From the NCBI RefSeq assembly GCF_022758235.1, contig NZ_JALEBG010000002.1, positions 62,001 through 126,000 on the forward strand: a stretch of DNA of 64,000 bases. Direction: 5' to 3'. This DNA comes from Pontibacter liquoris. Its GTDB lineage: Bacteria > Bacteroidota > Bacteroidia > Cytophagales > Hymenobacteraceae. Numbering within the stretch: position 1 is the stretch's first letter; the number at the start of each line of letters is the position of its first letter. The position numbers and the translations under genes are program-made. Below the pieces are notes generated by a model, which did not search any database, was not told the origin of the DNA, and was given only the letters and a program-made list of their open reading frames with translations. This document shows positions 1 to 64,000 of this stretch, piece after piece.

Positions 1-687
1 TTCGTCGCTCTTGTATATCACCGCGCGGTCGATCAGGATGTAGACCTGCTTGCCTAGTTTCGGCTTTTTCTCTTCCAGCAGCTCTTCTATAAAGTATACC
101 TGGTCGTTGGCGTAGATGCGCGAATAGCCTTTTTGCAGGAGCAGGTCCAGCTCTTTGGCCAGGGTGCGCTCAGGCAGCAGGTGCAGCGGCGCCAGGATCA
201 TCACCTTGGCCTCATCCTCCAAAGAGAAAATGAAGTTCACCACATCCGTTACTGTGTCTTTCTGCACCACCTGGCCCGACACAGGCGAGTAGGTCTTGCC
301 GATGCGGGCGTAAAGCAGCTTCAGGTAATCGTAGATCTCAGTACTGGTGCCTACCGTGGAGCGGTTGTTTTTGATGCTGACTTTCTGCTCGATGGCGATG
401 GCCGGGCTGATGCCTTTGATGTAGTCCACGTCGGGCTTGTCCATGCGGCCTAGGAACTGGCGGGCGTAAGAGCTAAGGCTCTCCACGTACATGCGCTGCC
501 CTTCGGCATACAGCGTATCAAAGGCCAGCGAGGACTTGCCGGAGCCGGAAAGGCCCGTAACCACGATAAATTTATTGCGTGGCAGGGCCACGCTCAGGTT
601 TTTGAGGTTATGCACCCGCGCACCTTTTATAATAATGTTCTGGCGGGCGTCGAGCTCGTCTAGGTTATAATCAGGAGTGTATGCCAT
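1..687 (-). CDS. uvrA: UvrABC excinuclease subunit A, N-terminal part (cut by window edge)
   Basis: ATP-binding damage-recognition subunit of nucleotide excision repair. The 229 visible codons start at ATG 687 and run off the left edge, so the C-terminal three quarters are missing. A short lead is followed by the first Walker A loop, [20 protein letters not shown], then the UvrA-typical stretches [27 protein letters not shown] and [14 protein letters not shown], which identify the family clearly. The zinc-finger and signature regions lie outside. A TAACTTTA hexamer-like element about 80 bases upstream (767-774, minus strand) could be its -7 promoter box. uvrB, its functional partner, lies elsewhere in the window (23603-25630) and not in an operon with it, as is usual. 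Confidence 0.97.
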
Positions 688-1019
688 ACGGACAGCGGCG
701 GGTTGCGGCAACAGCTTATACTTACTGCAGCGCCGCAGGCGCCTGTTTTCGCTTTAGATGAATGTGTAAAGTTACGAATAGCTAACCTCATTTAGAAGCA
801 GTTTGTTACACCTGTTGCCAGCCGGGAAAGCGCATCAGGTTATAACACCGGCCGGGCCTAATTGGTTTACCTGTCTAGGGCTAATGCCAACGCTTTGGCC
901 AGAAGGTAATAGGGAGCTGTTCCCAACACCATTTTATACTTTACTACCAACCATGTTATCTGTTTGCTCCATTTACCCGTATGCAGGGATAAACTGATTC
1001 ATTAAACCACATTTATAGT

Positions 1020-1142
1020 ATGGGAAAAGGAGATAGAAAATCCAGAAAAGGCAAAATTACCAAAGGAACCTACGGCAACCGACGCCCCCACAAGCCGGGC
1101 AAAGCCCAGCCAAAAACCGAAACCAAAGAAGCGGCTAAATAA
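1020..1142 (+). CDS. Small ribosomal subunit protein Thx
   Basis: Forty-residue, strongly basic protein beginning MGKGDRKSRKGKITKGTYG and ending with a Lys/Ala/Glu tail. The MGKGD..(T/S)(R/K)(R/K)GKI..G(T/S)YG pattern is that of the Thx family, a small 30S-bound protein first seen in Thermus and found in many Bacteroidota. It is expected to sit at the head of the small subunit and stabilise rRNA. It stands alone, with uvrA divergent on the left and an MFS transporter convergent on the right. Short length is normal for the family, and the gene is easily missed by automatic callers. Confidence 0.82.
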   Translation: MGKGDRKSRKGKITKGTYGNRRPHKPGKAQPKTETKEAAK

Positions 1143-1282
1143 GTAGCAGGTATAAATTGCCTCTTCCGGGCGTTTATACTTGCTGGCTTCCCGTTTCTTC
1201 AACCCGCTTTCTCTCACCTTAAACAATCACGCAACGCATCGCTCCTGACCGGGCGATGCGTTGCGCTTTATACTTGCCGGGC

Positions 1283-2557
1283 TTATACTTGCGCGGTTCC
1301 CAGTTCGGGGGTGAGGTGCAGGCGGCGCAGTTTGTCGGCTTTCAGCGCGGTAATGCCTACGACCAAAATCGTCATGATGCCGCCAAAAACCACCGAGGTC
1401 ACCGTGCCCATCAGCCGGGCTGCGAAACCCGACTCGAACGCGCCGATCTCGTTGGACGAGCCCACAAAAATGTTATTCACCGATGAGACCCGGCCTTTCA
1501 TGTACTCGGGCGTAAGGGTATGGATGAGCGTGGAGCGGATGATAACGCTGATAGAGTCGAAGGCGCCGCTCAGGGCCAGCAGCAGCAGCGAGAACCAGAA
1601 GTTGGCCGATAGCCCGAAAAGGATGATGCACCCGCCAAAGCCCGCCACACACCACAGCATCTTTTTCCCCGCATTCACCGAGATCGGGTAATGGGCCATG
1701 AGTACCGCCATCAGCACCGATCCGACGGCAGGTGCCGCCCGCAGAAAGCCCAGCCCCTGCGGACCCGTTTTCAGGATTTCGGAAGCAAAAATGGGCAGCA
1801 GCGCCACCGCGCCGCCAAAGAGCACGGCAAACAGATCCAGCGAAATAGCACTGAGAATAACCTGGTTGCCGAACACGAACTTAATGCCCGAGCGCAGGCT
1901 CTCCGTCATACTTTGCGGGTTTATGTTTTCGGGCAGCTGTTTGCCGCCGATAAAGGCAAAGGCCAGCAGCGAGAGAAGCACCAGCGTGGCATCGGTCGCG
2001 TAGGCAGCCGTCACCCCAAAAAAACCATAGATGAGTCCACCAATAGCCGGGCCTACCAGCGAGGCGGCCTGCCAGGTGGTACTGCTCCAGGTAATAGCGT
2101 TGGCATAGAGCTGTTTGTTTGCTACCAGTTGCGGCATAAACGAGAAAACAGCTGGCCCCATAAACCCGCGGGCAATACCGCTCACAAAAATAACCCCGTA
2201 AATTGGCAGAGCGCCAAAATGCGCCAGAGCATGGCTGATGTGCAGCGTAAAGGTTAGCAGCGCCAGCGAGCAGCACAGCAGCGCTGTTACCACCACCATA
2301 ATGATTTTCTTGCGCTCCACCATATCGGCCAGGTAACCGGCGTAGAGCGAGACGACAATAGACGGAATGGCCTCGGCCAGCCCCATCAGGCCCAGCGACA
2401 GCGGGTCTTTGGTAATATCGTAGATCTGCCAGCCCACAATAACGGCCTGTATCTGCATGGCCAGCGTAATACACAGCCTTGCCGAAATGTATAGTCTGAA
2501 TTCAGGAATACGCAAGACCGCATAAGGGTCGTGCCTGCTTGCCGGGTTACTGCTCAT
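1283..2557 (-). CDS. MFS transporter, EntS/MFS_3-like exporter
   Basis: A 424-residue polytopic inner-membrane protein with about 12 hydrophobic helices. The N-terminal half has the pattern of the EntS-like MFS_3 subfamily: PEFRLYISARLCITLAMQIQ, then QIYDITKDPLSLGLMGLAEA, then a YLADMVERKKI loop equivalent to the conserved MFS motif between helices 2 and 3. Such proteins export siderophores or drugs by proton antiport; the substrate here cannot be read from sequence. The gene is monocistronic. A good promoter, GTTG-N17-TAGCTTTG, lies 32 bases upstream (2589-2617, minus strand). Confidence 0.88.
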   Translation of the reverse strand: MSSNPASRHDPYAVLRIPEFRLYISARLCITLAMQIQAVIVGWQIYDITKDPLSLGLMGLAEAIPSIVVSLYAGYLADMVERKKIIMVVVTALLCCSLALLTFTLHISHALAHFGALPIYGVIFVSGIARGFMGPAVFSFMPQLVANKQLYANAITWSSTTWQAASLVGPAIGGLIYGFFGVTAAYATDATLVLLSLLAFAFIGGKQLPENINPQSMTESLRSGIKFVFGNQVILSAISLDLFAVLFGGAVALLPIFASEILKTGPQGLGFLRAAPAVGSVLMAVLMAHYPISVNAGKKMLWCVAGFGGCIILFGLSANFWFSLLLLALSGAFDSISVIIRSTLIHTLTPEYMKGRVSSVNNIFVGSSNEIGAFESGFAARLMGTVTSVVFGGIMTILVVGITALKADKLRRLHLTPELGTAQV

Positions 2558-3120
2558 CGCTTTCTTCTAACTTGTTATACCTGGGGCACAAAGCTACAGC
2601 AATCGCAGATTTACAACAGTACCGCCACACAAAAAAAGCAGCCTGAAAAACATAATTACTGTCTTCTTTTACCGGCAGGATGCCGGGCCCTGAACCAGCA
2701 TCATAACTTACTGAAGTTCTGACATTAACATGCGAAACACGGTCCTTTACCGGCCAAACCGGTGCCTGCCGGTAGCGCCCTGCATGCTTTCAAACCGGGG
2801 GCCTGCCGATACGCATGAGGCAACTGCTTTGTAACCTTTCTGTTAATTTATCGCCTCGGCCGCAACACAAGGTTCGCATTATAAGTATACTTTTTATAGA
2901 AACGATTATGCCTCTTCAGGGCCACCGCGTTACGTATCCGGACATATTATTTGCCCCAGATTAGTGTTCTGCATCATTTTTGTTACAGCTGCGGTGTACG
3001 TTTTTCTATTTTTCATGAACTGTACTTTTTTAAGCAAACGCCTGTGCGCAGAATTGTTATCCTGCCGGACTATAAGCCGTTTATCCGCTAATTTTTTACT
3101 TTATAACACCCAACAAACCT
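2558..3120. other. Intergenic region between divergent genes
   Basis: It holds the MFS promoter at its left end. A 7-base inverted repeat TACCGGC/GCCGGTA (2748-2754, 2768-2774) is visible, plus T-rich sequence before the gene at 3121. No RNA gene or convincing reading frame was seen. Confidence 0.6.
2589..2617 (-). promoter_or_regulatory. Promoter of the MFS gene
   Basis: On the minus strand GTTG (2614-2617) is followed after 17 bases by TAGCTTTG (2589-2596), fitting the Bacteroidota primary sigma pattern TTTG / TAnnTTTG. The distance to the ATG at 2557 is right for a short leader. Confidence 0.5.
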
Positions 3121-3456
3121 ATGAATAGACTGGACATCCGCACCTTGCTGGAGAACATAGAAAAAAAAGTGAACCAGCACGAGATCACTTCTGACGGGGA
3201 CGTAACCACGCTGATCAACGCTGAGATTGCAGCCGCCATTAACCTGAAGTATAAGAAGGACGCAGGCAACGACGCCATCCTGCAGAACGTGTCCTGCACC
3301 ACCCTGGAATGTTACCTGGAACACCTGCAGGCGCTGGAGCAGAAACTGCAGAAACCGGCTAACATCTCGGCACAGGGCCTGCCCGTAGAGGAGCGCGAAA
3401 TTAACCGCCGCCTGCTGCTGATCCTGAACCGCCTGAAAAGCTACAACAGAAAGTAA
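3121..3456 (+). CDS. Hypothetical protein, 111 residues
   Basis: Cytoplasmic, charged, mostly helical protein without signal peptide or membrane segment. The family is not recognised. It starts MNRLDIRTLLENIEKKV, has a middle part with two cysteines (near residues 59 and 63), and ends with a basic helix NRRLLLILNRLKSYNRK. Codon use is like its neighbours and an intrinsic terminator follows 27 bases after the stop, which supports a real gene. Function is unknown. Confidence 0.65.
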   Translation: MNRLDIRTLLENIEKKVNQHEITSDGDVTTLINAEIAAAINLKYKKDAGNDAILQNVSCTTLECYLEHLQALEQKLQKPANISAQGLPVEEREINRRLLLILNRLKSYNRK

Positions 3457-3482
3457 GCACCGGCCATTCTTCGTATAAACCC

Positions 3483-3523
3483 ATCCTTCGATAAGATCCC
3501 TTAGCTCTTTCGAAGGATTTTTT
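3483..3523 (+). terminator. Intrinsic terminator after the 111-residue gene
   Basis: Perfect 9-bp stem ATCCTTCGA/TCGAAGGAT with an 18-base loop, followed by a run of six T. Confidence 0.7.
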
Positions 3524-3642
3524 ATGCCCTCTCCCCGCCTTTCGTGCCAGCGGCACTTCTGCTGCAAAAGCCCGAGCAACTGACCAACATCATTTTTAAA
3601 CTACTTACCCGGAGTTACTTTTGTGCTGCTGCCCGGCTTTTT

Positions 3643-3684
3643 ATACTATGACTCCTTATACTAATACTATGACTCCTTATACTA
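3643..3684 (+). repeat. Two 21-bp tandem direct repeats
   Basis: The unit begins ATACTATGACTCC and ends TTATACTA; the two copies are identical and adjacent. The core CTCCTTATACT recurs inverted as AGTATAAGGAG at 3701-3711, so the second copy and the inverted one can form an 11-bp stem. Confidence 0.85.
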
Positions 3685-3848
3685 TATAAAGCGATCATAA
3701 AGTATAAGGAGAGCTTGCCTGCTTTTCTGGCATGTGCAAGGACACAAAATACGCAAACGAACCATTCCGGGCGGGCTGTTGTAGTAAAGGCGGCAGCGGG
3801 GCTTTCGCTGCAGAACGGGTATAACGAAGTATGCCCTGCTTAAAACAG

Positions 3849-3866
3849 GCCTGCCGAGTGGCAGGC
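3849..3866 (+). promoter_or_regulatory. Hairpin in the leader of the truncated haemoglobin gene
   Basis: GCCTGCC GAGT GGCAGGC forms a perfect 7-bp stem with a 4-base loop ending 11 bases before the ATG at 3878. It could influence translation start; no function is shown. Confidence 0.4.
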
Positions 3867-3877
3867 GCTTACATGAT

Positions 3878-4246
3878 ATGAAAAAAGACATCGCAAACGA
3901 AGCGGACATCAAGCTGCTGGTAGATACTTTTTATGATGCCGTGAACCAGGACGAGCTGCTGGCACCCATATTTAACGACCTGGCGCAGGTAAATTGGGCC
4001 AAGCACCTGCCTGTGATGTATAAATTCTGGAGCTCGGTGCTGCTGGGCACCATGGCCTACAAAGGGCAGCCGTTCCCCAAACACCTGGTGCTGCCTCTGG
4101 AGCAACTACATTTCGCCCGCTGGGTCAGCCTGTTTACCCGCACGGTGGATGATCTTTTTGAAGGAACCAAAGCATCGGAGATCAAACAGAAAGCCGGCAG
4201 CATCGCCTACATTTTCCAGATGAAGATGGGGCTGCTTTCGGTTTAG
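3878..4246 (+). CDS. Group III truncated haemoglobin
   Basis: A 122-residue haem protein of the 2-over-2 globin family, group III (TrHbP-like), cytoplasmic; members bind O2 or NO and may act in redox or nitric-oxide chemistry. The family pattern is clear: DIKLLVDTFYDAVNQDELLAPIF near the N terminus, W40, the helix with KFWSSVLLG, then PLEQLHFARWVSLFTRTVDDLF, where H78 is the expected proximal haem ligand. Length is typical. It stands alone; an inverted-repeat terminator follows the stop. Confidence 0.93.
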   Translation: MKKDIANEADIKLLVDTFYDAVNQDELLAPIFNDLAQVNWAKHLPVMYKFWSSVLLGTMAYKGQPFPKHLVLPLEQLHFARWVSLFTRTVDDLFEGTKASEIKQKAGSIAYIFQMKMGLLSV

Positions 4247-4742
4247 CCTTCCTTTTTTTCAGATTTATTTAACCCGGCGCGGCGGCCAAGGATGTTCTAT
4301 CTGTGACCGCCGCGCTTTTCCAGGGCTGCGGGGCCGCTGAAACTGGCTAAAATCGAGCTTTTAGGTCCTATTTTTCCGCTCCCTTTATACTTGCCGCTAC
4401 CAACCATAACTACCTGGCTTAACGCTGCTTATACTTAGCAGGCGCTACGGAAAGGCCGTTTCCAAAAAGGTTTTCACTATATTTTAAAAATAAAATTAAA
4501 TTTTAAGAACACTGGATTAAACTTTCAGCGTATAACAGGCTTAAGTTCCCGGGCACCAAACGCCCGGCAGAGCAGACTTGATACAGGGAGCCACCACATT
4601 TTTTTTCAGAATGGTTGGGGCTGGAGTTGCACATGCAAAACCCATTATCTATATTTGATATACACTTCTAATAAAATTTGTTCTTAAAGCTAAACGCCAC
4701 AATATGATATAAAGCTCTACGTTAAACTAATGTAGCTTTACG
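4247..4742. other. Intergenic region before the sigma-factor gene
   Basis: It contains the terminator at 4277-4319, two copies of the TTATACTT word (4385-4392, 4429-4436) and AT-rich sequence from about 4480 to 4740 that should hold the promoter of the sigma-factor gene. No gene or RNA was recognised. Confidence 0.6.
4277..4319 (+). terminator. Probable terminator of the truncated haemoglobin gene
   Basis: Perfect 9-bp GC stem GCGCGGCGG/CCGCCGCGC with a 21-base loop, then TTTT. The long loop lowers confidence. Confidence 0.5.
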
Positions 4743-5345
4743 ATGAATACAACTACCCAGCTGAGCGACTCTGCTTTGGTCTCGCTCTATATCGCAGGTA
4801 ATGAGAATGCGTTTGAACAGCTAGTAAACCGACACAAGAACAAAGTTTTTACAACCATTTTACTGATTGTAAAGGATACCTATACGGCCGAAGACCTGAT
4901 GCAGGACACGTTTATTAAAGCGGTCCATACCATGAAAGGCGGCCGGTATAATGAGGAAGGCAAGTTCTCTTCCTGGATCTGCCGTATCGCCCATAACCTG
5001 GCGATCGACTTTTTCCGTAAAGAGAAGCGAAGCCCGATGATCACGCTGGAGGACGGCAGCAATGTGTTTAACACGCTTTCGTTTGCGGAAGACTCTGCCG
5101 AGTCGCTGCAGATAAAAGAAGATACACATGCCCGCCTGCGCGAGCTGATCCAGGCGCTGCCCCAGTCGCAGCGGGAGGTTCTGATGATGCGGCATTATGC
5201 CGACATGAGCTTCCAGGAGATAGCCGAGGCAACCGGTGTGAGCATCAATACCGCCTTAGGTCGTATGCGTTATGCGTTGATCAACCTTCGGAAGAAGATG
5301 CTTAAAAACAATATTGTCTATGATAAAAACCTCTACTCAGAATGA
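4743..5345 (+). CDS. RNA polymerase sigma factor, ECF-type
   Basis: A 200-residue sigma-70 family protein with regions 2 and 4 only. Region 2: ENAFEQLVNRHKNKVF, then DTYTAEDLMQDTFIKAVHTM, and SSWICRIAHNLAIDFFRKEK, the -10 recognition helix. Region 4: LPQSQREVLMMRHYADMSFQEIAEATGVSINTALGRMRYAL, with the helix-turn-helix that reads the -35 element. The start is ATG 4743. The 3' end overlaps the next small gene by 26 bases, suggesting translational coupling with a partner that may regulate it. The regulon is unknown. Confidence 0.93.
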   Translation: MNTTTQLSDSALVSLYIAGNENAFEQLVNRHKNKVFTTILLIVKDTYTAEDLMQDTFIKAVHTMKGGRYNEEGKFSSWICRIAHNLAIDFFRKEKRSPMITLEDGSNVFNTLSFAEDSAESLQIKEDTHARLRELIQALPQSQREVLMMRHYADMSFQEIAEATGVSINTALGRMRYALINLRKKMLKNNIVYDKNLYSE

Positions 5346-5550
5346 ATTGATCCAGTATGTATACGATGAGTTGGCCGACGAGGCCCGCCCACAGCTGGAA
5401 TCAGCCTTAATGCACGATAGTGAGCTGGCCGAGAGCTGCTCTGAACTGTTGGAGATGCAATTCCTGCTTCAAAACGTGGTAAAATCGCCTAGTAAGCGTT
5501 CGATCAACAACATCTTAAATTACTCAAAAAGCTTAAGTTTGCAGTCTTAA
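5320..5550 (+). CDS. Small partner of the sigma factor, possible anti-sigma protein
   Basis: A 76-residue acidic protein starting MIKTSTQNELIQYVYDEL; a TTG two codons earlier (5314) is an alternative start. It overlaps the sigma-factor gene by 26 bases. The N-terminal part resembles the short cytoplasmic segment that begins many Bacteroidota anti-sigma factors (yDEL..ea...le..l..d.ela), but no membrane segment or zinc motif follows. A regulatory role is inferred from position and this resemblance only. Its stop codon lies inside the loop of a strong terminator. Confidence 0.65.
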   Translation: MIKTSTQNELIQYVYDELADEARPQLESALMHDSELAESCSELLEMQFLLQNVVKSPSKRSINNILNYSKSLSLQS

Positions 5551-5569
5551 CCGACTGCAAACTTTTTTT
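5535..5569 (+). terminator. Strong intrinsic terminator spanning the stop codon and abutting nth
   Basis: Perfect 12-bp stem AAGTTTGCAGTC/GACTGCAAACTT with the 6-base loop TTAACC, which includes the TAA stop of the small gene. The seven-T tract 5563-5569 ends one base before the nth start codon at 5570. Confidence 0.85.
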
Positions 5570-6253
5570 ATGCGCAAAACTGAACGCTACAAGCTCCTGA
5601 TCGACTACTTTACCCAGAACTTTCCGGAGCCGGAAACAGAACTTGCCTATACTACCCCCTACGAGCTGATACTGGCCGTAGTGCTGAGCGCGCAGTGCAC
5701 CGACAAGCGCGTGAACATGGTGACGCCCGCCCTTTTTGAAGCCTTTCCGACACCGGAGCACCTGGCCGCCGCCACCTCTGACGAGGTGCTGCCTTATATT
5801 AAAAGCATTTCGTACCCCAACAACAAGGCCAAACACCTGGCCGGCCTGGGCAAGATGCTGGTCGAGCAGTTTAACTCCGAAGTGCCCAGCACCGTGGAGG
5901 AATTGGTAAAACTGCCCGGTGTGGGCCGCAAAACAGCCAATGTGATTGTGTCGGTTATCTGGAACCAGCCGGCGATGGCCGTCGATACGCACGTGTTCCG
6001 GGTAAGCAAGCGCCTGGGGCTGGTAGCTAAAACCGCCAAAACCCCGCTGGACGTAGAGAGAGAGCTGGTAGCCCACCTGCCCGAGGACCTGATCGCCAAA
6101 GCGCACCACTGGCTTATACTACATGGCCGCTACATTTGCGTGGCCCGCAGGCCCAAATGCGAAATCTGCCCGCTTACCCACTTCTGCGCCTTTTTCCAGA
6201 AAAACTTCCCCAACATTCCCGACGACCCGGAAAATAAGCTGGGCGGCATATAG
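5570..6253 (+). CDS. nth: Endonuclease III, DNA glycosylase/AP lyase
   Basis: A 227-residue base-excision-repair enzyme that removes oxidised pyrimidines and cleaves the AP site. The helix-hairpin-helix motif LPGVGRKTANVI carries the expected catalytic lysine K121, and VDTHVFRV carries the catalytic aspartate D139, matching K120/D138 of the E. coli enzyme. The C-terminal 4Fe-4S loop is intact with spacing C-x6-C-x2-C-x5-C (CVARRPKCEICPLTHFC). The start ATG 5570 directly follows the T tract of an upstream terminator, so there is no room for a separate leader; expression may depend on readthrough or on an internal promoter in the preceding gene. Confidence 0.97.
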   Translation: MRKTERYKLLIDYFTQNFPEPETELAYTTPYELILAVVLSAQCTDKRVNMVTPALFEAFPTPEHLAAATSDEVLPYIKSISYPNNKAKHLAGLGKMLVEQFNSEVPSTVEELVKLPGVGRKTANVIVSVIWNQPAMAVDTHVFRVSKRLGLVAKTAKTPLDVERELVAHLPEDLIAKAHHWLILHGRYICVARRPKCEICPLTHFCAFFQKNFPNIPDDPENKLGGI

Positions 6254-6259
6254 TATAGG

Positions 6260-6284
6260 AAGAAGCGGCTTTGCTGCTTCTTTT
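6260..6284 (+). terminator. Terminator after nth
   Basis: Stem AAGAAGCGGC/GCTGCTTCTT (10 bp with one G-U pair), 3-base loop, T-rich tail. Confidence 0.6.
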
Positions 6285-6369
6285 CGTTTGAGGCGGCAAC
6301 AAAAAGTGCAGAAGTTAAAGTATATTTAAACTTCTCCTTGTGCAACAACGGTTTAACACTTCCTATACT

Positions 6370-8265
6370 ATGCGACACCTCTACCTGTTTTTTCTGTTTA
6401 TACTTGCATGTCCTTTCGCGCAGGCGCAGAACTTATACATGCCGCGCGACGTGCAGCAGGCTTTTAAGAACGGAACAAGATCGCCGGACGGGCAGCCGGG
6501 CAGAAACTACTGGCAGAACACCGGCAAGTATGACATCACCATCACGGCCATGCCGCCCGACCGCACCATCAAAGGCAGCGAGCAGATCGCCTACACCAAC
6601 AACAGCCCCGACACGCTCAAAAGCATTGTCATCCGCCTGACCCAGAACATCCACAAGCCGGGGGCAGTACGCAACAGCAGTGCCAGCCCCGATTACCTGA
6701 GCACCGGCACCATCATCGATTCGTTTGCCGTAAATGGCCAGCCACAACCCTGGAAAGACCGCAACGCTACCTGGCAGCAGGTGCAGTTGCCACAGCCGCT
6801 GTTGCCACACAGCACGGTGCAGCTGCGCTTTGCCTGGCACTTTGATGTGTCGGTGGAGAGCGGCCGCGAAGGTATGATTGATGCTACCACCTATTTTCTG
6901 GCCTACTTTTACCCGCGCGTATCGGTGTACGACGACTACAACGGCTGGGACAAGATCGACTTTACCGACCAGCAGGAGTTCTACAGCGACTTTAACGATT
7001 ATACTTTGAAGGTGAAGGTGCCGAAGAACTACATTGTGTGGGCGACCGGCACGTTGCAGAACCCGGACCAGGTGCTGCAGCCGGCCTTTGCCCAAAAGCT
7101 GCGCCAGTCGATGCAAACGGACTCAGTGCTGCACATTGTCACGGCCGCCGACCTGGCCGCCCGCCGCGTAACCACCCAGAACGCTGTGAACACCTGGACC
7201 TGGACCGCCACCGACATTCCGGACATGGCGCTGGGCCTGAGCGACCATTACCTCTGGGATGCCGGCAGTGTGGTGGTAGACGATGCCACTAACCGCCGCG
7301 CCAGTGTGCAGTCCGCCTACAGCGCCAGCGCCGCCGACTTCCGCCATGCCGTAAAAGTGGGGCAACACGCGCTCAACTGGTTTTCGCGTAACTGGCCCGG
7401 CGTGCCGTACCCCTATCCCAAAACCACCCTCTTCCAGGGGTATGCCGATATGGAGTACCCGATGATGGTGAACGATACCTCGGTGCCCGACCTGACCTTT
7501 GCGCAGTTTGTAGCCGAACACGAGATTGCCCATACCTGGTTTCCGTTTTACATGGGCATCAACGAGAGCCGCTATGCCTTTATGGACGAAGGCTGGGCCA
7601 CCACGCTGGAGCTGCTCATTAACCGCGCGGACATGCCCCGCGAAGCTGCCGATGAATTTTTCCGGCAGTTCCGCGTGTCGCGCTGGATCCACGACCGCTC
7701 CATGGAAGAGGACCTGCCCATTATTACGCCGGCCAACGTGCTGAAAGGCACCGCCTATGGCAACAACGCCTATGGCAAACCTGCGCTGGGCTATCTGGCC
7801 GTGAAAGACTTGCTGGGCGATGCACTGTTCAAAAAGTGCCTGCACGCCTATGTGGACCGCTGGCATGGCAAGCACCCACTGCCTTGGGACTTTTTCAACA
7901 CCTTCAACAACGTATCCGGTCAAAACCTGAACTGGTTCTGGCACAACTGGTTCTTCACCAACGGCTACATCGACCTGGCCATACAGGATGTTAAGCAGAA
8001 AAGGAAAACCTATACCGTAACGGTGCAGAACATTGGCGGCTTTGCGGCGCCATTTGACGTGCAGGTGAAGTACAGCGACGGCAGCACCGATACTCTGCAT
8101 CAAACAGCGGCCATCTGGCGCAACAATCCGCAGCAGGCAAGTATAAAGATCCCCACCAAAAAGAAGGTCCAGTCGGTGGCATTGGCGGGCGGTATTTTTA
8201 TGGATGCCGACGAGGGGAACAACCTTTGGCCAGCCGGGAGCGCGGTGAGTGCGCTGAAGCGTTAG
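6370..8265 (+). CDS. Secreted M1-family metallopeptidase
   Basis: A zinc aminopeptidase of the gluzincin clan, 631 residues from ATG 6370. This start gives a clean signal peptide MRHLYLFFLFILACPFAQAQ; the ATG at 6340 would add ten polar residues and is less likely. The zinc site is HEIAH (residues 384-388), followed by MDEGWAT with the third ligand. Upstream YADMEYPMM takes the place of the GxMEN exopeptidase motif, as in the M1 branch common in Bacteroidota. The protein should act in the periplasm or outside the cell on peptides. It stands alone between nth and the AT-rich patch. Confidence 0.92.
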   Translation: MRHLYLFFLFILACPFAQAQNLYMPRDVQQAFKNGTRSPDGQPGRNYWQNTGKYDITITAMPPDRTIKGSEQIAYTNNSPDTLKSIVIRLTQNIHKPGAVRNSSASPDYLSTGTIIDSFAVNGQPQPWKDRNATWQQVQLPQPLLPHSTVQLRFAWHFDVSVESGREGMIDATTYFLAYFYPRVSVYDDYNGWDKIDFTDQQEFYSDFNDYTLKVKVPKNYIVWATGTLQNPDQVLQPAFAQKLRQSMQTDSVLHIVTAADLAARRVTTQNAVNTWTWTATDIPDMALGLSDHYLWDAGSVVVDDATNRRASVQSAYSASAADFRHAVKVGQHALNWFSRNWPGVPYPYPKTTLFQGYADMEYPMMVNDTSVPDLTFAQFVAEHEIAHTWFPFYMGINESRYAFMDEGWATTLELLINRADMPREAADEFFRQFRVSRWIHDRSMEEDLPIITPANVLKGTAYGNNAYGKPALGYLAVKDLLGDALFKKCLHAYVDRWHGKHPLPWDFFNTFNNVSGQNLNWFWHNWFFTNGYIDLAIQDVKQKRKTYTVTVQNIGGFAAPFDVQVKYSDGSTDTLHQTAAIWRNNPQQASIKIPTKKKVQSVALAGGIFMDADEGNNLWPAGSAVSALKR

Positions 8266-8295
8266 CGATTAGCGGCTGTATAGTATAAAACTCGC

Positions 8296-8325
8296 GTTGT
8301 TATTATAGCTTTATTTATATATTTG
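8296..8325 (+). promoter_or_regulatory. Possible promoter of the AT-rich gene
   Basis: GTTG (8296-8299), 18-base spacer, TATATTTG (8318-8325). It fits the Bacteroidota pattern, 100 bases before the ATG at 8426. Confidence 0.35.
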
Positions 8326-8425
8326 AGAAGGTTAGAAATTCTCTTAACTATAGAAAGAGAACACCAGCGAAAGGGCCAATAACCGGAGTAACTCCTTGTA
8401 TACTATAGTTGTACCAAATTTGAAA

Positions 8426-8902
8426 ATGAATTTATTCCCAACCAAAGAACTAAAGTTTAAACTAATAGATGACCAAGGGGAAACATTGAATCGATTAATG
8501 CGGAGAACTGAAAAGTCTGAGAATTTGACTTCTCAAAACACCGATAAGTCATTTCGTGGAATAATAAATGAGAGTCAATTTAAAATAAATTCTTCAGCAA
8601 TCGGCAAAGGAGCCTTTTGTGTTATGACAGGAGAAATTAATGCCAATACTGGACATGTAAAAGTTGAAATCCATAAAGTTTTTAGAGCCTTATTAAGTGT
8701 AATTCTTTGCTTTCCAATCATCGGAATTGTTGCGATGGCCATTAGTAAAACAGAAGACTTTTCAGCGGTTTTAGTTTTAGTTGCGGTGGGGCAAATCTTA
8801 ATGATTAGATACGCTTTTATTGAACTTGCCTTTTGGTTTTTATCAAAAGAAAGTCTGAATAGATTACGAGATGTTTTAGATTTTGAGTGGATAAAAAACT
8901 AA
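8426..8902 (+). CDS. Hypothetical AT-rich protein with two membrane segments
   Basis: A 158-residue protein from ATG 8426 (MNLFPTKELKFKLIDD); a TTG at 8396 is an alternative start. The first 95 residues are soluble, with a KSFRGIINESQFKINSS stretch and a beta-rich part. Two hydrophobic helices follow (about residues 97-117 and 122-146), then a short charged tail. It resembles a widespread uncharacterised Bacteroidota family by overall pattern; no function is known. Base composition is much more AT-rich than its neighbours and codon use differs, so recent acquisition is likely. Confidence 0.75.
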   Translation: MNLFPTKELKFKLIDDQGETLNRLMRRTEKSENLTSQNTDKSFRGIINESQFKINSSAIGKGAFCVMTGEINANTGHVKVEIHKVFRALLSVILCFPIIGIVAMAISKTEDFSAVLVLVAVGQILMIRYAFIELAFWFLSKESLNRLRDVLDFEWIKN

Positions 8903-9002
8903 GGCACAACACCAACTTTACGGTAGCTGCGCCACCGCAAAGCCCATCCGTTAACCCTCACTGCAACTAAGAACCACCGAAACCGCACATAAAAACACGA
9001 CC

Positions 9003-9449
9003 ATGGAAGAAAACATCAGTGAAAGCAAACCGAACCAACCCGGCCCAAGCCCTTTTGCGCAGACGTACTTCCATGGCACAAAGGCTGAACTGAAGCTGGG
9101 CGACTTTATCGAAGTAGGCCTCCACTCAAACTATGGGCAAAAGAACAAGGCAAAGTATATCTACCTGACGGCCACCTTAGATGCTGCGATATGGGGAGCG
9201 GAGCTTGCTGCAGGCGAAGGACGCGAACGCATCTACCTGGTAGAACCAACAGGCCCGCTGGAGGATGACCCTAATTTAACAGACAAGAAATTTCCTGGTA
9301 ATCCAACAAAGTCTTATCGTTCAAAACATCCGTTTAAAGTTGTTGGCGAGATTACTATCTGGCAGGGCCACGCTCCGGAACAAGTTGAAGCCATGAAAGC
9401 GGGATTAGCAAAACTGAAAGCACAAGGCATTGAAGCAATAGAGGATTGA
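9003..9449 (+). CDS. arr: Rifamycin (NAD+) ADP-ribosyltransferase
   Basis: A 148-residue cytoplasmic enzyme that transfers ADP-ribose from NAD+ to the ansa-chain hydroxyl of rifamycins and inactivates them. The family pattern runs through almost the full length: YFHGTKAELKLGDFIEVG with the N-terminal histidine, SNYGQ, YIYLTATLDAAIWGAELAAG, RIYLVEPTGPLEDDPNLTDK, FPGNPTKSYRS and KVVGEI. The start ATG 9003 gives about 20 extra residues before the conserved part. Next to an AT-rich gene and a GNAT enzyme it looks like part of a small accessory patch. No integron or insertion-sequence ends were seen. Confidence 0.94.
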   Translation: MEENISESKPNQPGPSPFAQTYFHGTKAELKLGDFIEVGLHSNYGQKNKAKYIYLTATLDAAIWGAELAAGEGRERIYLVEPTGPLEDDPNLTDKKFPGNPTKSYRSKHPFKVVGEITIWQGHAPEQVEAMKAGLAKLKAQGIEAIED

Positions 9450-9522
9450 CACAACTAAAGCACATGAACAACTTTGTTCACTCCCTATATAACACTCATA
9501 CTTTCCCTAAACAAAACCACCC

Positions 9523-9975
9523 ATGGTGAACCTGATCAGAACGGATTCGACGAACGCTGACTTTATAGCGCTGGTAAAGCACCTGGACCAGGACCTGGCC
9601 GAACGGGATGGCGAGGAGCATTCCTTTTATGCGCAGTTTAATAAAATCGACAAGCTCCGGCAAGTGGTGGTGGCTTACGAAAACAGAATTCCTGTGAGTT
9701 GCGGCGCCCTAAAGGAGCTGGCGCCGGGTACAGTAGAGGTTAAACGCATGTATACGCAGCCGGAAAGCAGAGGGAAAGGCATTGCCAGCCAGGTGCTGGG
9801 TGAGCTGGAAGGGTGGGCAAAAGAATTATCTTACAGCAGAGCCATGCTGGAGACCGGGAAAAAGCAACCTGAAGCCATCCGGCTCTACCAGAAGAACGGC
9901 TATCACCTGATCCCGAATTACGGCCAGTATGCGGGTGTGGCAAACAGCGTATGCTTCGAAAAAATACTCCGGTGA
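9523..9975 (+). CDS. GNAT-family N-acetyltransferase
   Basis: A 150-residue acetyl-CoA-dependent transferase. The acetyl-CoA loop is seen as VKRMYTQPESRGKGIASQVLGELEGWAKE (R/Q-x-x-G-x-G/A form), followed by AMLETGKKQPEAIRLYQKNGY, typical of the GNAT C-terminal half. The YxKNGY pattern and the H-LD-DL N terminus are like small-molecule or peptide acetyltransferases, but the substrate is not known. It begins 73 bases after arr on the same strand and may be co-transcribed. Confidence 0.88.
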   Translation: MVNLIRTDSTNADFIALVKHLDQDLAERDGEEHSFYAQFNKIDKLRQVVVAYENRIPVSCGALKELAPGTVEVKRMYTQPESRGKGIASQVLGELEGWAKELSYSRAMLETGKKQPEAIRLYQKNGYHLIPNYGQYAGVANSVCFEKILR

Positions 9976-10144
9976 CTATGTTAATGGCGCTACAGCATTA
10001 TGTTTGCGTCTAAAAGCATCATTTACCCAAGTACTAGTCGCCTTGATATAGGCGTACAGGTACTCAGCAAGTATGAAGCCTTGCTTATACCTGCGCTGCT
10101 TAAATCCGTTACTCGTACAACACCTTCTTCTTATCTAATCACCT

Positions 10145-11179
10145 ATGCGTCCTAAAGTATTTGGTAAGCACCCAGCCGGAAACAGGTTAGCCCGGATCGA
10201 GCAGTCGCCTAACTACCGCGAAGGCAGCTTTCAGAATCTCGCGCCCACTTCTGTAAACCCCAACAAGGTATCGGCTCTTAAAATGCTGAAGGACTTTGCC
10301 AGCAAGCCTAAGACCGTAGTGCCTGGCCAGGATATGCCGGCAGTTAAAACAGACCTGCTCTCGTCCGATCCTGCCAGCCTTACGGTGGTGTGGTTCGGCC
10401 ATTCGTCCTACCTGATAAGTTACAAGGGTTTTAACGTGCTGATAGACCCCGTGCTGAGCGGAAACGCCTCGCCGGTAGCGCTCTTTGGCAAGCCGTTCAA
10501 GGGCACCAACAAGTATAGCCCAGACGATCTGCCCGCTATCGACCTGTTGCTTATTACGCACGACCACTACGATCACCTGGATTACCGGACCATCACCCAA
10601 ATTGACAGCAAAGTGAAGCAGATCGTCACTCCTTTGGGTGTTGGCGCCCATCTGGAGCACTGGGGCGTAGCGCCAGATAAAATAACGGAACTAGACTGGT
10701 GGGATGCTGCGGCCGTGACACCGGAGGTAACAGTCACGGCTACGCCGGCAAGGCACTTTTCGGGTAGAGGGCTGGCGCGGGCAAAAACCCTGTGGACCTC
10801 TTACGCGCTGCAACTATATGGCTATAAGCTGTTTATTGGCGGCGACTCAGGGTATGATGCCCAGTTTAAGGTGATCGGAGATCGGTTTCAAGGCTTTGAC
10901 CTGGCACTGCTCGAGTGCGGACAGTATGGCGAGGATTGGCCTCAGATTCATATGTTGCCGGAAGAAACTGTGAAAGCGGCCAAAGAGTTGCGCGCCGCTG
11001 TTTTGCTGCCGGTGCACTGGGCCAAGTTTACGCTGTCGCTCCACGCCTGGAACGAGCCTATTAAACGCCTGGCTGCCGCCGCGCAAAAAGAAAACCAGCC
11101 CTTTGTAGCGCCCCGCATCGGGGAGCCTTACAGGCTCGGGGAGGACCACCCGCAGGTAAACTGGTGGGCGTTTGAGTAG
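10145..11179 (+). CDS. Metallo-beta-lactamase-fold hydrolase (UlaG/NAPE-PLD-like)
   Basis: A 344-residue protein. After a basic N-terminal part of about 75 residues comes the fold: VVWFGHSSYLISYKGFNVLIDPVLS, then the metal motif LITHDHYDHLD (HxHxDH), later TPARHFSGRG, FIGGDSGYD and LPVHWAKF, each with expected metal ligands. This pattern is that of lactamase_B_2 members related to NAPE-hydrolysing phospholipase D and UlaG. The tail ends with PRIGEPYRLGEDHPQVNWW, common in this subgroup. No signal peptide. Substrate unknown; it does not look like an antibiotic-hydrolysing beta-lactamase. Confidence 0.88.
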   Translation: MRPKVFGKHPAGNRLARIEQSPNYREGSFQNLAPTSVNPNKVSALKMLKDFASKPKTVVPGQDMPAVKTDLLSSDPASLTVVWFGHSSYLISYKGFNVLIDPVLSGNASPVALFGKPFKGTNKYSPDDLPAIDLLLITHDHYDHLDYRTITQIDSKVKQIVTPLGVGAHLEHWGVAPDKITELDWWDAAAVTPEVTVTATPARHFSGRGLARAKTLWTSYALQLYGYKLFIGGDSGYDAQFKVIGDRFQGFDLALLECGQYGEDWPQIHMLPEETVKAAKELRAAVLLPVHWAKFTLSLHAWNEPIKRLAAAAQKENQPFVAPRIGEPYRLGEDHPQVNWWAFE

Positions 11180-11273
11180 CGGTTTAAAAGCAACATACGG
11201 GCAATAGCAATACGCATTGGTTATACTTGAGCTAAACCAGTGCTGCCGTACCTGAGTACAGTTCAGTCATCCT

Positions 11274-11873
11274 TTATTTTTTCCGGCTCACCCACTTGTT
11301 TCCTTTCAGCCAGAAGCGCCAGGGCAGCAGGGCATCTTCGCCGGCATAATCCACGCCGATGCGGGGGCCTGCAGCTATACTTTCGGCCGGCAGCGTAAGC
11401 CCCTTATCTTCTACCCAGACCGTGTTGCTCGTCAGGTCGGCACCGTATAGTTTTTTATCGATGCCCAGGGCAATACTCAGCACCCCCGGCCCTGCCGTGA
11501 GGTTAGGCTTTATACCAGGCATGTTGCGGCGCAGCAGCATCTCCTCCACTCCGGCTTCCGGTTCAATGGCCCGCACCAGCACAGCATCGGCCTTCTCTCT
11601 TTCGTTGGTGATGATGTTGAACAGGTAATAAATGCCATATACCAGGTAAACATACGCCACGCCGCCTTCGCTATACATGATCTCGGTGCGTTGCGTGCGG
11701 CGGTTGAGGTGGGCGTGGCAGGCACGGTCGTTCTGGCCCGAATAGGCTTCGGTCTCTACGATCATGCCGCCGGTCAGCATGCCATCCACGCAGGTGTAAA
11801 GGTATTTGCCCAGCAGGTCCTGGGCCACCTGCACCACATCGGGGCGGGTATAAAATGAGTGAGGAAGTTTCAA
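11274..11873 (-). CDS. DNA-3-methyladenine glycosylase (AAG/MPG family)
   Basis: A 199-residue base-excision-repair enzyme that removes alkylated purines. The family motifs are clear: AQDLLGKYLYT, MIVETEAYSGQNDRACHA with the catalytic glutamate, RTEIMYSEGGVAYVYLVYGIYYLFNIIT, and AVLVRAIEPEAG. The C-terminal part has GPGVLSIALGID and PRIGVDYAGED. The length is usual for the bacterial form. It is transcribed away from the B12 uptake unit, and the region between the two starts holds promoters and a triplicated AATTCGTAATT element. Confidence 0.95.
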   Translation of the reverse strand: MKLPHSFYTRPDVVQVAQDLLGKYLYTCVDGMLTGGMIVETEAYSGQNDRACHAHLNRRTQRTEIMYSEGGVAYVYLVYGIYYLFNIITNEREKADAVLVRAIEPEAGVEEMLLRRNMPGIKPNLTAGPGVLSIALGIDKKLYGADLTSNTVWVEDKGLTLPAESIAAGPRIGVDYAGEDALLPWRFWLKGNKWVSRKK

Positions 11874-11964
11874 GAGGTTGTTTCGGGTATCGCTATTCGT
11901 GTTATGGGTATGGAAGTATGGTACGAAACTCCCGCACCTGGGTTTACGGCCCTGTTTAAAGTAT

Positions 11965-11996
11965 AATTCGTAATTATTAATTCGTAATTCGTAATT
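11965..11996 (+). repeat. Three copies of AATTCGTAATT
   Basis: Copies at 11965-11975, 11979-11989 and 11986-11996 (the last two overlap). Each unit is nearly palindromic. They lie just upstream of the -7 box of the B12 unit, so they could be an operator or simply AT-rich promoter repeats. Confidence 0.6.
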
Positions 11997-12004
11997 AAAT
12001 CCTC

Positions 12005-12012
12005 TACTTTTG
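12005..12012 (+). promoter_or_regulatory. Putative -7 promoter box of the B12 uptake unit
   Basis: TACTTTTG matches TAnnTTTG and would start transcription a few bases before the riboswitch aptamer. The -33 position is only TTCG (11981-11984). Confidence 0.4.
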
Positions 12013-12017
12013 CCTTC

Positions 12018-12215
12018 AGATTGGTGGCACTAACTACTGCCGTGGTTAGCGCCTTAAAAGGGAAGCAGGTGTAATTCCTGCGCTGTTCCCGCAACTGTCA
12101 TCTTCACCAAAGGGGTTAGCCCATTACCAACGGCCACTGTGCAGCAACCGCAGCATGGGAAGGCGGGCTAACTGAAGAGAGCCAGGAGACCTGCCAGTCC
12201 GACACAAAATTTGTC
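12018..12215 (+). ncRNA. Cobalamin (B12) riboswitch
   Basis: The conserved aptamer parts are readable in order: a GGTGGCAC start, GGGAAGCAGGTGTAATTCCT and CGCTGTTCCCGCAACTGT (the B12-box region), a long arm, then GAGAGCCAGGAGACCTGCC. A short hairpin CGACA/TGTCG follows at about 12200-12216. Adenosylcobalamin or a related corrinoid should bind it and turn down the downstream TonB receptor, as is known for this RNA family. The exact ends are estimates. The receptor gene starts about 70 bases after the aptamer. Confidence 0.93.
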
Positions 12216-12287
12216 GTATGCTTTCGGGTAAAAAGCTGCACGGCCCGCGCGTTACTGCGTCCGCTGTCTCTGCCTATACCCTATTGC

Positions 12288-14234
12288 ATGCTTCGGGACG
12301 AAAGCAAACAAGTTGTGGTAAGATTCCCTTTTTATCGGTTTACGTTCCTGGCGCTCTGCAGCGGCTGGTTTTCGGCCCCGGCCCTGGCGCAGCAGGATAC
12401 GACCGCGCACGAGCTGCGAACAGTGGAAGTGTTTGGCAAGCCTGCCGAGGTATTTGCCGTGGGCAGCCGCGTGAGCCAGCTCGACAGCTCCTACCTGCGT
12501 AGCCATACTTCTTCCTCGCTGGCCGACGTTCTGCAGAACCGAACGCCGCTCTACCTCAAAAGCTATGGCGTCAGCGGGCTGGCAAGCGTCTCGTTCCGGG
12601 GCACCAGCGCCGCACATACGGCCGTGCTCTGGAATGGCCTGAACATTGCGCAGCCCACCCTTGGCCAAAGCGATTTTGCGACCCTGCCCGTTGGCGGGCT
12701 GGGCGAAGTAGCTGTGCAGTATGGCGCGGCCGGGGCTACCTATGGCAGTGGTGCCATTGGCGGTGCCGTGCTGCTCACCTCCCCCGGCTATACTTCTGAA
12801 AAAGGCTTTGGCGCAGAACTGCAGCAGGATGCGGGCAGCTTCGGGCATTATTTCAGCAGTGCCCGGGCCAGCTTTAACACCGGAAAGCTGCAGGCTGGTG
12901 CCGGCCTGTACCTAAACAAGGCGCAAAACAACTTTCCGTATAAAGATCTCTCCCGCTTCGGCACGCCCGAAACACGCGAAGACCACGCCGCACAACAGCA
13001 ATACGGCTTTACGCAGGACCTGGTATGGCACCTGACACCCCAAAGCCACGTGGCGCTGCACAGCTGGTATACCCAGGGCGACCGGGATCTGCAGGCTGCT
13101 ATGGGCGCCGCACACAACAACGCCCGGCAACAGGACCGCAACCTGCGCCTGATGGCTGAGTATGGTTTGCATAGCGCCTGGGGCGAGACAAGTATAAAAG
13201 CAGGCTTTTTCGACGATTATCTCAAGTATAGCGATAACAGCACTCGCTCCGAGTCAGATGTGGCAACGTACCAGCTGCAGGCAGAGCAAACCTACAGTTA
13301 TGGGCAGCGCTGGAGTTTACGCGGGGGCATTAATCTGCAACAGTTCCGGGCCGATGCCGATGGGTATGGCCAGCCGGTGCAGGAAAACAGGGCTGCCGCT
13401 TTTGCGCTTTTCCGCTACGACCCTACTGCCACGCTAAAGCTGAGCCTGAACCTGCGGCAGGCGTTTGTACAGGGGTATGCGCCCCGCCCCGCTCCTACGC
13501 TGGGTGCCAGCTGGGAATTCCTGTCCCACCAGGGCCATCATCTCTACTTAAAAGGAAATATTGCAGGCAGTTACCGCGTGCCTACCCTCAACGACCGCTT
13601 CTGGCAGCCCGGCGGGCGCACGGACCTGCAACCGGAACAGGGCTGGAGCTATGAGGCCGGCCTGCGCCATGTATACGCCAAAGGCCCGCTGGTGCTGGAG
13701 TCGGAAGCCACTTACTACCACATGCTGCTGGATAACTGGATACAATGGTCGCCGTCGGAGGCGGGGTATTGGATGCCGCAGAACCTACAGAAAGTACGGG
13801 CACAAGGCATAGAGCTCAGCAGCCGCGCTTCTGCCAATGCAGGCGAGGTCACCTTTTCGGCTTCGGCAGGCTACAGTTATACCTCTTCGGAGCAGGTCGC
13901 CTCGTACGAAGGCCCGCAGGAACTGGGCCACCAGCTGGCTTATGTGCCGCTGCACAAAGCCACCCTGGCAGCCGATGCCGCCTATCATACTTGGTCGTTT
14001 GGCAGCAGCCTGAACTATACTGGCCTCCGGTACCGCAACAACTCCAACACCGCCAGCCTGGCAGCCTTTGCCTTGCTAAACCTGTGGGTGGGCAAACAAC
14101 TGAAGCTGCAAAATAATACGCTGGCCCTTACCGCCCGTCTGGACAATGCCACCAACGCCGTGTACCAGACCATGGAAAACAGGGCCATGCCGCCCCGCAG
14201 TTATACCTTAAGTGTCCGCTTTCTAATTCCCTGA
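12288..14234 (+). CDS. TonB-dependent receptor under B12 riboswitch control, BtuB-like
   Basis: A 648-residue outer-membrane channel. It has an N-terminal hydrophobic signal (FPFYRFTFLALCSGWFSAPALAQ), a short TonB-box region around ELRTVEVFGK, a plug with SLADVLQNRTPLYLKSYG, SVSFRGTSAAHTAVLWNGLN and YGAAGATYGSGAIGGAVLLT, and a C-terminal 22-strand barrel ending in the aromatic-terminated YTLSVRFLIP. Unlike the SusC proteins here, it lacks the carboxypeptidase-regulatory-like N-terminal domain, and its size matches BtuB. The upstream cobalamin riboswitch points to corrinoid uptake. Start 12288 is the track start; a slightly later start is possible. Confidence 0.9.
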   Translation: MLRDESKQVVVRFPFYRFTFLALCSGWFSAPALAQQDTTAHELRTVEVFGKPAEVFAVGSRVSQLDSSYLRSHTSSSLADVLQNRTPLYLKSYGVSGLASVSFRGTSAAHTAVLWNGLNIAQPTLGQSDFATLPVGGLGEVAVQYGAAGATYGSGAIGGAVLLTSPGYTSEKGFGAELQQDAGSFGHYFSSARASFNTGKLQAGAGLYLNKAQNNFPYKDLSRFGTPETREDHAAQQQYGFTQDLVWHLTPQSHVALHSWYTQGDRDLQAAMGAAHNNARQQDRNLRLMAEYGLHSAWGETSIKAGFFDDYLKYSDNSTRSESDVATYQLQAEQTYSYGQRWSLRGGINLQQFRADADGYGQPVQENRAAAFALFRYDPTATLKLSLNLRQAFVQGYAPRPAPTLGASWEFLSHQGHHLYLKGNIAGSYRVPTLNDRFWQPGGRTDLQPEQGWSYEAGLRHVYAKGPLVLESEATYYHMLLDNWIQWSPSEAGYWMPQNLQKVRAQGIELSSRASANAGEVTFSASAGYSYTSSEQVASYEGPQELGHQLAYVPLHKATLAADAAYHTWSFGSSLNYTGLRYRNNSNTASLAAFALLNLWVGKQLKLQNNTLALTARLDNATNAVYQTMENRAMPPRSYTLSVRFLIP

Positions 14235-14356
14235 GCTTATTAAGACGCATGTAGCAGAACACCAGACAAAAGCTTTTGCTGTCATGACAAAGCAGCTTTC
14301 CAGTTACCCTTAATATTCCATACATACTTATTTCTTCATCTATACTTATACCTAAA

Positions 14357-15436
14357 ATGAAAAAGATCAACCTGTTCCGCCGTTACTTTGTAGCCGCTTC
14401 CCTCGCCCTGAGCACGCTTGCTTTTACCGGCTGCGATAACACCAGCGACGCTCCGGTCGGCTCCTATGCTGCCGATGGCGTATTTGTGGTGAACGAAGGC
14501 AACTTCGGCGCTGCCAACGGCTCCATCTCCTTTTATAACACAGCTACCAAAACCGTCCAGAACGATATCTTCGGGAAGGAGAACAGTGGCCAGCTGTTGG
14601 GCGACGTACTTCAGAGTATGGCCCTTTATAACGACAAGGCTTTTATAGTAGCCAACAACAGCAACAAAGTAGCAGTGGTAAATGTCAATACTTTTAAAGC
14701 AGAAGGCACAATTGAGGGGCTACAGGCACCGCGCTACTTTGTAGCGGCCACCAACGACAAAGGCTACGTAACCGAATGGCTGGGCTACGACCCGGTAACC
14801 TGGCAATATGGCAATGGCCGCGTCTCGGTAATCGATCTGAAAACCAATACCGTTACCAAAACCATAGAAGTGGGCGTGCAGCCGGAGCAGCTTGTCCTGC
14901 ATGGCGGAAAACTGTATGTGGCCAATTCCGGCGGCACCACCATTTCAGTGATCAACACAACAACCGATGCCGTTGAGGCTACGCTACCGGTTGCCACCGG
15001 CCCAACCAACCTGGTGCTGGACCGCAATAACAGTCTGTGGGTATTATCAAGCGGTGTAAAGTATACTAGTAACAACACGGCGGGCGCCCTGAGCAAAATA
15101 GACCTGGGCAGCGGCGCGGTAACGGCTTCGTTTCCGTTTGATGACAAAGAGGCGCTGCCAGAAGACCTGACCCTGAACGGCAGCAAAGACAAGTTATACT
15201 ATAGCTACAAAGGCAATGTATACCAGCAGGAGATCGGTGCCAGCGCCCGCAACACCACGCCCTTTATTGCGCAAAGTTTTTATGGCCTGGGCGTAGACCC
15301 GGAGACAGGTTATATCTATGGCGCCGACAGCAAAGGCTTTACGGCGGACGGCACCGTTTCTGTTTTTCAGCCAGATGGTCGGAAAGCAGGCGAGTTCCAG
15401 GCAGGCATCGGGCCAAACGGCTTCGTTTTCAGGTAA
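14357..15436 (+). CDS. Surface beta-propeller lipoprotein, BtuG-like (YncE/DUF5074 family)
   Basis: A 359-residue lipoprotein with signal and lipobox ending LAFTGC-D. The mature part begins GVFVVNEGNFGAANGSISFYN, the hallmark of the DUF5074/YncE-like propeller group, and then shows repeated blades such as VAVVNVNTFKAEGTIEGL, VSVIDLKTNTVTKTIEVG and ISVINTTTDAVEATLPV, consistent with a seven-bladed propeller. In Bacteroides, BtuG is a propeller lipoprotein that captures B12 at the cell surface and passes it to BtuB; placement 122 bases downstream of a riboswitch-controlled receptor supports that role here. Function is inferred from fold and context. Confidence 0.85.
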   Translation: MKKINLFRRYFVAASLALSTLAFTGCDNTSDAPVGSYAADGVFVVNEGNFGAANGSISFYNTATKTVQNDIFGKENSGQLLGDVLQSMALYNDKAFIVANNSNKVAVVNVNTFKAEGTIEGLQAPRYFVAATNDKGYVTEWLGYDPVTWQYGNGRVSVIDLKTNTVTKTIEVGVQPEQLVLHGGKLYVANSGGTTISVINTTTDAVEATLPVATGPTNLVLDRNNSLWVLSSGVKYTSNNTAGALSKIDLGSGAVTASFPFDDKEALPEDLTLNGSKDKLYYSYKGNVYQQEIGASARNTTPFIAQSFYGLGVDPETGYIYGADSKGFTADGTVSVFQPDGRKAGEFQAGIGPNGFVFR

Positions 15437-15456
15437 CAGCTGACGCATAGACGTAT

Positions 15457-15496
15457 AAAAAAGGGGCTGCTCCGGTAATGGAGCAGCCCCTTTTTT
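15457..15496. terminator. Bidirectional terminator
   Basis: Perfect 11-bp stem GGGGCTGCTCC/GGAGCAGCCCC with loop GGTAAT, flanked by six A on the left and six T on the right. It lies between the convergent BtuG-like gene and the small lipoprotein gene and serves both strands. Confidence 0.9.
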
Positions 15497-15541
15497 ATAC
15501 TTGTTTATACTTGCCAGCAAAGCAGCCGGCCACTGCAGGCG

Positions 15542-15829
15542 CTATTCGTTGTTGCCTCCTTCGGGGCGTTTAATGGAATCGCCCTGCTGTACTTTCCCGT
15601 TATTGGCATCATCGGCGTCTTTGTAATACTTATCTTCCAGGTCGGTGGCCGTATCGTTCGCATTCTTGTTTTCGGCACCCACCATGTCGCCGGTATCTTC
15701 TATTTTCCCGCGTTCCGTATTGGTGTCGCCGGGCTCAGTGCCTTTGTTACAGGCTACAAGCCCTGTGCTGGCGAGCGCACCAAAAGTAAGGGCCAGCATG
15801 GTATGCTTCAGGCTATTTTTCTTCATCAT
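15542..15829 (-). CDS. Small acidic lipoprotein, unknown function
   Basis: A 95-residue protein with a signal peptide and a lipobox-like LVAC-N, so it should be lipid-anchored. The mature part is short, rich in Asp, Glu, Asn, Lys and Gly (GDTNTERGKIEDTG, NDTATDLEDKYYKDADDANN), and probably disordered. No domain is recognised. The next gene upstream, on the opposite strand, encodes another short disordered protein. Confidence 0.7.
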   Translation of the reverse strand: MMKKNSLKHTMLALTFGALASTGLVACNKGTEPGDTNTERGKIEDTGDMVGAENKNANDTATDLEDKYYKDADDANNGKVQQGDSIKRPEGGNNE

Positions 15830-15978
15830 ATGCTTCTTTCAGGTTTCACAATAGTTGCTGCTACGGGTTTCTGGTATGCCGCAAGCTCTTGAATGTACGT
15901 CCGATGCCATTTTATAGTTGATAACCGGGGCCTGCCAAACCCGTAAAAATAACAGCCGCAACCTTAATCCCATTCGTC

Positions 15979-16143
15979 ATGAAAAAACCCGAACAAAAGC
16001 AACCGCTGGCACAAAACACCAAAGACGACTCTTCAGACGCCGATAAGCTACCCAAAGGCAAGCAGGGGCCGCCCCCGCAGCCACGCAATACCGGCACGCC
16101 CGGCAACCGTGAAGACGAGGAAGCTGAAAAAGGACATGCCTGA
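15979..16143 (+). CDS. Short disordered hypothetical protein, 54 residues
   Basis: Starts MKKPEQKQPLAQNTKDDSSD, has a proline-rich middle (GPPPQPRNTGTPGN) and ends REDEEAEKGHA. No signal peptide, membrane segment or known domain. Codon use is like neighbouring genes. It precedes the DUF2798-like gene by 52 bases on the same strand. Confidence 0.5.
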   Translation: MKKPEQKQPLAQNTKDDSSDADKLPKGKQGPPPQPRNTGTPGNREDEEAEKGHA

Positions 16144-16195
16144 TTTCCGAATCTGCTAGCACTTGCCGTACCTTTACCGGGTGACGCCACCCTTT

Positions 16196-16423
16196 ATGAA
16201 GAAACCTGCTTTGCCCCGCCCGCTGAAACGCAGGCTGCTGGTTATTGCCCTCATCAGCCTGCTACTGGCCTCGGCGCTGGAGCTGTATACGTTTGGCCTT
16301 GCGTCGGACTTTCTGCTGCGCTGGTTCAGGTCTTTCTTTGTTTTTTTTACCCTGATCGCGGTTACGGTGCTGGCCATTATACCGGGTGTGGCCTATGGCG
16401 TAAACAAAGCTGCCGGTAAATAA
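16196..16423 (+). CDS. Small two-helix membrane protein, DUF2798-like
   Basis: A 75-residue protein from ATG 16196; an earlier in-frame ATG at 16163 adds residues of no clear role. A basic N terminus (PLKRRLLVIALIS) leads into two membrane helices (about residues 11-33 and 42-65). The pattern LYTFGLASDFLLRWFRSFFVFF followed by a second helix resembles DUF2798 proteins, whose function is unknown. A bidirectional terminator follows 20 bases later. Confidence 0.72.
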   Translation: MKKPALPRPLKRRLLVIALISLLLASALELYTFGLASDFLLRWFRSFFVFFTLIAVTVLAIIPGVAYGVNKAAGK

Positions 16424-16442
16424 GAAACCTTGCTCCAACAAT

Positions 16443-16475
16443 AAAAAAGGCCCTCGGAAACACCGCGGGCCTTTT
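16443..16475. terminator. Bidirectional terminator
   Basis: Stem AAAAGGCCC/GGGCCTTTT with an inner CGG/CCG pair and one mismatch, between convergent genes. A and T runs flank both sides. Confidence 0.75.
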
Positions 16476-16514
16476 CATGAATAGGGTTTAAAGTATGTAT
16501 GAATAGGTAAAGGG

Positions 16515-17051
16515 TTAAAGCGCTACGGTCATTTCGGTTGCTATATTTAACGCCAGCGTAGCCGCCAGCGGATTGTTGTTGGTGCCGGCGTTCAGCCGAA
16601 AGGTTACCGTGCTGCCGCTTTGCAGCAGGTCCGCCAGCTTTTCGGTGGCTGTGGTATCAGTTACCGGCAGGAGTACCTCTGCCTTGTTTGCCGCTAGGTC
16701 GTAGAGGTTCAGGTCTTCAAACGTGGCAAGCGTCTGAAACGAGGTCGAACCGGAGGGAGCAAAGGCTACTTCCCCCGAAATGACCGCATCCTGGCTGCCT
16801 TCGAAATCTTTGATGGTGTAGGTCATGTTGGTTACCCGAAAAGAGTCCATGGCTTTGGCATGTTTGCGGTATTCACCTGGTACGCTCAGATTGGTCAGCA
16901 CCGAGAACTGTTCGGGGGCGCCGGCTGGGCGGTCCATGCGCAACGAGAGGGTCTGGGGCACCTGGATGTTCGTTTTAAACATCAACGTAGCGGCTGCCAT
17001 GATCAGCAGCACCACAGTAATCAGCATCTGCAAGGTTTTGAAAGGGCTCAT
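16515..17051 (-). CDS. Hypothetical membrane-anchored protein, 178 residues
   Basis: One N-terminal membrane helix (about residues 9-25, MLITVVLLIMAAATLMF), then a periplasmic beta-rich part of about 150 residues with no cysteines. It has several regular strands such as QVPQTLSLRMDRP and DAVISGEVAFAP. The family is not recognised. It has no lipobox, so the N-terminal helix probably stays as an anchor. Convergent with the DUF2798-like gene. Confidence 0.7.
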   Translation of the reverse strand: MSPFKTLQMLITVVLLIMAAATLMFKTNIQVPQTLSLRMDRPAGAPEQFSVLTNLSVPGEYRKHAKAMDSFRVTNMTYTIKDFEGSQDAVISGEVAFAPSGSTSFQTLATFEDLNLYDLAANKAEVLLPVTDTTATEKLADLLQSGSTVTFRLNAGTNNNPLAATLALNIATEMTVAL

Positions 17052-17585
17052 GGGTTAGTTATAGAGGGTGAAGAGAAGCGAGCTACATAGTGACTTTGCT
17101 ATATTATAGCACTTTTTAAATTTTCCTTTGAACACTACAAATATAAGGATGTTTTTATATATTGAAAATATTCTATAAAAAATAGTTATATACCAATGTA
17201 TTCACATTATTATATATAGTTTATACACTATTTATCAACATATCGCCTCCCCTTCTGTCTGCCTTGCCCCAAAGCAAGTATGGCGCCTACAGGTCTGTAT
17301 AAGGCTTTTGCCTACATATCTGCCAGCTTTGGCTGCCGCTTTCCCTGCTGCCTTCTACTTGGGAGAAGGCATCCTGCCTGTGGATAACTCTATCGCTCTA
17401 ACCGCTTGTAAACGCTTCATAACTTGCTTCGGCCCTGCTGCCCAAGGGCGTAACGCCATTTCCTGTTATACTTCCGCGCTACTGAACCAGCGCCGGCCCC
17501 GCCGTGTTGCAAAGGAGTAGCACAGAAATTAGCTGCAGAATGCCTATTTTTGCAGCTGCAATTGCTGCATTCCTTATACCTGATG
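17052..17585. other. Intergenic region, AT-rich on the left
   Basis: 17095-17245 is very AT-rich and probably holds the promoter of the minus-strand gene. 17250-17585 has normal composition. Open frames here lack coding character and no RNA was recognised. A TTATACTT word lies at 17466-17473. Confidence 0.55.
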
Positions 17586-19802
17586 ATGCCTTATACTTTG
17601 GAGAAGCCAACCATCCTGTTAATTACGCCCCCACTTACGCAGTTAAATACCCCATATCCCGCCACAGCTTACCTGACGGGCTTTCTGACGGGGCGCGGCT
17701 ATGCCGTGGCACAAGCCGACTTTGGCATTGAACTGGTGCTGCGCATGTTTTCCAGAACAGGATTGAAGCGGCTCTTTAAAGCCATTGAACAAGGCGATTA
17801 TGAGTTGTCGGATAACAGCCTGCGCATGCTGCGCCTCAAGCGGGAGTACTTAGATACTGTGGAGCCCGTTATCCGCTTTCTGCAAAACAAGGACCTCACG
17901 CTGGCCCAGCAGATCAGCTACAGCCGTTTCCTGCCCGAAGGGGCGCGCTTTGACCAGGTGGAGGACGTGGACTGGGCATTTGGCAGCATGGGCATTACCG
18001 ACAGGGCCCGTTACCTGGCCACCTTATACTTAGAAGACCTGGGCGATCTGATCCGGGAAACCATCTGCCCGTATTTTGCTTTCAGCCGCTATGCCGAAAA
18101 GCTGGCGCTCTCGGCCACCTCTTTCGACCCGCTGGAAGAAGCCTTGCAAGCGGAACCCAACCTGGTAGATAAAATGCTGCTGGAACTGCTCGAAGAACGC
18201 CTGCAGGAAACAAAACCCGACGCAGTGGGCTTTTCAATTCCTTTTCCGGGCAATTTATATGGTGGCTTGCGGCTGGCACAATATATCAAACAACACTATC
18301 CGCACATAAAAACGCTGATGGGCGGCGGCTATCCCAATACCGAGCTACGCAGCCTGAGCGAGCCGCGCCTCTTCAAGTACATCGATTACGTGACGCTGGA
18401 TGATGGCGAAGGGCCCTGGCTCAAGCTGCTCGAGCACCTGCAGGGCACTCGCCCGCAGGACCAGCTGCAACGCACGTTTCTGCTGCAGCAGGGCAAGGTA
18501 ACGTATGTGAACAACTGCACCGATGCTGACATTCCGCACGCCGAAGTAGGCACGCCTGACTACACGGGTTTGCCCCTGCGCGACTATTTATCGGTGATCG
18601 ATGTGATCAACCCCATGCACCGCCTTTGGAGCGATGGCCGCTGGAACAAGCTAACAGTGGCCCACGGCTGCTACTGGAAGCGTTGCTCGTTCTGCGACAT
18701 CACCCTCGATTACATCAACCGCTACGACGTGGCCCCTGCTACCCTGCTGGCCGATCGCATTGAGCAGCTGATTGCCCAGACCGGCCAGACCGGTTTCCAT
18801 TTTGTGGATGAGGCTGCCCCGCCTGCGCCACTCCGCGACATGGCCATCGAGCTCATCCGCCGGGGCATTAAGATCTCGTGGTGGGGCAATATCCGCTTTG
18901 AAAAAACCTTTACGCCGGATCTGTGCCGCCTGCTGGCTGCGTCGGGTTGCATTGCTGTTTCCGGTGGCCTGGAAGTGGCATCGGACAGGCTGCTGACCCT
19001 GATGGAAAAAGGCGTGAGCATTGGCCAGGTAGCCCGCGTAACCGACAGCTTTACCCAGGCCGGCATTATGGTGCATGCCTACCTCATGTATGGCTTCCCC
19101 ACCGAAACCACCCAGGAGACCATTGACTCGCTGGAAGTAGTACGCCAGCTGTTTGAGAACGGCGTGATTCAATCCGGTTACTGGCACCGCTTTAGTATGA
19201 CGGCCCACAGCCCGATCGGGAAGAACCCTGAGAAGTATGGCGTAGTGAAAGTGGGGCCGGAGCAAGGGGCTTTTGCTTACAACGATCTTTGGCATGACGA
19301 TCCGCAGGGCACCGACCATAGCTTGTTTGGCGAGGGGCTGGCCAAAGCCATCTATAATTACATGCATGGGGTGGCACTGGAGGAACCGCTCTCGTTCTGG
19401 TTTGATTTTAAAACTCCGCGCACCACGCTAAAGCCTGATCTGATCGGCAGCGCCATTGCGCAACCGCATCGCCCCGACAGCACCCGGCTAAATGCGCGCG
19501 TGTTGTGGCTGGGCACCATCCCCGAAATAGAGTTCACGATGATTGCCCGTAAGGGAGAAACCCTGGAGCGCTGCCTGCTTACGTTTTTTGAGAAAGCGGA
19601 GGATTTTCAGGTGAAAACTACGGCTATTATTGGGCAGTGGCTGTTTGACATGCTGCCCCGGCTGATGCCTGACAGCCCGGAGGCACTTACCTTAAAGCAA
19701 CTGGAGGCCAGCTTTCCGGCGGAGGCGCACCTTCGCTTTTCGGAGTTCATGAGCTCGCCTACCTGGCTGGAGCTGCGCGAAAAGGCGCTGCTGCTTTTGT
19801 AA
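17586..19802 (+). CDS. B12-binding radical SAM protein
   Basis: A 738-residue enzyme starting at MPYTLEKPTILLITPP; an adjacent ATG at 17583 and one at 17550 are alternatives. The N-terminal part resembles a B12-binding Rossmann domain (DAVGFSIPFPGNLYGGLRLAQYIK, then TLMGGGYPNTE). The radical SAM core has the iron-sulphur motif HGCYWKRCSFCDI (first Cys about residue 362), spaced C-x4-C-x2-C instead of the usual C-x3-C-x2-C. Later motifs are FHFVDEAAPP, ISWWGNIRFEKTF, SGGLEVASDRLL and HAYLMYGFPTET. Such enzymes catalyse methyl transfers or rearrangements; the substrate is unknown. It probably needs the cobalamin taken up by the nearby unit. Confidence 0.87.
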   Translation: MPYTLEKPTILLITPPLTQLNTPYPATAYLTGFLTGRGYAVAQADFGIELVLRMFSRTGLKRLFKAIEQGDYELSDNSLRMLRLKREYLDTVEPVIRFLQNKDLTLAQQISYSRFLPEGARFDQVEDVDWAFGSMGITDRARYLATLYLEDLGDLIRETICPYFAFSRYAEKLALSATSFDPLEEALQAEPNLVDKMLLELLEERLQETKPDAVGFSIPFPGNLYGGLRLAQYIKQHYPHIKTLMGGGYPNTELRSLSEPRLFKYIDYVTLDDGEGPWLKLLEHLQGTRPQDQLQRTFLLQQGKVTYVNNCTDADIPHAEVGTPDYTGLPLRDYLSVIDVINPMHRLWSDGRWNKLTVAHGCYWKRCSFCDITLDYINRYDVAPATLLADRIEQLIAQTGQTGFHFVDEAAPPAPLRDMAIELIRRGIKISWWGNIRFEKTFTPDLCRLLAASGCIAVSGGLEVASDRLLTLMEKGVSIGQVARVTDSFTQAGIMVHAYLMYGFPTETTQETIDSLEVVRQLFENGVIQSGYWHRFSMTAHSPIGKNPEKYGVVKVGPEQGAFAYNDLWHDDPQGTDHSLFGEGLAKAIYNYMHGVALEEPLSFWFDFKTPRTTLKPDLIGSAIAQPHRPDSTRLNARVLWLGTIPEIEFTMIARKGETLERCLLTFFEKAEDFQVKTTAIIGQWLFDMLPRLMPDSPEALTLKQLEASFPAEAHLRFSEFMSSPTWLELREKALLLL

Positions 19803-19842
19803 ACAGCGGTAAGTATAACTGCTCCAACAGCGCGTTCCGCAA

Positions 19843-20775
19843 CTACTCGTTGTGCGGTCCCCGATCGAGGGGCGGCAGCGCATACGAAATGCCAAAGCGC
19901 TTGAGGTAATCTTTCAGTGGTGGGAGCCCCATTTCGGCGCGCCGGTTATCTACATGTGGTTCGTCGAGGATAGGATGAAGCTCGTAGCGTTGCGTTTCGG
20001 GGTTAAGGCGCACTTGGCTGCCGTAGAGCTGGGGTTTGCCGTTGCCCGCCAGGATGCGGTCTTCCAGCAAGGCCAGGTTTGCTTTGGACACCTCCCCTTT
20101 CTCCGCGGCGGCACGCATGAGCGGCACATACTTCTCCTGTATTTTCAGGTCGGCGTGCTGCACCACCAGGAAAACGGCCAGGGTTGCTTTCGGCCCGACC
20201 AGGGTTTTGCCAGGCCAGCCATATTCGTCCAGAATGCACGTCACTTCCTTTAGGTTGGCCGCATCCGCTTTGTTCATGCGGCTCTCCAGCATTTTCCACT
20301 GCTCCGAAGCCATCCCGTAATTCGCCTGCACAGAGTCGATCATGCGGCGGTATTTCTGGTCCTGCTCAAACACCAGTTCGAGGCGGGCTTTTAAGGGCTG
20401 GTTATAATTTGCCTCTATGCGGGCTACATTTTCCTCCAGTTTCCGCACCAGGGCGGGCCAGCGCTTGCCGGTCCGCAGGCTGCTCAGGTCGCTGTCCTGC
20501 TTCAGGTGGCTAACGTTCATAAAGCCTTTTTCTATAGCGGCGTTCAGGTACCCAAAGGCTTTCTTTTTGTTTCCGGCTAGGGCCCAGGAGCAGGCGGCGT
20601 TGTAGTAATCGGTGCTGCTGCCGGTGCCTTTGCGCAGGGCTTTATCGTAGAGCTTAGCGGATGCTTCGAAATCATTGGCTTCATAGCGGGAATATGCCTC
20701 GCCCACAGATTGTGCCCTGCCAGCAGTAACCAGGCAAAGAAAACACAGCAGGGTTAAAAGAAGCGATCGTATCAT
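19843..20775 (-). CDS. Secreted TPR-like protein with DUF6624 domain
   Basis: A 310-residue protein with signal peptide MIRSLLLTLLCFLCLVTAGRAQ. Residues about 25-110 form TPR-like helices (AYSRYEANDFEASAKLYDKAL, YYNAACSWALAGNKKKAFGYLNAAIEKGF). The second half has the DUF6624 pattern: DSVQANYGMASEQWKML, DEYGWPGKTLVGPKA, LVVQHADLKIQEKYVPLM and LLEDRILAGNGKPQLYGSQ. It probably acts in the periplasm; the DUF6624 function is unknown. Convergent with the radical SAM gene. Confidence 0.82.
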   Translation of the reverse strand: MIRSLLLTLLCFLCLVTAGRAQSVGEAYSRYEANDFEASAKLYDKALRKGTGSSTDYYNAACSWALAGNKKKAFGYLNAAIEKGFMNVSHLKQDSDLSSLRTGKRWPALVRKLEENVARIEANYNQPLKARLELVFEQDQKYRRMIDSVQANYGMASEQWKMLESRMNKADAANLKEVTCILDEYGWPGKTLVGPKATLAVFLVVQHADLKIQEKYVPLMRAAAEKGEVSKANLALLEDRILAGNGKPQLYGSQVRLNPETQRYELHPILDEPHVDNRRAEMGLPPLKDYLKRFGISYALPPLDRGPHNE

Positions 20776-21113
20776 GAGAGAACAGCGATAGAAATACTGT
20801 TGCTACAAAAATATCAAATTATATATAGCAACATACATCTATTTATTTTTTCAAGCTCTTCAATCTCATCTCCTTACCCAGGTGTGCGCTTCATTACCCG
20901 CCTTTGCAGAACAGAAAACAGGCTATTTTTCAACACGCATGCAACCCTTTGGCCTGTGTTTGCATCTTGCTCTTAGAAAGGGAAACGCGCTCCTGCCGCT
21001 CTCTTTCTGCCTGCCCTATCTTTCCCAAATAAAACTATGAAGTCCCTGGTCCTGTTCTACTTCCTTTGCGGAGTGGAACAGGTAAACCCAGCGCCAGGGC
21101 AAAGGATACAACA
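20776..21113. other. Intergenic region
   Basis: AT-rich between 20810 and 20850, where a promoter of the minus-strand gene may lie. A short frame near 21036 is not convincing. No RNA was recognised. A TTATACTT word overlaps the stop end of the next gene (21114-21121). Confidence 0.5.
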
Positions 21114-21647
21114 TTATACTTGCCGCTGCATGTACAGATCACGTTGCACATCCTGGCCAAGTATAAACGTCAGCTCTCCTGCTTCTTCAAAGTGATACTT
21201 GTGGTAAAAGCGCATCGCCCGCTGGTTGTGTTCCCACACGGTCAGCCATACTACATCATGTCCGTTTTTCCGAGCTCTTTCCAGGCAAAGCTGCATCAGG
21301 CGGTCGCCTAATCCCTTTCCGGTCCATTCATGTAAAATATAAAGGCGGCTTATCTGTAAGGGCTTTTGCCCCCGGATTTCGTCAGGTGCCTTGCCAGCAT
21401 TCAGTTTTACATAGGCGACAGCCTGCTCCTGCACCTCCACGATCACAAACGCGGTTTCCGGGTCACACAGCTCTTCCGTTTGCAGTTCCGGCGTATACAT
21501 GGTGGGGCGAAAAGCGGCCATGTCTTCTGGCCGGTTATACGCGGCGAAGGTTTCGTAAAAGGTGCGCCAGCCCAGTTCCGCCAGCAGCTCGGCATCGGCC
21601 AGTGTGCCGCTTCTGAACTGAAAAGCGTTCGTGTCAGCTGAACTCAT
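21114..21647 (-). CDS. GNAT-family N-acetyltransferase, PaiA-like
   Basis: A 177-residue acetyl-CoA-dependent transferase. ATG 21647 (MSSADTNAFQFRSGT) is preferred; the longer reading starts at a TTG. The pattern ADAELLAELGWRTFYETFAAYNRPEDMAAF resembles PaiA and related polyamine/protein acetyltransferases, followed by ISRLYILHEWTGKGLGDRLMQLCLE (acetyl-CoA loop) and WLTVWEHNQRAMRFYHKYHFEEAGE. The exact substrate is not known. Codon use is like its neighbours. Confidence 0.87.
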   Translation of the reverse strand: MSSADTNAFQFRSGTLADAELLAELGWRTFYETFAAYNRPEDMAAFRPTMYTPELQTEELCDPETAFVIVEVQEQAVAYVKLNAGKAPDEIRGQKPLQISRLYILHEWTGKGLGDRLMQLCLERARKNGHDVVWLTVWEHNQRAMRFYHKYHFEEAGELTFILGQDVQRDLYMQRQV

Positions 21648-21673
21648 CATAGCAAAAGAAATCAAAAGATGTT

Positions 21674-21706
21674 AAAAAACGCCCCTCTGCAGGATGCACA
21701 GGGGCG
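21674..21706 (-). terminator. Terminator for the M28 peptidase gene
   Basis: On the minus strand CGCCCCT/AGGGGCG forms a 7-bp stem with a 13-base loop, followed by six T. It lies about 108 bases past the M28 stop. Confidence 0.6.
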
Positions 21707-21814
21707 CTATACTTTACAAAACGGATCAGAAGGATAAGTATAGCCCTGCACCAGGCAGATATGCAGAGGCGCTATCCTGCTCTACGATGCCGGGTTTTAT
21801 ACTTTGAGCGACGG

Positions 21815-23494
21815 TTAAGGCAGGTACGCTTCCCGGATGGCTTTAAATTCAGAGCCCGTTTTCCACTTGGGCCACACCCCTGCTACCGATAACCGCTTAC
21901 CTACCTGATAAAGAAGCGTCAAATCTTCCACAGCGCCATCCGCCACATAGCCGGCGTGTACTTCGTCGGATGGTTTGTGGTAGTAGTTGGCGTAAAAGGC
22001 GTCTAGCTGCTGCTTGCCATAGGCTTTCCCTCTTTCCACATCGTCAATGCCCGGGCCGATGAATAAGGCTGGAATCCCGATCTTGGCAAAGTTGAAATGG
22101 TCGGACCGGTAGTATAAACCGGCTTCCGGGTTTGGTTCGGGCGCCACGTAGCGGCCTACTTTTTTGCCTTCTTCAGCAATGTAATCTTCCAGCTCGGACT
22201 GGCCCATGCCAAAAAGCACGATGTCTTTGGTTCTGCCATAGGAGTTAAGCATGTCCATGTTGATGTTGGCCACGGTCTTTTCTTTCGGGAACACCGGGTG
22301 TTCGGCATAGTAGGCCGAGCCCCAAAGCCCCTGCTCTTCGGCGGTAACAGCTAAAAACACGATGCTTCTTTCCGGCCTGCCAGGCTGGCTTTTAAACACT
22401 TTAGCAATCTCCAGCAGACCGGCAACGCCGCTGGCATCGTCTACGGCACCGTTGTAAATGCTGTCGCCGGTGGCATCTGCTTTGCCAATGCCCAGGTGGT
22501 CCCAGTGGGCCGAGTAGAGAATGTTTTCGTCCGGGCTTTTAGCACCGGTGAGCTTGGCAATGAAGTTATGCGACTTATCATACTTTGTTTTCACCGTCAT
22601 CGCCGTGCTGACGTTCAGGTGCAGCGGAACAGGTTTAGAACCTGGCTTGGATGCTTTGGCGACAAGCGACGTATAGTCCATACCGGCAGCAGCCAGCAGT
22701 TTCTTGCCCACCTCGTTCGACACCCAGCCCTCCATGGCGCACTTATAGGTCTCTTTTCCCCTCGAATCTAAGTATAGCTTGGAGGTGTTCCAGTTGTTCT
22801 GCACGACCTCAAAGCCATAGCCGGCCGGTTCTGTGCTATGGATAATCAGGCAGCCTTTGGCTCCCTGGCGGGCAGCTTCCTCAAATTTATAGGTCCAGCG
22901 TCCGTAGTAGGTCATGGTGCGGCCTTTAAAAACAGCGGGGTCCTGCGCATAAAACCCGGGATCGTTTACCAGCACCACCACTACTTTGTCTTTTACATCC
23001 AGCCCGGCATAGTCGTTCCAGTTATACTCGGGGGCCACAATGCCAAAACCGGCAAACACCAGCTCGCTCGCGTCTACCGTTACTGCCGGGTCGGTGCGCC
23101 GGGTCCAGATCACGTAATCTTTGCGGCCTTCCAGCTTCAGCTCCTGCTTGCCTTTGATGGTCATCGTAGGGCTGGCGGTGGTATGCACATCCACCATGGG
23201 CACTTCCTGCAAATAGCTGTCGCCGTTTCCGGGTTCCAGGCCGAGGGCTTTGAACTCCCGCTCCAGGTAGGCCAGCGTTTTCTTCTCTCCGTTGGTAAAA
23301 GGCTTGCGGCCTTCCAGCTCATCTGCCGAAATTTCGCGCAGGTACCGGCCAAAGCTATCGGTGCGCAGCGTAACAGGCGCAGCTGCTTGCGGGGTTTGTT
23401 GCGCCATAGCGGCTTTGTTTGTATTAGCCGACTGGCAGGCGGGCAGGAAGCACACAGCAGCAGGCAGGCAAAGCAGTAGCAATTGTTTTATCAT
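21815..23494 (-). CDS. M28-family metallopeptidase lipoprotein with PA domain
   Basis: A 559-residue zinc aminopeptidase/carboxypeptidase with lipobox LPAC-Q, so probably anchored to a membrane and acting outside the cytoplasm. Residues about 120-310 include a PA-like insert (LVFAGFGIVAPEYNWNDYAG, VVVLVNDPGF). The M28 catalytic part has YSAHWDHLG, GAVDDASGVAGLLEIAK, VTAEEQGLWGSAYYAEHP, NINMDMLN and YYRSDHFNFAKIGIPA, giving the two-zinc ligands and the catalytic glutamate. It lies downstream of uvrB on the same strand but is separated from it by a terminator. Confidence 0.93.
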   Translation of the reverse strand: MIKQLLLLCLPAAVCFLPACQSANTNKAAMAQQTPQAAAPVTLRTDSFGRYLREISADELEGRKPFTNGEKKTLAYLEREFKALGLEPGNGDSYLQEVPMVDVHTTASPTMTIKGKQELKLEGRKDYVIWTRRTDPAVTVDASELVFAGFGIVAPEYNWNDYAGLDVKDKVVVVLVNDPGFYAQDPAVFKGRTMTYYGRWTYKFEEAARQGAKGCLIIHSTEPAGYGFEVVQNNWNTSKLYLDSRGKETYKCAMEGWVSNEVGKKLLAAAGMDYTSLVAKASKPGSKPVPLHLNVSTAMTVKTKYDKSHNFIAKLTGAKSPDENILYSAHWDHLGIGKADATGDSIYNGAVDDASGVAGLLEIAKVFKSQPGRPERSIVFLAVTAEEQGLWGSAYYAEHPVFPKEKTVANINMDMLNSYGRTKDIVLFGMGQSELEDYIAEEGKKVGRYVAPEPNPEAGLYYRSDHFNFAKIGIPALFIGPGIDDVERGKAYGKQQLDAFYANYYHKPSDEVHAGYVADGAVEDLTLLYQVGKRLSVAGVWPKWKTGSEFKAIREAYLP

Positions 23495-23550
23495 GGTGGT
23501 CCTGTTTTGTTAGCGGTGTAAAGATAAGCGGTGATGGACATGCATCAAAA

Positions 23551-23584
23551 AAGCAAGGGGCTGCTATATTCGTATAACAGCCCC
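23551..23584 (-). terminator. Terminator after uvrB
   Basis: On the minus strand a GGGGCTG/CAGCCCC stem is extended by TATA/TATA past a mismatch, and is followed by TTGCTTTTTT. The inner loop on the plus strand is TTCG. Confidence 0.75.
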
Positions 23585-23602
23585 TGCAGAAAGTATAACG
23601 CG

Positions 23603-25630
23603 TTAGTCGCGCTTTGATTTAAGCAGTTGCCGCAACTCGGCCAGCTCGTCGCGGTACTTGGCGGCCTGCAAAAAGTCGAGGTCTTTGGCAGACGCTTCCA
23701 TGAGTTTCTCGGTTTTTTTGATGAGCTTCTCCAGCTCGTCCCGCTTCATGGTCTGGATTACCGGCTCTGCTGCCAGCGACACCTCTCCAGCCCCGGCATA
23801 CGCTTTTACCTCCCGCTTCTTCATGTCGGCAACGGCTGTTTGCTCAAACACTTCCTCATTCGATTTGAGGATGGTGCGCGGCGTAATGCCATGCGCCTCG
23901 TTATAGGCCTGCTGGGTAGCCCGGCGGCGGTTGGTCTCGTCGATGGCGCGCTGCATGGAGCCCGTCATGCGGTCGGCATACATAATCACTTTGCCGTTCT
24001 CGTTTCGGGCGGCGCGGCCCATGGTCTGGATCAGCGAACGCTGGTCGCGCAGAAAGCCTTCCTTATCAGCATCCAGTATGGCGACCAAACTTACCTCCGG
24101 CAGGTCCAGGCCTTCGCGCAGCAGGTTCACCCCGATCAGCACGTCGATGATGCCCAGGCGCAGCTCCCGCAGAATTTCCACGCGGTCCAGCGACTTGACT
24201 TCGGAGTGCAGGTACTTTACCTTGATGTTGAGGCGCTCCAGGTACTTGGCCAGCTCCTCCGACATGCGTTTGGTGAGGGTGGTTACCAGCACACGAGCGC
24301 CGGTTTTCACGCGCTCGTCAATTTCTTCCAGCAGGTCATCTACCTGGTTGGAGCTTGGCCGGATCTCGATCTCCGGGTCCAGCAGCCCGGTTGGGCGGAT
24401 GATCTGCTCGACAATCACCCCTTCGGATTTCTGGATCTCATAGTCGCCGGGCGTGGCGCTCACAAATACCACCTGGTGCATCAGGCTTTCAAACTCGTTG
24501 AAGGTGAGCGGGCGGTTGTCCATGGCGGCCGGCAAGCGGAAGCCATACTCTACCAGCGCCACTTTGCGCGAGCGGTCACCGCCCCACATGGCGCGCACCT
24601 GCGGCACGGTCACGTGGCTCTCGTCGATCACCATCATAAAATCATCCGGAAAATAATCAAGCAAACAGAACGGACGGGCACCCGGCGCACGGCGGTCGAA
24701 GTAGCGGGAGTAGTTCTCGATGCCGGAACAGTAGCCCAGCTCGCGGATCATCTCCAGGTCGAACTCGGTGCGCTCCTTGATGCGCTTGGCCTCGGCCGGG
24801 CGGTCTTCTTTGAGGAAGTATTCGTGCTGGGCCACCATGTCGAACTGGATCTCGTTGATAGCTTGGTGCAGCGTGTCTTTGCCGGTCACGAAAAGGTTGG
24901 CCGGGTAAATGGTGATAGCCGATTCGTCGGATAGCTTTTTACCGGATGCCGGATCGATGCGGTGGATCTGCTCCAGCTCGTCGCCAAAGAAGTATAAACG
25001 GTAGGCAAAGTCGGCATAGGCCGGATAAAGATCTACCGTATCGCCTTTTACCCGGAATGTTCCACGTGTGAATTCGGCTTCGGTGCGGCTATAGAGGATC
25101 TGGACAAAGGTATAAAGCAGGTTGTTGCGGCTGTAGCGCTGCCCTGGTGCCAGGTGCAGCACGTTTTTGCCAAATTCCTCGGGGTTCCCGATACCGTAAA
25201 TACACGACACCGACGCCACCACGATCACATCGCGGCGCCCCGAAAGCAGCGCCGAAGTGGTGTGCAGGCGCAGCTTCTCGATCTCCTCGTTAATGGCCAG
25301 GTCTTTCTCGATGAACACATCTGACGAGGCAATGTAGGCTTCGGGCTGGTAGTAGTCGTAGTAGGAAATAAAGTACTCGACGGCGTTGTTAGGGAAGAAC
25401 TGCTTGAACTCGCCGTAGAGCTGCGCGGCCAGTGTTTTGTTGTGGCACAAGACCAGCGTGGGCTTGCCCGTGTTTTTAATCACGTTGGCCATAGTAAAGG
25501 TTTTACCCGTTCCCGTAGCCCCTAGCAGCACCTGTACCGGTTCCCCGTTCTTAATGCCCTGGGTGAGTTGTTCTATTGCTTTCGGCTGATCGCCGGTCGG
25601 TTGAAATTCTGAGGTTAGCTGAAAATCCAT
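23603..25630 (-). CDS. uvrB: UvrABC excinuclease subunit B
   Basis: A 675-residue helicase-like subunit of nucleotide excision repair. The Walker A motif is VLLGATGTGKTFTMANVI, the beta-hairpin region has YFISYYDYYQPEAYI, and other motifs are VVASVSCIYGIGNPEE, DYFPDDFMMVIDESHVTVPQV, VFVSATPGDYE, GVNLLREGLDLPEVSLVAILDADKEGF and QTMGRAARN. The C-terminal UVR motif (KLIKKTEKLMEASAKDLDFLQAAKYRDEL) binds UvrC. Length and order are standard. A TATCTTTA box (25651-25658, minus strand) about 20 bases upstream may be its -7 element. Confidence 0.98.
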   Translation of the reverse strand: MDFQLTSEFQPTGDQPKAIEQLTQGIKNGEPVQVLLGATGTGKTFTMANVIKNTGKPTLVLCHNKTLAAQLYGEFKQFFPNNAVEYFISYYDYYQPEAYIASSDVFIEKDLAINEEIEKLRLHTTSALLSGRRDVIVVASVSCIYGIGNPEEFGKNVLHLAPGQRYSRNNLLYTFVQILYSRTEAEFTRGTFRVKGDTVDLYPAYADFAYRLYFFGDELEQIHRIDPASGKKLSDESAITIYPANLFVTGKDTLHQAINEIQFDMVAQHEYFLKEDRPAEAKRIKERTEFDLEMIRELGYCSGIENYSRYFDRRAPGARPFCLLDYFPDDFMMVIDESHVTVPQVRAMWGGDRSRKVALVEYGFRLPAAMDNRPLTFNEFESLMHQVVFVSATPGDYEIQKSEGVIVEQIIRPTGLLDPEIEIRPSSNQVDDLLEEIDERVKTGARVLVTTLTKRMSEELAKYLERLNIKVKYLHSEVKSLDRVEILRELRLGIIDVLIGVNLLREGLDLPEVSLVAILDADKEGFLRDQRSLIQTMGRAARNENGKVIMYADRMTGSMQRAIDETNRRRATQQAYNEAHGITPRTILKSNEEVFEQTAVADMKKREVKAYAGAGEVSLAAEPVIQTMKRDELEKLIKKTEKLMEASAKDLDFLQAAKYRDELAELRQLLKSKRD

Positions 25631-25796
25631 TCTTCGCTTTTACGGATGAGTAAAGATAAACTATAACATTAAAAACCAGCAGGAAGTTTACCTTTTCTCG
25701 CATGTTCTGGTTGTTACGCCGTCTAAAAAAACTACCACAAGTATAAGGGGGCCGGCACAGCGCTTTTACCTGTTGGGCAGGTGCGGCTATCCCGGT

Positions 25797-25827
25797 TTAT
25801 ACTTGCCATAAAGCCTGCAAGTATAAA
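25797..25827. repeat. Inverted pair of the TTATACTTGC word
   Basis: TTTATACTTGC, spaced by 10 bases, then GCAAGTATAAA followed by AAAA. It can fold as an 11-bp hairpin between uvrB and the terminator of the next gene. Confidence 0.8.
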
Positions 25828-25876
25828 AAACCATTCTGCCTGGGTGCTTACTGCAATACAGGGTATCCAGCATGAA

Positions 25877-25903
25877 AAAGCCTGCCGAAGATCGGCAGGC
25901 TTT
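25877..25903 (-). terminator. Terminator of the small lipoprotein gene
   Basis: Perfect 12-bp stem with core GCCTGCCGA/TCGGCAGGC and a 3-base loop; on the minus strand a T run follows. Confidence 0.85.
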
Positions 25904-25966
25904 AAGGAAAATGTCACTCTTCCTAATCAAAAAACAACTTATGTATGTAATAAACTGGTAAGCTTT

Positions 25967-26338
25967 TTAATTGCCGCTTGCGCTGCTGCACACGCGCGTG
26001 ATGCGCACGGCAGGGTACATCATGTGCACTGCTACGCAGCGCGGGCTGTATTCCCCATTCAGTTCCAGGGCTACGTTCAATCGTTTTCCGGTCTGCCGGT
26101 AGGCCTCAGGCAGGTTATCGGTGGTCACATACCCGGACTGGATCTGGCCCACGTAATCGCCTTTATGGCTTTCGGTTGAGTTTTCCTCCAGCAAGCGCAA
26201 CACATACCAGCCGTTCTGGCAGTCGGCGCCCACCACTTCGGCTTGCAGGCAGGCTGGTTCCGGCTCCTTTTCGGTGCAGCTTACCACCAGCAGCAACAGG
26301 CAGAGGTAGAACAGGGCGAGGTAGAGAATGCTTTTCAT
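25967..26338 (-). CDS. Small cysteine-containing lipoprotein, unknown function
   Basis: A 123-residue protein from ATG 26338 (MKSILYLALFYLCLLLL), chosen because it gives a clean signal and lipobox VVSC-T; the longer frame upstream lacks a signal. Mature part has four cysteines (ACLQAEV, ADCQNGWYVLRLL, PRCVAVHM, RVCSS), possibly two disulphide pairs, and a compact beta-rich pattern. It should be lipid-anchored. The family is not recognised. Confidence 0.75.
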   Translation of the reverse strand: MKSILYLALFYLCLLLLVVSCTEKEPEPACLQAEVVGADCQNGWYVLRLLEENSTESHKGDYVGQIQSGYVTTDNLPEAYRQTGKRLNVALELNGEYSPRCVAVHMMYPAVRITRVCSSASGN

Positions 26339-26837
26339 AGTTTCATAGTGCCTAAGGTGCCTTACCAGCATGCAAGCAAAACAGCTCACGTAATTGTTTG
26401 GTGAAGAAACCAGGTACCGTGGTGCTGCACGCAACACCCCGATACACCGGCAGCTTTCTTCATAGCTAAACAGGTAGGTAGTAGTACAGTATTTTAGTTT
26501 TAGGCCGCTGCTCCCGTCAGGCAGCTAAAAGCCATTGGTTTTGATGCTGGTATTGGTTGCCGCCTGCTACATAAGTATAACCGCCCTGCCGCCCCATACT
26601 TATACTTGCCGCCACTGATGGCTTTTCTGCTTTGGTTCACCCCGACAGGAGTACTGTAAAAAACAGCAGCGCCAGCAGCACATACCACCCTAAAAGATTG
26701 GGCTTGGCAGCAGTAGCCAAAGCAGCCATAAAATGACGCGCCGTTCTCATGGGGCTGTTGGTAACAAATTCCGGCTTATACTATAGTCATGATCCCATTT
26801 GGAGGCCAAGGGTTGCAGGAACCCGAAAAAATTGCTG
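26339..26837. other. Intergenic region
   Basis: Contains the upstream region of the small lipoprotein gene, an inverted pair of the TTATACTT word (26573-26580, 26600-26607) and a possible 37-residue membrane peptide gene (26637-26750, minus). No RNA was recognised. Confidence 0.5.
26637..26750 (-). CDS. Possible small single-helix membrane protein, 37 residues
   Basis: ATG 26750 to TGA 26637. MRTARHFMAALATAAKPN is basic and amphipathic, and is followed by a hydrophobic helix LLGWYVLLALLFFTVLLSG to the end. The positive N terminus followed by a clean helix is typical of genuine small membrane proteins, but the frame is short and has no family evidence. Confidence 0.35.
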   Translation of the reverse strand: MRTARHFMAALATAAKPNLLGWYVLLALLFFTVLLSG

Positions 26838-28544
26838 CTATTTACGGCCGCTACCCAACTCATAATTCACGGCCATGTTCAGTCCGATGGTGTAGGGCTT
26901 TCCTTGTGGCGCCAGGGTATTGTCCGGCTCGGCCAGCAAAGTGTTAAAGTACCCTCTGAACTCGGGGCCTACTGACACGGAAATGGCATTTGAAAGCCGC
27001 TTGCCCACGCCCGCCGACACATTGCCCGAGAGCTGCACCTTGCGGAAGGGTGAATCGTCGCCGCTGCCAAAGTTCACATCACTCACTTCGTTGCTGGAAG
27101 CCATCACAGTAGTTTGCAGCAGGAAGTTGGCCGCTACGCCGCTGGCAGCATACCAGTACCAGTCTTTTGCCAGGCGCCCCTGGTATTGCAGCCCAACTGG
27201 CAGCGTGAGGTGGCGGTAACGGTAGTTGACGTTGTAATTATCGGTTTTGGAAACGCTGATCGAATCGGTTGGCTGTTTATTATCAAGGACCGTCAGTAAA
27301 ACGGTAGAGGGATCCAGGGCTACCTGCTCGTTGCTTTGCGGCTTGTTCAGGAACTGCCGGATAATGTAGCTCGATTTGGTACGGGCCGTGTTCTGCAAAT
27401 ACCCGATGCCGGAAAGCAGTTTCCATTTCCGCCCCAGCTTAAAGCCGACTTTGGCATCAAACGAATAGGAAAAGCCCGGGTCTGTGTTGTCTTCGTATTC
27501 TTCCCGCGCCTCATTCAGGCTTTGGGTGGCAAAGGCGTTTACAGAAGGGCCACCTTGTGTAAAGCTTCTCATACTTGCCGTGCTCATCACCTGGTTCGGA
27601 ATGCCGATGTTCTGGTCGAAGTAGCTAGGCGCATAGGCCATTCCCACTGTCCAGCGGCTATCGCTGTCGGAAGCTCCTTTTTTAGCATTCTTGTCTCCGT
27701 TCAGCGCTAACACCAGCGCATCCTGTTGGTTCTTGTGCTGGCGGGCCTCTGCAGATAAGATCGTATGGAGCTCCTGCACCGCACCCGCTGCCATTTGTGC
27801 CACTGACGGGTTGCGCAGCAATTGCTGCGCCGCCGGCGAGTTGAGGATATGCCGGGTATCGGCAGAAGCTGGCACGGCTGCTATTGCCTGCCGGGCGGTC
27901 TGGTAAAATGGCTGCAACGAGGCAAAAGCTGTGCGGGCTTTGCTTCCGGTACTGTTTTCGTCCGGGCTGGCATGGGTTCCAAAGCTGCGTCCGTGCCGGG
28001 CAGCTATACTTTCCAGGCTCACCTGGTCGGCCGGCAGATCAATGGTGAAAGCGGTTTGGGAGATGGTTTCCGGGGCGGCAGCAAGTATAACGTCTGGCTG
28101 GGATACTATTTTAACACGAGCACCTGCCCTTTTCTCCGGTTTTGCCGGGTAATCGGCCCCCATACTAGCGGGTTCATTTTCGATGCTTTCCGGCAAGGCG
28201 GTTTCTGCGCCAGCCGGGACTGCCAGGGAAGCCACGGCCGGGGCCGGATCATTTACTGCCGGCGTTGCTGCCGGCAACTGAACTGCGGCCAGGGCTTGCT
28301 GCTGCTCCTCTTTGCTGAAATGATACACGAACAGGGAGCCGGCCAATACAAATAATACAAAACAGGCGGCTGCCAATTGCCGGTACAAGACCATGCGGCG
28401 CTTGTACACTGCATTTTCCTGCACGGTCAGGTCGTGGTCTATACGTGCCCACAGGTCCGGCGACGGAGTGGCCTCAGCGTCGTGCATCCGGCGCCAGAAC
28501 TCTTCTTCCAGTGGTCCTCGCTTATCGTTAGCTGCTGATGACAT
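26838..28544 (-). CDS. Anti-sigma-like protein with a C-terminal outer-membrane beta-barrel
   Basis: A 568-residue protein. Residues 1-52 are cytoplasmic and acidic (GPLEEEFWRRMHDAEATPSPDLWARIDHDL), residues about 54-75 form one membrane helix (LAAACFVLFVLAGSLFVYHF), then comes a long Ala/Pro-rich linker to about residue 290, and a C-terminal part that reads as an 8-stranded barrel (FSYSFDAKVGFKLGRKWKLLSGIGYLQ, LPVGLQYQGRLAKDWYWYAASG, SVGPEFRGYFNTLL, YTIGLNMAVNYEL). The gene overlaps the upstream sigma factor by 17 bases. The N-terminal part may hold the sigma factor while the barrel senses the outer membrane; this is inference. Confidence 0.8.
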   Translation of the reverse strand: MSSAANDKRGPLEEEFWRRMHDAEATPSPDLWARIDHDLTVQENAVYKRRMVLYRQLAAACFVLFVLAGSLFVYHFSKEEQQQALAAVQLPAATPAVNDPAPAVASLAVPAGAETALPESIENEPASMGADYPAKPEKRAGARVKIVSQPDVILAAAPETISQTAFTIDLPADQVSLESIAARHGRSFGTHASPDENSTGSKARTAFASLQPFYQTARQAIAAVPASADTRHILNSPAAQQLLRNPSVAQMAAGAVQELHTILSAEARQHKNQQDALVLALNGDKNAKKGASDSDSRWTVGMAYAPSYFDQNIGIPNQVMSTASMRSFTQGGPSVNAFATQSLNEAREEYEDNTDPGFSYSFDAKVGFKLGRKWKLLSGIGYLQNTARTKSSYIIRQFLNKPQSNEQVALDPSTVLLTVLDNKQPTDSISVSKTDNYNVNYRYRHLTLPVGLQYQGRLAKDWYWYAASGVAANFLLQTTVMASSNEVSDVNFGSGDDSPFRKVQLSGNVSAGVGKRLSNAISVSVGPEFRGYFNTLLAEPDNTLAPQGKPYTIGLNMAVNYELGSGRK

Positions 28545-29106
28545 TTTCTTTATAGGTTTCTTCCTGGCGCGTCAACATGCCTTGCAAGATGGCTCTGGCG
28601 CGCGAGTATTGTGATTTGGATGTACCCTCGGAGATTCCGAGCATTTCGCCAATTTCCTTGTGATTGTATCCTTCCACCGCATACAGGTTAAACACCATCC
28701 GGTAGCGGGGGGCAAGGCTCTGAATCACGCTCACCAGCTCCTCCATCGAATAACCTGACAGGCTATAGGTGTCGGAAGAGATGCTGGCCACCTCTTCGGC
28801 TTCGTGCGAGACAGTGAGCAGTTGTTTGCTGCGCAGGTGTTTCAGGGCGGTGTTCACCATGATCCTGCGTATCCAGAACTCGAGCGGGCAATCGCGTTTA
28901 AAGTTCTGAAGATGCGCGTATACTTTAATGAACGCATCCTGCATCATATCTTCCGCTTCGAAGGTGGTTGGGGCATAGCGCAGGCATACGGCCATCATCT
29001 TTTTAGCATAAAGGTCATAAAGGAGCCGTTGCATGTCGCGCTTGCCTGCGATGCACCCCTCAATGAGTTTATCCTCGTCTGACTTTGGTTTGGAAAAAAG
29101 CTTCAA
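28528..29106 (-). CDS. RNA polymerase sigma factor, ECF-type
   Basis: A 192-residue sigma-70 family protein with regions 2 and 4. Region 2: CIAGKRDMQRLLYDLYAKKMMAVCLRYA, TTFEAEDMMQDAFIKVYAHLQNF, EFWIRRIMVNTALKHLR. Region 4: SLAPRYRMVFNLYAVEGYNHKEIGEMLGISEGTSKSQYSRARAIL. The start is an unusual TTG at 29106; an in-frame stop lies a few codons upstream and the next ATG would remove half of region 2, so the TTG is preferred. It overlaps the next gene by 17 bases, which suggests co-translation with its regulator. Confidence 0.92.
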   Translation of the reverse strand: MKLFSKPKSDEDKLIEGCIAGKRDMQRLLYDLYAKKMMAVCLRYAPTTFEAEDMMQDAFIKVYAHLQNFKRDCPLEFWIRRIMVNTALKHLRSKQLLTVSHEAEEVASISSDTYSLSGYSMEELVSVIQSLAPRYRMVFNLYAVEGYNHKEIGEMLGISEGTSKSQYSRARAILQGMLTRQEETYKENVISS

Positions 29107-29494
29107 ATGCTGCCTGTTTATGCCTTACACAACCTATGAGTCCTGCAGGAGCCAAATGGTTGCAAGGCCCTGAAAAAAAATTATACTTCCCGATGCGCCG
29201 GCGCCGGGCTCCCTTTAAAACACGTGGCAAGAAGGTATAAATATAGGAAAATTTTGGAGTTAAAAAGGTTCCAAAACAGACGCTGTTAGGGTAACAGGAT
29301 TATTTAGCAGAGAAGCGATGCAATAAGGAAAAGCAAAAATAAGATTTCTGGCAGCAGCATCCCACAGCAAAGGCGACGCGAGATGCTAAAAGCAGCAAGC
29401 GCAAGTTACCCTAAGGAAAACCTGCGCCTGGTATAGTAGAAGGAAAAGTATAAAGACAGCGGAAAGTGAAATAGGAAAACGGCTTTGCGGCAGC
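29107..29494. other. Intergenic region
   Basis: Upstream region of the sigma-factor operon on the left and the downstream end of the DUF1232 gene on the right. It has two words (29181-29188, 29446-29453) and A/T tracts. No gene or clear terminator was recognised. Confidence 0.5.
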
Positions 29495-29935
29495 TTATTG
29501 CAGGTGCATAAATAAAAGCTTGTAGCCAAGGATGAGCAGCAGCGACGCCATCAGCACCCAGGTATAGCCAATCACGCGGTGGGCAGCAGCCGTGCTCCCG
29601 CCCGCTTCGTGCAGCACTTCGTAGGCCTGCAACCGCGCCTGCCCTATCACGTGCCGGGAGAGCAGCTGGTAACATACGCTCACCCCCAGCGTCACAATCA
29701 CCACATCATCCAGAAAGCCGAATACCGGCGTCAGGTCCGGCACCAGGTCTATGGGGCTGATGCCATACCCGATGGCCAGCGCCAGCAGCAAGCGCACATA
29801 CCATTTCACGCGGCTGTCGCGGGAGGCCAGGTAAAGGGTATAGATCTCAATATTTAACTCCTGGGCTTTTTGCTTGAGGGTGTGTAGCTGTGCCATGGGT
29901 TCCGAAGTTGATTTGTGTCTTTCTACGGAATCCAT
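29495..29935 (-). CDS. DUF1232 (YkvA-like) membrane protein
   Basis: A 146-residue protein from ATG 29935 (MDSVERHKSTSEP); an ATG 13 codons later is also possible. The DUF1232 signature is present: WYVRLLLALAIGYGISPIDLVPDLTPVFGFLDDVVIVTLGV, and a second hydrophobic helix near the C terminus (VLMASLLLILGYKLLF). The domain is common in bacteria, has a small membrane role, and no known activity. It follows aroE on the same strand with 58 bases between. Confidence 0.86.
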   Translation of the reverse strand: MDSVERHKSTSEPMAQLHTLKQKAQELNIEIYTLYLASRDSRVKWYVRLLLALAIGYGISPIDLVPDLTPVFGFLDDVVIVTLGVSVCYQLLSRHVIGQARLQAYEVLHEAGGSTAAAHRVIGYTWVLMASLLLILGYKLLFMHLQ

Positions 29936-29993
29936 CCCAAATAAAGTTGCACTAAACCAAATTATTAGCACAATATAAAATTGCACTGCTCCG

Positions 29994-30734
29994 TTATACC
30001 TGATTTGCCCATATCTGCCAGGCCGCCGCCGCCTGCCGGTAGAGCATTTCCAGCCCATTGGTTGTTTTGGCCCCTGCGGCCGCGCATTTCTGCAAAAACA
30101 GGGTTTGCTCCGGATTGTACACTAAATCGTAAGCAAAGTGGCTGCTTGTTAGACTATTATAGGGCAGCGGTGGGCAAGCGTCTTCCTGCGGGTGCATGCC
30201 AAGCGGGGTGGTGTTGATGAGCAGCCGGTACTCCTGCAGCAGCGCCGGAGTGAGCGCCTCGTAAGGCAGCTCCTGCGCCCCCGCCTGCCTTGACACCGAA
30301 GTATACGGAATGCCCAGGCTGTCCAGCGCGGCCGTAACGGCTTTGGCTGCGCCTCCTGTGCCAAACACGAGCGCCCGGCCCTGCTGCGCCACCGGGCAAA
30401 ACTCCTCCAGCGTACTTTTAAAGCCACTATAATCCGTGTTGTAGCCCTTCAGGCATCCCTGGCTTATTTTCAGGGTGTTTACGGCACCAATACGGGCGGC
30501 AGCGGCGTCCAGTTCGTCGAGCAGGGGCAGCACCTGCTCTTTGTAAGGCACGGTAACGTTCAGCCCAAGTAGCTCGGGTTCCCGGGCCAACAGCGCCTTC
30601 AACTCGCTTATTTCTGCTAATTCATACAGCTCGTAGCCGGCGTCCGTGATCTGCTCGCGGGCAAATTTCTCGGTGAAATACTTCTTCGAAAAGGAGTGCC
30701 CCAGCTTTTTACCTATAAGTCCGAATTTGCGCAT
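29994..30734 (-). CDS. aroE: Shikimate 5-dehydrogenase
   Basis: A 246-residue NADP-dependent enzyme of the chorismate pathway that reduces 3-dehydroshikimate. The start ATG 30734 (MRKFGLIGKKLGHSFSKKYF) is preferred over a longer frame because the family begins here. GHSFSKKYF binds substrate, NVTVPYK carries the catalytic lysine K65, YNTDYSGF carries the aspartate D101, and FGTGGAAKAVTAAL is the NADP-binding loop. NTTPLGMHP and NGLEMLYRQAAAAWQIW are typical of the C-terminal half. It lies downstream of phosphosulfolactate synthase, beyond a terminator. Confidence 0.96.
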   Translation of the reverse strand: MRKFGLIGKKLGHSFSKKYFTEKFAREQITDAGYELYELAEISELKALLAREPELLGLNVTVPYKEQVLPLLDELDAAAARIGAVNTLKISQGCLKGYNTDYSGFKSTLEEFCPVAQQGRALVFGTGGAAKAVTAALDSLGIPYTSVSRQAGAQELPYEALTPALLQEYRLLINTTPLGMHPQEDACPPLPYNSLTSSHFAYDLVYNPEQTLFLQKCAAAGAKTTNGLEMLYRQAAAAWQIWANQV

Positions 30735-31058
30735 GTGGTTCTGATTAGGAGGGCAGGTAAGTAACAAAATTTCTGCCGAAGTATAACAAGTAAACGGGAA
30801 GGCCCGTCTCGCAACACCGCTTTCAAAAGCTCCCATCCCTGAAATAGTCGGAAGGAAGTATGACTGACGGGGCTTTCGTTTAAAAGCACGGCACAAGCGG
30901 ACGCTTGCGCCAGGAAAGAGCCAGGGAACTGTTGCGCTAACCGTGAAACAGCTTTTACCTGCAGCTTCTACCGTAAGCCTTTGCCGGATCTGTTAGAAAT
31001 AAAAATTGCCCGCCCGGCGATAGTTCCGGGCGGGCAATTTTAAGGGTTGGGTTATCGG
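30735..31058. other. Intergenic region
   Basis: Contains the strong terminator at 31002-31041 and the leader of aroE with one AAGTATAA word (30779-30786). No gene was recognised. Confidence 0.6.
31002..31041. terminator. Strong intrinsic terminator after phosphosulfolactate synthase
   Basis: Perfect 16-bp stem with core TTGCCCGCCCGG/CCGGGCGGGCAA, loop of 8 bases, and A/T flanks on both sides. Confidence 0.9.
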
Positions 31059-31844
31059 TTAGCAGCCCTTCAGGTCAGGATTTTCTTCTTTCAGGAAGTG
31101 CCAGAACGTATCGCCGCGCAGCCCCAGCCGGATCGTCTCCAGGGGAATGATCTCCGAAGGGGCGATGTTGCCCAGGTTCACATTGGCGCCAAGCAGCTTG
31201 ATAAACCATACCTGCTGCGCTTTGATGGGCGCTTCCCAGATAATCTTTTCAAACGGGATCTTGGTCAGGATCTCATCCACCAGGCCGCTGCGGACTTCGC
31301 CGGTAGACCGGAACAAGCCCACATTACCACCTTCACGCGCCTCGCCGATCACTTTCCAGGCACCAGCTTCCAGCTCTTCCTGCATCAGCTTGATCCACAT
31401 GTATGGCGGGATGATCTTCTCGGCGTCTTTTGAACCAACCTCCGACAGCACAGTAACCTGCTCGGAAAGCGTCTGGATATACTCGCACTTTTTGCCGTGG
31501 TCCAGCTCTATGGAGCCGTCCGATACTTCGGCAAAGGTCATCTGGTACTGGTCCAGCACGCGGCGGTATTCGTCAAACTGGTTGCGCACGATAAAGGCCT
31601 CGAACAAGGTACCCCCGAAATACGTGGGAATGCCGGCTTCGCGGTAGATATCCAGTTTCCTTTTGAGGTTAGGGGTGACAAAGGAAGTGGCCCAGCCTAG
31701 TTTAACAATGTCGACATACTCGCCGGCAACTTCCAGGAAGTCCTCCGTTTCGCGGATGCTCAGGCCTTTGTCCATGGCCATGGTAAAGCCTCTGTCACGG
31801 GGCTTCGCCTCACGGCTGGGCAGGCTATTCAGCGTATAGTTCAT
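31059..31844 (-). CDS. comA: Phosphosulfolactate synthase (ComA)
   Basis: A 261-residue TIM-barrel enzyme that adds sulfite to phosphoenolpyruvate to form (R)-phosphosulfolactate, first known from coenzyme M biosynthesis in methanogens and found in some bacteria. Motifs: SREAKPRDRGFTMAMDKGLS, YVDIVKLGWATSFVTPNLKRKL, GIPTYFGGTLFEAF, EVSDGSIEL, EVGSKDAEKI, IGEAREGGNVGLF, IIWEAPIKAQQVWFI and IAPSEIIPLETIRLGLRGDTF. The start lies 5 bases after the TPR-protein stop, so they are co-transcribed. In Bacteroidota the product may feed sulfonate or sulfonolipid synthesis; this is inference. Confidence 0.94.
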   Translation of the reverse strand: MNYTLNSLPSREAKPRDRGFTMAMDKGLSIRETEDFLEVAGEYVDIVKLGWATSFVTPNLKRKLDIYREAGIPTYFGGTLFEAFIVRNQFDEYRRVLDQYQMTFAEVSDGSIELDHGKKCEYIQTLSEQVTVLSEVGSKDAEKIIPPYMWIKLMQEELEAGAWKVIGEAREGGNVGLFRSTGEVRSGLVDEILTKIPFEKIIWEAPIKAQQVWFIKLLGANVNLGNIAPSEIIPLETIRLGLRGDTFWHFLKEENPDLKGC

Positions 31845-31849
31845 GTTTT

Positions 31850-33247
31850 TTATTTGCGGTACTGATCAATTAATCGGGCTAATGCGCGCTGCGACTCCAG
31901 CTCCGGGAAGAACTCAAACAGCAGCTTATGCTTATCGAAGTCCAAAATTAACGCATTTTCCAAATAATTGTAAGCTTCGCGGTATTTTCCTGCCGAAAGC
32001 ATGTACGCGCATGCCCTGTAATATAGCTCTGCTTCGTTTGGCTGCAGTTCTATGGCATTTAAAATAATATCGGTGGCCTCCTCAAAGTTGCCCTGCTCAA
32101 ACAAAATAATGGACCAGTTGAGGTAAATGTTCTTGTCGTTGGGCTGGATTTCGGCGGCGCGCTCATAGCTGTCCAGCGCCGACACCACGTGCCCGACCTG
32201 GTACTCTGCCGCTGCCAGCGCCATCCAGTACTCGGCACTGTCGTCGTAAAGCTCTACCGCTTTTTTAAAGAAGTGCACCGCCTCATGCCATTTGTTCTGG
32301 GCATCCAGAATTACGCCAATGCCAAACCAGGCCTCATCCATCTCCGGGTCCAGGTCCACGGACTTCTGGTAATACCGGCGCGAGAGGTCCCATTGGCTCA
32401 GTTTCTCATAACACTCGCCAATATTGCAGTATACTTCTGCCGACGGCGAGCCCTGCTCCAGCATGGCATTAAAATGCTCGATGGCTTTGGTATACTCCCC
32501 CAGAAACACATAGGCGTTGGCCATGTTGTTGTAGGCGGTAATAAAATCAGGTTTGATGAGGGTGGCGTATTCGTAAGCGGCAATGGCTTTGTCGTAGGTA
32601 CCGATCTTGTTGAGCACGTTGCCCAGGTTAAACCAGGCCACATACGAGTATGGGTCGTTGTCTACAAACTCCTGGAAAAACGGCAGGTGCTCGCGCAGGG
32701 TGTTGGTCACCTCCATGCAATACACGATTTCCTGCATCGCCGCTTCGTTCTCCACGTTCAGCACAATACATTTTTTATAGTACTTGATGGCCGAACTGAA
32801 CTTGCCCCAGCTTTGATACGCCAGCCCGATATTAAAGTAAATATCGTCGCGCTCCGCATCGTAGGCCATGGCCTTTTTAAAATGATCGATGGCATCGCGG
32901 TATTCGCCGCGTTGCGTAAAGATGATGCCGCGCGTAAGCTGCACATCGGGGTTGGCGGGCTCCACTTCGGCTACTTTGTCGATCATGCCCATGGCCTCTT
33001 CAAAACTGCCCGACATGGCCAGCAGCTGCGCCTTGTCTATCTGCAGCTCCGTGGAAAAAGGGTACTGCGCAATGGCAGAATCGCAGGCGGCCAGCGCCTT
33101 CTTATACTCGAAGCCGGCCGTATAGTGGTCTATAATAAATTCAAAATCTGTCAGGTCAAAAAACACCGTTTCATTGCTTCCGAGCATCTGCTCGAAACGC
33201 TGTATCAATTCCAGCTCCTCGCTGTGTTCTTCAAAGTTATCTTTCAT
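31850..33247 (-). CDS. Tetratricopeptide-repeat protein
   Basis: A 465-residue soluble protein built almost completely of TPR repeats, about eleven, e.g. GFEYKKALAACDSAIAQYP, GEYRDAIDHFKKAMAY, GKFSSAIKYYKKCIVL, GTYDKAIAAYEYATLI, GEYTKAIEHFNAMLEQ, NKWHEAVHFFKKAVEL and GNFEEATDIILNAIEL. The start is ATG 33247; the codon two triplets earlier is TTG. No signal peptide. It lies directly upstream of comA (5-base gap) and downstream of the epimerase gene (69 bases), so it is probably part of an operon. It is a scaffold-like protein; partners are unknown. Confidence 0.9.
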   Translation of the reverse strand: MKDNFEEHSEELELIQRFEQMLGSNETVFFDLTDFEFIIDHYTAGFEYKKALAACDSAIAQYPFSTELQIDKAQLLAMSGSFEEAMGMIDKVAEVEPANPDVQLTRGIIFTQRGEYRDAIDHFKKAMAYDAERDDIYFNIGLAYQSWGKFSSAIKYYKKCIVLNVENEAAMQEIVYCMEVTNTLREHLPFFQEFVDNDPYSYVAWFNLGNVLNKIGTYDKAIAAYEYATLIKPDFITAYNNMANAYVFLGEYTKAIEHFNAMLEQGSPSAEVYCNIGECYEKLSQWDLSRRYYQKSVDLDPEMDEAWFGIGVILDAQNKWHEAVHFFKKAVELYDDSAEYWMALAAAEYQVGHVVSALDSYERAAEIQPNDKNIYLNWSIILFEQGNFEEATDIILNAIELQPNEAELYYRACAYMLSAGKYREAYNYLENALILDFDKHKLLFEFFPELESQRALARLIDQYRK

Positions 33248-33316
33248 CTCCAATATCCAACAAGCTGCATATTTATAGCAGCCTACGTCATACTACATTT
33301 TAATGCTGCAAATAGT

Positions 33317-34315
33317 TTAGTCCGGCAGGCCCTGCGGCACCTTGTCGCCCGAAATATTTTCCAGCAGCTGGCCGCAGCTCCAGGTAATGGTTTCGGAGAG
33401 CGGCCGGAAGGCAATACCCGTGGCTTTTCGTACCTTTTCGTTGCTGAACAGGTGGCTTTTGGCCGATACGCGGGCCGTATCTTTGGTGATCAGCGGCCGG
33501 CTGCCGGTCAGCCACGAGCGGGCATGCTCCAGGCGCCATACAGCCTCTGCCAGCCAGGGCGGCACGCGCACCGAAGGCGCCTTGCGGCGCAGGCAGGCAG
33601 CCGCCTGGGCAAAGAACTCCTTGTAGGTCATCTGTCCCGCATTTAAGATAAACCTTTCTCCGGATATATCCGAGAATGTGAGTTGCAACATGGCCGCCAC
33701 CACATCGCGTACATCTACAAAATTGGCGCTGCCAACCGTATAAAAGGCATTTTGATTGTATACATACTTAAACAGCTGCGTGCTGCTCCGGTTCCAGTCG
33801 GCCGGGCCCAGCACCACCGAGGGGTTTACGATCACAGCATTTAACCCTTCGGCCACACCGCGCCATACTTCCAGTTCGCCCAGGTATTTGGAGCTGGCAT
33901 AAGCGGCGTGCTCCGCGGCAGCATCCCATTTGCTTTCTTCTGTCAGGACACGGGCATTTTTTGGCCTTCCTACTGCGGCAATAGAGCTGACGTGGCATAG
34001 CTTAATGTCCTGCTGCTCCAGGCAGGCATCCACTATATTGGCGGTACCTTCCACATTCACCTGTTTGAGCAGTTCGCGGTCCTGCGGCGCATAAGACACC
34101 AGCCCGGCACAATGAAAAACATAATGCACACCCGCCAGAGCGTTGCGCAGGAAAGCCGGATCAAGTATATCACCCTCCAGCCACTGCACCTGCGCGGCAC
34201 TGCGCAGCGCCGGCACCTGGTTCCGGTAACAGGCTTTTACGGCATGCCCTTGCTCCAGAAGCGCCTCAATTAAAAAGCTGCCGATAAGGCCGCTGCCTCC
34301 TGTAACAAAAACCAT
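33317..34315 (-). CDS. NAD-dependent epimerase/dehydratase (extended SDR)
   Basis: A 332-residue Rossmann-fold protein. The coenzyme loop is VFVTGGSGLIGSFLIEALLEQGH, followed by LEGDILDPAFL, YVFHCAGLVSYAP and the catalytic YASSKYLGE (Y-x3-K). VNVEGTANIVDACLEQ and NPSVVLGPADWN match sugar- or steroid-type extended SDRs, most like NAD-dependent epimerases related to dihydroflavonol reductase. Substrate not known. The gap to the upstream CpsB-like gene is 27 bases, suggesting co-transcription and a possible cell-envelope or polysaccharide link. Confidence 0.9.
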   Translation of the reverse strand: MVFVTGGSGLIGSFLIEALLEQGHAVKACYRNQVPALRSAAQVQWLEGDILDPAFLRNALAGVHYVFHCAGLVSYAPQDRELLKQVNVEGTANIVDACLEQQDIKLCHVSSIAAVGRPKNARVLTEESKWDAAAEHAAYASSKYLGELEVWRGVAEGLNAVIVNPSVVLGPADWNRSSTQLFKYVYNQNAFYTVGSANFVDVRDVVAAMLQLTFSDISGERFILNAGQMTYKEFFAQAAACLRRKAPSVRVPPWLAEAVWRLEHARSWLTGSRPLITKDTARVSAKSHLFSNEKVRKATGIAFRPLSETITWSCGQLLENISGDKVPQGLPD

Positions 34316-34342
34316 GGTGCAGATTATAGGTATAGAGAAAAT

Positions 34343-35089
34343 TTATAGCTGGCTGTTGCGGATAGGCAGTGCCAGCGCCTTGGTCAGGTGTTTGCTGTAG
34401 AGTACCTTCTTCAGGGATTCAATGTGCCGGAGGCTGTGCGTGTCGGACCCCAGAAAGTCGACAAGCCCCTCGTCTATCAGCCGCTCGGCTACTTCTCTGG
34501 CCCCCGGCGAGTAATAGCCCGTGAGCGAGTTGAGGTTAAGCTGAAAAAGTACGCCAAGATCATGCAGGCCGGCCAGCTCCTCATACTTGCCATAAAAATA
34601 GGTATAGCGCTCCGGATGCGCCAGCACGGGCTGGTAGCCGTTGGCCTGCATCTGGAAAATGGCCTCGCGCAGGTTCATGGGTTCGTTCAGGAACGAAGTT
34701 TCGAACAGCAGGTAGTTGTCGCCAAAGGTGAGCAGTTCCTCCCCTTTCTCCAGTTTATCCAGCAGGCCTTCGTCCAGGTAGTATTCGGCGGCGCAGCCAA
34801 GTTCCATTTCGATTCCGGCTTCAAGTATGGCCTCCTGCAGCAGTTGCAGCCGCGCGCGTATGCCTTCGGGCGTGTTGCGGTAAAAGTCGCTCATCACGTG
34901 CGGCGTCATGATCAGTTTGCGGTAGCCCATGGCCTTTAGCGCCGTAATAAGTTCCAGCGAGCGTTCGGGGCTGTCAGCCCCGTCATCCAGGCCTGGCAGC
35001 ACATGCGAGTGCATGTCCACGCCGATGGCGCCGAGCGACTCCTGCTGTACCGGACTGCTACCAAATAGGTCCTGCAAAAACTTTATCAT
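34343..35089 (-). CDS. Tyrosine-protein phosphatase of the CpsB/YwqE PHP family
   Basis: A 248-residue metal-dependent phosphatase. PHP motifs: VDMHSHVLPGLDDGADSPE, KLIMTPHVM, GCAAEYYLDE, LLFETSF, PVLAHPERYTYF and FLGSDTHSL, giving the metal-binding histidines, aspartates and glutamate. Such proteins dephosphorylate tyrosine kinases that control capsule or exopolysaccharide export; in Bacteroidota they are common next to sugar genes. First gene of the run with the epimerase. Its start is divergent from acyl-CoA dehydrogenase. Confidence 0.92.
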   Translation of the reverse strand: MIKFLQDLFGSSPVQQESLGAIGVDMHSHVLPGLDDGADSPERSLELITALKAMGYRKLIMTPHVMSDFYRNTPEGIRARLQLLQEAILEAGIEMELGCAAEYYLDEGLLDKLEKGEELLTFGDNYLLFETSFLNEPMNLREAIFQMQANGYQPVLAHPERYTYFYGKYEELAGLHDLGVLFQLNLNSLTGYYSPGAREVAERLIDEGLVDFLGSDTHSLRHIESLKKVLYSKHLTKALALPIRNSQL

Positions 35090-35246
35090 TTCCTGCTGCT
35101 TCGCCTTTTTAAATGCCTGCTGGCGACAAGCCAGAGCAAACTAAATTCAAAATAACACAATAAATCAACCCTATCAAAATACTTACCCGCGCCAGCCCGG
35201 CAGGTTACATCCGGCACGTGACTGGGTGGCTTATTACCCGGAATAA

Positions 35247-35278
35247 ATTGGCTGATTCGAAGCAATTATATAGCTTTG
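35247..35278 (+). promoter_or_regulatory. Promoter of acyl-CoA dehydrogenase
   Basis: ATTG (35247-35250), 20-base spacer, TAGCTTTG (35271-35278), 57 bases before the ATG. Fits the Bacteroidota primary sigma pattern. Confidence 0.5.
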
Positions 35279-35335
35279 TAAACATCTGGTATTGTGTTGC
35301 CGTTATAACGCACGCAATACACCTACAAAACATAC

Positions 35336-36475
35336 ATGGAATTAAAACAAACTGAAAACCAACGCATGATAGCGGACATGATCCGCGACTTTGGCGCCAA
35401 ACATATTAAGCCTAAAATGCGCGAGTGGGACGACAGCCAGGAATTTCCGGTGGACGTGTTCAAGCAACTGGGCGAGCTGGGGCTGATGGGCGTACTGGTA
35501 CCTGCCGAGTATGGCGGCGCAGGATTCGGTTACCTGGAGTACGTTACAGCCATAGCCGAGCTGTCCAAAATCGACGGCTCGATCGGGCTTTCGATGGCGG
35601 CACATAACTCGCTTTGCACCGGCCACATTCTGCAGTTTGGCAACGAGGAGCAGAAAAAGAAATACCTGCCAAAGCTGGCAACAGCCGAGTGGATCGGCGC
35701 CTGGGGCCTGACAGAGCCTAACACCGGTTCGGATGCGGGCAACATGCGCACGGTAGCCGTGCCCGACGGCGACTACTGGGTAATTAACGGGGCCAAGAAC
35801 TTTATCACACATGGCAAGTCGGGCAATGTAGCGGTTGTGATTGTGCGCACCGGCCAAGTGGGTGACTCGCATGGCATGAGTGCTTTTATCATTGAAAAAG
35901 GCACAACGGGCTTTAACGCCGGCCGCAAAGAAGACAAACTGGGTATGCGCGCCTCCGAAACCACCGAGCTCATTTTCCAGGACTGCCGCGTGCACCAAGA
36001 CCAGATGCTGGGCAATGTGGGCGAGGGCTTTATCCAGGCCATGAAAGTGCTGGATGGCGGGCGCATCTCTATTGCCGCGCTGTCGCTGGGCATTGCGCAG
36101 GGCGCTTTTGAGGCGGCCCTGGCCTACTCGCAGGAGCGGCAGCAGTTTAACCAGCCGATCTCCAGCTACCAGGGCATCTCCTTCAAACTGGCCGACATGG
36201 CTACCGAAATCGAGGCGGCCTCGCTGCTGACCTACCAGGCAGCCGATATGAAGAACCGTGGCCTGAACGTGAACAAGGAGTCGGCGATGGCCAAGCTGTA
36301 TGCCTCGGAAGTAGCGGTGCGTACCGCAAACGAGGCCGTGCAGATATTTGGCGGCTACGGCTTTACCAAAGACTACCCTGCGGAGAAGTATTACCGCGAT
36401 GCCAAACTGTGCACCATTGGTGAGGGAACAAGTGAGATACAAAAACTTGTTATAGCCAGAGCCATCCTTAAATAA
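35336..36475 (+). CDS. Acyl-CoA dehydrogenase
   Basis: A 379-residue FAD flavoenzyme that makes the 2,3-double bond in acyl-CoA, beta-oxidation or branched-chain amino-acid breakdown. Motifs: GVLVPAEYGGAGFGYLEYV, WGLTEPNTGSDAGNMRT (FAD/substrate region), INGAKNFITHG, KLGMRASETTELIFQDCRV, GRISIAALSLGIAQGAFEAAL, QQFNQPISSYQGISFKLADM, and QIFGGYGFTKDYPAEKYYRDAKLCTIGEGTSEIQ, with the expected catalytic glutamate in the last stretch. Length is usual for the short/medium-chain class. Chain-length preference cannot be told. Monocistronic. Confidence 0.95.
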   Translation: MELKQTENQRMIADMIRDFGAKHIKPKMREWDDSQEFPVDVFKQLGELGLMGVLVPAEYGGAGFGYLEYVTAIAELSKIDGSIGLSMAAHNSLCTGHILQFGNEEQKKKYLPKLATAEWIGAWGLTEPNTGSDAGNMRTVAVPDGDYWVINGAKNFITHGKSGNVAVVIVRTGQVGDSHGMSAFIIEKGTTGFNAGRKEDKLGMRASETTELIFQDCRVHQDQMLGNVGEGFIQAMKVLDGGRISIAALSLGIAQGAFEAALAYSQERQQFNQPISSYQGISFKLADMATEIEAASLLTYQAADMKNRGLNVNKESAMAKLYASEVAVRTANEAVQIFGGYGFTKDYPAEKYYRDAKLCTIGEGTSEIQKLVIARAILK

Positions 36476-36488
36476 AACTGCTGTAAGC

Positions 36489-36519
36489 GCTTTTATAGGC
36501 TCTTTTGGCCTTTAAAAGC
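36489..36519 (+). terminator. Weak terminator after acyl-CoA dehydrogenase
   Basis: GCTTTTA/TAAAAGC stem of 7 bp with inner GGC/GCC and a 7-base loop; the T run on the plus strand is short. Confidence 0.35.
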
Positions 36520-36557
36520 AGGTAATTAACTGTTTGCGATAAATATTTAGGCAAATT

Positions 36558-36590
36558 GTTGATTTTGTAGCAAAACCTTATGTAAATTTG
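36558..36590 (+). promoter_or_regulatory. Promoter of rpsU
   Basis: GTTG (36558-36561), 21-base spacer, TAAATTTG (36583-36590), 34 bases before the rpsU ATG. Confidence 0.5.
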
Positions 36591-36623
36591 CAACCCTAAA
36601 TCCTAAGAGAAGCGAGAGATAAT

Positions 36624-36818
36624 ATGATCATTGTAAACGTAAAAGATAACGAGTCTGTAGACCGCGCGTTAAAAAGATTTAAAAAGAAATTTGAAAGAAC
36701 TGGTGTTCTGAAAGAGTTGAGAGCCAGAACGTTCTTCGAGAAGCCATCTGTATCTAAAAGAAAGCAGAAGGAGCGTGCCGCTTACAAGCAGCAGATGTAC
36801 GCCAACCTAAACTACTAG
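36624..36818 (+). CDS. rpsU: Small ribosomal subunit protein bS21
   Basis: A 64-residue basic 30S protein, near the platform and anti-SD site of the ribosome, needed for initiation. The whole length fits the family: MIIVNVKDNESVDRALKRFK, KKFERTGVLKELRARTFFEK, PSVSKRKQKERAAYKQQM. First gene of the conserved rpsU-xer-raiA block of Bacteroidota. In this phylum S21 is linked to the weak use of Shine-Dalgarno sequences. A perfect inverted repeat lies between its stop and the xer gene. Confidence 0.97.
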   Translation: MIIVNVKDNESVDRALKRFKKKFERTGVLKELRARTFFEKPSVSKRKQKERAAYKQQMYANLNY

Positions 36819-36844
36819 TCTTTCTACCAACATATCTTATTTTT

Positions 36845-36892
36845 CCATACTTTAGTATATCTGAGTTACTCATCAGGTATACTAAAGTATGG
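36845..36892. repeat. Long perfect inverted repeat over the xer start codon
   Basis: CCATACTTTAGTATA (36845-36859) is mirrored exactly by TATACTAAAGTATGG (36878-36892). CTGA/TCAG extends it inward past a T-G pair, leaving an 8-base loop. The right arm ends inside the ATG (36889-36891) of the recombinase gene. Confidence 0.9.
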
Positions 36893-37767
36893 ATCTGTTT
36901 TTTAAGTACCTTCAATACGAGAAGCGGTATAGCCCGCACACGCTTACCTCTTACCACACCGACCTGGGGCAGTTTGCCCGCTACCTGCAGGAGGTCTACC
37001 AAATTACGGATGCGGCCGAGGCCGACCACACTATCATCCGGTCGTGGCTGCTGACGCTGGTGCAGCAGCACATCAAACCCCGCTCCATTAATCGGAAAAT
37101 TGCCTGCTTGCGCTCCTACTACCGCTTTTTACTGGCCCAGCAACGCGTGCCGGTAAACCCCATGCTGCGCATCAAGGCGCCCAAAGCCTCTAAAAAGCTT
37201 CCGGGCTTTGTGCCGGAAGAGCCTTTTAACACCTTTCTCGACAGTTTTTCTTTTGAAGCCAATTTTGAAGGCCAGCGCGACCGCCTGATCCTGGAATTTC
37301 TATATGGCACGGGCATTCGTCTGGCCGAGCTGCTCCACATCGAACACACGGATATCGACACGCATGCCAAAACCGTACGCGTGCTGGGCAAAGGCAACAA
37401 AGAACGTATTGTGCCACTTAACGACTCGCTGCTGGAAAGTATAGCGGCCTACCTGGAGCATAAGAAAAGCGAATTGCCTGATAACAATTCCGGAAAGCTG
37501 CTCGTTACTAATAAAGCTCGTCCCCTTTATCCAAAGTTCGTTTATCGCGTTGTAAAAAAGTACATCAGCTTGGTTACCACATCAGAACATAATAGTCCGC
37601 ATGTGCTGCGACATTCTTTCGCAACCCACCTCCTCAACAAGGGCGCTGACCTGAACGCGATAAAGGATTTACTGGGGCATGCCAGTCTGGCGGCTACACA
37701 GGTATACACGCACAATTCCATCGAAAAGCTGAAACTCATTTTCGAAAAAGCGCATCCAAAAGCATAA
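36889..37767 (+). CDS. Tyrosine recombinase of the XerC/XerD family
   Basis: A 292-residue site-specific recombinase that should resolve chromosome dimers at dif. N-terminal SAM-like core-binding domain (FKYLQYEKRYSPHTLTSYHTDLGQFARYL, about residues 1-85). Catalytic domain with all expected residues: GTGIRLAELL (Arg), GKGNKERIVPL (Lys), SPHVLRHSFATHLL (His, Arg), LGHASLAATQVYTH (His and nucleophile Tyr). Start ATG 36889 lies within a long hairpin, which may limit translation. Position after rpsU and before raiA fits the conserved Bacteroidota block, so this is the chromosomal Xer protein, not a mobile-element integrase. Confidence 0.94.
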   Translation: MDLFFKYLQYEKRYSPHTLTSYHTDLGQFARYLQEVYQITDAAEADHTIIRSWLLTLVQQHIKPRSINRKIACLRSYYRFLLAQQRVPVNPMLRIKAPKASKKLPGFVPEEPFNTFLDSFSFEANFEGQRDRLILEFLYGTGIRLAELLHIEHTDIDTHAKTVRVLGKGNKERIVPLNDSLLESIAAYLEHKKSELPDNNSGKLLVTNKARPLYPKFVYRVVKKYISLVTTSEHNSPHVLRHSFATHLLNKGADLNAIKDLLGHASLAATQVYTHNSIEKLKLIFEKAHPKA

Positions 37768-37791
37768 GTTTAACCTTTAATTGCAAGCACT

Positions 37792-38091
37792 ATGAAGTTA
37801 CAAATGTATTCCGTCAACTTTGACGCCGACGAGCAGCTGAATTCTTTTATCCAGCAGAAGGTGAATAAACTGGAAACGTTCTATGACAGGATAGTAGACG
37901 GAGAGGTGTTCCTGAAGAATAATAACAAAGACGGCATTGATAACAAGACCGTGGAGATCCGGTTATTTGTGCCGGGCAGTACGCTCTTTTCCCAGGAAGA
38001 CGCCCCTTCGTTTGAGGCTGCCGCCGATGCTGCCGTTGAGGGAATGCGCCGCCAGCTGAAAAGGCACAAACAAAAGCAAATGACCCATTAG
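37792..38091 (+). CDS. raiA: Ribosome hibernation-promoting factor (RaiA/HPF short form)
   Basis: A 99-residue protein that binds the 30S decoding centre and silences ribosomes in stationary phase. Motifs: MKLQMYSVNFDADEQLNSFIQQKVNKLETFYDRI, VFLKNNNKDGIDNKTVEIRLFVPGS, EDAPSFEAAADAAVEGMRRQLKRHKQK. It lacks the long C-terminal dimerisation domain, so it is the short type. It begins 24 bases after the recombinase stop. A perfect bidirectional terminator follows it. Confidence 0.95.
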   Translation: MKLQMYSVNFDADEQLNSFIQQKVNKLETFYDRIVDGEVFLKNNNKDGIDNKTVEIRLFVPGSTLFSQEDAPSFEAAADAAVEGMRRQLKRHKQKQMTH

Positions 38092-38120
38092 CCGACACAA
38101 AGCTTCGGATATATAGTATA

Positions 38121-38160
38121 AAACAGAACGGCCTGCTAAAAGTAGCAGGCCGTTCTGTTT
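38121..38160. terminator. Bidirectional terminator between raiA and metK
   Basis: Perfect 18-bp stem with core ACGGCCTGCTA/TAGCAGGCCGT, loop AAAG, A-rich left and T-rich right arm ends. Confidence 0.92.
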
Positions 38161-38213
38161 TAGGTGGCATCAAAAGGCTTTTACCTGATGCGCTGTGTTT
38201 TGTGTCTGATAAA

Positions 38214-39518
38214 TTACAGGCTGAATTCCTGCTTGATTTTGTCTACGTAGTCCAGCTTTTCCCACGTAAAGGTTTCGAACTCCTTTACCTCCTTATGGCC
38301 ATTGCGGCTTATTTCCACTTGCTTCACTCCCGGCGTTCTGCCCATATGGCCGTAGGCGGCTGTTTCGGCAAAGATCGGGTTCTGCAGCCCATAGCGCTGC
38401 ACAATGGCATACGGACGCATGTCAAACAGCTTGCTCACCCTTTCAGCGATCTCGCCATCGTGCATTGTGTTGCCCTGCGCATCTTTTACATGGGTAGAGC
38501 CATAGGTAGTTACATACAGGCCAACAGGCTTTGCTACGCCAATGGCATATGCCACCTGCACCAGTACCTGATCGGCTACGCCGGCAGCTACCAGGTTCTT
38601 GGCAATATGGCGTGTGGCATAAGCGGCTGAACGGTCTACCTTAGAAGAATCCTTGCCCGAGAAGGCACCACCACCGTGGGCTCCTTTGCCGCCATAAGTA
38701 TCCACAATAATCTTACGACCTGTCAGGCCGGTATCGCCGTGGGGGCCACCGATCACAAATTTACCTGTCGGGTTAATATGATAGGTGATATCATCGTTAA
38801 ACAGCTTCTGTGTGCGCTCCGGCAACAACCGGAGTACCCGCGGCATCAGGATCTGGGCCACATCTTTTGAAATTTGTTGCACCATCTGCTCCTCGGCTGC
38901 ATTCTTGGCTTCGTTGCTGTCATTCTCCGGCAACACAAATTCGTCGTGCTGGGTGGAGATCACAATCGTGTCGATCTTTTCGGGCACGTGGTTGTCGCTG
39001 TAGCGAATGGTTACCTGCGATTTGGCATCGGGGCGCAGGTAGATCATCTCCTTGCCCTCTTTGCGGATGGCAGACAGCTCCTGCAGCAGTAAATGCGAAA
39101 TGCTGAGCGCCAGCGGCATATATTCGTTCGTCTCGTTTGTGGCATAGCCGAACATCATCCCCTGGTCACCGGCACCCTGGTCTTCGGGATTAGCCCGCTC
39201 TACGCCCTGGTTAATATCGCTGGATTGCTCATGTATAGCCGAGATCACCCCACAGGCATCTGCATCGAACTTGTATTCTGATTTTGTATAGCCAATGCGC
39301 TTGATCACATCGCGCGCCACTTTCTGCACATCTACATACGCATCGGTTTTCACCTCACCGCTCAACACGACCAAGCCTGTTGTCACCAGCGTTTCGCAAG
39401 CTACTTTCGACTGCGGGTCCTGCTTTAAGAATTCATCTAGCAGCGCATCAGAAATCTGATCGGCTACTTTATCCGGATGTCCTTCTGATACTGATTCAGA
39501 AGTAAATAAATAAGGCAT
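38214..39518 (-). CDS. metK: S-adenosylmethionine synthetase
   Basis: A 434-residue enzyme that makes SAM from methionine and ATP. Motifs: [24 protein letters not shown] (ATP/methionine site), [76 protein letters not shown] and [17 protein letters not shown]. Bacteroidota forms are somewhat longer than the E. coli 384-residue enzyme, as here. No SAM riboswitch was seen upstream. Monocistronic, ending at the shared terminator. Confidence 0.98.
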
Positions 39519-39761
39519 TTGATTAGGGGTTTAGGTACAAAGTATAAACCAGCCGCACCATTGGGCAGCGATTACAAAGCTAAGACAATTCTAGCATACT
39601 TAAAATAATGGCCTCACAAGTATTAGGCCAACACCAGGATGCTCCCGCGCATACGGATTTGGCAGCAACTGAGATGCCCTGATTGCTTATTTCAGGCAGA
39701 AAACCTTTTATTAAAGGCCGCGTTTCAAAGGCATTTAACAATATTCTTTAAAGCTTTTTAC

Positions 39762-40565
39762 ATGAAACGGATTTTAACCCTCCTGATTATACTTACGCTC
39801 TTTTCCGGGCAAGCTTTTTGCCAGGACGACTCTCCTTATAAGACCAGCTTAAAAGTGGATGCCCCGGTGATTGTGGCCGGCATGGGGCTGAGCTACTATG
39901 GCTTAACCCTGATGATGGACAAAGAAGGACTTTCGGAAGCCCAGATCATGAACCTGCGGAAAAGCGACGTAAATGGCTTTGACCGCTTTTCAGCGGGCTG
40001 GCACTCTGACCAGGCAAAGAAAACCAGCGACATTCCCTTTTACAGCTCCTTTGCCGCCCCGGCGCTGCTGCTGCTCAACGACAACGTCCGCAGCAAAGCC
40101 GGACAGGTACTGGTGCTTTATGTAGAGACGATGGCAGTAACAGGCGCTATCTTTACGATGACGAATGGCAACGTGCCGCGCATTCGCCCCCTGGTCTATA
40201 GCAACGAGGTGGCGCTTTCTGATAAGAAAAAAGCGAACGCCCGGAATGCCTTCTTTGCCGGCCATACGGCTGCGGCGGCCAGTGCCTCTTTCTTTGCGGC
40301 CAAGATCTTTCATGACTTCAATGTGAGTTCCAGTGCCGAGCCCTATGTATGGGCGGCGGCGGCGGCCGTGCCGGCCACGGTGGGTTATCTGCGCCTGAAG
40401 GCGGGCAAGCACTTCCTGAGCGACAACCTGATCGGGTATGCGGTTGGGGCTGCCTCCGGTATACTGGTGCCGCAGCTGCACAAAAAAGCCAATAAGCGGG
40501 ACATCAGCCTGATCCCTGTCTCCTCGCCGGAGTATAACGGGGCAGTGCTGACGTATACTTTCTAA
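39762..40565 (+). CDS. PAP2-family phosphatase, secreted or membrane-linked
   Basis: A 267-residue protein from ATG 39762 (MKRILTLLIILTLFSGQAFCQ signal); the long upstream frame is not needed. Residues 60-200 have helices typical of PAP2. Catalytic motifs: PRIRPLVY, FFAGHTAAAASASFFAA (SGH-type with Ala at the first position) and YLRLKAGKHFLSDNLIGYAVG (R-x5-H-x3-D). PAP2 enzymes dephosphorylate lipid phosphates; this one may act in the envelope. The first motif is less perfect than in well-studied members. Convergent with the first SusD gene through a strong terminator. Confidence 0.87.
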   Translation: MKRILTLLIILTLFSGQAFCQDDSPYKTSLKVDAPVIVAGMGLSYYGLTLMMDKEGLSEAQIMNLRKSDVNGFDRFSAGWHSDQAKKTSDIPFYSSFAAPALLLLNDNVRSKAGQVLVLYVETMAVTGAIFTMTNGNVPRIRPLVYSNEVALSDKKKANARNAFFAGHTAAAASASFFAAKIFHDFNVSSSAEPYVWAAAAAVPATVGYLRLKAGKHFLSDNLIGYAVGAASGILVPQLHKKANKRDISLIPVSSPEYNGAVLTYTF

Positions 40566-40573
40566 GAGACACC

Positions 40574-40617
40574 ATAAAACAAAAGAGGCACTCAGTTGAG
40601 TGCCTCTTTTGTTTTAT
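40574..40617. terminator. Bidirectional terminator
   Basis: Perfect 21-bp stem with core GAGGCACTCA/TGAGTGCCTC and a 2-base centre, flanked by A and T runs, between PAP2 and the first susD. Confidence 0.93.
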
Positions 40618-40629
40618 ACTATGGTATGC

Positions 40630-42051
40630 TTAATAACCAGGGTTCTGCTCCAGTTTAGGGTTCGCCTGGATATCTACCTGAGGAATAGGAAGTATGGTTT
40701 TATTAGATCCATAGGCCTGAGCAGCGTTAGATCCGTTAGCAGGAATATCTTTCTTATTTCTAAGCAGATCGAACATTCCATGTCCTTCAAAGGCCAGTTC
40801 TCTTCTTCTTTCAAGCAGAATGGTATTAACAAGCGCATCCTTAGTAGGCACATCCAGCAGTGTAAGCTCTGTAGCACCGGCTCTCTTGCGAATTGAATTC
40901 AGCAGATCAAGCGCTTCCTGGCTCGGAAGATCGGATTGCTTGGCAAGCGCTTCGGCCTTGGTTAATACGACCTCAGCGTAACGGATAACAGGTACCCACT
41001 GGGTGTTATCTGTATACTTCAGCGTCCAGGCTTTTTTCTTGGCATCAATTGTTACCAGAGAGGCTTTACGCAGGTCGTTCAGCTCTTGCGCTCCAAACAG
41101 GTTCAGGTAAGGTGTTACCGAGATATCGCCGCGCTTAACCGGAGAGTAGTGCTGACCAAGCGAGTTGTTTGTATTAGGGTTATCCCCTTGGTTGTGCGCT
41201 ACAGAGAAGATCGACTCTTTTGTTGTGTAGTTAGTGAATATCGTAACAGGAGAAGGGTTAAGAACATAACCTCTTGCTTTTACTTTATCCGCATACTCAA
41301 TAGCCTTTGCATTATCGCCTTTATATAAATATAAACGCATTAACATTGCTTCAGCTGCACCCTGAGTGGCACGGGCAACATCTCCGAAGTTATTGCCGGC
41401 ACGCGTTGGAAGATTATCAGCACCAAATTTCAGGTCTTCCTCTATCTGAGCATATACCTGGGCAACAGTGCTTCTTGGTATCTGAGCCTCTGGAGAGAAT
41501 GCACTTGTAGCATCAAATGCTTTCAATGAGATCGGAATACCAGCGTGCGAACCATCAGCAGAGAACGTATAAGGCTGCGCAAACAGGTTAACCAGGTACC
41601 AGTGGTTTATCGCTCTGATAAATCTTGCTTCAGCTTCATACTGCTTAGCTAATACATCAGAAGGTACTTTGTCGCGGTTTGCTGCCAATGCCTGCATGAA
41701 CTGGTTAGCTGTATAGATCGCTCTATAACCGCCCGTCCACGCTGCCGTAACAGTACCGTCGTTCGATAATGTATTGAATAAGCCAATACCACCAAAGAAC
41801 GTGGCAGGATCTGTGTCAGCACCACGTACGTCTGAATAGATCAGCGCACGGCCACCCAGGAATTCAGCATTCTGGTTGTCGTCGTACATACCCACTACAG
41901 CTTTCTCGATCCGGTCAGGCGTAGAGAAAACAGCCTCCGGAGAAAAATTCTCTATTGGCTCTTTTTCGATTACGTCGCAAGACACTGAGGTAAAAGCAAG
42001 TGCTCCCAGCAAGAGTGACGCAGTAAAATTATTTTTTATTTTTTTGTTCAT
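40630..42051 (-). CDS. SusD/RagB-like nutrient-binding lipoprotein (pair 1)
   Basis: A 473-residue outer-membrane lipoprotein with lipobox SVSC-D. SusD family motifs: FSTPDRIEKAVVGMYDD, AEARFIRAINHWYLVNLFAQPY, ARATQGAAEAMLMRLYLYKGD, VIRYAEVVLTKAEALAK, and the C-terminal ERRRELAFEGHGMFDLLR with ILPIPQ and terminal NPGY. It works with the SusC partner encoded 17 bases upstream to bind nutrients and close the channel. Its substrate is not known. The nearby S9 peptidase and amidase suggest peptides rather than glycans, but this is inference. Confidence 0.94.
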   Translation of the reverse strand: MNKKIKNNFTASLLLGALAFTSVSCDVIEKEPIENFSPEAVFSTPDRIEKAVVGMYDDNQNAEFLGGRALIYSDVRGADTDPATFFGGIGLFNTLSNDGTVTAAWTGGYRAIYTANQFMQALAANRDKVPSDVLAKQYEAEARFIRAINHWYLVNLFAQPYTFSADGSHAGIPISLKAFDATSAFSPEAQIPRSTVAQVYAQIEEDLKFGADNLPTRAGNNFGDVARATQGAAEAMLMRLYLYKGDNAKAIEYADKVKARGYVLNPSPVTIFTNYTTKESIFSVAHNQGDNPNTNNSLGQHYSPVKRGDISVTPYLNLFGAQELNDLRKASLVTIDAKKKAWTLKYTDNTQWVPVIRYAEVVLTKAEALAKQSDLPSQEALDLLNSIRKRAGATELTLLDVPTKDALVNTILLERRRELAFEGHGMFDLLRNKKDIPANGSNAAQAYGSNKTILPIPQVDIQANPKLEQNPGY

Positions 42052-42068
42052 GGTTGTAATAAAATAAA

Positions 42069-45000
42069 TTAGATACCAACATTTACACCAAACGTGAAGC
42101 TACGAGCCTGCGGAATAGAACGGTTATCAACACCGTAGGCAATGTTCACGTTTCTGTTCGTGTTAACTTCGGGATCAGATCCAGAGTATTTGGTCCATAC
42201 AAAGGCATTTTGTACTTGTCCATACACACGGATATTGTTGATACCAAGCTTAGATACTACAGCAGAAGGCAGGTTATAACCAAGGCTCACCTGACGTAAT
42301 CTCAGGAAGTCGCCATCTTCTAACCATCTGGTTGAAGTACGGGTAGAGATGTTATCCTGCAGGTACAATCTTGGAACATTTGTCTCATCACCTGGTTTCT
42401 GCCATCTGTCCTTAATCTCAGCAATGTTGTTATTGAGATAATTGGTCATCAAGCCGGCTCGTGTGGTGTTCAGGATCTTGTTGCCTCCGCTGTACTGGAA
42501 GAACACACCCAGATCAAAGCCTTTATACTTGAAGGTGTTATCAAAGCCACCGAACCATTTCGGATATGGGTTGCCTGCATACACAGCATCGTTAGCAGTG
42601 ATGTCTGAAGTCTCAGTACCATCAGCCAGGTAATACTTCTTTGTAGCCGGATCATACTGCTTCAGCACACCATCTTTGTCCAGGAACTGTGCGTTACCAT
42701 TGGCTGGGTTTACACCTGCCCAACGGATCAGTTTGAACTCCCCGATACCATACCCAACAGCCGCTTCGCTTGAACCACTAACTACTGGTACATCGTTGTA
42801 AAGGCTGGTTACTTCGTTCTTCACAGCAGAGAAGTTGAAATTGGAGGTCCAAGAGAAACCATTATTTTCAATATTTACTGTGTTGATCGATAGCTCAACA
42901 CCTTTGTTGTACATAGAGCCAATGTTTGTGCTTACTGCTGCACCAGGGATACCAGTAGTTCTAAGTACCGGAGCTCTCAACACAAGGTCAGAGATGTCGT
43001 TATAGAAGTAGTCGAATGTAACGCCAATGCGGTTGTTCAATACAGACATATCGAAACCGATGTCCAGTTTCGTAGAAGTTTCCCACTTAAGATTTGAGTT
43101 ACCAACCTGCACCGGGCTCAAACCGTTCTGCTCAGCATACAGGCCACCACCGTATAGTGTTCTTGATGCAAAATCAGCGATATTGGAGTTACCAACCACA
43201 CCGTAACTGGCACGCAGCTTCAGATCGTCCAGGAACTCGAACTGGTGCATGAAGTTTTCTTCAGAAATTCTCCAGCCAATAGAACCGGCAGGGAAATAAC
43301 CACGCTTGTTATCCATACCAAAACCAGAGAAAGCGTCCGCACGGAAAGCAGCCTCAGCATAATACTTGTTGCCGAAATCGTAAGACAACCGGCCGAAGTA
43401 TGAATCAAATCCGTTATGTGTTCTGCTACCGTCAGCACCAAGCTGCTCAGAGAAAGTACCGGAAATGATATCTTTGAAGAACGGATCAGCAAAGTCGCCT
43501 GCGTAAGCACCGATAGAATACTGATCAACCTGCTGGTACTCCAGACCAGCTGTTGCTGAAATGTTATGCTGCTCTGCAATCAGTTTATTGTAGGTAGCAT
43601 AGTTTGACCAGTTCCACTGGTTACGACGCAGGTTGTTTGTCTGCACAAGGCCGTTGTAGCTTCTGCCAAGGCCGGCAATACGTGGGTCGCTGTACTGGTC
43701 TTCGAAGTTGTCGATGTAATCAATACCATACTTTGAAGTCACTTTCAGATCTTTGATAGGCTGTACTTCGATGTAAGCATTACCTAAAATACGCTGCGAC
43801 GTGTTGTTGTTACGCTGTAACTGAAGGTTAGCCAGCGGGTGGTAGAAGTTATTGAGCTTGTAGGTGGTGTTGTTCGCACCATCGCCCAGCAAGCCAAGGC
43901 TGTTCAGGTAATAGAAGCCATCATTGCCATAAACAGGCACGTTAGGAGCAGCGTTGAAACCAGCTACACCAGCACCTGCCAGGTAACCTTCAGAAAGGAT
44001 ACCATTGTTAAGAGACTTTGTAAAGCTGGTGCTGAGACCTGCTTTAACCCAATCCTTTGGAGTAATATCGATGTTCAGACGGGCACCACCTCTTTTGAGT
44101 CTGTTGCCTTCTGTAACACCCTGCTGGTCAGCGTAAGTAGCAGAGCCATAGTAAGACGCTTTTTCAGTACCACCGGAAAGTGAGAGCTGGTGGTTCTGTA
44201 CAGTACCTCTTCTGAAGATTTCATCCAACCAGTCTGTTCTGTCCGGAACACCATCTTCATTCAAGTCTACGTTACCAGCGATTATGCTCTTAGGATCACC
44301 AGCACCAAAACGGTTTGCCGCTTTTTCGTTTTGAATCGCGATATAATCATCACCATTCAACATATCGGGTCTGTTAACTACTTCATGGAAGCCGGTATAG
44401 TAGTCGTAAGTAATTTTTGAGGTACCTGCTTTACCTCTTTTTGTTGTTACCAGGATAACGCCGTTAGCTGCACGCGAACCATAAAGCGCAGAAGCAGCCG
44501 CATCTTTTAGTACTTCTATAGACTGAATGTCGTTCGGGTTCAAGTCGGCAAGCGGGTTGTAGCGCGTACCGTTACCGCTGTTGAAGGAGTTCAGGTTTGA
44601 CACCTGTGCCATTGGCACACCGTCAATTACATAAAGCGGCTGTGAGCTGTTAGAGATAGAGCCAACACCACGTACACGTACTGTTACGCCATCCGCCAGC
44701 ACACCACTGGTATTCGTGATCTGCACACCGGCTGCGCGGCCAGCAAGAGACTGGTCGAAACTTTGTACCGGCTGGTTCTCAATGGTAGATGCTTTGATGC
44801 TGGTAATAGAACCTGTCACATCTTTCACTTCTTTCACACCATATCCTACAACCACCACTTCCTGCAGCTGCTTGTTGTCTGTGCTCAGGGTCACATTAAT
44901 TGTGGAAGCATTTCCGATTGCTCGTTCCTGGGTTGTATAACCAATGAAACGAAACTCTAAGGTGCTACCATTTGCTGGCACATTGATTGTGTAAGCCCCA

Positions 45001-45173
45001 TCTACACCAGTAGCAGTTCCTACAGTGGTTCCTTTAACAAGGACTGCAACGCCTGGTAGCGCATCCCCGGTGGCTTGGTCAGTCACCTTTCCTGAAACAA
45101 CCCGGCTTTGTGCCCACGCCTGACTAACAAGCGTTAGGAACATAACCAAGCCTAATAATAGAACTTTTCTCAT
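42069..45173 (-). CDS. SusC/RagA TonB-dependent transporter (pair 1)
   Basis: A 1034-residue outer-membrane importer. Signal MRKVLLLGLVMFLTLVSQAWAQ, then a carboxypeptidase-regulatory-like domain (VSGKVTDQATGDALPGVAVL, DGAYTINVPANGSTLEFRFIGY), TonB box region LQEVVVVGYG, plug motifs AAGVQITNTSG, VRVRGVGSISNSSQPLYVIDG and PNDIQSIEVLKDAAASALYG, and a 22-strand barrel ending QARSFTFGVNVGI. First gene of its operon with SusD 1. A TATATTTG box (45219-45226, minus) lies 46 bases upstream; its -33 partner is at a short 15-base spacing. Confidence 0.95.
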   Translation of the reverse strand: MRKVLLLGLVMFLTLVSQAWAQSRVVSGKVTDQATGDALPGVAVLVKGTTVGTATGVDGAYTINVPANGSTLEFRFIGYTTQERAIGNASTINVTLSTDNKQLQEVVVVGYGVKEVKDVTGSITSIKASTIENQPVQSFDQSLAGRAAGVQITNTSGVLADGVTVRVRGVGSISNSSQPLYVIDGVPMAQVSNLNSFNSGNGTRYNPLADLNPNDIQSIEVLKDAAASALYGSRAANGVILVTTKRGKAGTSKITYDYYTGFHEVVNRPDMLNGDDYIAIQNEKAANRFGAGDPKSIIAGNVDLNEDGVPDRTDWLDEIFRRGTVQNHQLSLSGGTEKASYYGSATYADQQGVTEGNRLKRGGARLNIDITPKDWVKAGLSTSFTKSLNNGILSEGYLAGAGVAGFNAAPNVPVYGNDGFYYLNSLGLLGDGANNTTYKLNNFYHPLANLQLQRNNNTSQRILGNAYIEVQPIKDLKVTSKYGIDYIDNFEDQYSDPRIAGLGRSYNGLVQTNNLRRNQWNWSNYATYNKLIAEQHNISATAGLEYQQVDQYSIGAYAGDFADPFFKDIISGTFSEQLGADGSRTHNGFDSYFGRLSYDFGNKYYAEAAFRADAFSGFGMDNKRGYFPAGSIGWRISEENFMHQFEFLDDLKLRASYGVVGNSNIADFASRTLYGGGLYAEQNGLSPVQVGNSNLKWETSTKLDIGFDMSVLNNRIGVTFDYFYNDISDLVLRAPVLRTTGIPGAAVSTNIGSMYNKGVELSINTVNIENNGFSWTSNFNFSAVKNEVTSLYNDVPVVSGSSEAAVGYGIGEFKLIRWAGVNPANGNAQFLDKDGVLKQYDPATKKYYLADGTETSDITANDAVYAGNPYPKWFGGFDNTFKYKGFDLGVFFQYSGGNKILNTTRAGLMTNYLNNNIAEIKDRWQKPGDETNVPRLYLQDNISTRTSTRWLEDGDFLRLRQVSLGYNLPSAVVSKLGINNIRVYGQVQNAFVWTKYSGSDPEVNTNRNVNIAYGVDNRSIPQARSFTFGVNVGI

Positions 45174-45218
45174 AAAAGTAAAATAGATTGATTAGTAAAA
45201 TAGTAGATTATTTGTTTC

Positions 45219-45226
45219 CAAATATA
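45219..45226 (-). promoter_or_regulatory. Putative -7 box of SusC pair 1
   Basis: Minus-strand TATATTTG. The best TTTG upstream is only 15 bases away, shorter than in the other two pairs. Confidence 0.35.
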
Positions 45227-45549
45227 GCCCTTTGCCATTGGCAAAAGAAGAAGGGTGTAAAAAAAATCAAGGCTGAAACTATAAGGTGCTTTTTTTACAA
45301 GAAATCGCGATGCTCCCCACTAACAACACACTTACTTTCACTGACTTACCTATACACAAAACATAATTGCAATATTCTCCCTTAATGTCATACCATTAAT
45401 TTTCCATACTTCAACCAGACAAAAAAAATACTTAAAACCTTCTTTTTATATCCTCGTAAAACCGAGGTTTTAGTTTTAGACACCTCTCCAGAATAGCATA
45501 TTCCCGGTATTACAACCGTAATGCACTACAAAACAACTCTCCTCTTCAG

Positions 45550-45595
45550 GCATAAAAAAGCGTGCTACCGAAGAGGTAACACGCCTTTTTTATGC
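45550..45595 (-). terminator. Terminator of the S9 peptidase gene
   Basis: Stem GCATAAAAAAG/CTTTTTTATGC continued by CGTG/CACG and TACC/GGTA with one bulge and one mismatch. Confidence 0.75.
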
Positions 45596-45609
45596 GGAAC
45601 AAGTATAAA

Positions 45610-48012
45610 TTACTTCTTCTTCAGGTTCTCTTCAAACAATTTATACACCCGCTTATACTCGTCTGTCCAGCTCGAAGGCTCCACAAAACCGTGGCTCTCC
45701 ACAGGGTATACGGCCAGTTCCCAATTCTCTTTGCCCAGTTCGATCAGGCGCTGCGACAGGCGTACGATATCCTGGAAATGCACATTCGTATCTACCATGC
45801 CGTGGCACATGAGCAAGGCACCTTTCAGGCCCTCGGCGTAGTAAATAGGTGAGCTTTTGGCGTAAGCCAGGCTGTCTGTCTGGGGCGTGTTCAGGATGTT
45901 GGATGTATAGCCATGGTTGTAATGGGCCCAGTCTGTAACCGAACGCAGGGCTGCGCCGGCGGCAAACACATCGGGCTGTGTGAACATGGCCATCAGCGTC
46001 ATGAAACCACCATACGAGCCGCCATAGATGCCAATGCGTTTCGGATCGACGCTATACTTGCTGGCCAAATACTTAGCGCCATCCACTTCATCGTTTAAAT
46101 CTTTGCCGCCCATAAACTCATAGATGCCCGTGCGCACGTCGCGGCCATACCCTGCACTGCCCCGGTAATCGATATCCATTACTGTATAGCCCTGGTCGGC
46201 CAGAAAGTTATGGAACATATACTCGCGCTCGTAGCTGCTCCACCATTTGTGGGCATTCTGCAAGTAGCCGGCACCGTGCACAAAGACCACAGCTGGGCCG
46301 TTTGTTTCCAGCTTGGCAGGGCGGTATACGCGGGCGTATACTTCCTGCCCGTCGCGCGCTTTAAAGGAGATCACTTCCGGATCGCGCCACGCATACGACT
46401 CGAATTCTGGGGTAGTGGAGTGCGTCACCTGCTTTGGCTTCGCACCCTTTTTATTGTCCATCACATACAGCTCCCAGGGTTTGTTGGTGTAGGAGTAGCG
46501 GATGGCCAGCGTTTTCTCATCCGGCGACAAAGTTACCTCGGAGGCACCCGGCAAAGTGGTGAGCTGCACCATGTCGCCGCCCTGCACCGGCAGCCGGTAA
46601 AAATGCTGCTCGCCCGGATGCACCTTGTTGGCGGAAAAGTAGAAGTGCTTTTTATCCTTCGATAACCGGACGGCCGATACTTCATACTTGCCGCTGGTAA
46701 GCGCCTTTTTCTTGCCTGTAGTAATATCAGCGGTATAGAGATGGGCATAACCACTCTCTTCAGACTCGAACCATACCTGCTTATTATCAGGCAACCAGCC
46801 AATATCACCCGGGCCGTAGCTGATGCCCGGGCCGTTGATCCAGGCATCGTCGTGCTGGCGGTCCAGTACGGTCAGCTTGCCTGTTGCGGGCTCCAGCGTC
46901 ATGATCCAGCGGTCCTTGTTATCTTCTGAGCGGGCCACCACCACGGCATGCTTTCCGTTTTCTGACCAGTAAGGGCCATAGATCACCGTTGGCCGCATTT
47001 CCGGCTTTTTTGCCTTCGTGTCCAGCTCCTTTGTGGCCGATGCTTTGGCTTTCTGCGCCTGCAGGTAGGCCGGTTGCTCGTAAATGCCTTCCACCTCTTT
47101 CATCGTCACGGCAAAGGCGGTGTCGCGGCGGGTGTCGTACACATAAAATTCAGACCTGGTTTGTGCGTCGCCTACTTTGGTGCGGGCGTTAATATCTTCG
47201 GTGTAGCCGGAGGCGGTCACATAATTTGGCACAACTGCCACTTTCGCGTTTTTGGGGCGGCTGATCAGCTGGTAGGTTACAAACTGCTCGTCCGGGCTTA
47301 GGGTCACGCTGCCTACGGCTTTGTCCTCGAGGTAGATCTCTTTGGGCCGGGTGGGCGTATCGCGCTTCTGCTGCAGCTTTTGGGCGGCATTATCCTGCTC
47401 GCGCTCGCGCACTACCTGCAACAGGGCCAGTTGCTGCTCCCGCAACCAGACGCGCTGCGGGTCTTTGCTCTCCGCGGCAGGCTTGCTGCCTTTCCGGAAA
47501 TCGGTTAGCTGGCGGGTCTGGCCGTTGCTGATGTTCCAGGCAAACAGGTTACTGTCCTTCAGGTACACTACTTTCTGCTCATCAAAGCTGAAGCTTGGGC
47601 TGCTTTCCCGTTCCACGGTAGCAGTTACCTGCTGCGCTTTGCCCGACTTGCTATCATATAGAAAGATATCGCCGTTCTTCTCGTATACTTTGCGGGTTTG
47701 AGCCCGGTTATAGTTGCCTTCCGGTGCGGGCAGCTTGCGCCGCTCGGTGGCACTCACTTTCTTCAGGTTCTTCCCGTCAGCCGATACGCTGTAGAGAGAG
47801 TCCTGGCGGTTGCCTTCAGGGTTCCAGTCGAAGTATATTTTTTTGCCATCTTCTGCCCAGAAGATATTACTCGGAGAGGTTCCCTTCCATTTTGTGTCGC
47901 GCATTACTTTCTCCACGCTGAGCACCATTTTAGTGTTCTGCGCCTGCAGTGCCCCACCGCACAGCAACAGCCCGGCCATGAGCGCCATGGCTCGTTTTTT
48001 CAATAGCATCAT
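45610..48012 (-). CDS. S9-family (dipeptidyl-peptidase/prolyl-oligopeptidase type) peptidase
   Basis: An 800-residue secreted serine peptidase. Signal MMLLKKRAMALMAGLLLCGGALQAQ; residues about 35-540 form a beta-propeller with WD-like blades (WAEDGKKIYFDWNPEG, FSFDEQKVVYLKDSNLF, LSKDKKHFYFSANKVHPGE); then an alpha/beta-hydrolase domain with VFVHGAGYLQNAHKWWSSY, VMDIDYRGSAGYGRD, the nucleophile GIYGGSYGGFMTLMAMF (G-x-S-x-G), and the histidine in VESHGFVEPSSWTDEYKR. It should cleave peptides in the periplasm or outside. Downstream of the amidase gene on the same strand but with 161 bases between. Confidence 0.94.
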   Translation of the reverse strand: MMLLKKRAMALMAGLLLCGGALQAQNTKMVLSVEKVMRDTKWKGTSPSNIFWAEDGKKIYFDWNPEGNRQDSLYSVSADGKNLKKVSATERRKLPAPEGNYNRAQTRKVYEKNGDIFLYDSKSGKAQQVTATVERESSPSFSFDEQKVVYLKDSNLFAWNISNGQTRQLTDFRKGSKPAAESKDPQRVWLREQQLALLQVVREREQDNAAQKLQQKRDTPTRPKEIYLEDKAVGSVTLSPDEQFVTYQLISRPKNAKVAVVPNYVTASGYTEDINARTKVGDAQTRSEFYVYDTRRDTAFAVTMKEVEGIYEQPAYLQAQKAKASATKELDTKAKKPEMRPTVIYGPYWSENGKHAVVVARSEDNKDRWIMTLEPATGKLTVLDRQHDDAWINGPGISYGPGDIGWLPDNKQVWFESEESGYAHLYTADITTGKKKALTSGKYEVSAVRLSKDKKHFYFSANKVHPGEQHFYRLPVQGGDMVQLTTLPGASEVTLSPDEKTLAIRYSYTNKPWELYVMDNKKGAKPKQVTHSTTPEFESYAWRDPEVISFKARDGQEVYARVYRPAKLETNGPAVVFVHGAGYLQNAHKWWSSYEREYMFHNFLADQGYTVMDIDYRGSAGYGRDVRTGIYEFMGGKDLNDEVDGAKYLASKYSVDPKRIGIYGGSYGGFMTLMAMFTQPDVFAAGAALRSVTDWAHYNHGYTSNILNTPQTDSLAYAKSSPIYYAEGLKGALLMCHGMVDTNVHFQDIVRLSQRLIELGKENWELAVYPVESHGFVEPSSWTDEYKRVYKLFEENLKKK

Positions 48013-48114
48013 AAATGTTTATAAGGGTGATTTGATAAGTAGCGAAGTATAAGGTAGCTGAAAGATTATGCAGAAGCCGGCTCAAGTATAAGTTGGCAGT
48101 TACCCCGGCCTGGA

Positions 48115-48153
48115 AAGTATAAAAAGGACATGCAGCAACAGCTTTTTATACTT
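48115..48153. repeat. Inverted pair of the AAGTATAAAAAG word
   Basis: AAGTATAAAAAG (48115-48126) is mirrored by CTTTTTATACTT (48142-48153), 15-base loop. It lies 21 bases past the amidase stop on the minus strand and reads as a possible terminator with T-rich flank. Confidence 0.8.
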
Positions 48154-48173
48154 CGCAGGCAGGGGCTACCGGT

Positions 48174-49865
48174 TTATTTTGCCTTCTGCTTCTTTGTTTT
48201 CGTATTCGCAAAGGCCAGCGTCGGATGCTGCTCGTCAAAATTGGTCAATCCCTGGTAGAAGTTGGCAAAGGCCAGCAACTGCGCCTCGCCAAAGAGCTTG
48301 CCCATAAACGTGATGGTGGTCGGCATGCCATTCTTCTGGAAGCCGTTCGGCACCACCACACACGGGTGGCCGGTCAGGTTGGTTACCACCAGGTTTTGGC
48401 TGGCAAAAGAAGGGCTGATGTAGACATCCACATCCTTGAGCTTTTCCTGCATTTGCTGCACCAGCAAGGTGCGCACACGCTGGGCCTGCAGATACTCTAC
48501 GGCAGGCACAAACCGGGCAGACCGAAACAGGTTAGGCCAGGCATTTTTATGTTGCTGCACCAGCAGGCTGTCGCGGCCGCTGCGGGTCAGCTCATCAAAG
48601 GCTGCCGCTCCCTCCACCGAAATGGTCAGGGCCAGCTCGCCTGCCGGCAGGTCGGGTAGCTCCAACGGCACCAGCTCGATGCCGGCATCACGCAATACCT
48701 TTAAAGCAGCCCAATCGTTTTCCTGGAAGCCATACTTCTTCTCAAAGTCCTGCTTGAGGTAGCCCACGCGCAGCTTCCTGGGGTTTATACTTGTGTTATA
48801 GTTGAACGGCGCATCGTATACGGAAGGATCCTGCCCGTCGGGGCCGTAAATGGCGTTGAACACAATGGCGCAATCTTCTGCCGAGCGTGCGATGGGCCCG
48901 ATCTTGTCCATCGACCAGCTCAGGGCCATGGCGCCATGCCGGCTCACCCGGCCAAAGGTAGGTCGCAGCCCCGTGGTGCCACAGGCGGTAGAGGGCGACA
49001 CAATAGAGCCCAGTGTTTCGGTGCCAATGGCAAAAGGCAGCAGACCGGCAGCCACTGCCGACGCCGAGCCGGCCGATGAGCCACTGGAGCCTTTGGTGAT
49101 ATCCCAGGGCGAGCGCGTTTTGCCACCAAACCATACATCGCCCATGGCCAGCGCACCCAAGGTGGTTTTAGCAACCAGTACTGCCCCGGCGTCCTGCAGG
49201 CGTTTTACAACCGTGGCATCTTCGTTAAGCACCTGGTCTTTGTAAGGCATCGCGCCCCAGGTGGTTTTATACTTGCGGGTAGAAAGCAAATCTTTTACCC
49301 CGAACGGAATGCCGTGGAGCAGCCCTTTATACTTGCCTGCCTTTATTTCCTGGTCTGCCTGGCGCGCCTGTTGCAGGGCCAGCTCGTCGGTAAGGGTAAT
49401 GACACACTCGAGCTTAGGGCCATACTTCTTCAGGCGGTTGAGGTAAAAAGTGGTCAGCTCTACAGACGATAGCTGCCGGGTGCGAATGAGCTGTGCCAGT
49501 TGCGGAATGGTATAAAAAGCCAGCTCGTCCCTGTTTTTGGGGAGTTTCACGTTGTCAGGCGTCGCTACTTCAAAGGCTTGGCGCTGCTGCTCGAACGTAT
49601 AGCCTACCGGGATGGGGTTAAACACCAGGGCAGGCGCCACATTATTCGGCAAAGGCACTTTGCGGATAGCCTCGTAGCTCTTCCTGAAATCCTCCACCTC
49701 CGAAGTGGCAGAATCGAGCTGCGCGTCGGTAAAGTGCAGCCCCATGAGTTTCTGGGCATCCTGCAGCACCGCAATGGTTATTTTATCGTCTGCCAGTTTG
49801 GTTACAAAGGCCCCGGAAACAAAGCAGGTTGCCCCCACAAGAACATAAAGTTTATACTTGTTCAT
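48174..49865 (-). CDS. Amidase of the amidase-signature family
   Basis: A 563-residue hydrolase with an N-terminal signal/anchor (MNKYKLYVLVGATCFVSGAF). The amidase-signature core shows HGIPFGVKDLLSTRKYKTT with the catalytic lysine, KGSSGSSAGSASAVAAGLLPFAIGTETLGSIVSPS with the Ser-cisSer pair and the Gly/Ser-rich loop, and TTGLRPTFGRVSRHGAMAL, MDKIGPIARSAEDC. The C-terminal half has VVTNLTGHPCVVVPNGF. It should cut amide bonds (possibly of peptides or small amides) outside the cytoplasm. Substrate unknown. Followed by a word-pair hairpin. Confidence 0.93.
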   Translation of the reverse strand: MNKYKLYVLVGATCFVSGAFVTKLADDKITIAVLQDAQKLMGLHFTDAQLDSATSEVEDFRKSYEAIRKVPLPNNVAPALVFNPIPVGYTFEQQRQAFEVATPDNVKLPKNRDELAFYTIPQLAQLIRTRQLSSVELTTFYLNRLKKYGPKLECVITLTDELALQQARQADQEIKAGKYKGLLHGIPFGVKDLLSTRKYKTTWGAMPYKDQVLNEDATVVKRLQDAGAVLVAKTTLGALAMGDVWFGGKTRSPWDITKGSSGSSAGSASAVAAGLLPFAIGTETLGSIVSPSTACGTTGLRPTFGRVSRHGAMALSWSMDKIGPIARSAEDCAIVFNAIYGPDGQDPSVYDAPFNYNTSINPRKLRVGYLKQDFEKKYGFQENDWAALKVLRDAGIELVPLELPDLPAGELALTISVEGAAAFDELTRSGRDSLLVQQHKNAWPNLFRSARFVPAVEYLQAQRVRTLLVQQMQEKLKDVDVYISPSFASQNLVVTNLTGHPCVVVPNGFQKNGMPTTITFMGKLFGEAQLLAFANFYQGLTNFDEQHPTLAFANTKTKKQKAK

Positions 49866-50006
49866 AGGTTATGTTAGATCATTTGTAAAACAAAAGAGGA
49901 AGCTGCTGCTCCCCTCTTCCCGTATACAGCCGGTATCATTTCCCGGCCCGGCCCATATTTATATTGCAATATAGTGTTCCGGGCTGCTACTTAAAAGCGA
50001 ACACCT

Positions 50007-50693
50007 TTATTGCAAGGAATTATAGTAGTTGATGAGCTGCGCCAGATCCGCATCTTCTTTCAGCCGCAGCTTATTTTTTTTGATATAAGCATCCAGTTCG
50101 GGTGCTTTGTCGGCCAGTGCTTCCAAAATCGATTTCCGGTCATTTTTAATATTCACCAGTTGTTCCTCCCGGGCGATATAGTAGGTGACCACCGGCAGTA
50201 TGTTTTTTGTGATGGTGGCTGAATTATAGGCTTTCTCCTCCCGGATCACCTTGTTGGTCCGTTTCAACAGGTCCACTTTGCCTTCGGCCAGCACTTCATA
50301 AAAACTGGTTCTGGACGCTCCTTTTATACCCGGGTAGCCATTGCGAAAAACGGCCTCCTGGAGGGCGCCATCTTTTAAGTACGTGATGGTGAACCCAGCC
50401 ACAGACTGAACGATCTCGAGCGTTTCGCCAGCCTTATTCCGGAAAAGCGGGATGTCCTGCACCTGGTCATACTTCAGATCCACATCCGGATATGTCTCGC
50501 CGTTAGCAAGCTTCACGGTGCCTTTGCGCCATTCGTCCTGCAGGTAAGGTGACCCAACTACATTTTCATACTGGCCCACCCGGATAGGCCTCCCGTTTAC
50601 TTCCTCCAGAAAGATCTGGGCCCGACAAGTATAGCTGGTGAGCGTGCTGACAGCCAGGACCAGGAATAGGATAGATAAAGATTTGCATTTCAT
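50007..50693 (-). CDS. Hypothetical secreted protein, 228 residues
   Basis: From ATG 50693 (MKCKSLSILFLVLAVSTLTSY) with a signal peptide ending near CRAQ; the longer frame upstream is unlikely. The mature part has beta-rich repeats of the type VKLANGETYPDVDLKYDQVQ and GETLEIVQSVAGFTITYLKDG, then a helical tail (SILEALADKAPELDAYIKKNKLRL). The family is not clearly recognised; it resembles small uncharacterised secreted proteins of Bacteroidota. Monocistronic. Confidence 0.7.
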   Translation of the reverse strand: MKCKSLSILFLVLAVSTLTSYTCRAQIFLEEVNGRPIRVGQYENVVGSPYLQDEWRKGTVKLANGETYPDVDLKYDQVQDIPLFRNKAGETLEIVQSVAGFTITYLKDGALQEAVFRNGYPGIKGASRTSFYEVLAEGKVDLLKRTNKVIREEKAYNSATITKNILPVVTYYIAREEQLVNIKNDRKSILEALADKAPELDAYIKKNKLRLKEDADLAQLINYYNSLQ

Positions 50694-50827
50694 GTCACGT
50701 ATCGTTAATCGTTCTGATGATAAGCCACTCGTTGATAATACAATATACAAAAGCTGCTTCAGATTTTATTGATAGCCTGTGTCGTTTATAAGGCTGCAGC
50801 AAACTATTGCCACTGACCCTGACATGT

Positions 50828-50861
50828 AAAAACCCCACCGTTTTACAACAGCAGGGTTTTT
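50828..50861 (-). terminator. Terminator of SusD pair 2
   Basis: AAAAACCC/GGGTTTTT 8-bp stem with a long loop; T run on the minus strand. Confidence 0.6.
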
Positions 50862-50916
50862 AGCAGCTTGTAAATAGCGCAAAATGCTGCTATTCACCTT
50901 TTATCAGTTGAGGAAA

Positions 50917-52323
50917 TTACCAGCCGGGGTTCTGTTCAATATTCGGGTTGGCTGTGATCTCATTTCGCGGAATAGGCAGCACCCTGATTGCATCGGTATA
51001 CGGCACTACGTTAGGTGATCGCTTTCTGCCGGTGATGTCTGCCTTCAGGCGGTTCAAGGTAGCAAAGCGGTCGCCTTCAAAGGCCATCTCTTTTCTTCGC
51101 TCCAGTATGATATCGTCCAACAGCTGGGTGCCGGAAGAAGTATACTTTAACTCAGGATCGCGCTCTGCTACCAGCGTATTCAGATATTCCAGCGCTTTGG
51201 CTTCATCGCCGGTGCGGTAAGCAGCCTCGGCAGCGATCAGGTATACTTCCGACATGCGTATCACCACTTTGTCGTCGATGTCGCCGGAGACTGCATTATA
51301 CTTGGTCACAATGTAAGCCGGGTCATCGCTGCCTCTTTCTCCCACCGTAATCAGTTGCCGACGGATATCGGTTGAATCGTAGGTTTCATAAAGCGATGGC
51401 GTGGCCAGGTTCTGTCCGTATCCCTGCTGGTTGAAGTAATATGCATATTCATCTACGCCATTGTTCTCTGTTTGCGTAGCCGATACCTCGAACAGGGACT
51501 CCAGTCCTGCTAATTTTGTGGCGTCGGTTTCAGCCCAGTAGGCCAGCACCGAATTGTATGGCAGCAACTCAACACCACTATCTTTAATTACTTCTTCGGC
51601 ATACTGCAGCGCCAACGCATTATCTCCTTTATACAGGTTCACTTCAGCATCCAGCGCTCTGGCTGCATACTTGGAAAAACGGATAACCGTAAGGTCGGGC
51701 GACATCAGCGTGTAGGCATTTGACAAATCCGACTCAATCTGCTCATAAACCTGGGCTACCGTGGCGCGTGCTGGTTGGGCATTGTAATCATAGGCCGTCA
51801 GCACAAGCGGAACGCCCGGATGCGAGGCATCGGCCGTTTCGTTATAGGGTCGAGCAAAATTCCTTACCAGCTCAAAATAAAGCAGCGCTCGGATGGCATA
51901 TGCCTCGCCTTTATACTGGTCGATAGCTGCCTGATCCGTAACGGTTGGGTTAGAATCGATAATGGCATTCGCCCGGTTGATCACATCATAAGCCCCGGAC
52001 CAGATATCGGTGATATCGCCGTTATTGTTGAGGAAGTTATAACTGGAGAAGCCGCCGAAGTAACCGGAGTTAGACGTAGCCACATACAGGTTATCCGCCA
52101 GCATATCGCCCATAACAGGCAGATAAGTGCCATATAGGTTAACGGTAGCAAGACCTGCATACGCGCCTCGTAGCGCACTCAGCACATCATTATCTGTCAG
52201 CAGGGCCTCATCAGCATTTATACCTGTAGAGGGGCCCTCATCCAGGAACTCATCTTTGCACGAACTGAAACTACCTACCGATAGCAGTCCGGCTAAAACC
52301 AAAATTTTATATCTATTTTTCAT
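50917..52323 (-). CDS. SusD/RagB-like nutrient-binding lipoprotein (pair 2)
   Basis: A 468-residue outer-membrane lipoprotein with lipobox SFSSC-K. Motifs: ALLTDNDVLSALRGAYAGLATV, GEAYAIRALLYFELVRNFARPY, VYEQIESDLSNAYTLM, VIRMSEVYLIAAEAAYRTGDEAKALEYLNTL, ERRKEMAFEGDRFATLNRLK, VLPIPRNEITANPNIEQNPGW. Works with SusC pair 2, encoded 12 bases upstream. Substrate unknown. Confidence 0.94.
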   Translation of the reverse strand: MKNRYKILVLAGLLSVGSFSSCKDEFLDEGPSTGINADEALLTDNDVLSALRGAYAGLATVNLYGTYLPVMGDMLADNLYVATSNSGYFGGFSSYNFLNNNGDITDIWSGAYDVINRANAIIDSNPTVTDQAAIDQYKGEAYAIRALLYFELVRNFARPYNETADASHPGVPLVLTAYDYNAQPARATVAQVYEQIESDLSNAYTLMSPDLTVIRFSKYAARALDAEVNLYKGDNALALQYAEEVIKDSGVELLPYNSVLAYWAETDATKLAGLESLFEVSATQTENNGVDEYAYYFNQQGYGQNLATPSLYETYDSTDIRRQLITVGERGSDDPAYIVTKYNAVSGDIDDKVVIRMSEVYLIAAEAAYRTGDEAKALEYLNTLVAERDPELKYTSSGTQLLDDIILERRKEMAFEGDRFATLNRLKADITGRKRSPNVVPYTDAIRVLPIPRNEITANPNIEQNPGW

Positions 52324-52335
52324 TCATCTGATTAA

Positions 52336-55335
52336 TTAGAAGCCAACATTAACACCAAAAGTGACTGTTTTAGGAACATTGATATCGAAATTTGTTGTGC
52401 CGCCTACGCCACCTGCTTCCGGATCGTATGGCAGTTTGTCGTCCGCCACCCAGGTCCAAAGGTTTGCTCCACGGGCATACACTCTCAGGCTCGACATTTT
52501 AAGCCGGCTCACGATGCCCTGTGGAATAGTATAGCCCAAGGTCACATCGCGTAAGCGGATAAAATCACCTTTGTTGAGGATCTTATCGGATACGGCGCGG
52601 AATCTGTAATCATTGTCATACGACAGCTTGGACACGCTGGCCTCGTCACCTGGCTGCTGCCATCTGTCGAGCTGTGTGGCGCGCTGGTTATAAGAACCCA
52701 GGAACCAACCGCCACTATTGAGGTATTGGTAGTATGGGTCATAAATATAGTTGCCGAAGTTGTAGTAGAACAAGGCATCCAGCGACAATCCTTTGTAGGT
52801 GAGGGTAGTACCGGCGCTACCAAACGCTTTCGGCAAAGCAGATTTGCCTGTTAACGAGTAGGCTGCCTTGGAATACGTTTTGGTTGTTTCTGCTTTTGAA
52901 GCATCTGTATACCAGGTTGGCATTCCGTCTGCCGGGTCTACGCCCGCCCACAGCGGCATGTAATACTGGTAAACATCCTGGCCCACCTGGCGGATAAAGG
53001 GCGAAACCTGCTGCTTATCCACGCTTAGTTCTGTGATCTTGTTTTTGTTTTTGGAAAAGTTAAAGCTCAGATCCCATCTAAAATCACCTACCTGCACCGG
53101 GGTGCCTGAAATAGCTAATTCAAATCCCCTGTTTCGCATGGCGCCGATATTCTCTAACCTGCTTGCCCAGCCGGTGGTTAACGACAGCGGCCGCTCCAAC
53201 AACAGGTCTGATGTTGCTCTGGAATAATAATCCGCACTCAGGCTCAGTCTGTTGTTAAAGAAACTGGCATCCACGCCCACGTCAAAAGGCTTGTTCTTTT
53301 CCCAGGTCAGGTCGGCATTACCCAAAGACGATGGCACAGCCGCCACCGAGCCCCCGTAGGTGCTGGTGTACGAATACAACCTGCGCCATACATAGTTACC
53401 GATGCCGGCGTTACCATTCACCCCGTAAGAGGCTCTTAACTTCAACTGGTTTATGAAATCCAGGTCCTGTATAAAGCTTTCTTGATCCATGTTCCAGCTG
53501 GCACCTACCGACCAGAAGTTACCATACTTGTTATCGGATCCGAAACGGGAAGAACCGTCTCTTCGGAAGCTACCCGACAGCACATACTTGCCTTTGTACG
53601 AAATATCGCCCAGGGCTAACATAGAGGCAAACGAGTAGCCTTCGTTCGCGCCATTTGCCGTGATCGGAGTTGCGCCAACAGAAGGCACAGTAAAGTCCGT
53701 GTTCTGGGGCATGTTCTCGGCATAAACAGAGGCTGTGTAAATAGAAGACTTCTGCGCTTCGTAACCACCTTTCAGGTTCAGCAGCCAGGTATTGTCTTTG
53801 TTGATATCCCAGGTATAGTTCAGCAGGTTTGTCCAAACCCAGTTAAAATAACGGGTATAGTAGCGGGTAGAGCTTCCCTGGGTAGACTCCGCATCCCCAT
53901 AGAATGGGTTCTGATAATTGTCTTCTTCCAGGCTGTTGAAGTCAATACCATACTTGGTGGTAAAGGAAAGCCCTGGCAGGATCTTATACTCGCCGTTAAT
54001 GCTACCAATGGTCTTCAGGATATTGCTATTGTTCTTATCCAGATCGGCCAGGAGCAGCGGGTTGAAGGGCGCCTGCGGACGGGAATCCAGCGCCAGCGAA
54101 GGCATCAGAAACAGCGACGCCATCACCGGGTTAGCAAAGTAGCCACTGTTAAGCGGGCCTTTTTGCGTCGAGTTGGAGAAGAGCAGGTTCGTACCAAAAG
54201 ACAGCTTGTCGTTAAGCGTGTGCTGCAGGTTAAGGCCTGTGGAATATCTTTCGAATTCAGACTTGATCACCGTGCCTTCCTGGTTATAATAACCGCCAGA
54301 TACGCTGAACTGCGTCTTCTCGCTGCCACCGGTAACAGCCAGGTTATATTGCTGTGTATGCCCGGTACGCTTGGTCGCATCTTCCCAGTTGGAGTTGATA
54401 GCAGGGTCTAGGCCGAAGTTCTCGTTTAAGAAATCACCGATATTCTCCTCGTTTAGGCCATAAGCTTCCCAGTAGCCATCATTCTTTAAGGCCTCTCCTA
54501 ACAGTTCGATGTTTTCAGCAGTGGTCAGCGGGCGTGTATTGTCGTTGTAGTATGCTCGTTTCGATACGCCATACTCTGCATCCAGGCTAACTTTGGTCTT
54601 GCCGGCTTTACCGCTCTTGGTCGTGATCACAATTACACCGTTGGCAGCTCTGGAACCATAAATAGAAGCAGCAGAAGCATCTTTCAGCACGTTAATGCTT
54701 TCAATGTCATTTGGGTTGATGCCTGCCAATGCGTTGGCCGTGGTCGTGTTCCGCGACAAGTCGCCTGAGTTGATCGGCACCCCATCCACCACATACAGCG
54801 GCTCTGAAGAACCCGTGATGGAACCGATCCCTCTGATGCGGATCTGCTGCGCAGAACCCGGTTGCCCGGAAGCGCCCACCGATTGCAAACCCACTACGCG
54901 GCCCTGCAGCGCTTTATCCACCGAAGCCATCGGGATGTTCTCGATCTCGGCTCCTTTTACCTGTGCCACAGCGCCCGTATTCTGCAGGGTATTGGTTGTG
55001 CCATAACCTGTAATGATAACCTCGCTTAACTGCTTGTTATCCACGCCCAATGCAACATTCAGCACAGTGTTGGTGCCGATTGCCACTTCTTTGGTGCTGT
55101 AGCCAATATAGCGGAATATTAAGGTAGTAGCTTCTGCGGGCACATTCAGGGTATAGCTGCCGTCTGCACCGGTAGCCGTACCGGCTGTAGATCCTTGCAC
55201 AATTACGGAAACACCTGGCAGCCCCTGGCCAGTTGCTTGGTCGGTTACTGTTCCCGACACTGTTTTGCTCTGCGCCATCGCCTGTTGCAGCAAGGCGAAC
55301 ATCAAAGCAAAACAGATTAGTAGACTTCTTTTCAT
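52336..55335 (-). CDS. SusC/RagA TonB-dependent transporter (pair 2)
   Basis: A 999-residue outer-membrane importer. Signal MKRSLLICFALMFALLQQAMAQ, carboxypeptidase-regulatory-like domain (VSGTVTDQATGQGLPGVSVI, GSYTLNVPAEATTLIFRYIGY), TonB box region LSEVIITGYG, plug motifs QRVVG-like ALQGRVVGLQSVGASGQPGS, IRGIGSITGSSEPLYVVDG and PNDIESINVLKDASAASIYG; barrel ends KTVTFGVNVGF. Its signal peptide and first domain are almost the same as those of SusC pair 3, and the promoter regions also match, indicating duplication. Substrate unknown. Confidence 0.95.
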   Translation of the reverse strand: MKRSLLICFALMFALLQQAMAQSKTVSGTVTDQATGQGLPGVSVIVQGSTAGTATGADGSYTLNVPAEATTLIFRYIGYSTKEVAIGTNTVLNVALGVDNKQLSEVIITGYGTTNTLQNTGAVAQVKGAEIENIPMASVDKALQGRVVGLQSVGASGQPGSAQQIRIRGIGSITGSSEPLYVVDGVPINSGDLSRNTTTANALAGINPNDIESINVLKDASAASIYGSRAANGVIVITTKSGKAGKTKVSLDAEYGVSKRAYYNDNTRPLTTAENIELLGEALKNDGYWEAYGLNEENIGDFLNENFGLDPAINSNWEDATKRTGHTQQYNLAVTGGSEKTQFSVSGGYYNQEGTVIKSEFERYSTGLNLQHTLNDKLSFGTNLLFSNSTQKGPLNSGYFANPVMASLFLMPSLALDSRPQAPFNPLLLADLDKNNSNILKTIGSINGEYKILPGLSFTTKYGIDFNSLEEDNYQNPFYGDAESTQGSSTRYYTRYFNWVWTNLLNYTWDINKDNTWLLNLKGGYEAQKSSIYTASVYAENMPQNTDFTVPSVGATPITANGANEGYSFASMLALGDISYKGKYVLSGSFRRDGSSRFGSDNKYGNFWSVGASWNMDQESFIQDLDFINQLKLRASYGVNGNAGIGNYVWRRLYSYTSTYGGSVAAVPSSLGNADLTWEKNKPFDVGVDASFFNNRLSLSADYYSRATSDLLLERPLSLTTGWASRLENIGAMRNRGFELAISGTPVQVGDFRWDLSFNFSKNKNKITELSVDKQQVSPFIRQVGQDVYQYYMPLWAGVDPADGMPTWYTDASKAETTKTYSKAAYSLTGKSALPKAFGSAGTTLTYKGLSLDALFYYNFGNYIYDPYYQYLNSGGWFLGSYNQRATQLDRWQQPGDEASVSKLSYDNDYRFRAVSDKILNKGDFIRLRDVTLGYTIPQGIVSRLKMSSLRVYARGANLWTWVADDKLPYDPEAGGVGGTTNFDINVPKTVTFGVNVGF

Positions 55336-55405
55336 ACTAGTAGTTTTGGTTAATTAAAGATAGAAAAATTGGAATATAAATATTTATGCTTAATAAGATG
55401 CTATT

Positions 55406-55436
55406 CAAAGGTAAATAAGAAAAAAATGAATGCAAA
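55406..55436 (-). promoter_or_regulatory. Promoter of SusC pair 2
   Basis: Minus strand TTTG (55433-55436), spacer of exactly 19, TACCTTTG (55406-55413). Same TTTGCATT start and spacing as in pair 3. Confidence 0.7.
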
Positions 55437-55926
55437 CAATATTGTACAACATAATTTGAAGAAGTATACGCACAACCAGCATATAATGTAACCTATAAAT
55501 GATTATTTAAATTGAAATACACCAATTGTAGCCTATATTATTTATATACAGATAATTAGTTATACTATATAATATATAAATTTTAGACTATACCCGAGTT
55601 TTAATATAATTTATTTAATATATATAATTATAACATTACTTTTACTGCAGAATCGCTTAATAGAACCATTTAAAGATGATTACCACACAAACAGCGAGAA
55701 TGACGCAAAAGGTGTAGCTACGACCACCATACTTTTATGAGCTCATTCTTCAACCTGACAGTTGGTAGGGAGCGTGTGATCTTTGCAGAAATTTTTGCAA
55801 ACCAAACAGAAAGGACAAGCGGGGCGTGCGGGCAATACTGCCAGGACGTAGCATTTGCCAGGCGGGCTTTAAATTTTGACGGGTGTATTCCGCTTATAAT
55901 TGATTCAACGAACAGATAATCCCTAT

Positions 55927-55964
55927 AAAAAAAGGAAGGGGTAGACAAACTGTCTACCCCTTCC
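55927..55964 (-). terminator. Terminator left behind by the lost susD
   Basis: Perfect 14-bp stem with core GGGGTAGACA/TGTCTACCCC, loop AAC, seven T on the minus strand. It lies 22 bases past the stop codon of the susD remnant. Confidence 0.85.
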
Positions 55965-55986
55965 CGGATAAGCTTAATTACAATTT

Positions 55987-56076
55987 CTAGTAACCTGGAT
56001 TTGGTTCCAGCGATGGGTTGATGTCCAGCTCGCGTTGCGGAATTGGCAGGATAGTGATGCTATTATTCCGGCATAC
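55987..56076 (-). pseudogene. C-terminal remnant of a SusD/RagB gene
   Basis: On the minus strand the last 29 codons before a TAG stop at 55987 read ...ITILPIPQRELDINPSLE then PNPGY. This matches the C termini of the intact SusD proteins here (ILPIPQVDIQANPKLEQNPGY, VLPIPRNEITANPNIEQNPGW). Going upstream, the frame is closed by a stop at 56077-56079, and no other SusD or SusC sequence is found before the SusD 3 terminator. Its own terminator is intact just downstream. The rest of the gene and its SusC partner seem to have been deleted. Confidence 0.88.
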
Positions 56077-56152
56077 TTAGGTTTTTAATTTACTTTATGC
56101 CAGGTTATGATTCCTTAATGTAGGTGCTATAGAATATATTGTTGGTGAAAAC

Positions 56153-56178
56153 ACTACCAATGGCTACTACCAATGGCT
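56153..56178. repeat. 13-bp tandem duplication
   Basis: ACTACCAATGGCT occurs twice in direct succession (56153-56165, 56166-56178), near the susD remnant. Confidence 0.8.
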
Positions 56179-56222
56179 GGAAGCAATCAATTCTTTCCAG
56201 GAGAATTCGTCTAGCAGATGGG

Positions 56223-56257
56223 AAAAAAACTCCCAAACTATTTTCATAGCCTGGGAG
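56223..56257 (-). terminator. Terminator of SusD pair 3
   Basis: CTCCCA/TGGGAG stem with inner CTAT/ATAG separated by symmetrical mismatches, then seven T on the minus strand. Confidence 0.75.
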
Positions 56258-56283
56258 TCTCCTAATTACATACAATCCGATAA

Positions 56284-57723
56284 CTAGTATCCGTCATTCT
56301 GAGTGATGTTATCGTTTACATCGATCTCGTACTGAGGAATTGGCAACTGGAACAGCGAGCTTCCAGCAGGGATACCTGCAACGGCCGGCGCTGCACCGGT
56401 ACCATCTATTCGGTCACCAGAAGTAGAGCGCTCTACTGGTAAGCCAAGGCGCTTCAGATCAAAGAAGCGGTGTCCTTCGAAAGCAAGCTCTAGTCTTCTC
56501 TGCTTCAGAATTGCATCATATAAATTTTGACCTGTTTCAGTAGCTGTTGCTGCATTAAAGTCTGCATAACGGTTGCTTCTGATCATGTTCAGGTCATTCA
56601 GCGCCTTGTCGTACATGCCCAGGTTGTAATAAGCTTCCGCTCTGTTCAGGTACACTTCCGCTGTTCTGATTACTTTTACATCCACTACGTTCGCGTTGCC
56701 CGAAGCTCTGCCAGCGTATTTCTTCACATAGTTAAAGTCAAAGCCGTTAAACTTCGTCTGCCCGATGTAAACATTCTTACGCACATCAGATGACGTGTAC
56801 TCGTTAACCAGCTCGAACGTTGGCGTGTACTCAGGACGTACACCAGCAGGGCTTGCCTGTCCATAACCAACGCCAACTGGTGTAGCGTCCGCATCAACAA
56901 TCTTCACTTTAAACAGCACTCCTTTTTCAGAAGCATCCATCCATACGGCAGGAAATTCTGCAATGGAAGCTAAGCCGTTTGCTGCCGGCACTGCCTGTAG
57001 CGCGGCAGTAGAAGCATCTGCTGCATTTTGCCACTGCCCCATGTACAGGTAAACTCTGCCAAGCAGGGCATTAACCGCAGCTGTGTTCAGGCGTCCTAAA
57101 CCATTTGAAGCTCCAATCATTGGCGCAGCAGTAGTAAGGTCGCTCACCACATTATTGTAAGACTCTTTCAGTGACGTTCTGGAAGGCAACTGGTTAGGAT
57201 CTGTTGAAGTTACGTAAGGCACACCCAAATTAGAGTCTGTAGCGCCTTCGTATCTTGCCGCAAACACACGAAGTAAATCAAAGTGAGCAAGTCCTCTTAG
57301 AGCCAGGGCTTCTGCTTTTACGTTGTTCTTGAAATCACCATCCGATAGGTTATCAATGTTCTCAAGAATGAAGTTGGCTCTGTTGATAGTAGTATAGGCA
57401 TCGTTCCATAAACCACCCCATGTGCCATTCGGCGTATAGTTGTAGTTGAAGTAAGTCTGCTGAGACTTTCTACCTTGTGAGTTAATAATTAGATTATCGG
57501 CTAGAATATCTGGGGTAATGATCATGGAGCCAGCATCCTGCCCACCATAATAACTAGAACCTCTCAATCCTGCGTATGCACCTCTGATAGCATTACTAAA
57601 ATCAGACTCTGTTTTGAATGCCTGCGGAGTACTAATCGAGTTATACGGCTCAAGCATCAATTCATTGTCACAGCTAGCCAGTGGTAATAAACCTAAGGCT
57701 AACAGATATAAAAATCTTTTCAT
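56284..57723 (-). CDS. SusD/RagB-like nutrient-binding lipoprotein (pair 3)
   Basis: A 479-residue outer-membrane lipoprotein with lipobox PLASC-D. Motifs: FKTESDFSNAIRGAYAGLRG, AEALALRGLAHFDLLRVFAARY, SYNNVVSDLTTAAPMIG, AVNALLGRVYLYMGQWQNA, VIRTAEVYLNRAEAYYNLGMYDKALNDLN, KQRRLELAFEGHRFFDLKRLG, LPIPQYEIDVNDNITQNDGY. Works with SusC pair 3 (28 bases upstream). Substrate unknown. Confidence 0.94.
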   Translation of the reverse strand: MKRFLYLLALGLLPLASCDNELMLEPYNSISTPQAFKTESDFSNAIRGAYAGLRGSSYYGGQDAGSMIITPDILADNLIINSQGRKSQQTYFNYNYTPNGTWGGLWNDAYTTINRANFILENIDNLSDGDFKNNVKAEALALRGLAHFDLLRVFAARYEGATDSNLGVPYVTSTDPNQLPSRTSLKESYNNVVSDLTTAAPMIGASNGLGRLNTAAVNALLGRVYLYMGQWQNAADASTAALQAVPAANGLASIAEFPAVWMDASEKGVLFKVKIVDADATPVGVGYGQASPAGVRPEYTPTFELVNEYTSSDVRKNVYIGQTKFNGFDFNYVKKYAGRASGNANVVDVKVIRTAEVYLNRAEAYYNLGMYDKALNDLNMIRSNRYADFNAATATETGQNLYDAILKQRRLELAFEGHRFFDLKRLGLPVERSTSGDRIDGTGAAPAVAGIPAGSSLFQLPIPQYEIDVNDNITQNDGY

Positions 57724-57751
57724 TATTTCTTTAATTTACTTTAACCGTTAA

Positions 57752-60700
57752 TTAAAAGCTTACATCAACACCGAAAGAGAACTGACGTGTTTGTGGATAG
57801 CTGTACAGAGAAGCTTGTCCTACCTGGGTAAGTCCAGATTCCTCACTTCCGTAACCTACCTCAGGGTCGCCGAAGTAATGCGGATTGTAAGTCAGCAGGT
57901 TCTGGCCTTGTACATAAACACGCAGCGACTGCATCTTGATCTTCTCTGTCAATGCTTTGGGCACAGTGTAACCTAATGTCAGGTTTCTCAGGCGCAAAAA
58001 CGAAGCTTTTTCAAGGTAAAGGTCTGTTGTATAAGTAACATTCTCTCCATTTGCAGCCGGTAACACGTTTACATCACCTGGTTTCTTCCAGTAGTTCAAA
58101 GCATCGGTGCTCAGGTTCTGGTAGTAAAGATCTCCCCAGGATACCAAGTCATTCTTCACATAGTTCAGTGCATAGTTTCCTGACACGAAGTTTGCATTAG
58201 CAGAGAAATCGATCCCTTTCCAGGCTATAGTAGTACCAAACCCACCATAGAATTTAGGGTTCGGGCTTTTCCCGTCCAGGATAACCGCATCAGATGAAGA
58301 ATACGTTTTTGTAACCTCGCCATCTTTAGAATAGTACTGTGCTTCTCCCGTTTGAGGATCTACTCCTGCATAGCGTACTAGTTTGAAAGTCCCGTAAGCA
58401 TAACCTGGCCGAAATACACCAATGCCGTTCGTTACAATTTCTTCCTGCCCTTCGTTCAGTGTCTTCACTTCGTTTTTGTTGAAAGTGATATTACCATTGA
58501 ATGACCAGGTAAGGGAGCTGTTTCTTATGATGTCAACATTCAAAGCAGCCTCAAGCCCTTTGTTCTGAACAGAACCGATGTTTCTTGTTACTGTAGAGAA
58601 ACCCGTTGTTCTGGAGATAGGGGTATTCAGGAGCAGGTCTTCAGTTGTTTCATTATAGTAGTCTAAGCTAACAGCAAACCGAGACTTGAACAGTTCAAAA
58701 TCAAGACCAATGTCTCTCTTAAGTTTGCTTTCCCAAGAAAGTGCTGGGTTAGCTACCTGGCTAGGAAATGATGTCAGCAAGTTGTTGTACTTGCCAAATC
58801 CGTAGAGGCCCAGCGACTGGTAATTGCCAATACCTGCAAAGTTGCCTACTGTACCTACTGATGCTCTTAACTTCAATACAGTCAGCCAATCATACTGCTG
58901 CATAAAGTTTTCCTGTGTTACCAGCCATGAAGCACTTGTAGACCAGAAAGTACCGTACTTGTTATCAGAACCGAATCGGGAAGAACCGTCTCTGCGCAGG
59001 CTCCCTGTTAAGTAGTAACGTTTGTTAAAGTTATACTCCAGGTTAGCGGCTAAAGAAGAGATTGCCCAATCTGCAGCTGTAGTAGAGTTTGTACCTGTAT
59101 TGGCAGCTCCGTTGTCTTGTGTGCTCAGGTTACCATTTGCAAAGCCTTTCTTAGACAAAGAGTAGCTACTAAACTGGTCTTTCTGGAATTCCTGAAATAA
59201 CAGAACACCGAAGTTATGCTTCTCACCCACGTTGAACTCGTAACGAGCAGAGTTGATCCAGTCGTAAGCGAATTCTCTTGATCCGTTATCAACTTTAGTA
59301 CCTCTTGCAGTTGGGTCACCTACATATAGGTCCAGCACAGAGCCTGGCTTAAGGAAAGATGTTCTAGAATAGTCGTTTAAGGTCAAACCCAGTTTTGAAG
59401 AAAGTATTAAACCCTTCAGGGGAGTAACATCAACATTAAAAGAGTTCAAACCGCTCATATACTTACGCTCTTCAGGGTTATTCTCCAGGGCTTCTAGAAT
59501 CGGAAATCCCTGGCTGGTGTAGTTAACGGAACCATCCTCTAAATAGGCAGGCTCATATGGGTTGTAAGCATAAATAGCATAAAATGGGTTTTGTGCATTG
59601 TAGCGGTCTCTTAGCTCATTAGTCTTAGTATGACCCAATGTTAACGCATTACCTACTCTCAACCAGGATTTTATCTGCGAACTTACATTTAAGGTACCAG
59701 TGTATCTGTTGAATACTGAACCTTTTGTTAATCCTTCCTGGTCATACTTCTGCAAAGAGAAGTAGTAGTTTGATTTGTCTGTGTTACCACCAAATGAAAG
59801 CTGATGAGATGTGATCTTACCGCTCTGAAGGATATCATCTTTCCAGTCGTGGCTTTGTGCGATCAAAGAATTCCAACCAGCCTGCCGCTCTGCATCTGTA
59901 ATGTTAAACAAGTTTGCAGTGTTAGGGAAGTCATTACTCTGCAGGTAGTTTGAAAAGTCAGAGTTTTCGTATCCCAGATCATATTCATACTGCAGTTTCT
60001 GTGCAGCATTCATCATGTCAAAGTTATCCGGAATTTTTTCGTTCACACCCGTCAAGAAGCGGTAAGTAATCTGCCCATTTGATTTAGCTCCGTTCTTGGT
60101 AGTAACCACCAAAACACCGTTTGAACCTCTTGCACCATAGATTGAAGCCGCAGCAGCATCTTTCAGCACAGAAATGCTTTCGATGTCGTTTGCGTTTATG
60201 CTGGTAAAGAACTGATCCGCCATGTTATCTGGGATCTGCACACCATTTACAACTAATAGCGGATCATTGCTACCACTGATAGAGCCTGTACCTCTGATAC
60301 GGATAAAGGCATTAGCCCCTGGCTTACCATTAACAGCTGTTACCTGCACACCTGCTGCTTTACCTTGCAATAACTGGTCAATAGAAGGGTTAGGTCGTTG
60401 CTCCAGTTCTTTTGAGTTTACAACAGATATCGCTGAAGATAAGTCTTCTTTTGTTTTAGTCTGATAACCTGTTACCACTACTTCTTCCAGCTGCTTGTTG
60501 TCAACACCAAGCCCTACATTGATCGTGCTTTCATTGCCAATAGGACGCTCCACGGATTTGTAACCAATGAAACGAAAAACCAGGGTACTGCCATTAGCCG
60601 GCACGTTAACCGTATACCCACCATCTGCACCGGTAGCTGTCCCTACTGTAGTTCCTTTCACGACAACCGATACTCCCGGCAGACCTTGTCCGGTTGCCTG

Positions 60701-60796
60701 ATCGGTTACTTTCCCCGACACTGTTTTGCTTTGCGCCATCGCCTGTTGCAGCAGGGCGAACATCAAAGCCAAACAAATTAATAGACTTCTCTTCAT
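57752..60796 (-). CDS. SusC/RagA TonB-dependent transporter (pair 3)
   Basis: A 1014-residue outer-membrane importer. Signal MKRSLLICLALMFALLQQAMAQ; carboxypeptidase-regulatory-like domain (VSGKVTDQATGQGLPGVSVV, GGYTVNVPANGSTLVFRFIGY); LEEVVVTGYQT; plug with QGKAAGVQVTAVNGKPG, IRIRGTGSISGSNDPLLVVNG and ANDIESISVLKDAAAASIYG; barrel end TRQFSFGVDVSF. Close relative of SusC pair 2 in the N-terminal 110 residues but different in the barrel, so its ligand likely differs. Confidence 0.95.
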   Translation of the reverse strand: MKRSLLICLALMFALLQQAMAQSKTVSGKVTDQATGQGLPGVSVVVKGTTVGTATGADGGYTVNVPANGSTLVFRFIGYKSVERPIGNESTINVGLGVDNKQLEEVVVTGYQTKTKEDLSSAISVVNSKELEQRPNPSIDQLLQGKAAGVQVTAVNGKPGANAFIRIRGTGSISGSNDPLLVVNGVQIPDNMADQFFTSINANDIESISVLKDAAAASIYGARGSNGVLVVTTKNGAKSNGQITYRFLTGVNEKIPDNFDMMNAAQKLQYEYDLGYENSDFSNYLQSNDFPNTANLFNITDAERQAGWNSLIAQSHDWKDDILQSGKITSHQLSFGGNTDKSNYYFSLQKYDQEGLTKGSVFNRYTGTLNVSSQIKSWLRVGNALTLGHTKTNELRDRYNAQNPFYAIYAYNPYEPAYLEDGSVNYTSQGFPILEALENNPEERKYMSGLNSFNVDVTPLKGLILSSKLGLTLNDYSRTSFLKPGSVLDLYVGDPTARGTKVDNGSREFAYDWINSARYEFNVGEKHNFGVLLFQEFQKDQFSSYSLSKKGFANGNLSTQDNGAANTGTNSTTAADWAISSLAANLEYNFNKRYYLTGSLRRDGSSRFGSDNKYGTFWSTSASWLVTQENFMQQYDWLTVLKLRASVGTVGNFAGIGNYQSLGLYGFGKYNNLLTSFPSQVANPALSWESKLKRDIGLDFELFKSRFAVSLDYYNETTEDLLLNTPISRTTGFSTVTRNIGSVQNKGLEAALNVDIIRNSSLTWSFNGNITFNKNEVKTLNEGQEEIVTNGIGVFRPGYAYGTFKLVRYAGVDPQTGEAQYYSKDGEVTKTYSSSDAVILDGKSPNPKFYGGFGTTIAWKGIDFSANANFVSGNYALNYVKNDLVSWGDLYYQNLSTDALNYWKKPGDVNVLPAANGENVTYTTDLYLEKASFLRLRNLTLGYTVPKALTEKIKMQSLRVYVQGQNLLTYNPHYFGDPEVGYGSEESGLTQVGQASLYSYPQTRQFSFGVDVSF

Positions 60797-61590
60797 ACTA
60801 GTTGTTTAGATTAATTAAATAAGGTTAGAATAGTTGTAAATCAAATATAGGTAGGAATATAACTAATGCAAAAAAGGCATGACCTGCTTTTTTATCTCCA
60901 GAAAAGCCCCATACTGCTTTTATACAATTAAGCCCATCATCCTTACACGGCATACGACCGCATTATTTCGCCTTATCAATTACAATATATGCATTTACGG
61001 ATATATAATTTTAAAGCAACATACCGCCATGCAGCTATATTACTAATTTCTTACAAGAAGGAGCCTCAGTATTCGAAATTAGCAATTATAAATTTACCGC
61101 GGCAACGCTTCCCCAATCAGTGAAGAGCTTAACCATAATTTAAATTAAACCCTAAAATCAAAAAGTAGGCTCTTCATCCCCATGGAAAGTAATACGCCTG
61201 ATCTTCAGGACAAACGCCTTGAAGGAATAGCCCTTTATAGAGGCCGCCTTATCGCTTAAGGAAAGGCAAACATGCGCAAAAGCCGGGATGCCTCCTACAA
61301 GCCTACTCTTAGCTCGCACTACAAAAGATCCAAAATAAAAATATTGCATTATAAAACAGCAGAATTTTCAGGGGTATACTTTCCAGAGCAGGGCAGCTAT
61401 ACCTACTGTTATAGACGCTCCTACGCACTACCCACGCAGCTTTTTCAAGCACATGTTTTTGCCCTCCTACTCGTAGACAACCGGCTGCCAGGCTCTCCAA
61501 TTTAAAAGCTTTATTTACTTGTAGCAGCCGGCTATAGTATATAAAGCGTATACCTTTTATCTTGCGCTAGCATCTTACTCTTTCCCTCAT
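60797..61590. other. Intergenic region before the TraB/GumN-like gene
   Basis: Holds the promoter of SusC 3 and AT-rich sequence around 60960-61140. Frames at 61158-61505 on either strand have no recognisable product. No RNA gene or repeat was seen. Confidence 0.55.
60842..60872 (-). promoter_or_regulatory. Promoter of SusC pair 3
   Basis: Minus strand TTTG (60869-60872), spacer of 19, TATATTTG (60842-60849), 46 bases from the ATG. Confidence 0.7.
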
Positions 61591-62487
61591 ATGTACCAAC
61601 ACTCCCGAAGGGCAGCTCTACTGCTTCTTTTATACTGCTTTCTTGGCCTTTCAGGAGTTGTGCAGGCAGTAGCAGGCGGCAACACAACCGCCAATGCCCT
61701 GTTATGGCAGATAGAAGGCAATGGCCTACAGAAACCGTCTTACCTGTTTGGTACGATCCACGCCATCTGTCCACAAGATTTTGTAATGCCCGCACATGTA
61801 AAGGCAAAGCTGCAGGAAGCCGAGCAACTGTCATTGGAAGTGGATATGGACGCGCCCAACTTTATGGCCGAGATGATGCAGCACGTGAAACTGCCCGAAG
61901 GGCAAAGCCTGCGGACGTTGTTTTCTTCCGAGGATTACCAGCTTCTCTCCGAGCACTTCAGCAAAAGCACAGGTATGAATATCCGTTACCTCGACAACAT
62001 GAAGCCGTTTATGCTGCAGTCGCTGCTGCTGGCCGAGTTAACCGATTGCCGGGCCGAATCCTATGAGCAGCACCTGCTGGACATGGCGCATGCGCAAGGC
62101 AAAGAGGTGATCGGCGTGGAAACCGTACAGGAACAGCTGCAGGCCATGGACCAGCAGTCTGCCGGAGCGCAGACAGCCATGCTGCTGAAGACGTTGCAGA
62201 ACCTGCCCGAAGCTAAGGCTTCGTACCGCAAGATGGTCGCCTTATACCTGGCCCAGGACCTACAGGGATTAACCGAGCTTACCCGGGCGGAGATGGACCC
62301 GGAGGAGTATACACAATACGAGCAAACCTTCCTAACGAACCGCAACAAGCGCTGGATACCCGTAATGGAGCGAGAGGCAAAGATCCATAGTACCTTCTTT
62401 GCTGTTGGGGCTGGGCACCTGGCAGGCGAAAACGGGCTATTGAACCTGCTGCGCAGCCAAGGCTATACTATTACGCCTGTGCAGTAA
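61591..62487 (+). CDS. TraB/GumN-family protein, secreted
   Basis: A 298-residue protein with N-terminal signal (RRAALLLLLYCFLGLSGVVQA). The TraB/GumN family pattern is seen: LWQIEGNGLQKPSYLFGTIHAICP with the GTIH motif, LSLEVDMDAPNFM, KEVIGVETVQEQLQAM with GxET, and C-terminal AKIHSTFFAVGAGHLAGENGLLNLLRSQGYTI. These conserved Glu and His residues suggest a metal-dependent hydrolase (TIKI-like), but the bacterial substrate is not established. It should act in the periplasm. It precedes an M1 aminopeptidase by about 140 bases on the same strand. Confidence 0.9.
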   Translation: MYQHSRRAALLLLLYCFLGLSGVVQAVAGGNTTANALLWQIEGNGLQKPSYLFGTIHAICPQDFVMPAHVKAKLQEAEQLSLEVDMDAPNFMAEMMQHVKLPEGQSLRTLFSSEDYQLLSEHFSKSTGMNIRYLDNMKPFMLQSLLLAELTDCRAESYEQHLLDMAHAQGKEVIGVETVQEQLQAMDQQSAGAQTAMLLKTLQNLPEAKASYRKMVALYLAQDLQGLTELTRAEMDPEEYTQYEQTFLTNRNKRWIPVMEREAKIHSTFFAVGAGHLAGENGLLNLLRSQGYTITPVQ

Positions 62488-62624
62488 TTGCCTTCCGCTT
62501 CAGCAGGAGGTTATTAAGCCATCAAGTAGTGCCAAACCTTGCTGCTATCCACAAAGGTAATTTGCTGCCCGGCATCTTATGAAGCGGCAAGGCGTTATAC
62601 CTTTATTCTGAAATGCAGCCTGCT

Positions 62625-64000
62625 ATGAAGACCACCATCCGCTTGCTCCTGTACTTTTGCCTTGTGTTCGGGCTCGGCAATGCAGCCGTTAAGGCGCAGG
62701 CCATCAGTTCCTGTGCACTTGCGCGTGGCAGCGCTTCCGGCCAGCGCACAGCCGTCGTATCGGCGGCACACCAGCGCCTGATGAACCAGTATGATGTCAC
62801 TTTCTACAAACTGGACCTGCAACTCGAGCGCAACAGCACCTTTATTGCCGGCACGGTGACTATCAATGCCAAAGCAAAAGCCGGCGGGCTCAGCACTTTT
62901 GCCTTGGAGCTGCACCCGAACTTCGCCATCGAACGCGTAACCGCAGGAACCCAGGTATTAGAAAAGGTAACCCGCAACGGCAGTGAAGTGACTGTTGCAT
63001 TTCCTGCCGCTGTGCCGGCCAATGGCGCAATCTCCGTAAGTATAACTTACAGCGGCAATGCGCCAGCCGATGCCAGCGCAGCCATCGGCAATGGCTTTAA
63101 CACCGCTGTGGAGCCGACATGGGGCAACCAGATTACCTGGAGCCTGAGCGAACCCTACGCCGCCTACGAATGGTGGCCCACCAAACAGGTGCTCTCCGAT
63201 AAAGCCGATTCGGTGAGTGTGTTTGTCACCACCAGCGCCGACAATAAAGTAGGGGCAAACGGACGCCTGACCCGCACCGTGGACCTGCCCAATGGCAAAA
63301 AGCGATACGAGTGGAAGTCGCGTTACCCGATCGCCTATTACCTTGTTTCGGTAGCTGTTTCCAATTACGAGGAGTATGTAACGTATGCCCGACCGGAAGG
63401 CGTTTCGACGCCCATCCCGATCGTGAACTATGTGTACCGGGGTGGCGCGCTGGACAAGTATAAAGCGGAGATCGATCTGACAGGCCCCTTCATCGAAAAT
63501 TATTCGGAGCTGTTCACGCACTACCCCTTTGCTGCCGAGAAGTATGGCCATAGTATGGCACCCATTGGCGGCGGCATGGAGCACCAGACCATGACCACGC
63601 AAAGCACTTTCGAGTTTACCCTCACCGCACACGAACTGGCTCACCAATGGTTTGGCGATAATGTAACCTGCGCTTCCTGGCAGGACATCTGGCTCAACGA
63701 GGGCTTTGCTTCTTATGGCGAATACCTGTCGTTGCAACGGTTCCGGCCTGCGCTGGCCCGGGACTGGATGGAGAACGCCCATACCTATGCTTTTCAGAAG
63801 CCTGACGGTTCTGTGCTGGTTCCCGATACGGCCAATGTAAACCGCATTTTCGATTACCGGCTAACTTATAAAAAAGCGGCATCGGTGGTACACATGCTGC
63901 GGTTTGCCATTCAGAATGATGCGCTCTTCTTTGAGGCCCTGCGCCGCTACCAGCAGGAGTTTAGCGGCCGCACCGCTACCACTGCCGACTTGCAGCGCGT
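62625..64000 (+). CDS. Secreted M1 aminopeptidase, N-terminal part (cut by window edge)
   Basis: Zinc aminopeptidase, about 458 codons visible, running off the right edge. ATG 62625 gives a clean signal (MKTTIRLLLYFCLVFGLG); an ATG four codons earlier (62613) is an alternative. Motifs: GNQITWSLSEPYAAYEWWPTKQ, then GGGMEHQTM (the GxMEN exopeptidase motif with His in place of Asn), the zinc site TAHELAHQWFGDNVTC and WLNEGFASYGEYLSL. It is a different branch from the M1 protein at 6370. Probably secreted into the periplasm or beyond. Confidence 0.93.
   Translation, partial: MKTTIRLLLYFCLVFGLGNAAVKAQAISSCALARGSASGQRTAVVSAAHQRLMNQYDVTFYKLDLQLERNSTFIAGTVTINAKAKAGGLSTFALELHPNFAIERVTAGTQVLEKVTRNGSEVTVAFPAAVPANGAISVSITYSGNAPADASAAIGNGFNTAVEPTWGNQITWSLSEPYAAYEWWPTKQVLSDKADSVSVFVTTSADNKVGANGRLTRTVDLPNGKKRYEWKSRYPIAYYLVSVAVSNYEEYVTYARPEGVSTPIPIVNYVYRGGALDKYKAEIDLTGPFIENYSELFTHYPFAAEKYGHSMAPIGGGMEHQTMTTQSTFEFTLTAHELAHQWFGDNVTCASWQDIWLNEGFASYGEYLSLQRFRPALARDWMENAHTYAFQKPDGSVLVPDTANVNRIFDYRLTYKKAASVVHMLRFAIQNDALFFEALRRYQQEFSGRTATTADLQR

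Follow-up and report, generated by a model that had tools for sequence, protein, structure and literature searches.

The short reading frame at positions 55987–56076 (minus strand) is very probably the non-functional remnant of an E-type SusC–SusD pair that once lay beside the amidase and S9 peptidase genes of Pontibacter liquoris. This conclusion is based on the family of the remnant, its positional orthology, the lack of a second E-type copy in its own genome and the variability of the slot in which it lies. The DNA analysed (the window) is a stretch of 64,000 nucleotides. A broader reading, which we favour with some confidence, is a dedicated 'docking slot' for SusCD pairs: the SusC 5′ end and the downstream peptidases would be constant, transporter bodies with their lids would be exchanged between species by homologous recombination, and relics would be fossils of earlier occupants.

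The relic and its surroundings

The relic lies where the initial annotation had placed it, in a gap of 950 nt that separates the SusC2 start (55335) from the SusD3 stop codon (56284). The minus strand of 56076–55987 is an open frame of 29 codons, VCRNNSITILPIPQRELDINPSLEPNPGY, followed by a stop codon. Its last 24 codons, SITILPIPQRELDINPSLEPNPGY (about 56061–55990), are a SusD C-terminus and, together with the stop codon, occupy 55987–56061 on the minus strand as the orthologue of the end of the E-type SusD of G053 (L133:11178–12647). The first five codons, VCRNN (56062–56076, minus strand), could not be aligned to SusD, and the junction is located at about this point. The SusD scar reported initially is thus confirmed, but its description as 29 codons of SusD was a slight overstatement, as only 24 of them are homologous. 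In a protein search, the relic matched the end of the intact G019 SusD with E=1e-10 over 24 residues, and its final 22 residues were identical to that protein. Chance is excluded, since genus-wide, among the matches listed, the relic alone was located outside a full-length frame.

The frame carries an in-frame C-terminal SusD_RagB motif ending at the stop codon, as expected of the SusD family, and its intact orthologue bears both PF07980 and PF14322. The relic itself is not of full length and has no SusC partner directly upstream. Since just the 24 final codons remain, it is a remnant and not a working SusD member.

Downstream of the frame, a 33-nt hairpin (55965–55933) and a U-run form the intrinsic terminator of the lost susD (55926–55965, minus strand). 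The folding energy of this hairpin, −27.2 kcal/mol with a z score of −6.5 against shuffled sequences, bears out the claim that the tail had retained its own terminator. The terminator motif AGGGGTRGRCA-N3-6-TGYCYACCCCT was searched in 50 genomes and found in four of them, with one copy each: between the SusD stop codon and the amidase in G047, G053 and G024, and as the terminator of the relic in the window. Given that the motif is otherwise confined to the stretch from SusD to the amidase, a SusD–amidase junction most likely once lay at the site of the relic. Today, SusC2, SusD2 and a gene for a 247-aa protein (50007–50750) separate its terminator from the amidase.

All genes of the slot are encoded on the minus strand. 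SusC2 (52336–55335) is a TonB-dependent transporter of type C with Plug and CarbopepD_reg_2 domains, the body of which is 72% identical to the slot SusC of G022; SusD2 (50917–52323) contains PF14322 and PF07980. The 247-aa protein belongs to no Pfam family and also occurs alongside the type C pairs next to the amidase of G022 and of G023 (47–52%), and its gene may be part of the type C cassette. The amidase (PF01425; 48174–49865) is the downstream anchor of the slot, and the S9/DPP IV-type peptidase (45610–48012) is the second anchor gene. On the other side of the relic, SusD3 (56284–57723; 65% to the SusD in the slot of G063 and to that of Rufibacter psychrotolerans) and SusC3 (57752–60796; 65–66% to the same two genomes) form a type D pair.

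In the remaining DNA of the gap (55336–55986 and 56077–56283), a tblastn search with 1410 proteins of the retrieved loci detected no SusC or further SusD sequence; the relic tail was the only match, in agreement with the initial annotation. No Rfam family matched the relic region at curated thresholds, indicating that it is not a known RNA. The SusC2 leader and the stretch up to the old terminator (55336–55925, minus strand) contained no coding remnant. Between the AT-rich leader and the old terminator, about 250 nt (55640–55900) are of higher G+C content, for which neither coding similarity nor an RNA family was found; 30-nt matches of 55780–55809 in G059 and G043 were set aside, their contexts being unrelated. 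The spacer between SusD3 and the relic (56077–56283, minus strand) holds the terminator of SusD3 itself (about 56260–56224, minus strand) and no detected SusC remnant. It also contains, at 56165–56131, a degenerate copy of the dispersed palindrome TTGTTGGTGTTTTCACCAACAA, exact copies of which were present in 23 of the 50 genomes of the genus, up to 20 in one (G061), with none in the genome of the window. A 21-nt likeness of 56097–56077 to the SusC3–SusD3 spacer had raised the idea that a susD start had been kept and joined to the tail; this candidate was dropped, as the E-type spacers of G053, G019 and G005 were not clear matches, and the likeness is probably an AT-rich coincidence.

The slot upstream of the amidase across the genus

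To identify the source family of the tail, it was searched as a protein in 50 genomes of the genus, including that of the window; the sample comprised one genome per species, several of them drafts. The best three matches outside the window were found in G019 (92%), G005 (88%) and G053 (83%), and the next reached 70%. The SusDs that gave these three matches belong to one family (E type), being 70–73% identical over their length, and other SusDs of the genus were at most 40% identical to this family. All three lie directly upstream of the amidase gene, which is followed by the S9/DPP IV-type peptidase gene. The same two genes are located downstream of the relic, with 74–85% (amidase) and 74–84% (peptidase) identity to those of G019, G005 and G053. 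With its best match to the E-type family and the same neighbours, the relic is thus orthologous to the E-type pair of G053. Its own genome, which is 99.99% complete, contained no other E-type SusD, the nearest being SusD1 (39%).

At the DNA level, the short relic is 76–78% identical to all three E-type genes, so that DNA cannot tell which of them is nearest. In a genus-wide DNA search with the scar, the G053 tail was the only longer orthologous stretch detected, and this nearly empty result made searches at the level of protein and synteny necessary. These identified relatives with an extra pair at the same position, whole in G053 and G005 and with a broken SusC in G019. A lone conserved fragment was looked for in the 50 genomes and not found, so the reading as a relic stands. 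Taken together, the E-type tail, its slot in the relatives and the lack of a lone conserved fragment support the initial proposal of a former SusCD pair.

The amidase was found in 47 of the 50 genomes searched, and the DNA upstream of it was read in 46 congeners. In these, the slot held zero to two SusCD pairs; complete SusCs numbered none in nine congeners, two in one and one in the rest. Clustering at 46% identity, a cut-off on which the clusters depend, grouped the occupants of the congeners and the window into ten SusC types, A to J. The distribution of these types was discordant with the tree of the amidase and S9 peptidase, and sister genomes with the same flanks differed in their occupants (E in G053 vs F in G047; H in G054 vs B in G049). 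Tandems were observed in G005 (A–E), G019 (C–E), the window itself and, outside the genus, Rufibacter psychrotolerans (a D pair, then an A pair, then the S9 peptidase). The slot of the window contains D, the E relic and C.

The nearest relative by amidase and S9 peptidase, G019, carries a C pair together with an E pair that is broken but has a whole SusD. Its E-type SusC (L157, 8563–11002) has kept residues 1–67 and 849–997, the two pieces being separated by a 499-aa lipoprotein-like gene and by a fragment of 45 residues from the start of an S9 peptidase. A transposase was considered for the 499-aa gene and rejected on account of its lipoprotein-like start; it has no Pfam family. In G060, a J-type pair is eroded to SusC residues 115–145 and SusD residues 67–227 and 356–482 (L165, reverse complement, 11790–13013), and this relic is independent of that in the window. 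The eroded pairs of G019 and G060 indicate that loss by erosion has occurred more than once at the slot.

Beyond the S9 peptidase, a further SusC gene of varying type is present in the window (40630–45173) and in many congeners, and G063 holds there a relative of SusC1 at 87%. This stretch may be a second slot for exchange.

Proposed pair exchange through the SusC 5′ end

The boundaries of exchange were analysed by comparing slots with different occupants. Between G053 and G047, the flank was colinear (85%) to approximately 40 nt into susC, and colinearity resumed 11 nt before the amidase. Likewise, the first 150 nt of susC were 92–100% identical between G054 and G049, with about 50% identity over the rest, and the start of the E-type susC of G005 (−50 to +200) was 90–98% identical to that of the A-type susC of its close relative G050.

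For SusC pairs of different types, the similarity of residues 1–70 was correlated with amidase and S9 peptidase relatedness (rho 0.29; none of 1000 permutations was as high, in a test that takes the genomes as exchangeable, which holds only roughly for related species), while residues 111–800 showed no trend (−0.11). For pairs of the same type, the correlation was 0.64–0.73 for SusC residues 1–110 and 0.03–0.14 for the rest. SusD showed no correlation with amidase and S9 peptidase identity in any part. Since the SusC N-terminus tracks the locus and the SusC body and SusD do not, these sequence comparisons suggest that the 5′ end of susC (the first 70–110 residues or so) tends to stay with the locus, and that the SusC body and SusD travel.

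The window contains this 5′ arm twice, at SusC2 (55098–55358, minus strand; about 23 nt upstream and the first 238 nt) and at SusC3 (60559–60819, minus strand). The two copies are 79% identical, vs 35% for the SusC bodies. The first 100 nt of SusC3 showed 90% identity to SusC2 and 68% to the D-type orthologue of SusC3 in G063, and its arm was 82–88% identical to the two copies of G019; the SusC3 body fits the D-type orthologue. Elsewhere in the genome, an unlinked copy (73%) and another partial one (70%) were found, the segment being mainly common to the two slot genes (79%). From these patterns, the SusC 5′ ends look recombinogenic, as the left end of pair exchange. Their conservation could also come partly from gene conversion between neighbours, without pair exchange.

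In the exchange that we propose, cells would take up foreign DNA with a different SusCD pair. The left crossover would occur in the conserved SusC 5′ end, which comprises promoter-proximal DNA, the signal peptide and the CarboxypepD_reg-like extension, and the right junction would fall at or after the susD end. The incoming transporter body and lid would then run behind the resident 5′ end, beside the same peptidases. The likely selective sense of such an exchange would be that the imported peptides change while the processing enzymes stay.

Loss of the E pair and comparison with known systems

In this lineage, the E pair was lost, either because SusC3–SusD3 displaced it and the right junction fell untidily within susD, or through deletion from a tandem. 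The initial annotation had suggested a crossover between the flanking SusC starts, and this suggestion is not borne out, as the junction still present is within the tail of susD, with no SusC start nearby. Had the SusC3 start recombined with that of SusC2, SusC3, SusD3 and the scar would all be gone; had the start of the lost SusC recombined with that of SusC2, neither the SusD tail nor its terminator would have survived. The mechanism fails in both cases.

Displacement and tandem deletion, both versions of the main explanation given at the outset, yield an identical junction, and we regard the two as about equal. Displacement, to which we give slightly less than an even chance, supposes that SusC3–SusD3 replaced the E pair in one event, which on the left involved a crossover in the SusC 5′ arm and on the right ended within the tail of the E-type susD, leaving the relic as the right-hand footprint. 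It accounts for the missing second SusC 5′ arm, it agrees with a SusC3 arm of the resident kind (90% to SusC2, 68% to the orthologue) joined to an orthologue-like body, and the sister-species comparisons give the same left boundary. However, the right boundary elsewhere lies after the susD stop codon, near the amidase start and not inside susD, and no homology was found at the right junction.

Tandem deletion, also a serious candidate, places the E pair beside SusC3–SusD3 and has it eroded by at least one illegitimate deletion down to the susD end. The four known tandems at the slot (G005, G019, Rufibacter and the window) are consistent with this, as is the stepwise erosion of the J-type pair in G060, in which the susD ends are better kept than SusC. 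A tandem E pair should, however, bring its own SusC 5′ arm, of which there is no trace between SusD3 and the relic; the deletion would then have had to take away the whole arm and yet end no more than about 210 nt from SusD3. The exact ancestral order D–E–C was present in no genome examined, which counts against the main explanation, and neither the dispersed palindrome nor the spacer of about 600 nt is accounted for by it.

It is improbable that the tail was never resident and came in at the left margin of the DNA carrying SusC2–SusD2. The tail does lie directly upstream of the SusC2 leader, and the recipient would need no resident E pair; yet the closest relative by anchor genes (G019) has an E-type SusD at the slot, the relic terminator is of the amidase-adjacent and not the SusC2-adjacent kind, and G022 and G023, which have the nearest C pairs, are without E sequence. 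The reading of tail and terminator as a conserved functional element, such as a small open frame or an insulator, is largely refuted and very improbable. In its favour are an intact frame and an intact terminator, as well as differences from G019 that are mostly synonymous (16 synonymous vs 3 nonsynonymous codons). Against it, the tail was found on its own in none of the 50 genomes, SusD3 already carries its own terminator, and the synonymous pattern is best attributed to the period before the gene was broken up. From this pattern, the gene probably still worked, with the tail as part of it, during most of the period since the split from G019, which suggests, on few codons, that the loss of the E pair was fairly recent.

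Among known systems, ragAB of Porphyromonas gingivalis, in which RagA is SusC-like and RagB SusD-like and which serves peptide uptake (PMC11817032), is the nearest parallel to the slot in our analysis. Several divergent ragAB alleles occupy one locus and have been reported to be horizontally transferred between strains and species, and the N-terminus of RagA, with its signal peptide and CarbopepD_reg_2 extension, is highly conserved (PMC11817032). The slot likewise holds divergent SusCD pairs at one locus, discordant with the flanking genes, and a SusC N-terminus conserved across types. A further likeness would be protein or peptide nutrition, peptide uptake at the slot being suggested by the neighbouring amidase and S9 peptidase only. 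Unlike ragAB, the slot comprises ten types, with SusC bodies mostly 20–45% alike, across species of a genus, and shows tandem stacking, empty slots and relics as well as the amidase and S9 peptidase anchors.

Differing SusCD-bearing loci at one place are also known from Bacteroides ovatus and B. xylanisolvens, in which node-flanked variable PULs are bordered by conserved core genes and for the most part lack mobile-element genes; they have been explained by homologous recombination in the flanks (PMC8845570). In contrast to these PULs, the left boundary of the slot is inside susC itself (the first 40–250 nt or so), and only the pair, sometimes with one additional gene, is exchanged. In the SusC/SusD shufflon of Bacteroides fragilis, several SusCD gene clusters are likewise rearranged by recombination, through site-specific multiple inversion by the Tsr0667 invertase (PMC4747536), whereas the slot pairs all run in the same direction. 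No inverted SusC copy was found in the window, and the two 24-nt inverted repeat pairs within 48000–64000 are in no SusC gene.

SusCD pairs determine the nutrients that Bacteroidota are able to take up. The relic draws attention to one slot at which a comparison of 47 species can show how such pairs arrive, stack up, decay and disappear, and relics help to order successive replacements. The suggested mechanism of exchange, in which a new transporter body would inherit the resident expression and export signals, is testable. At this slot, whole transporter pairs appear to be swapped between related bacteria, and the peptide-degrading enzymes encoded next to them stay in place.
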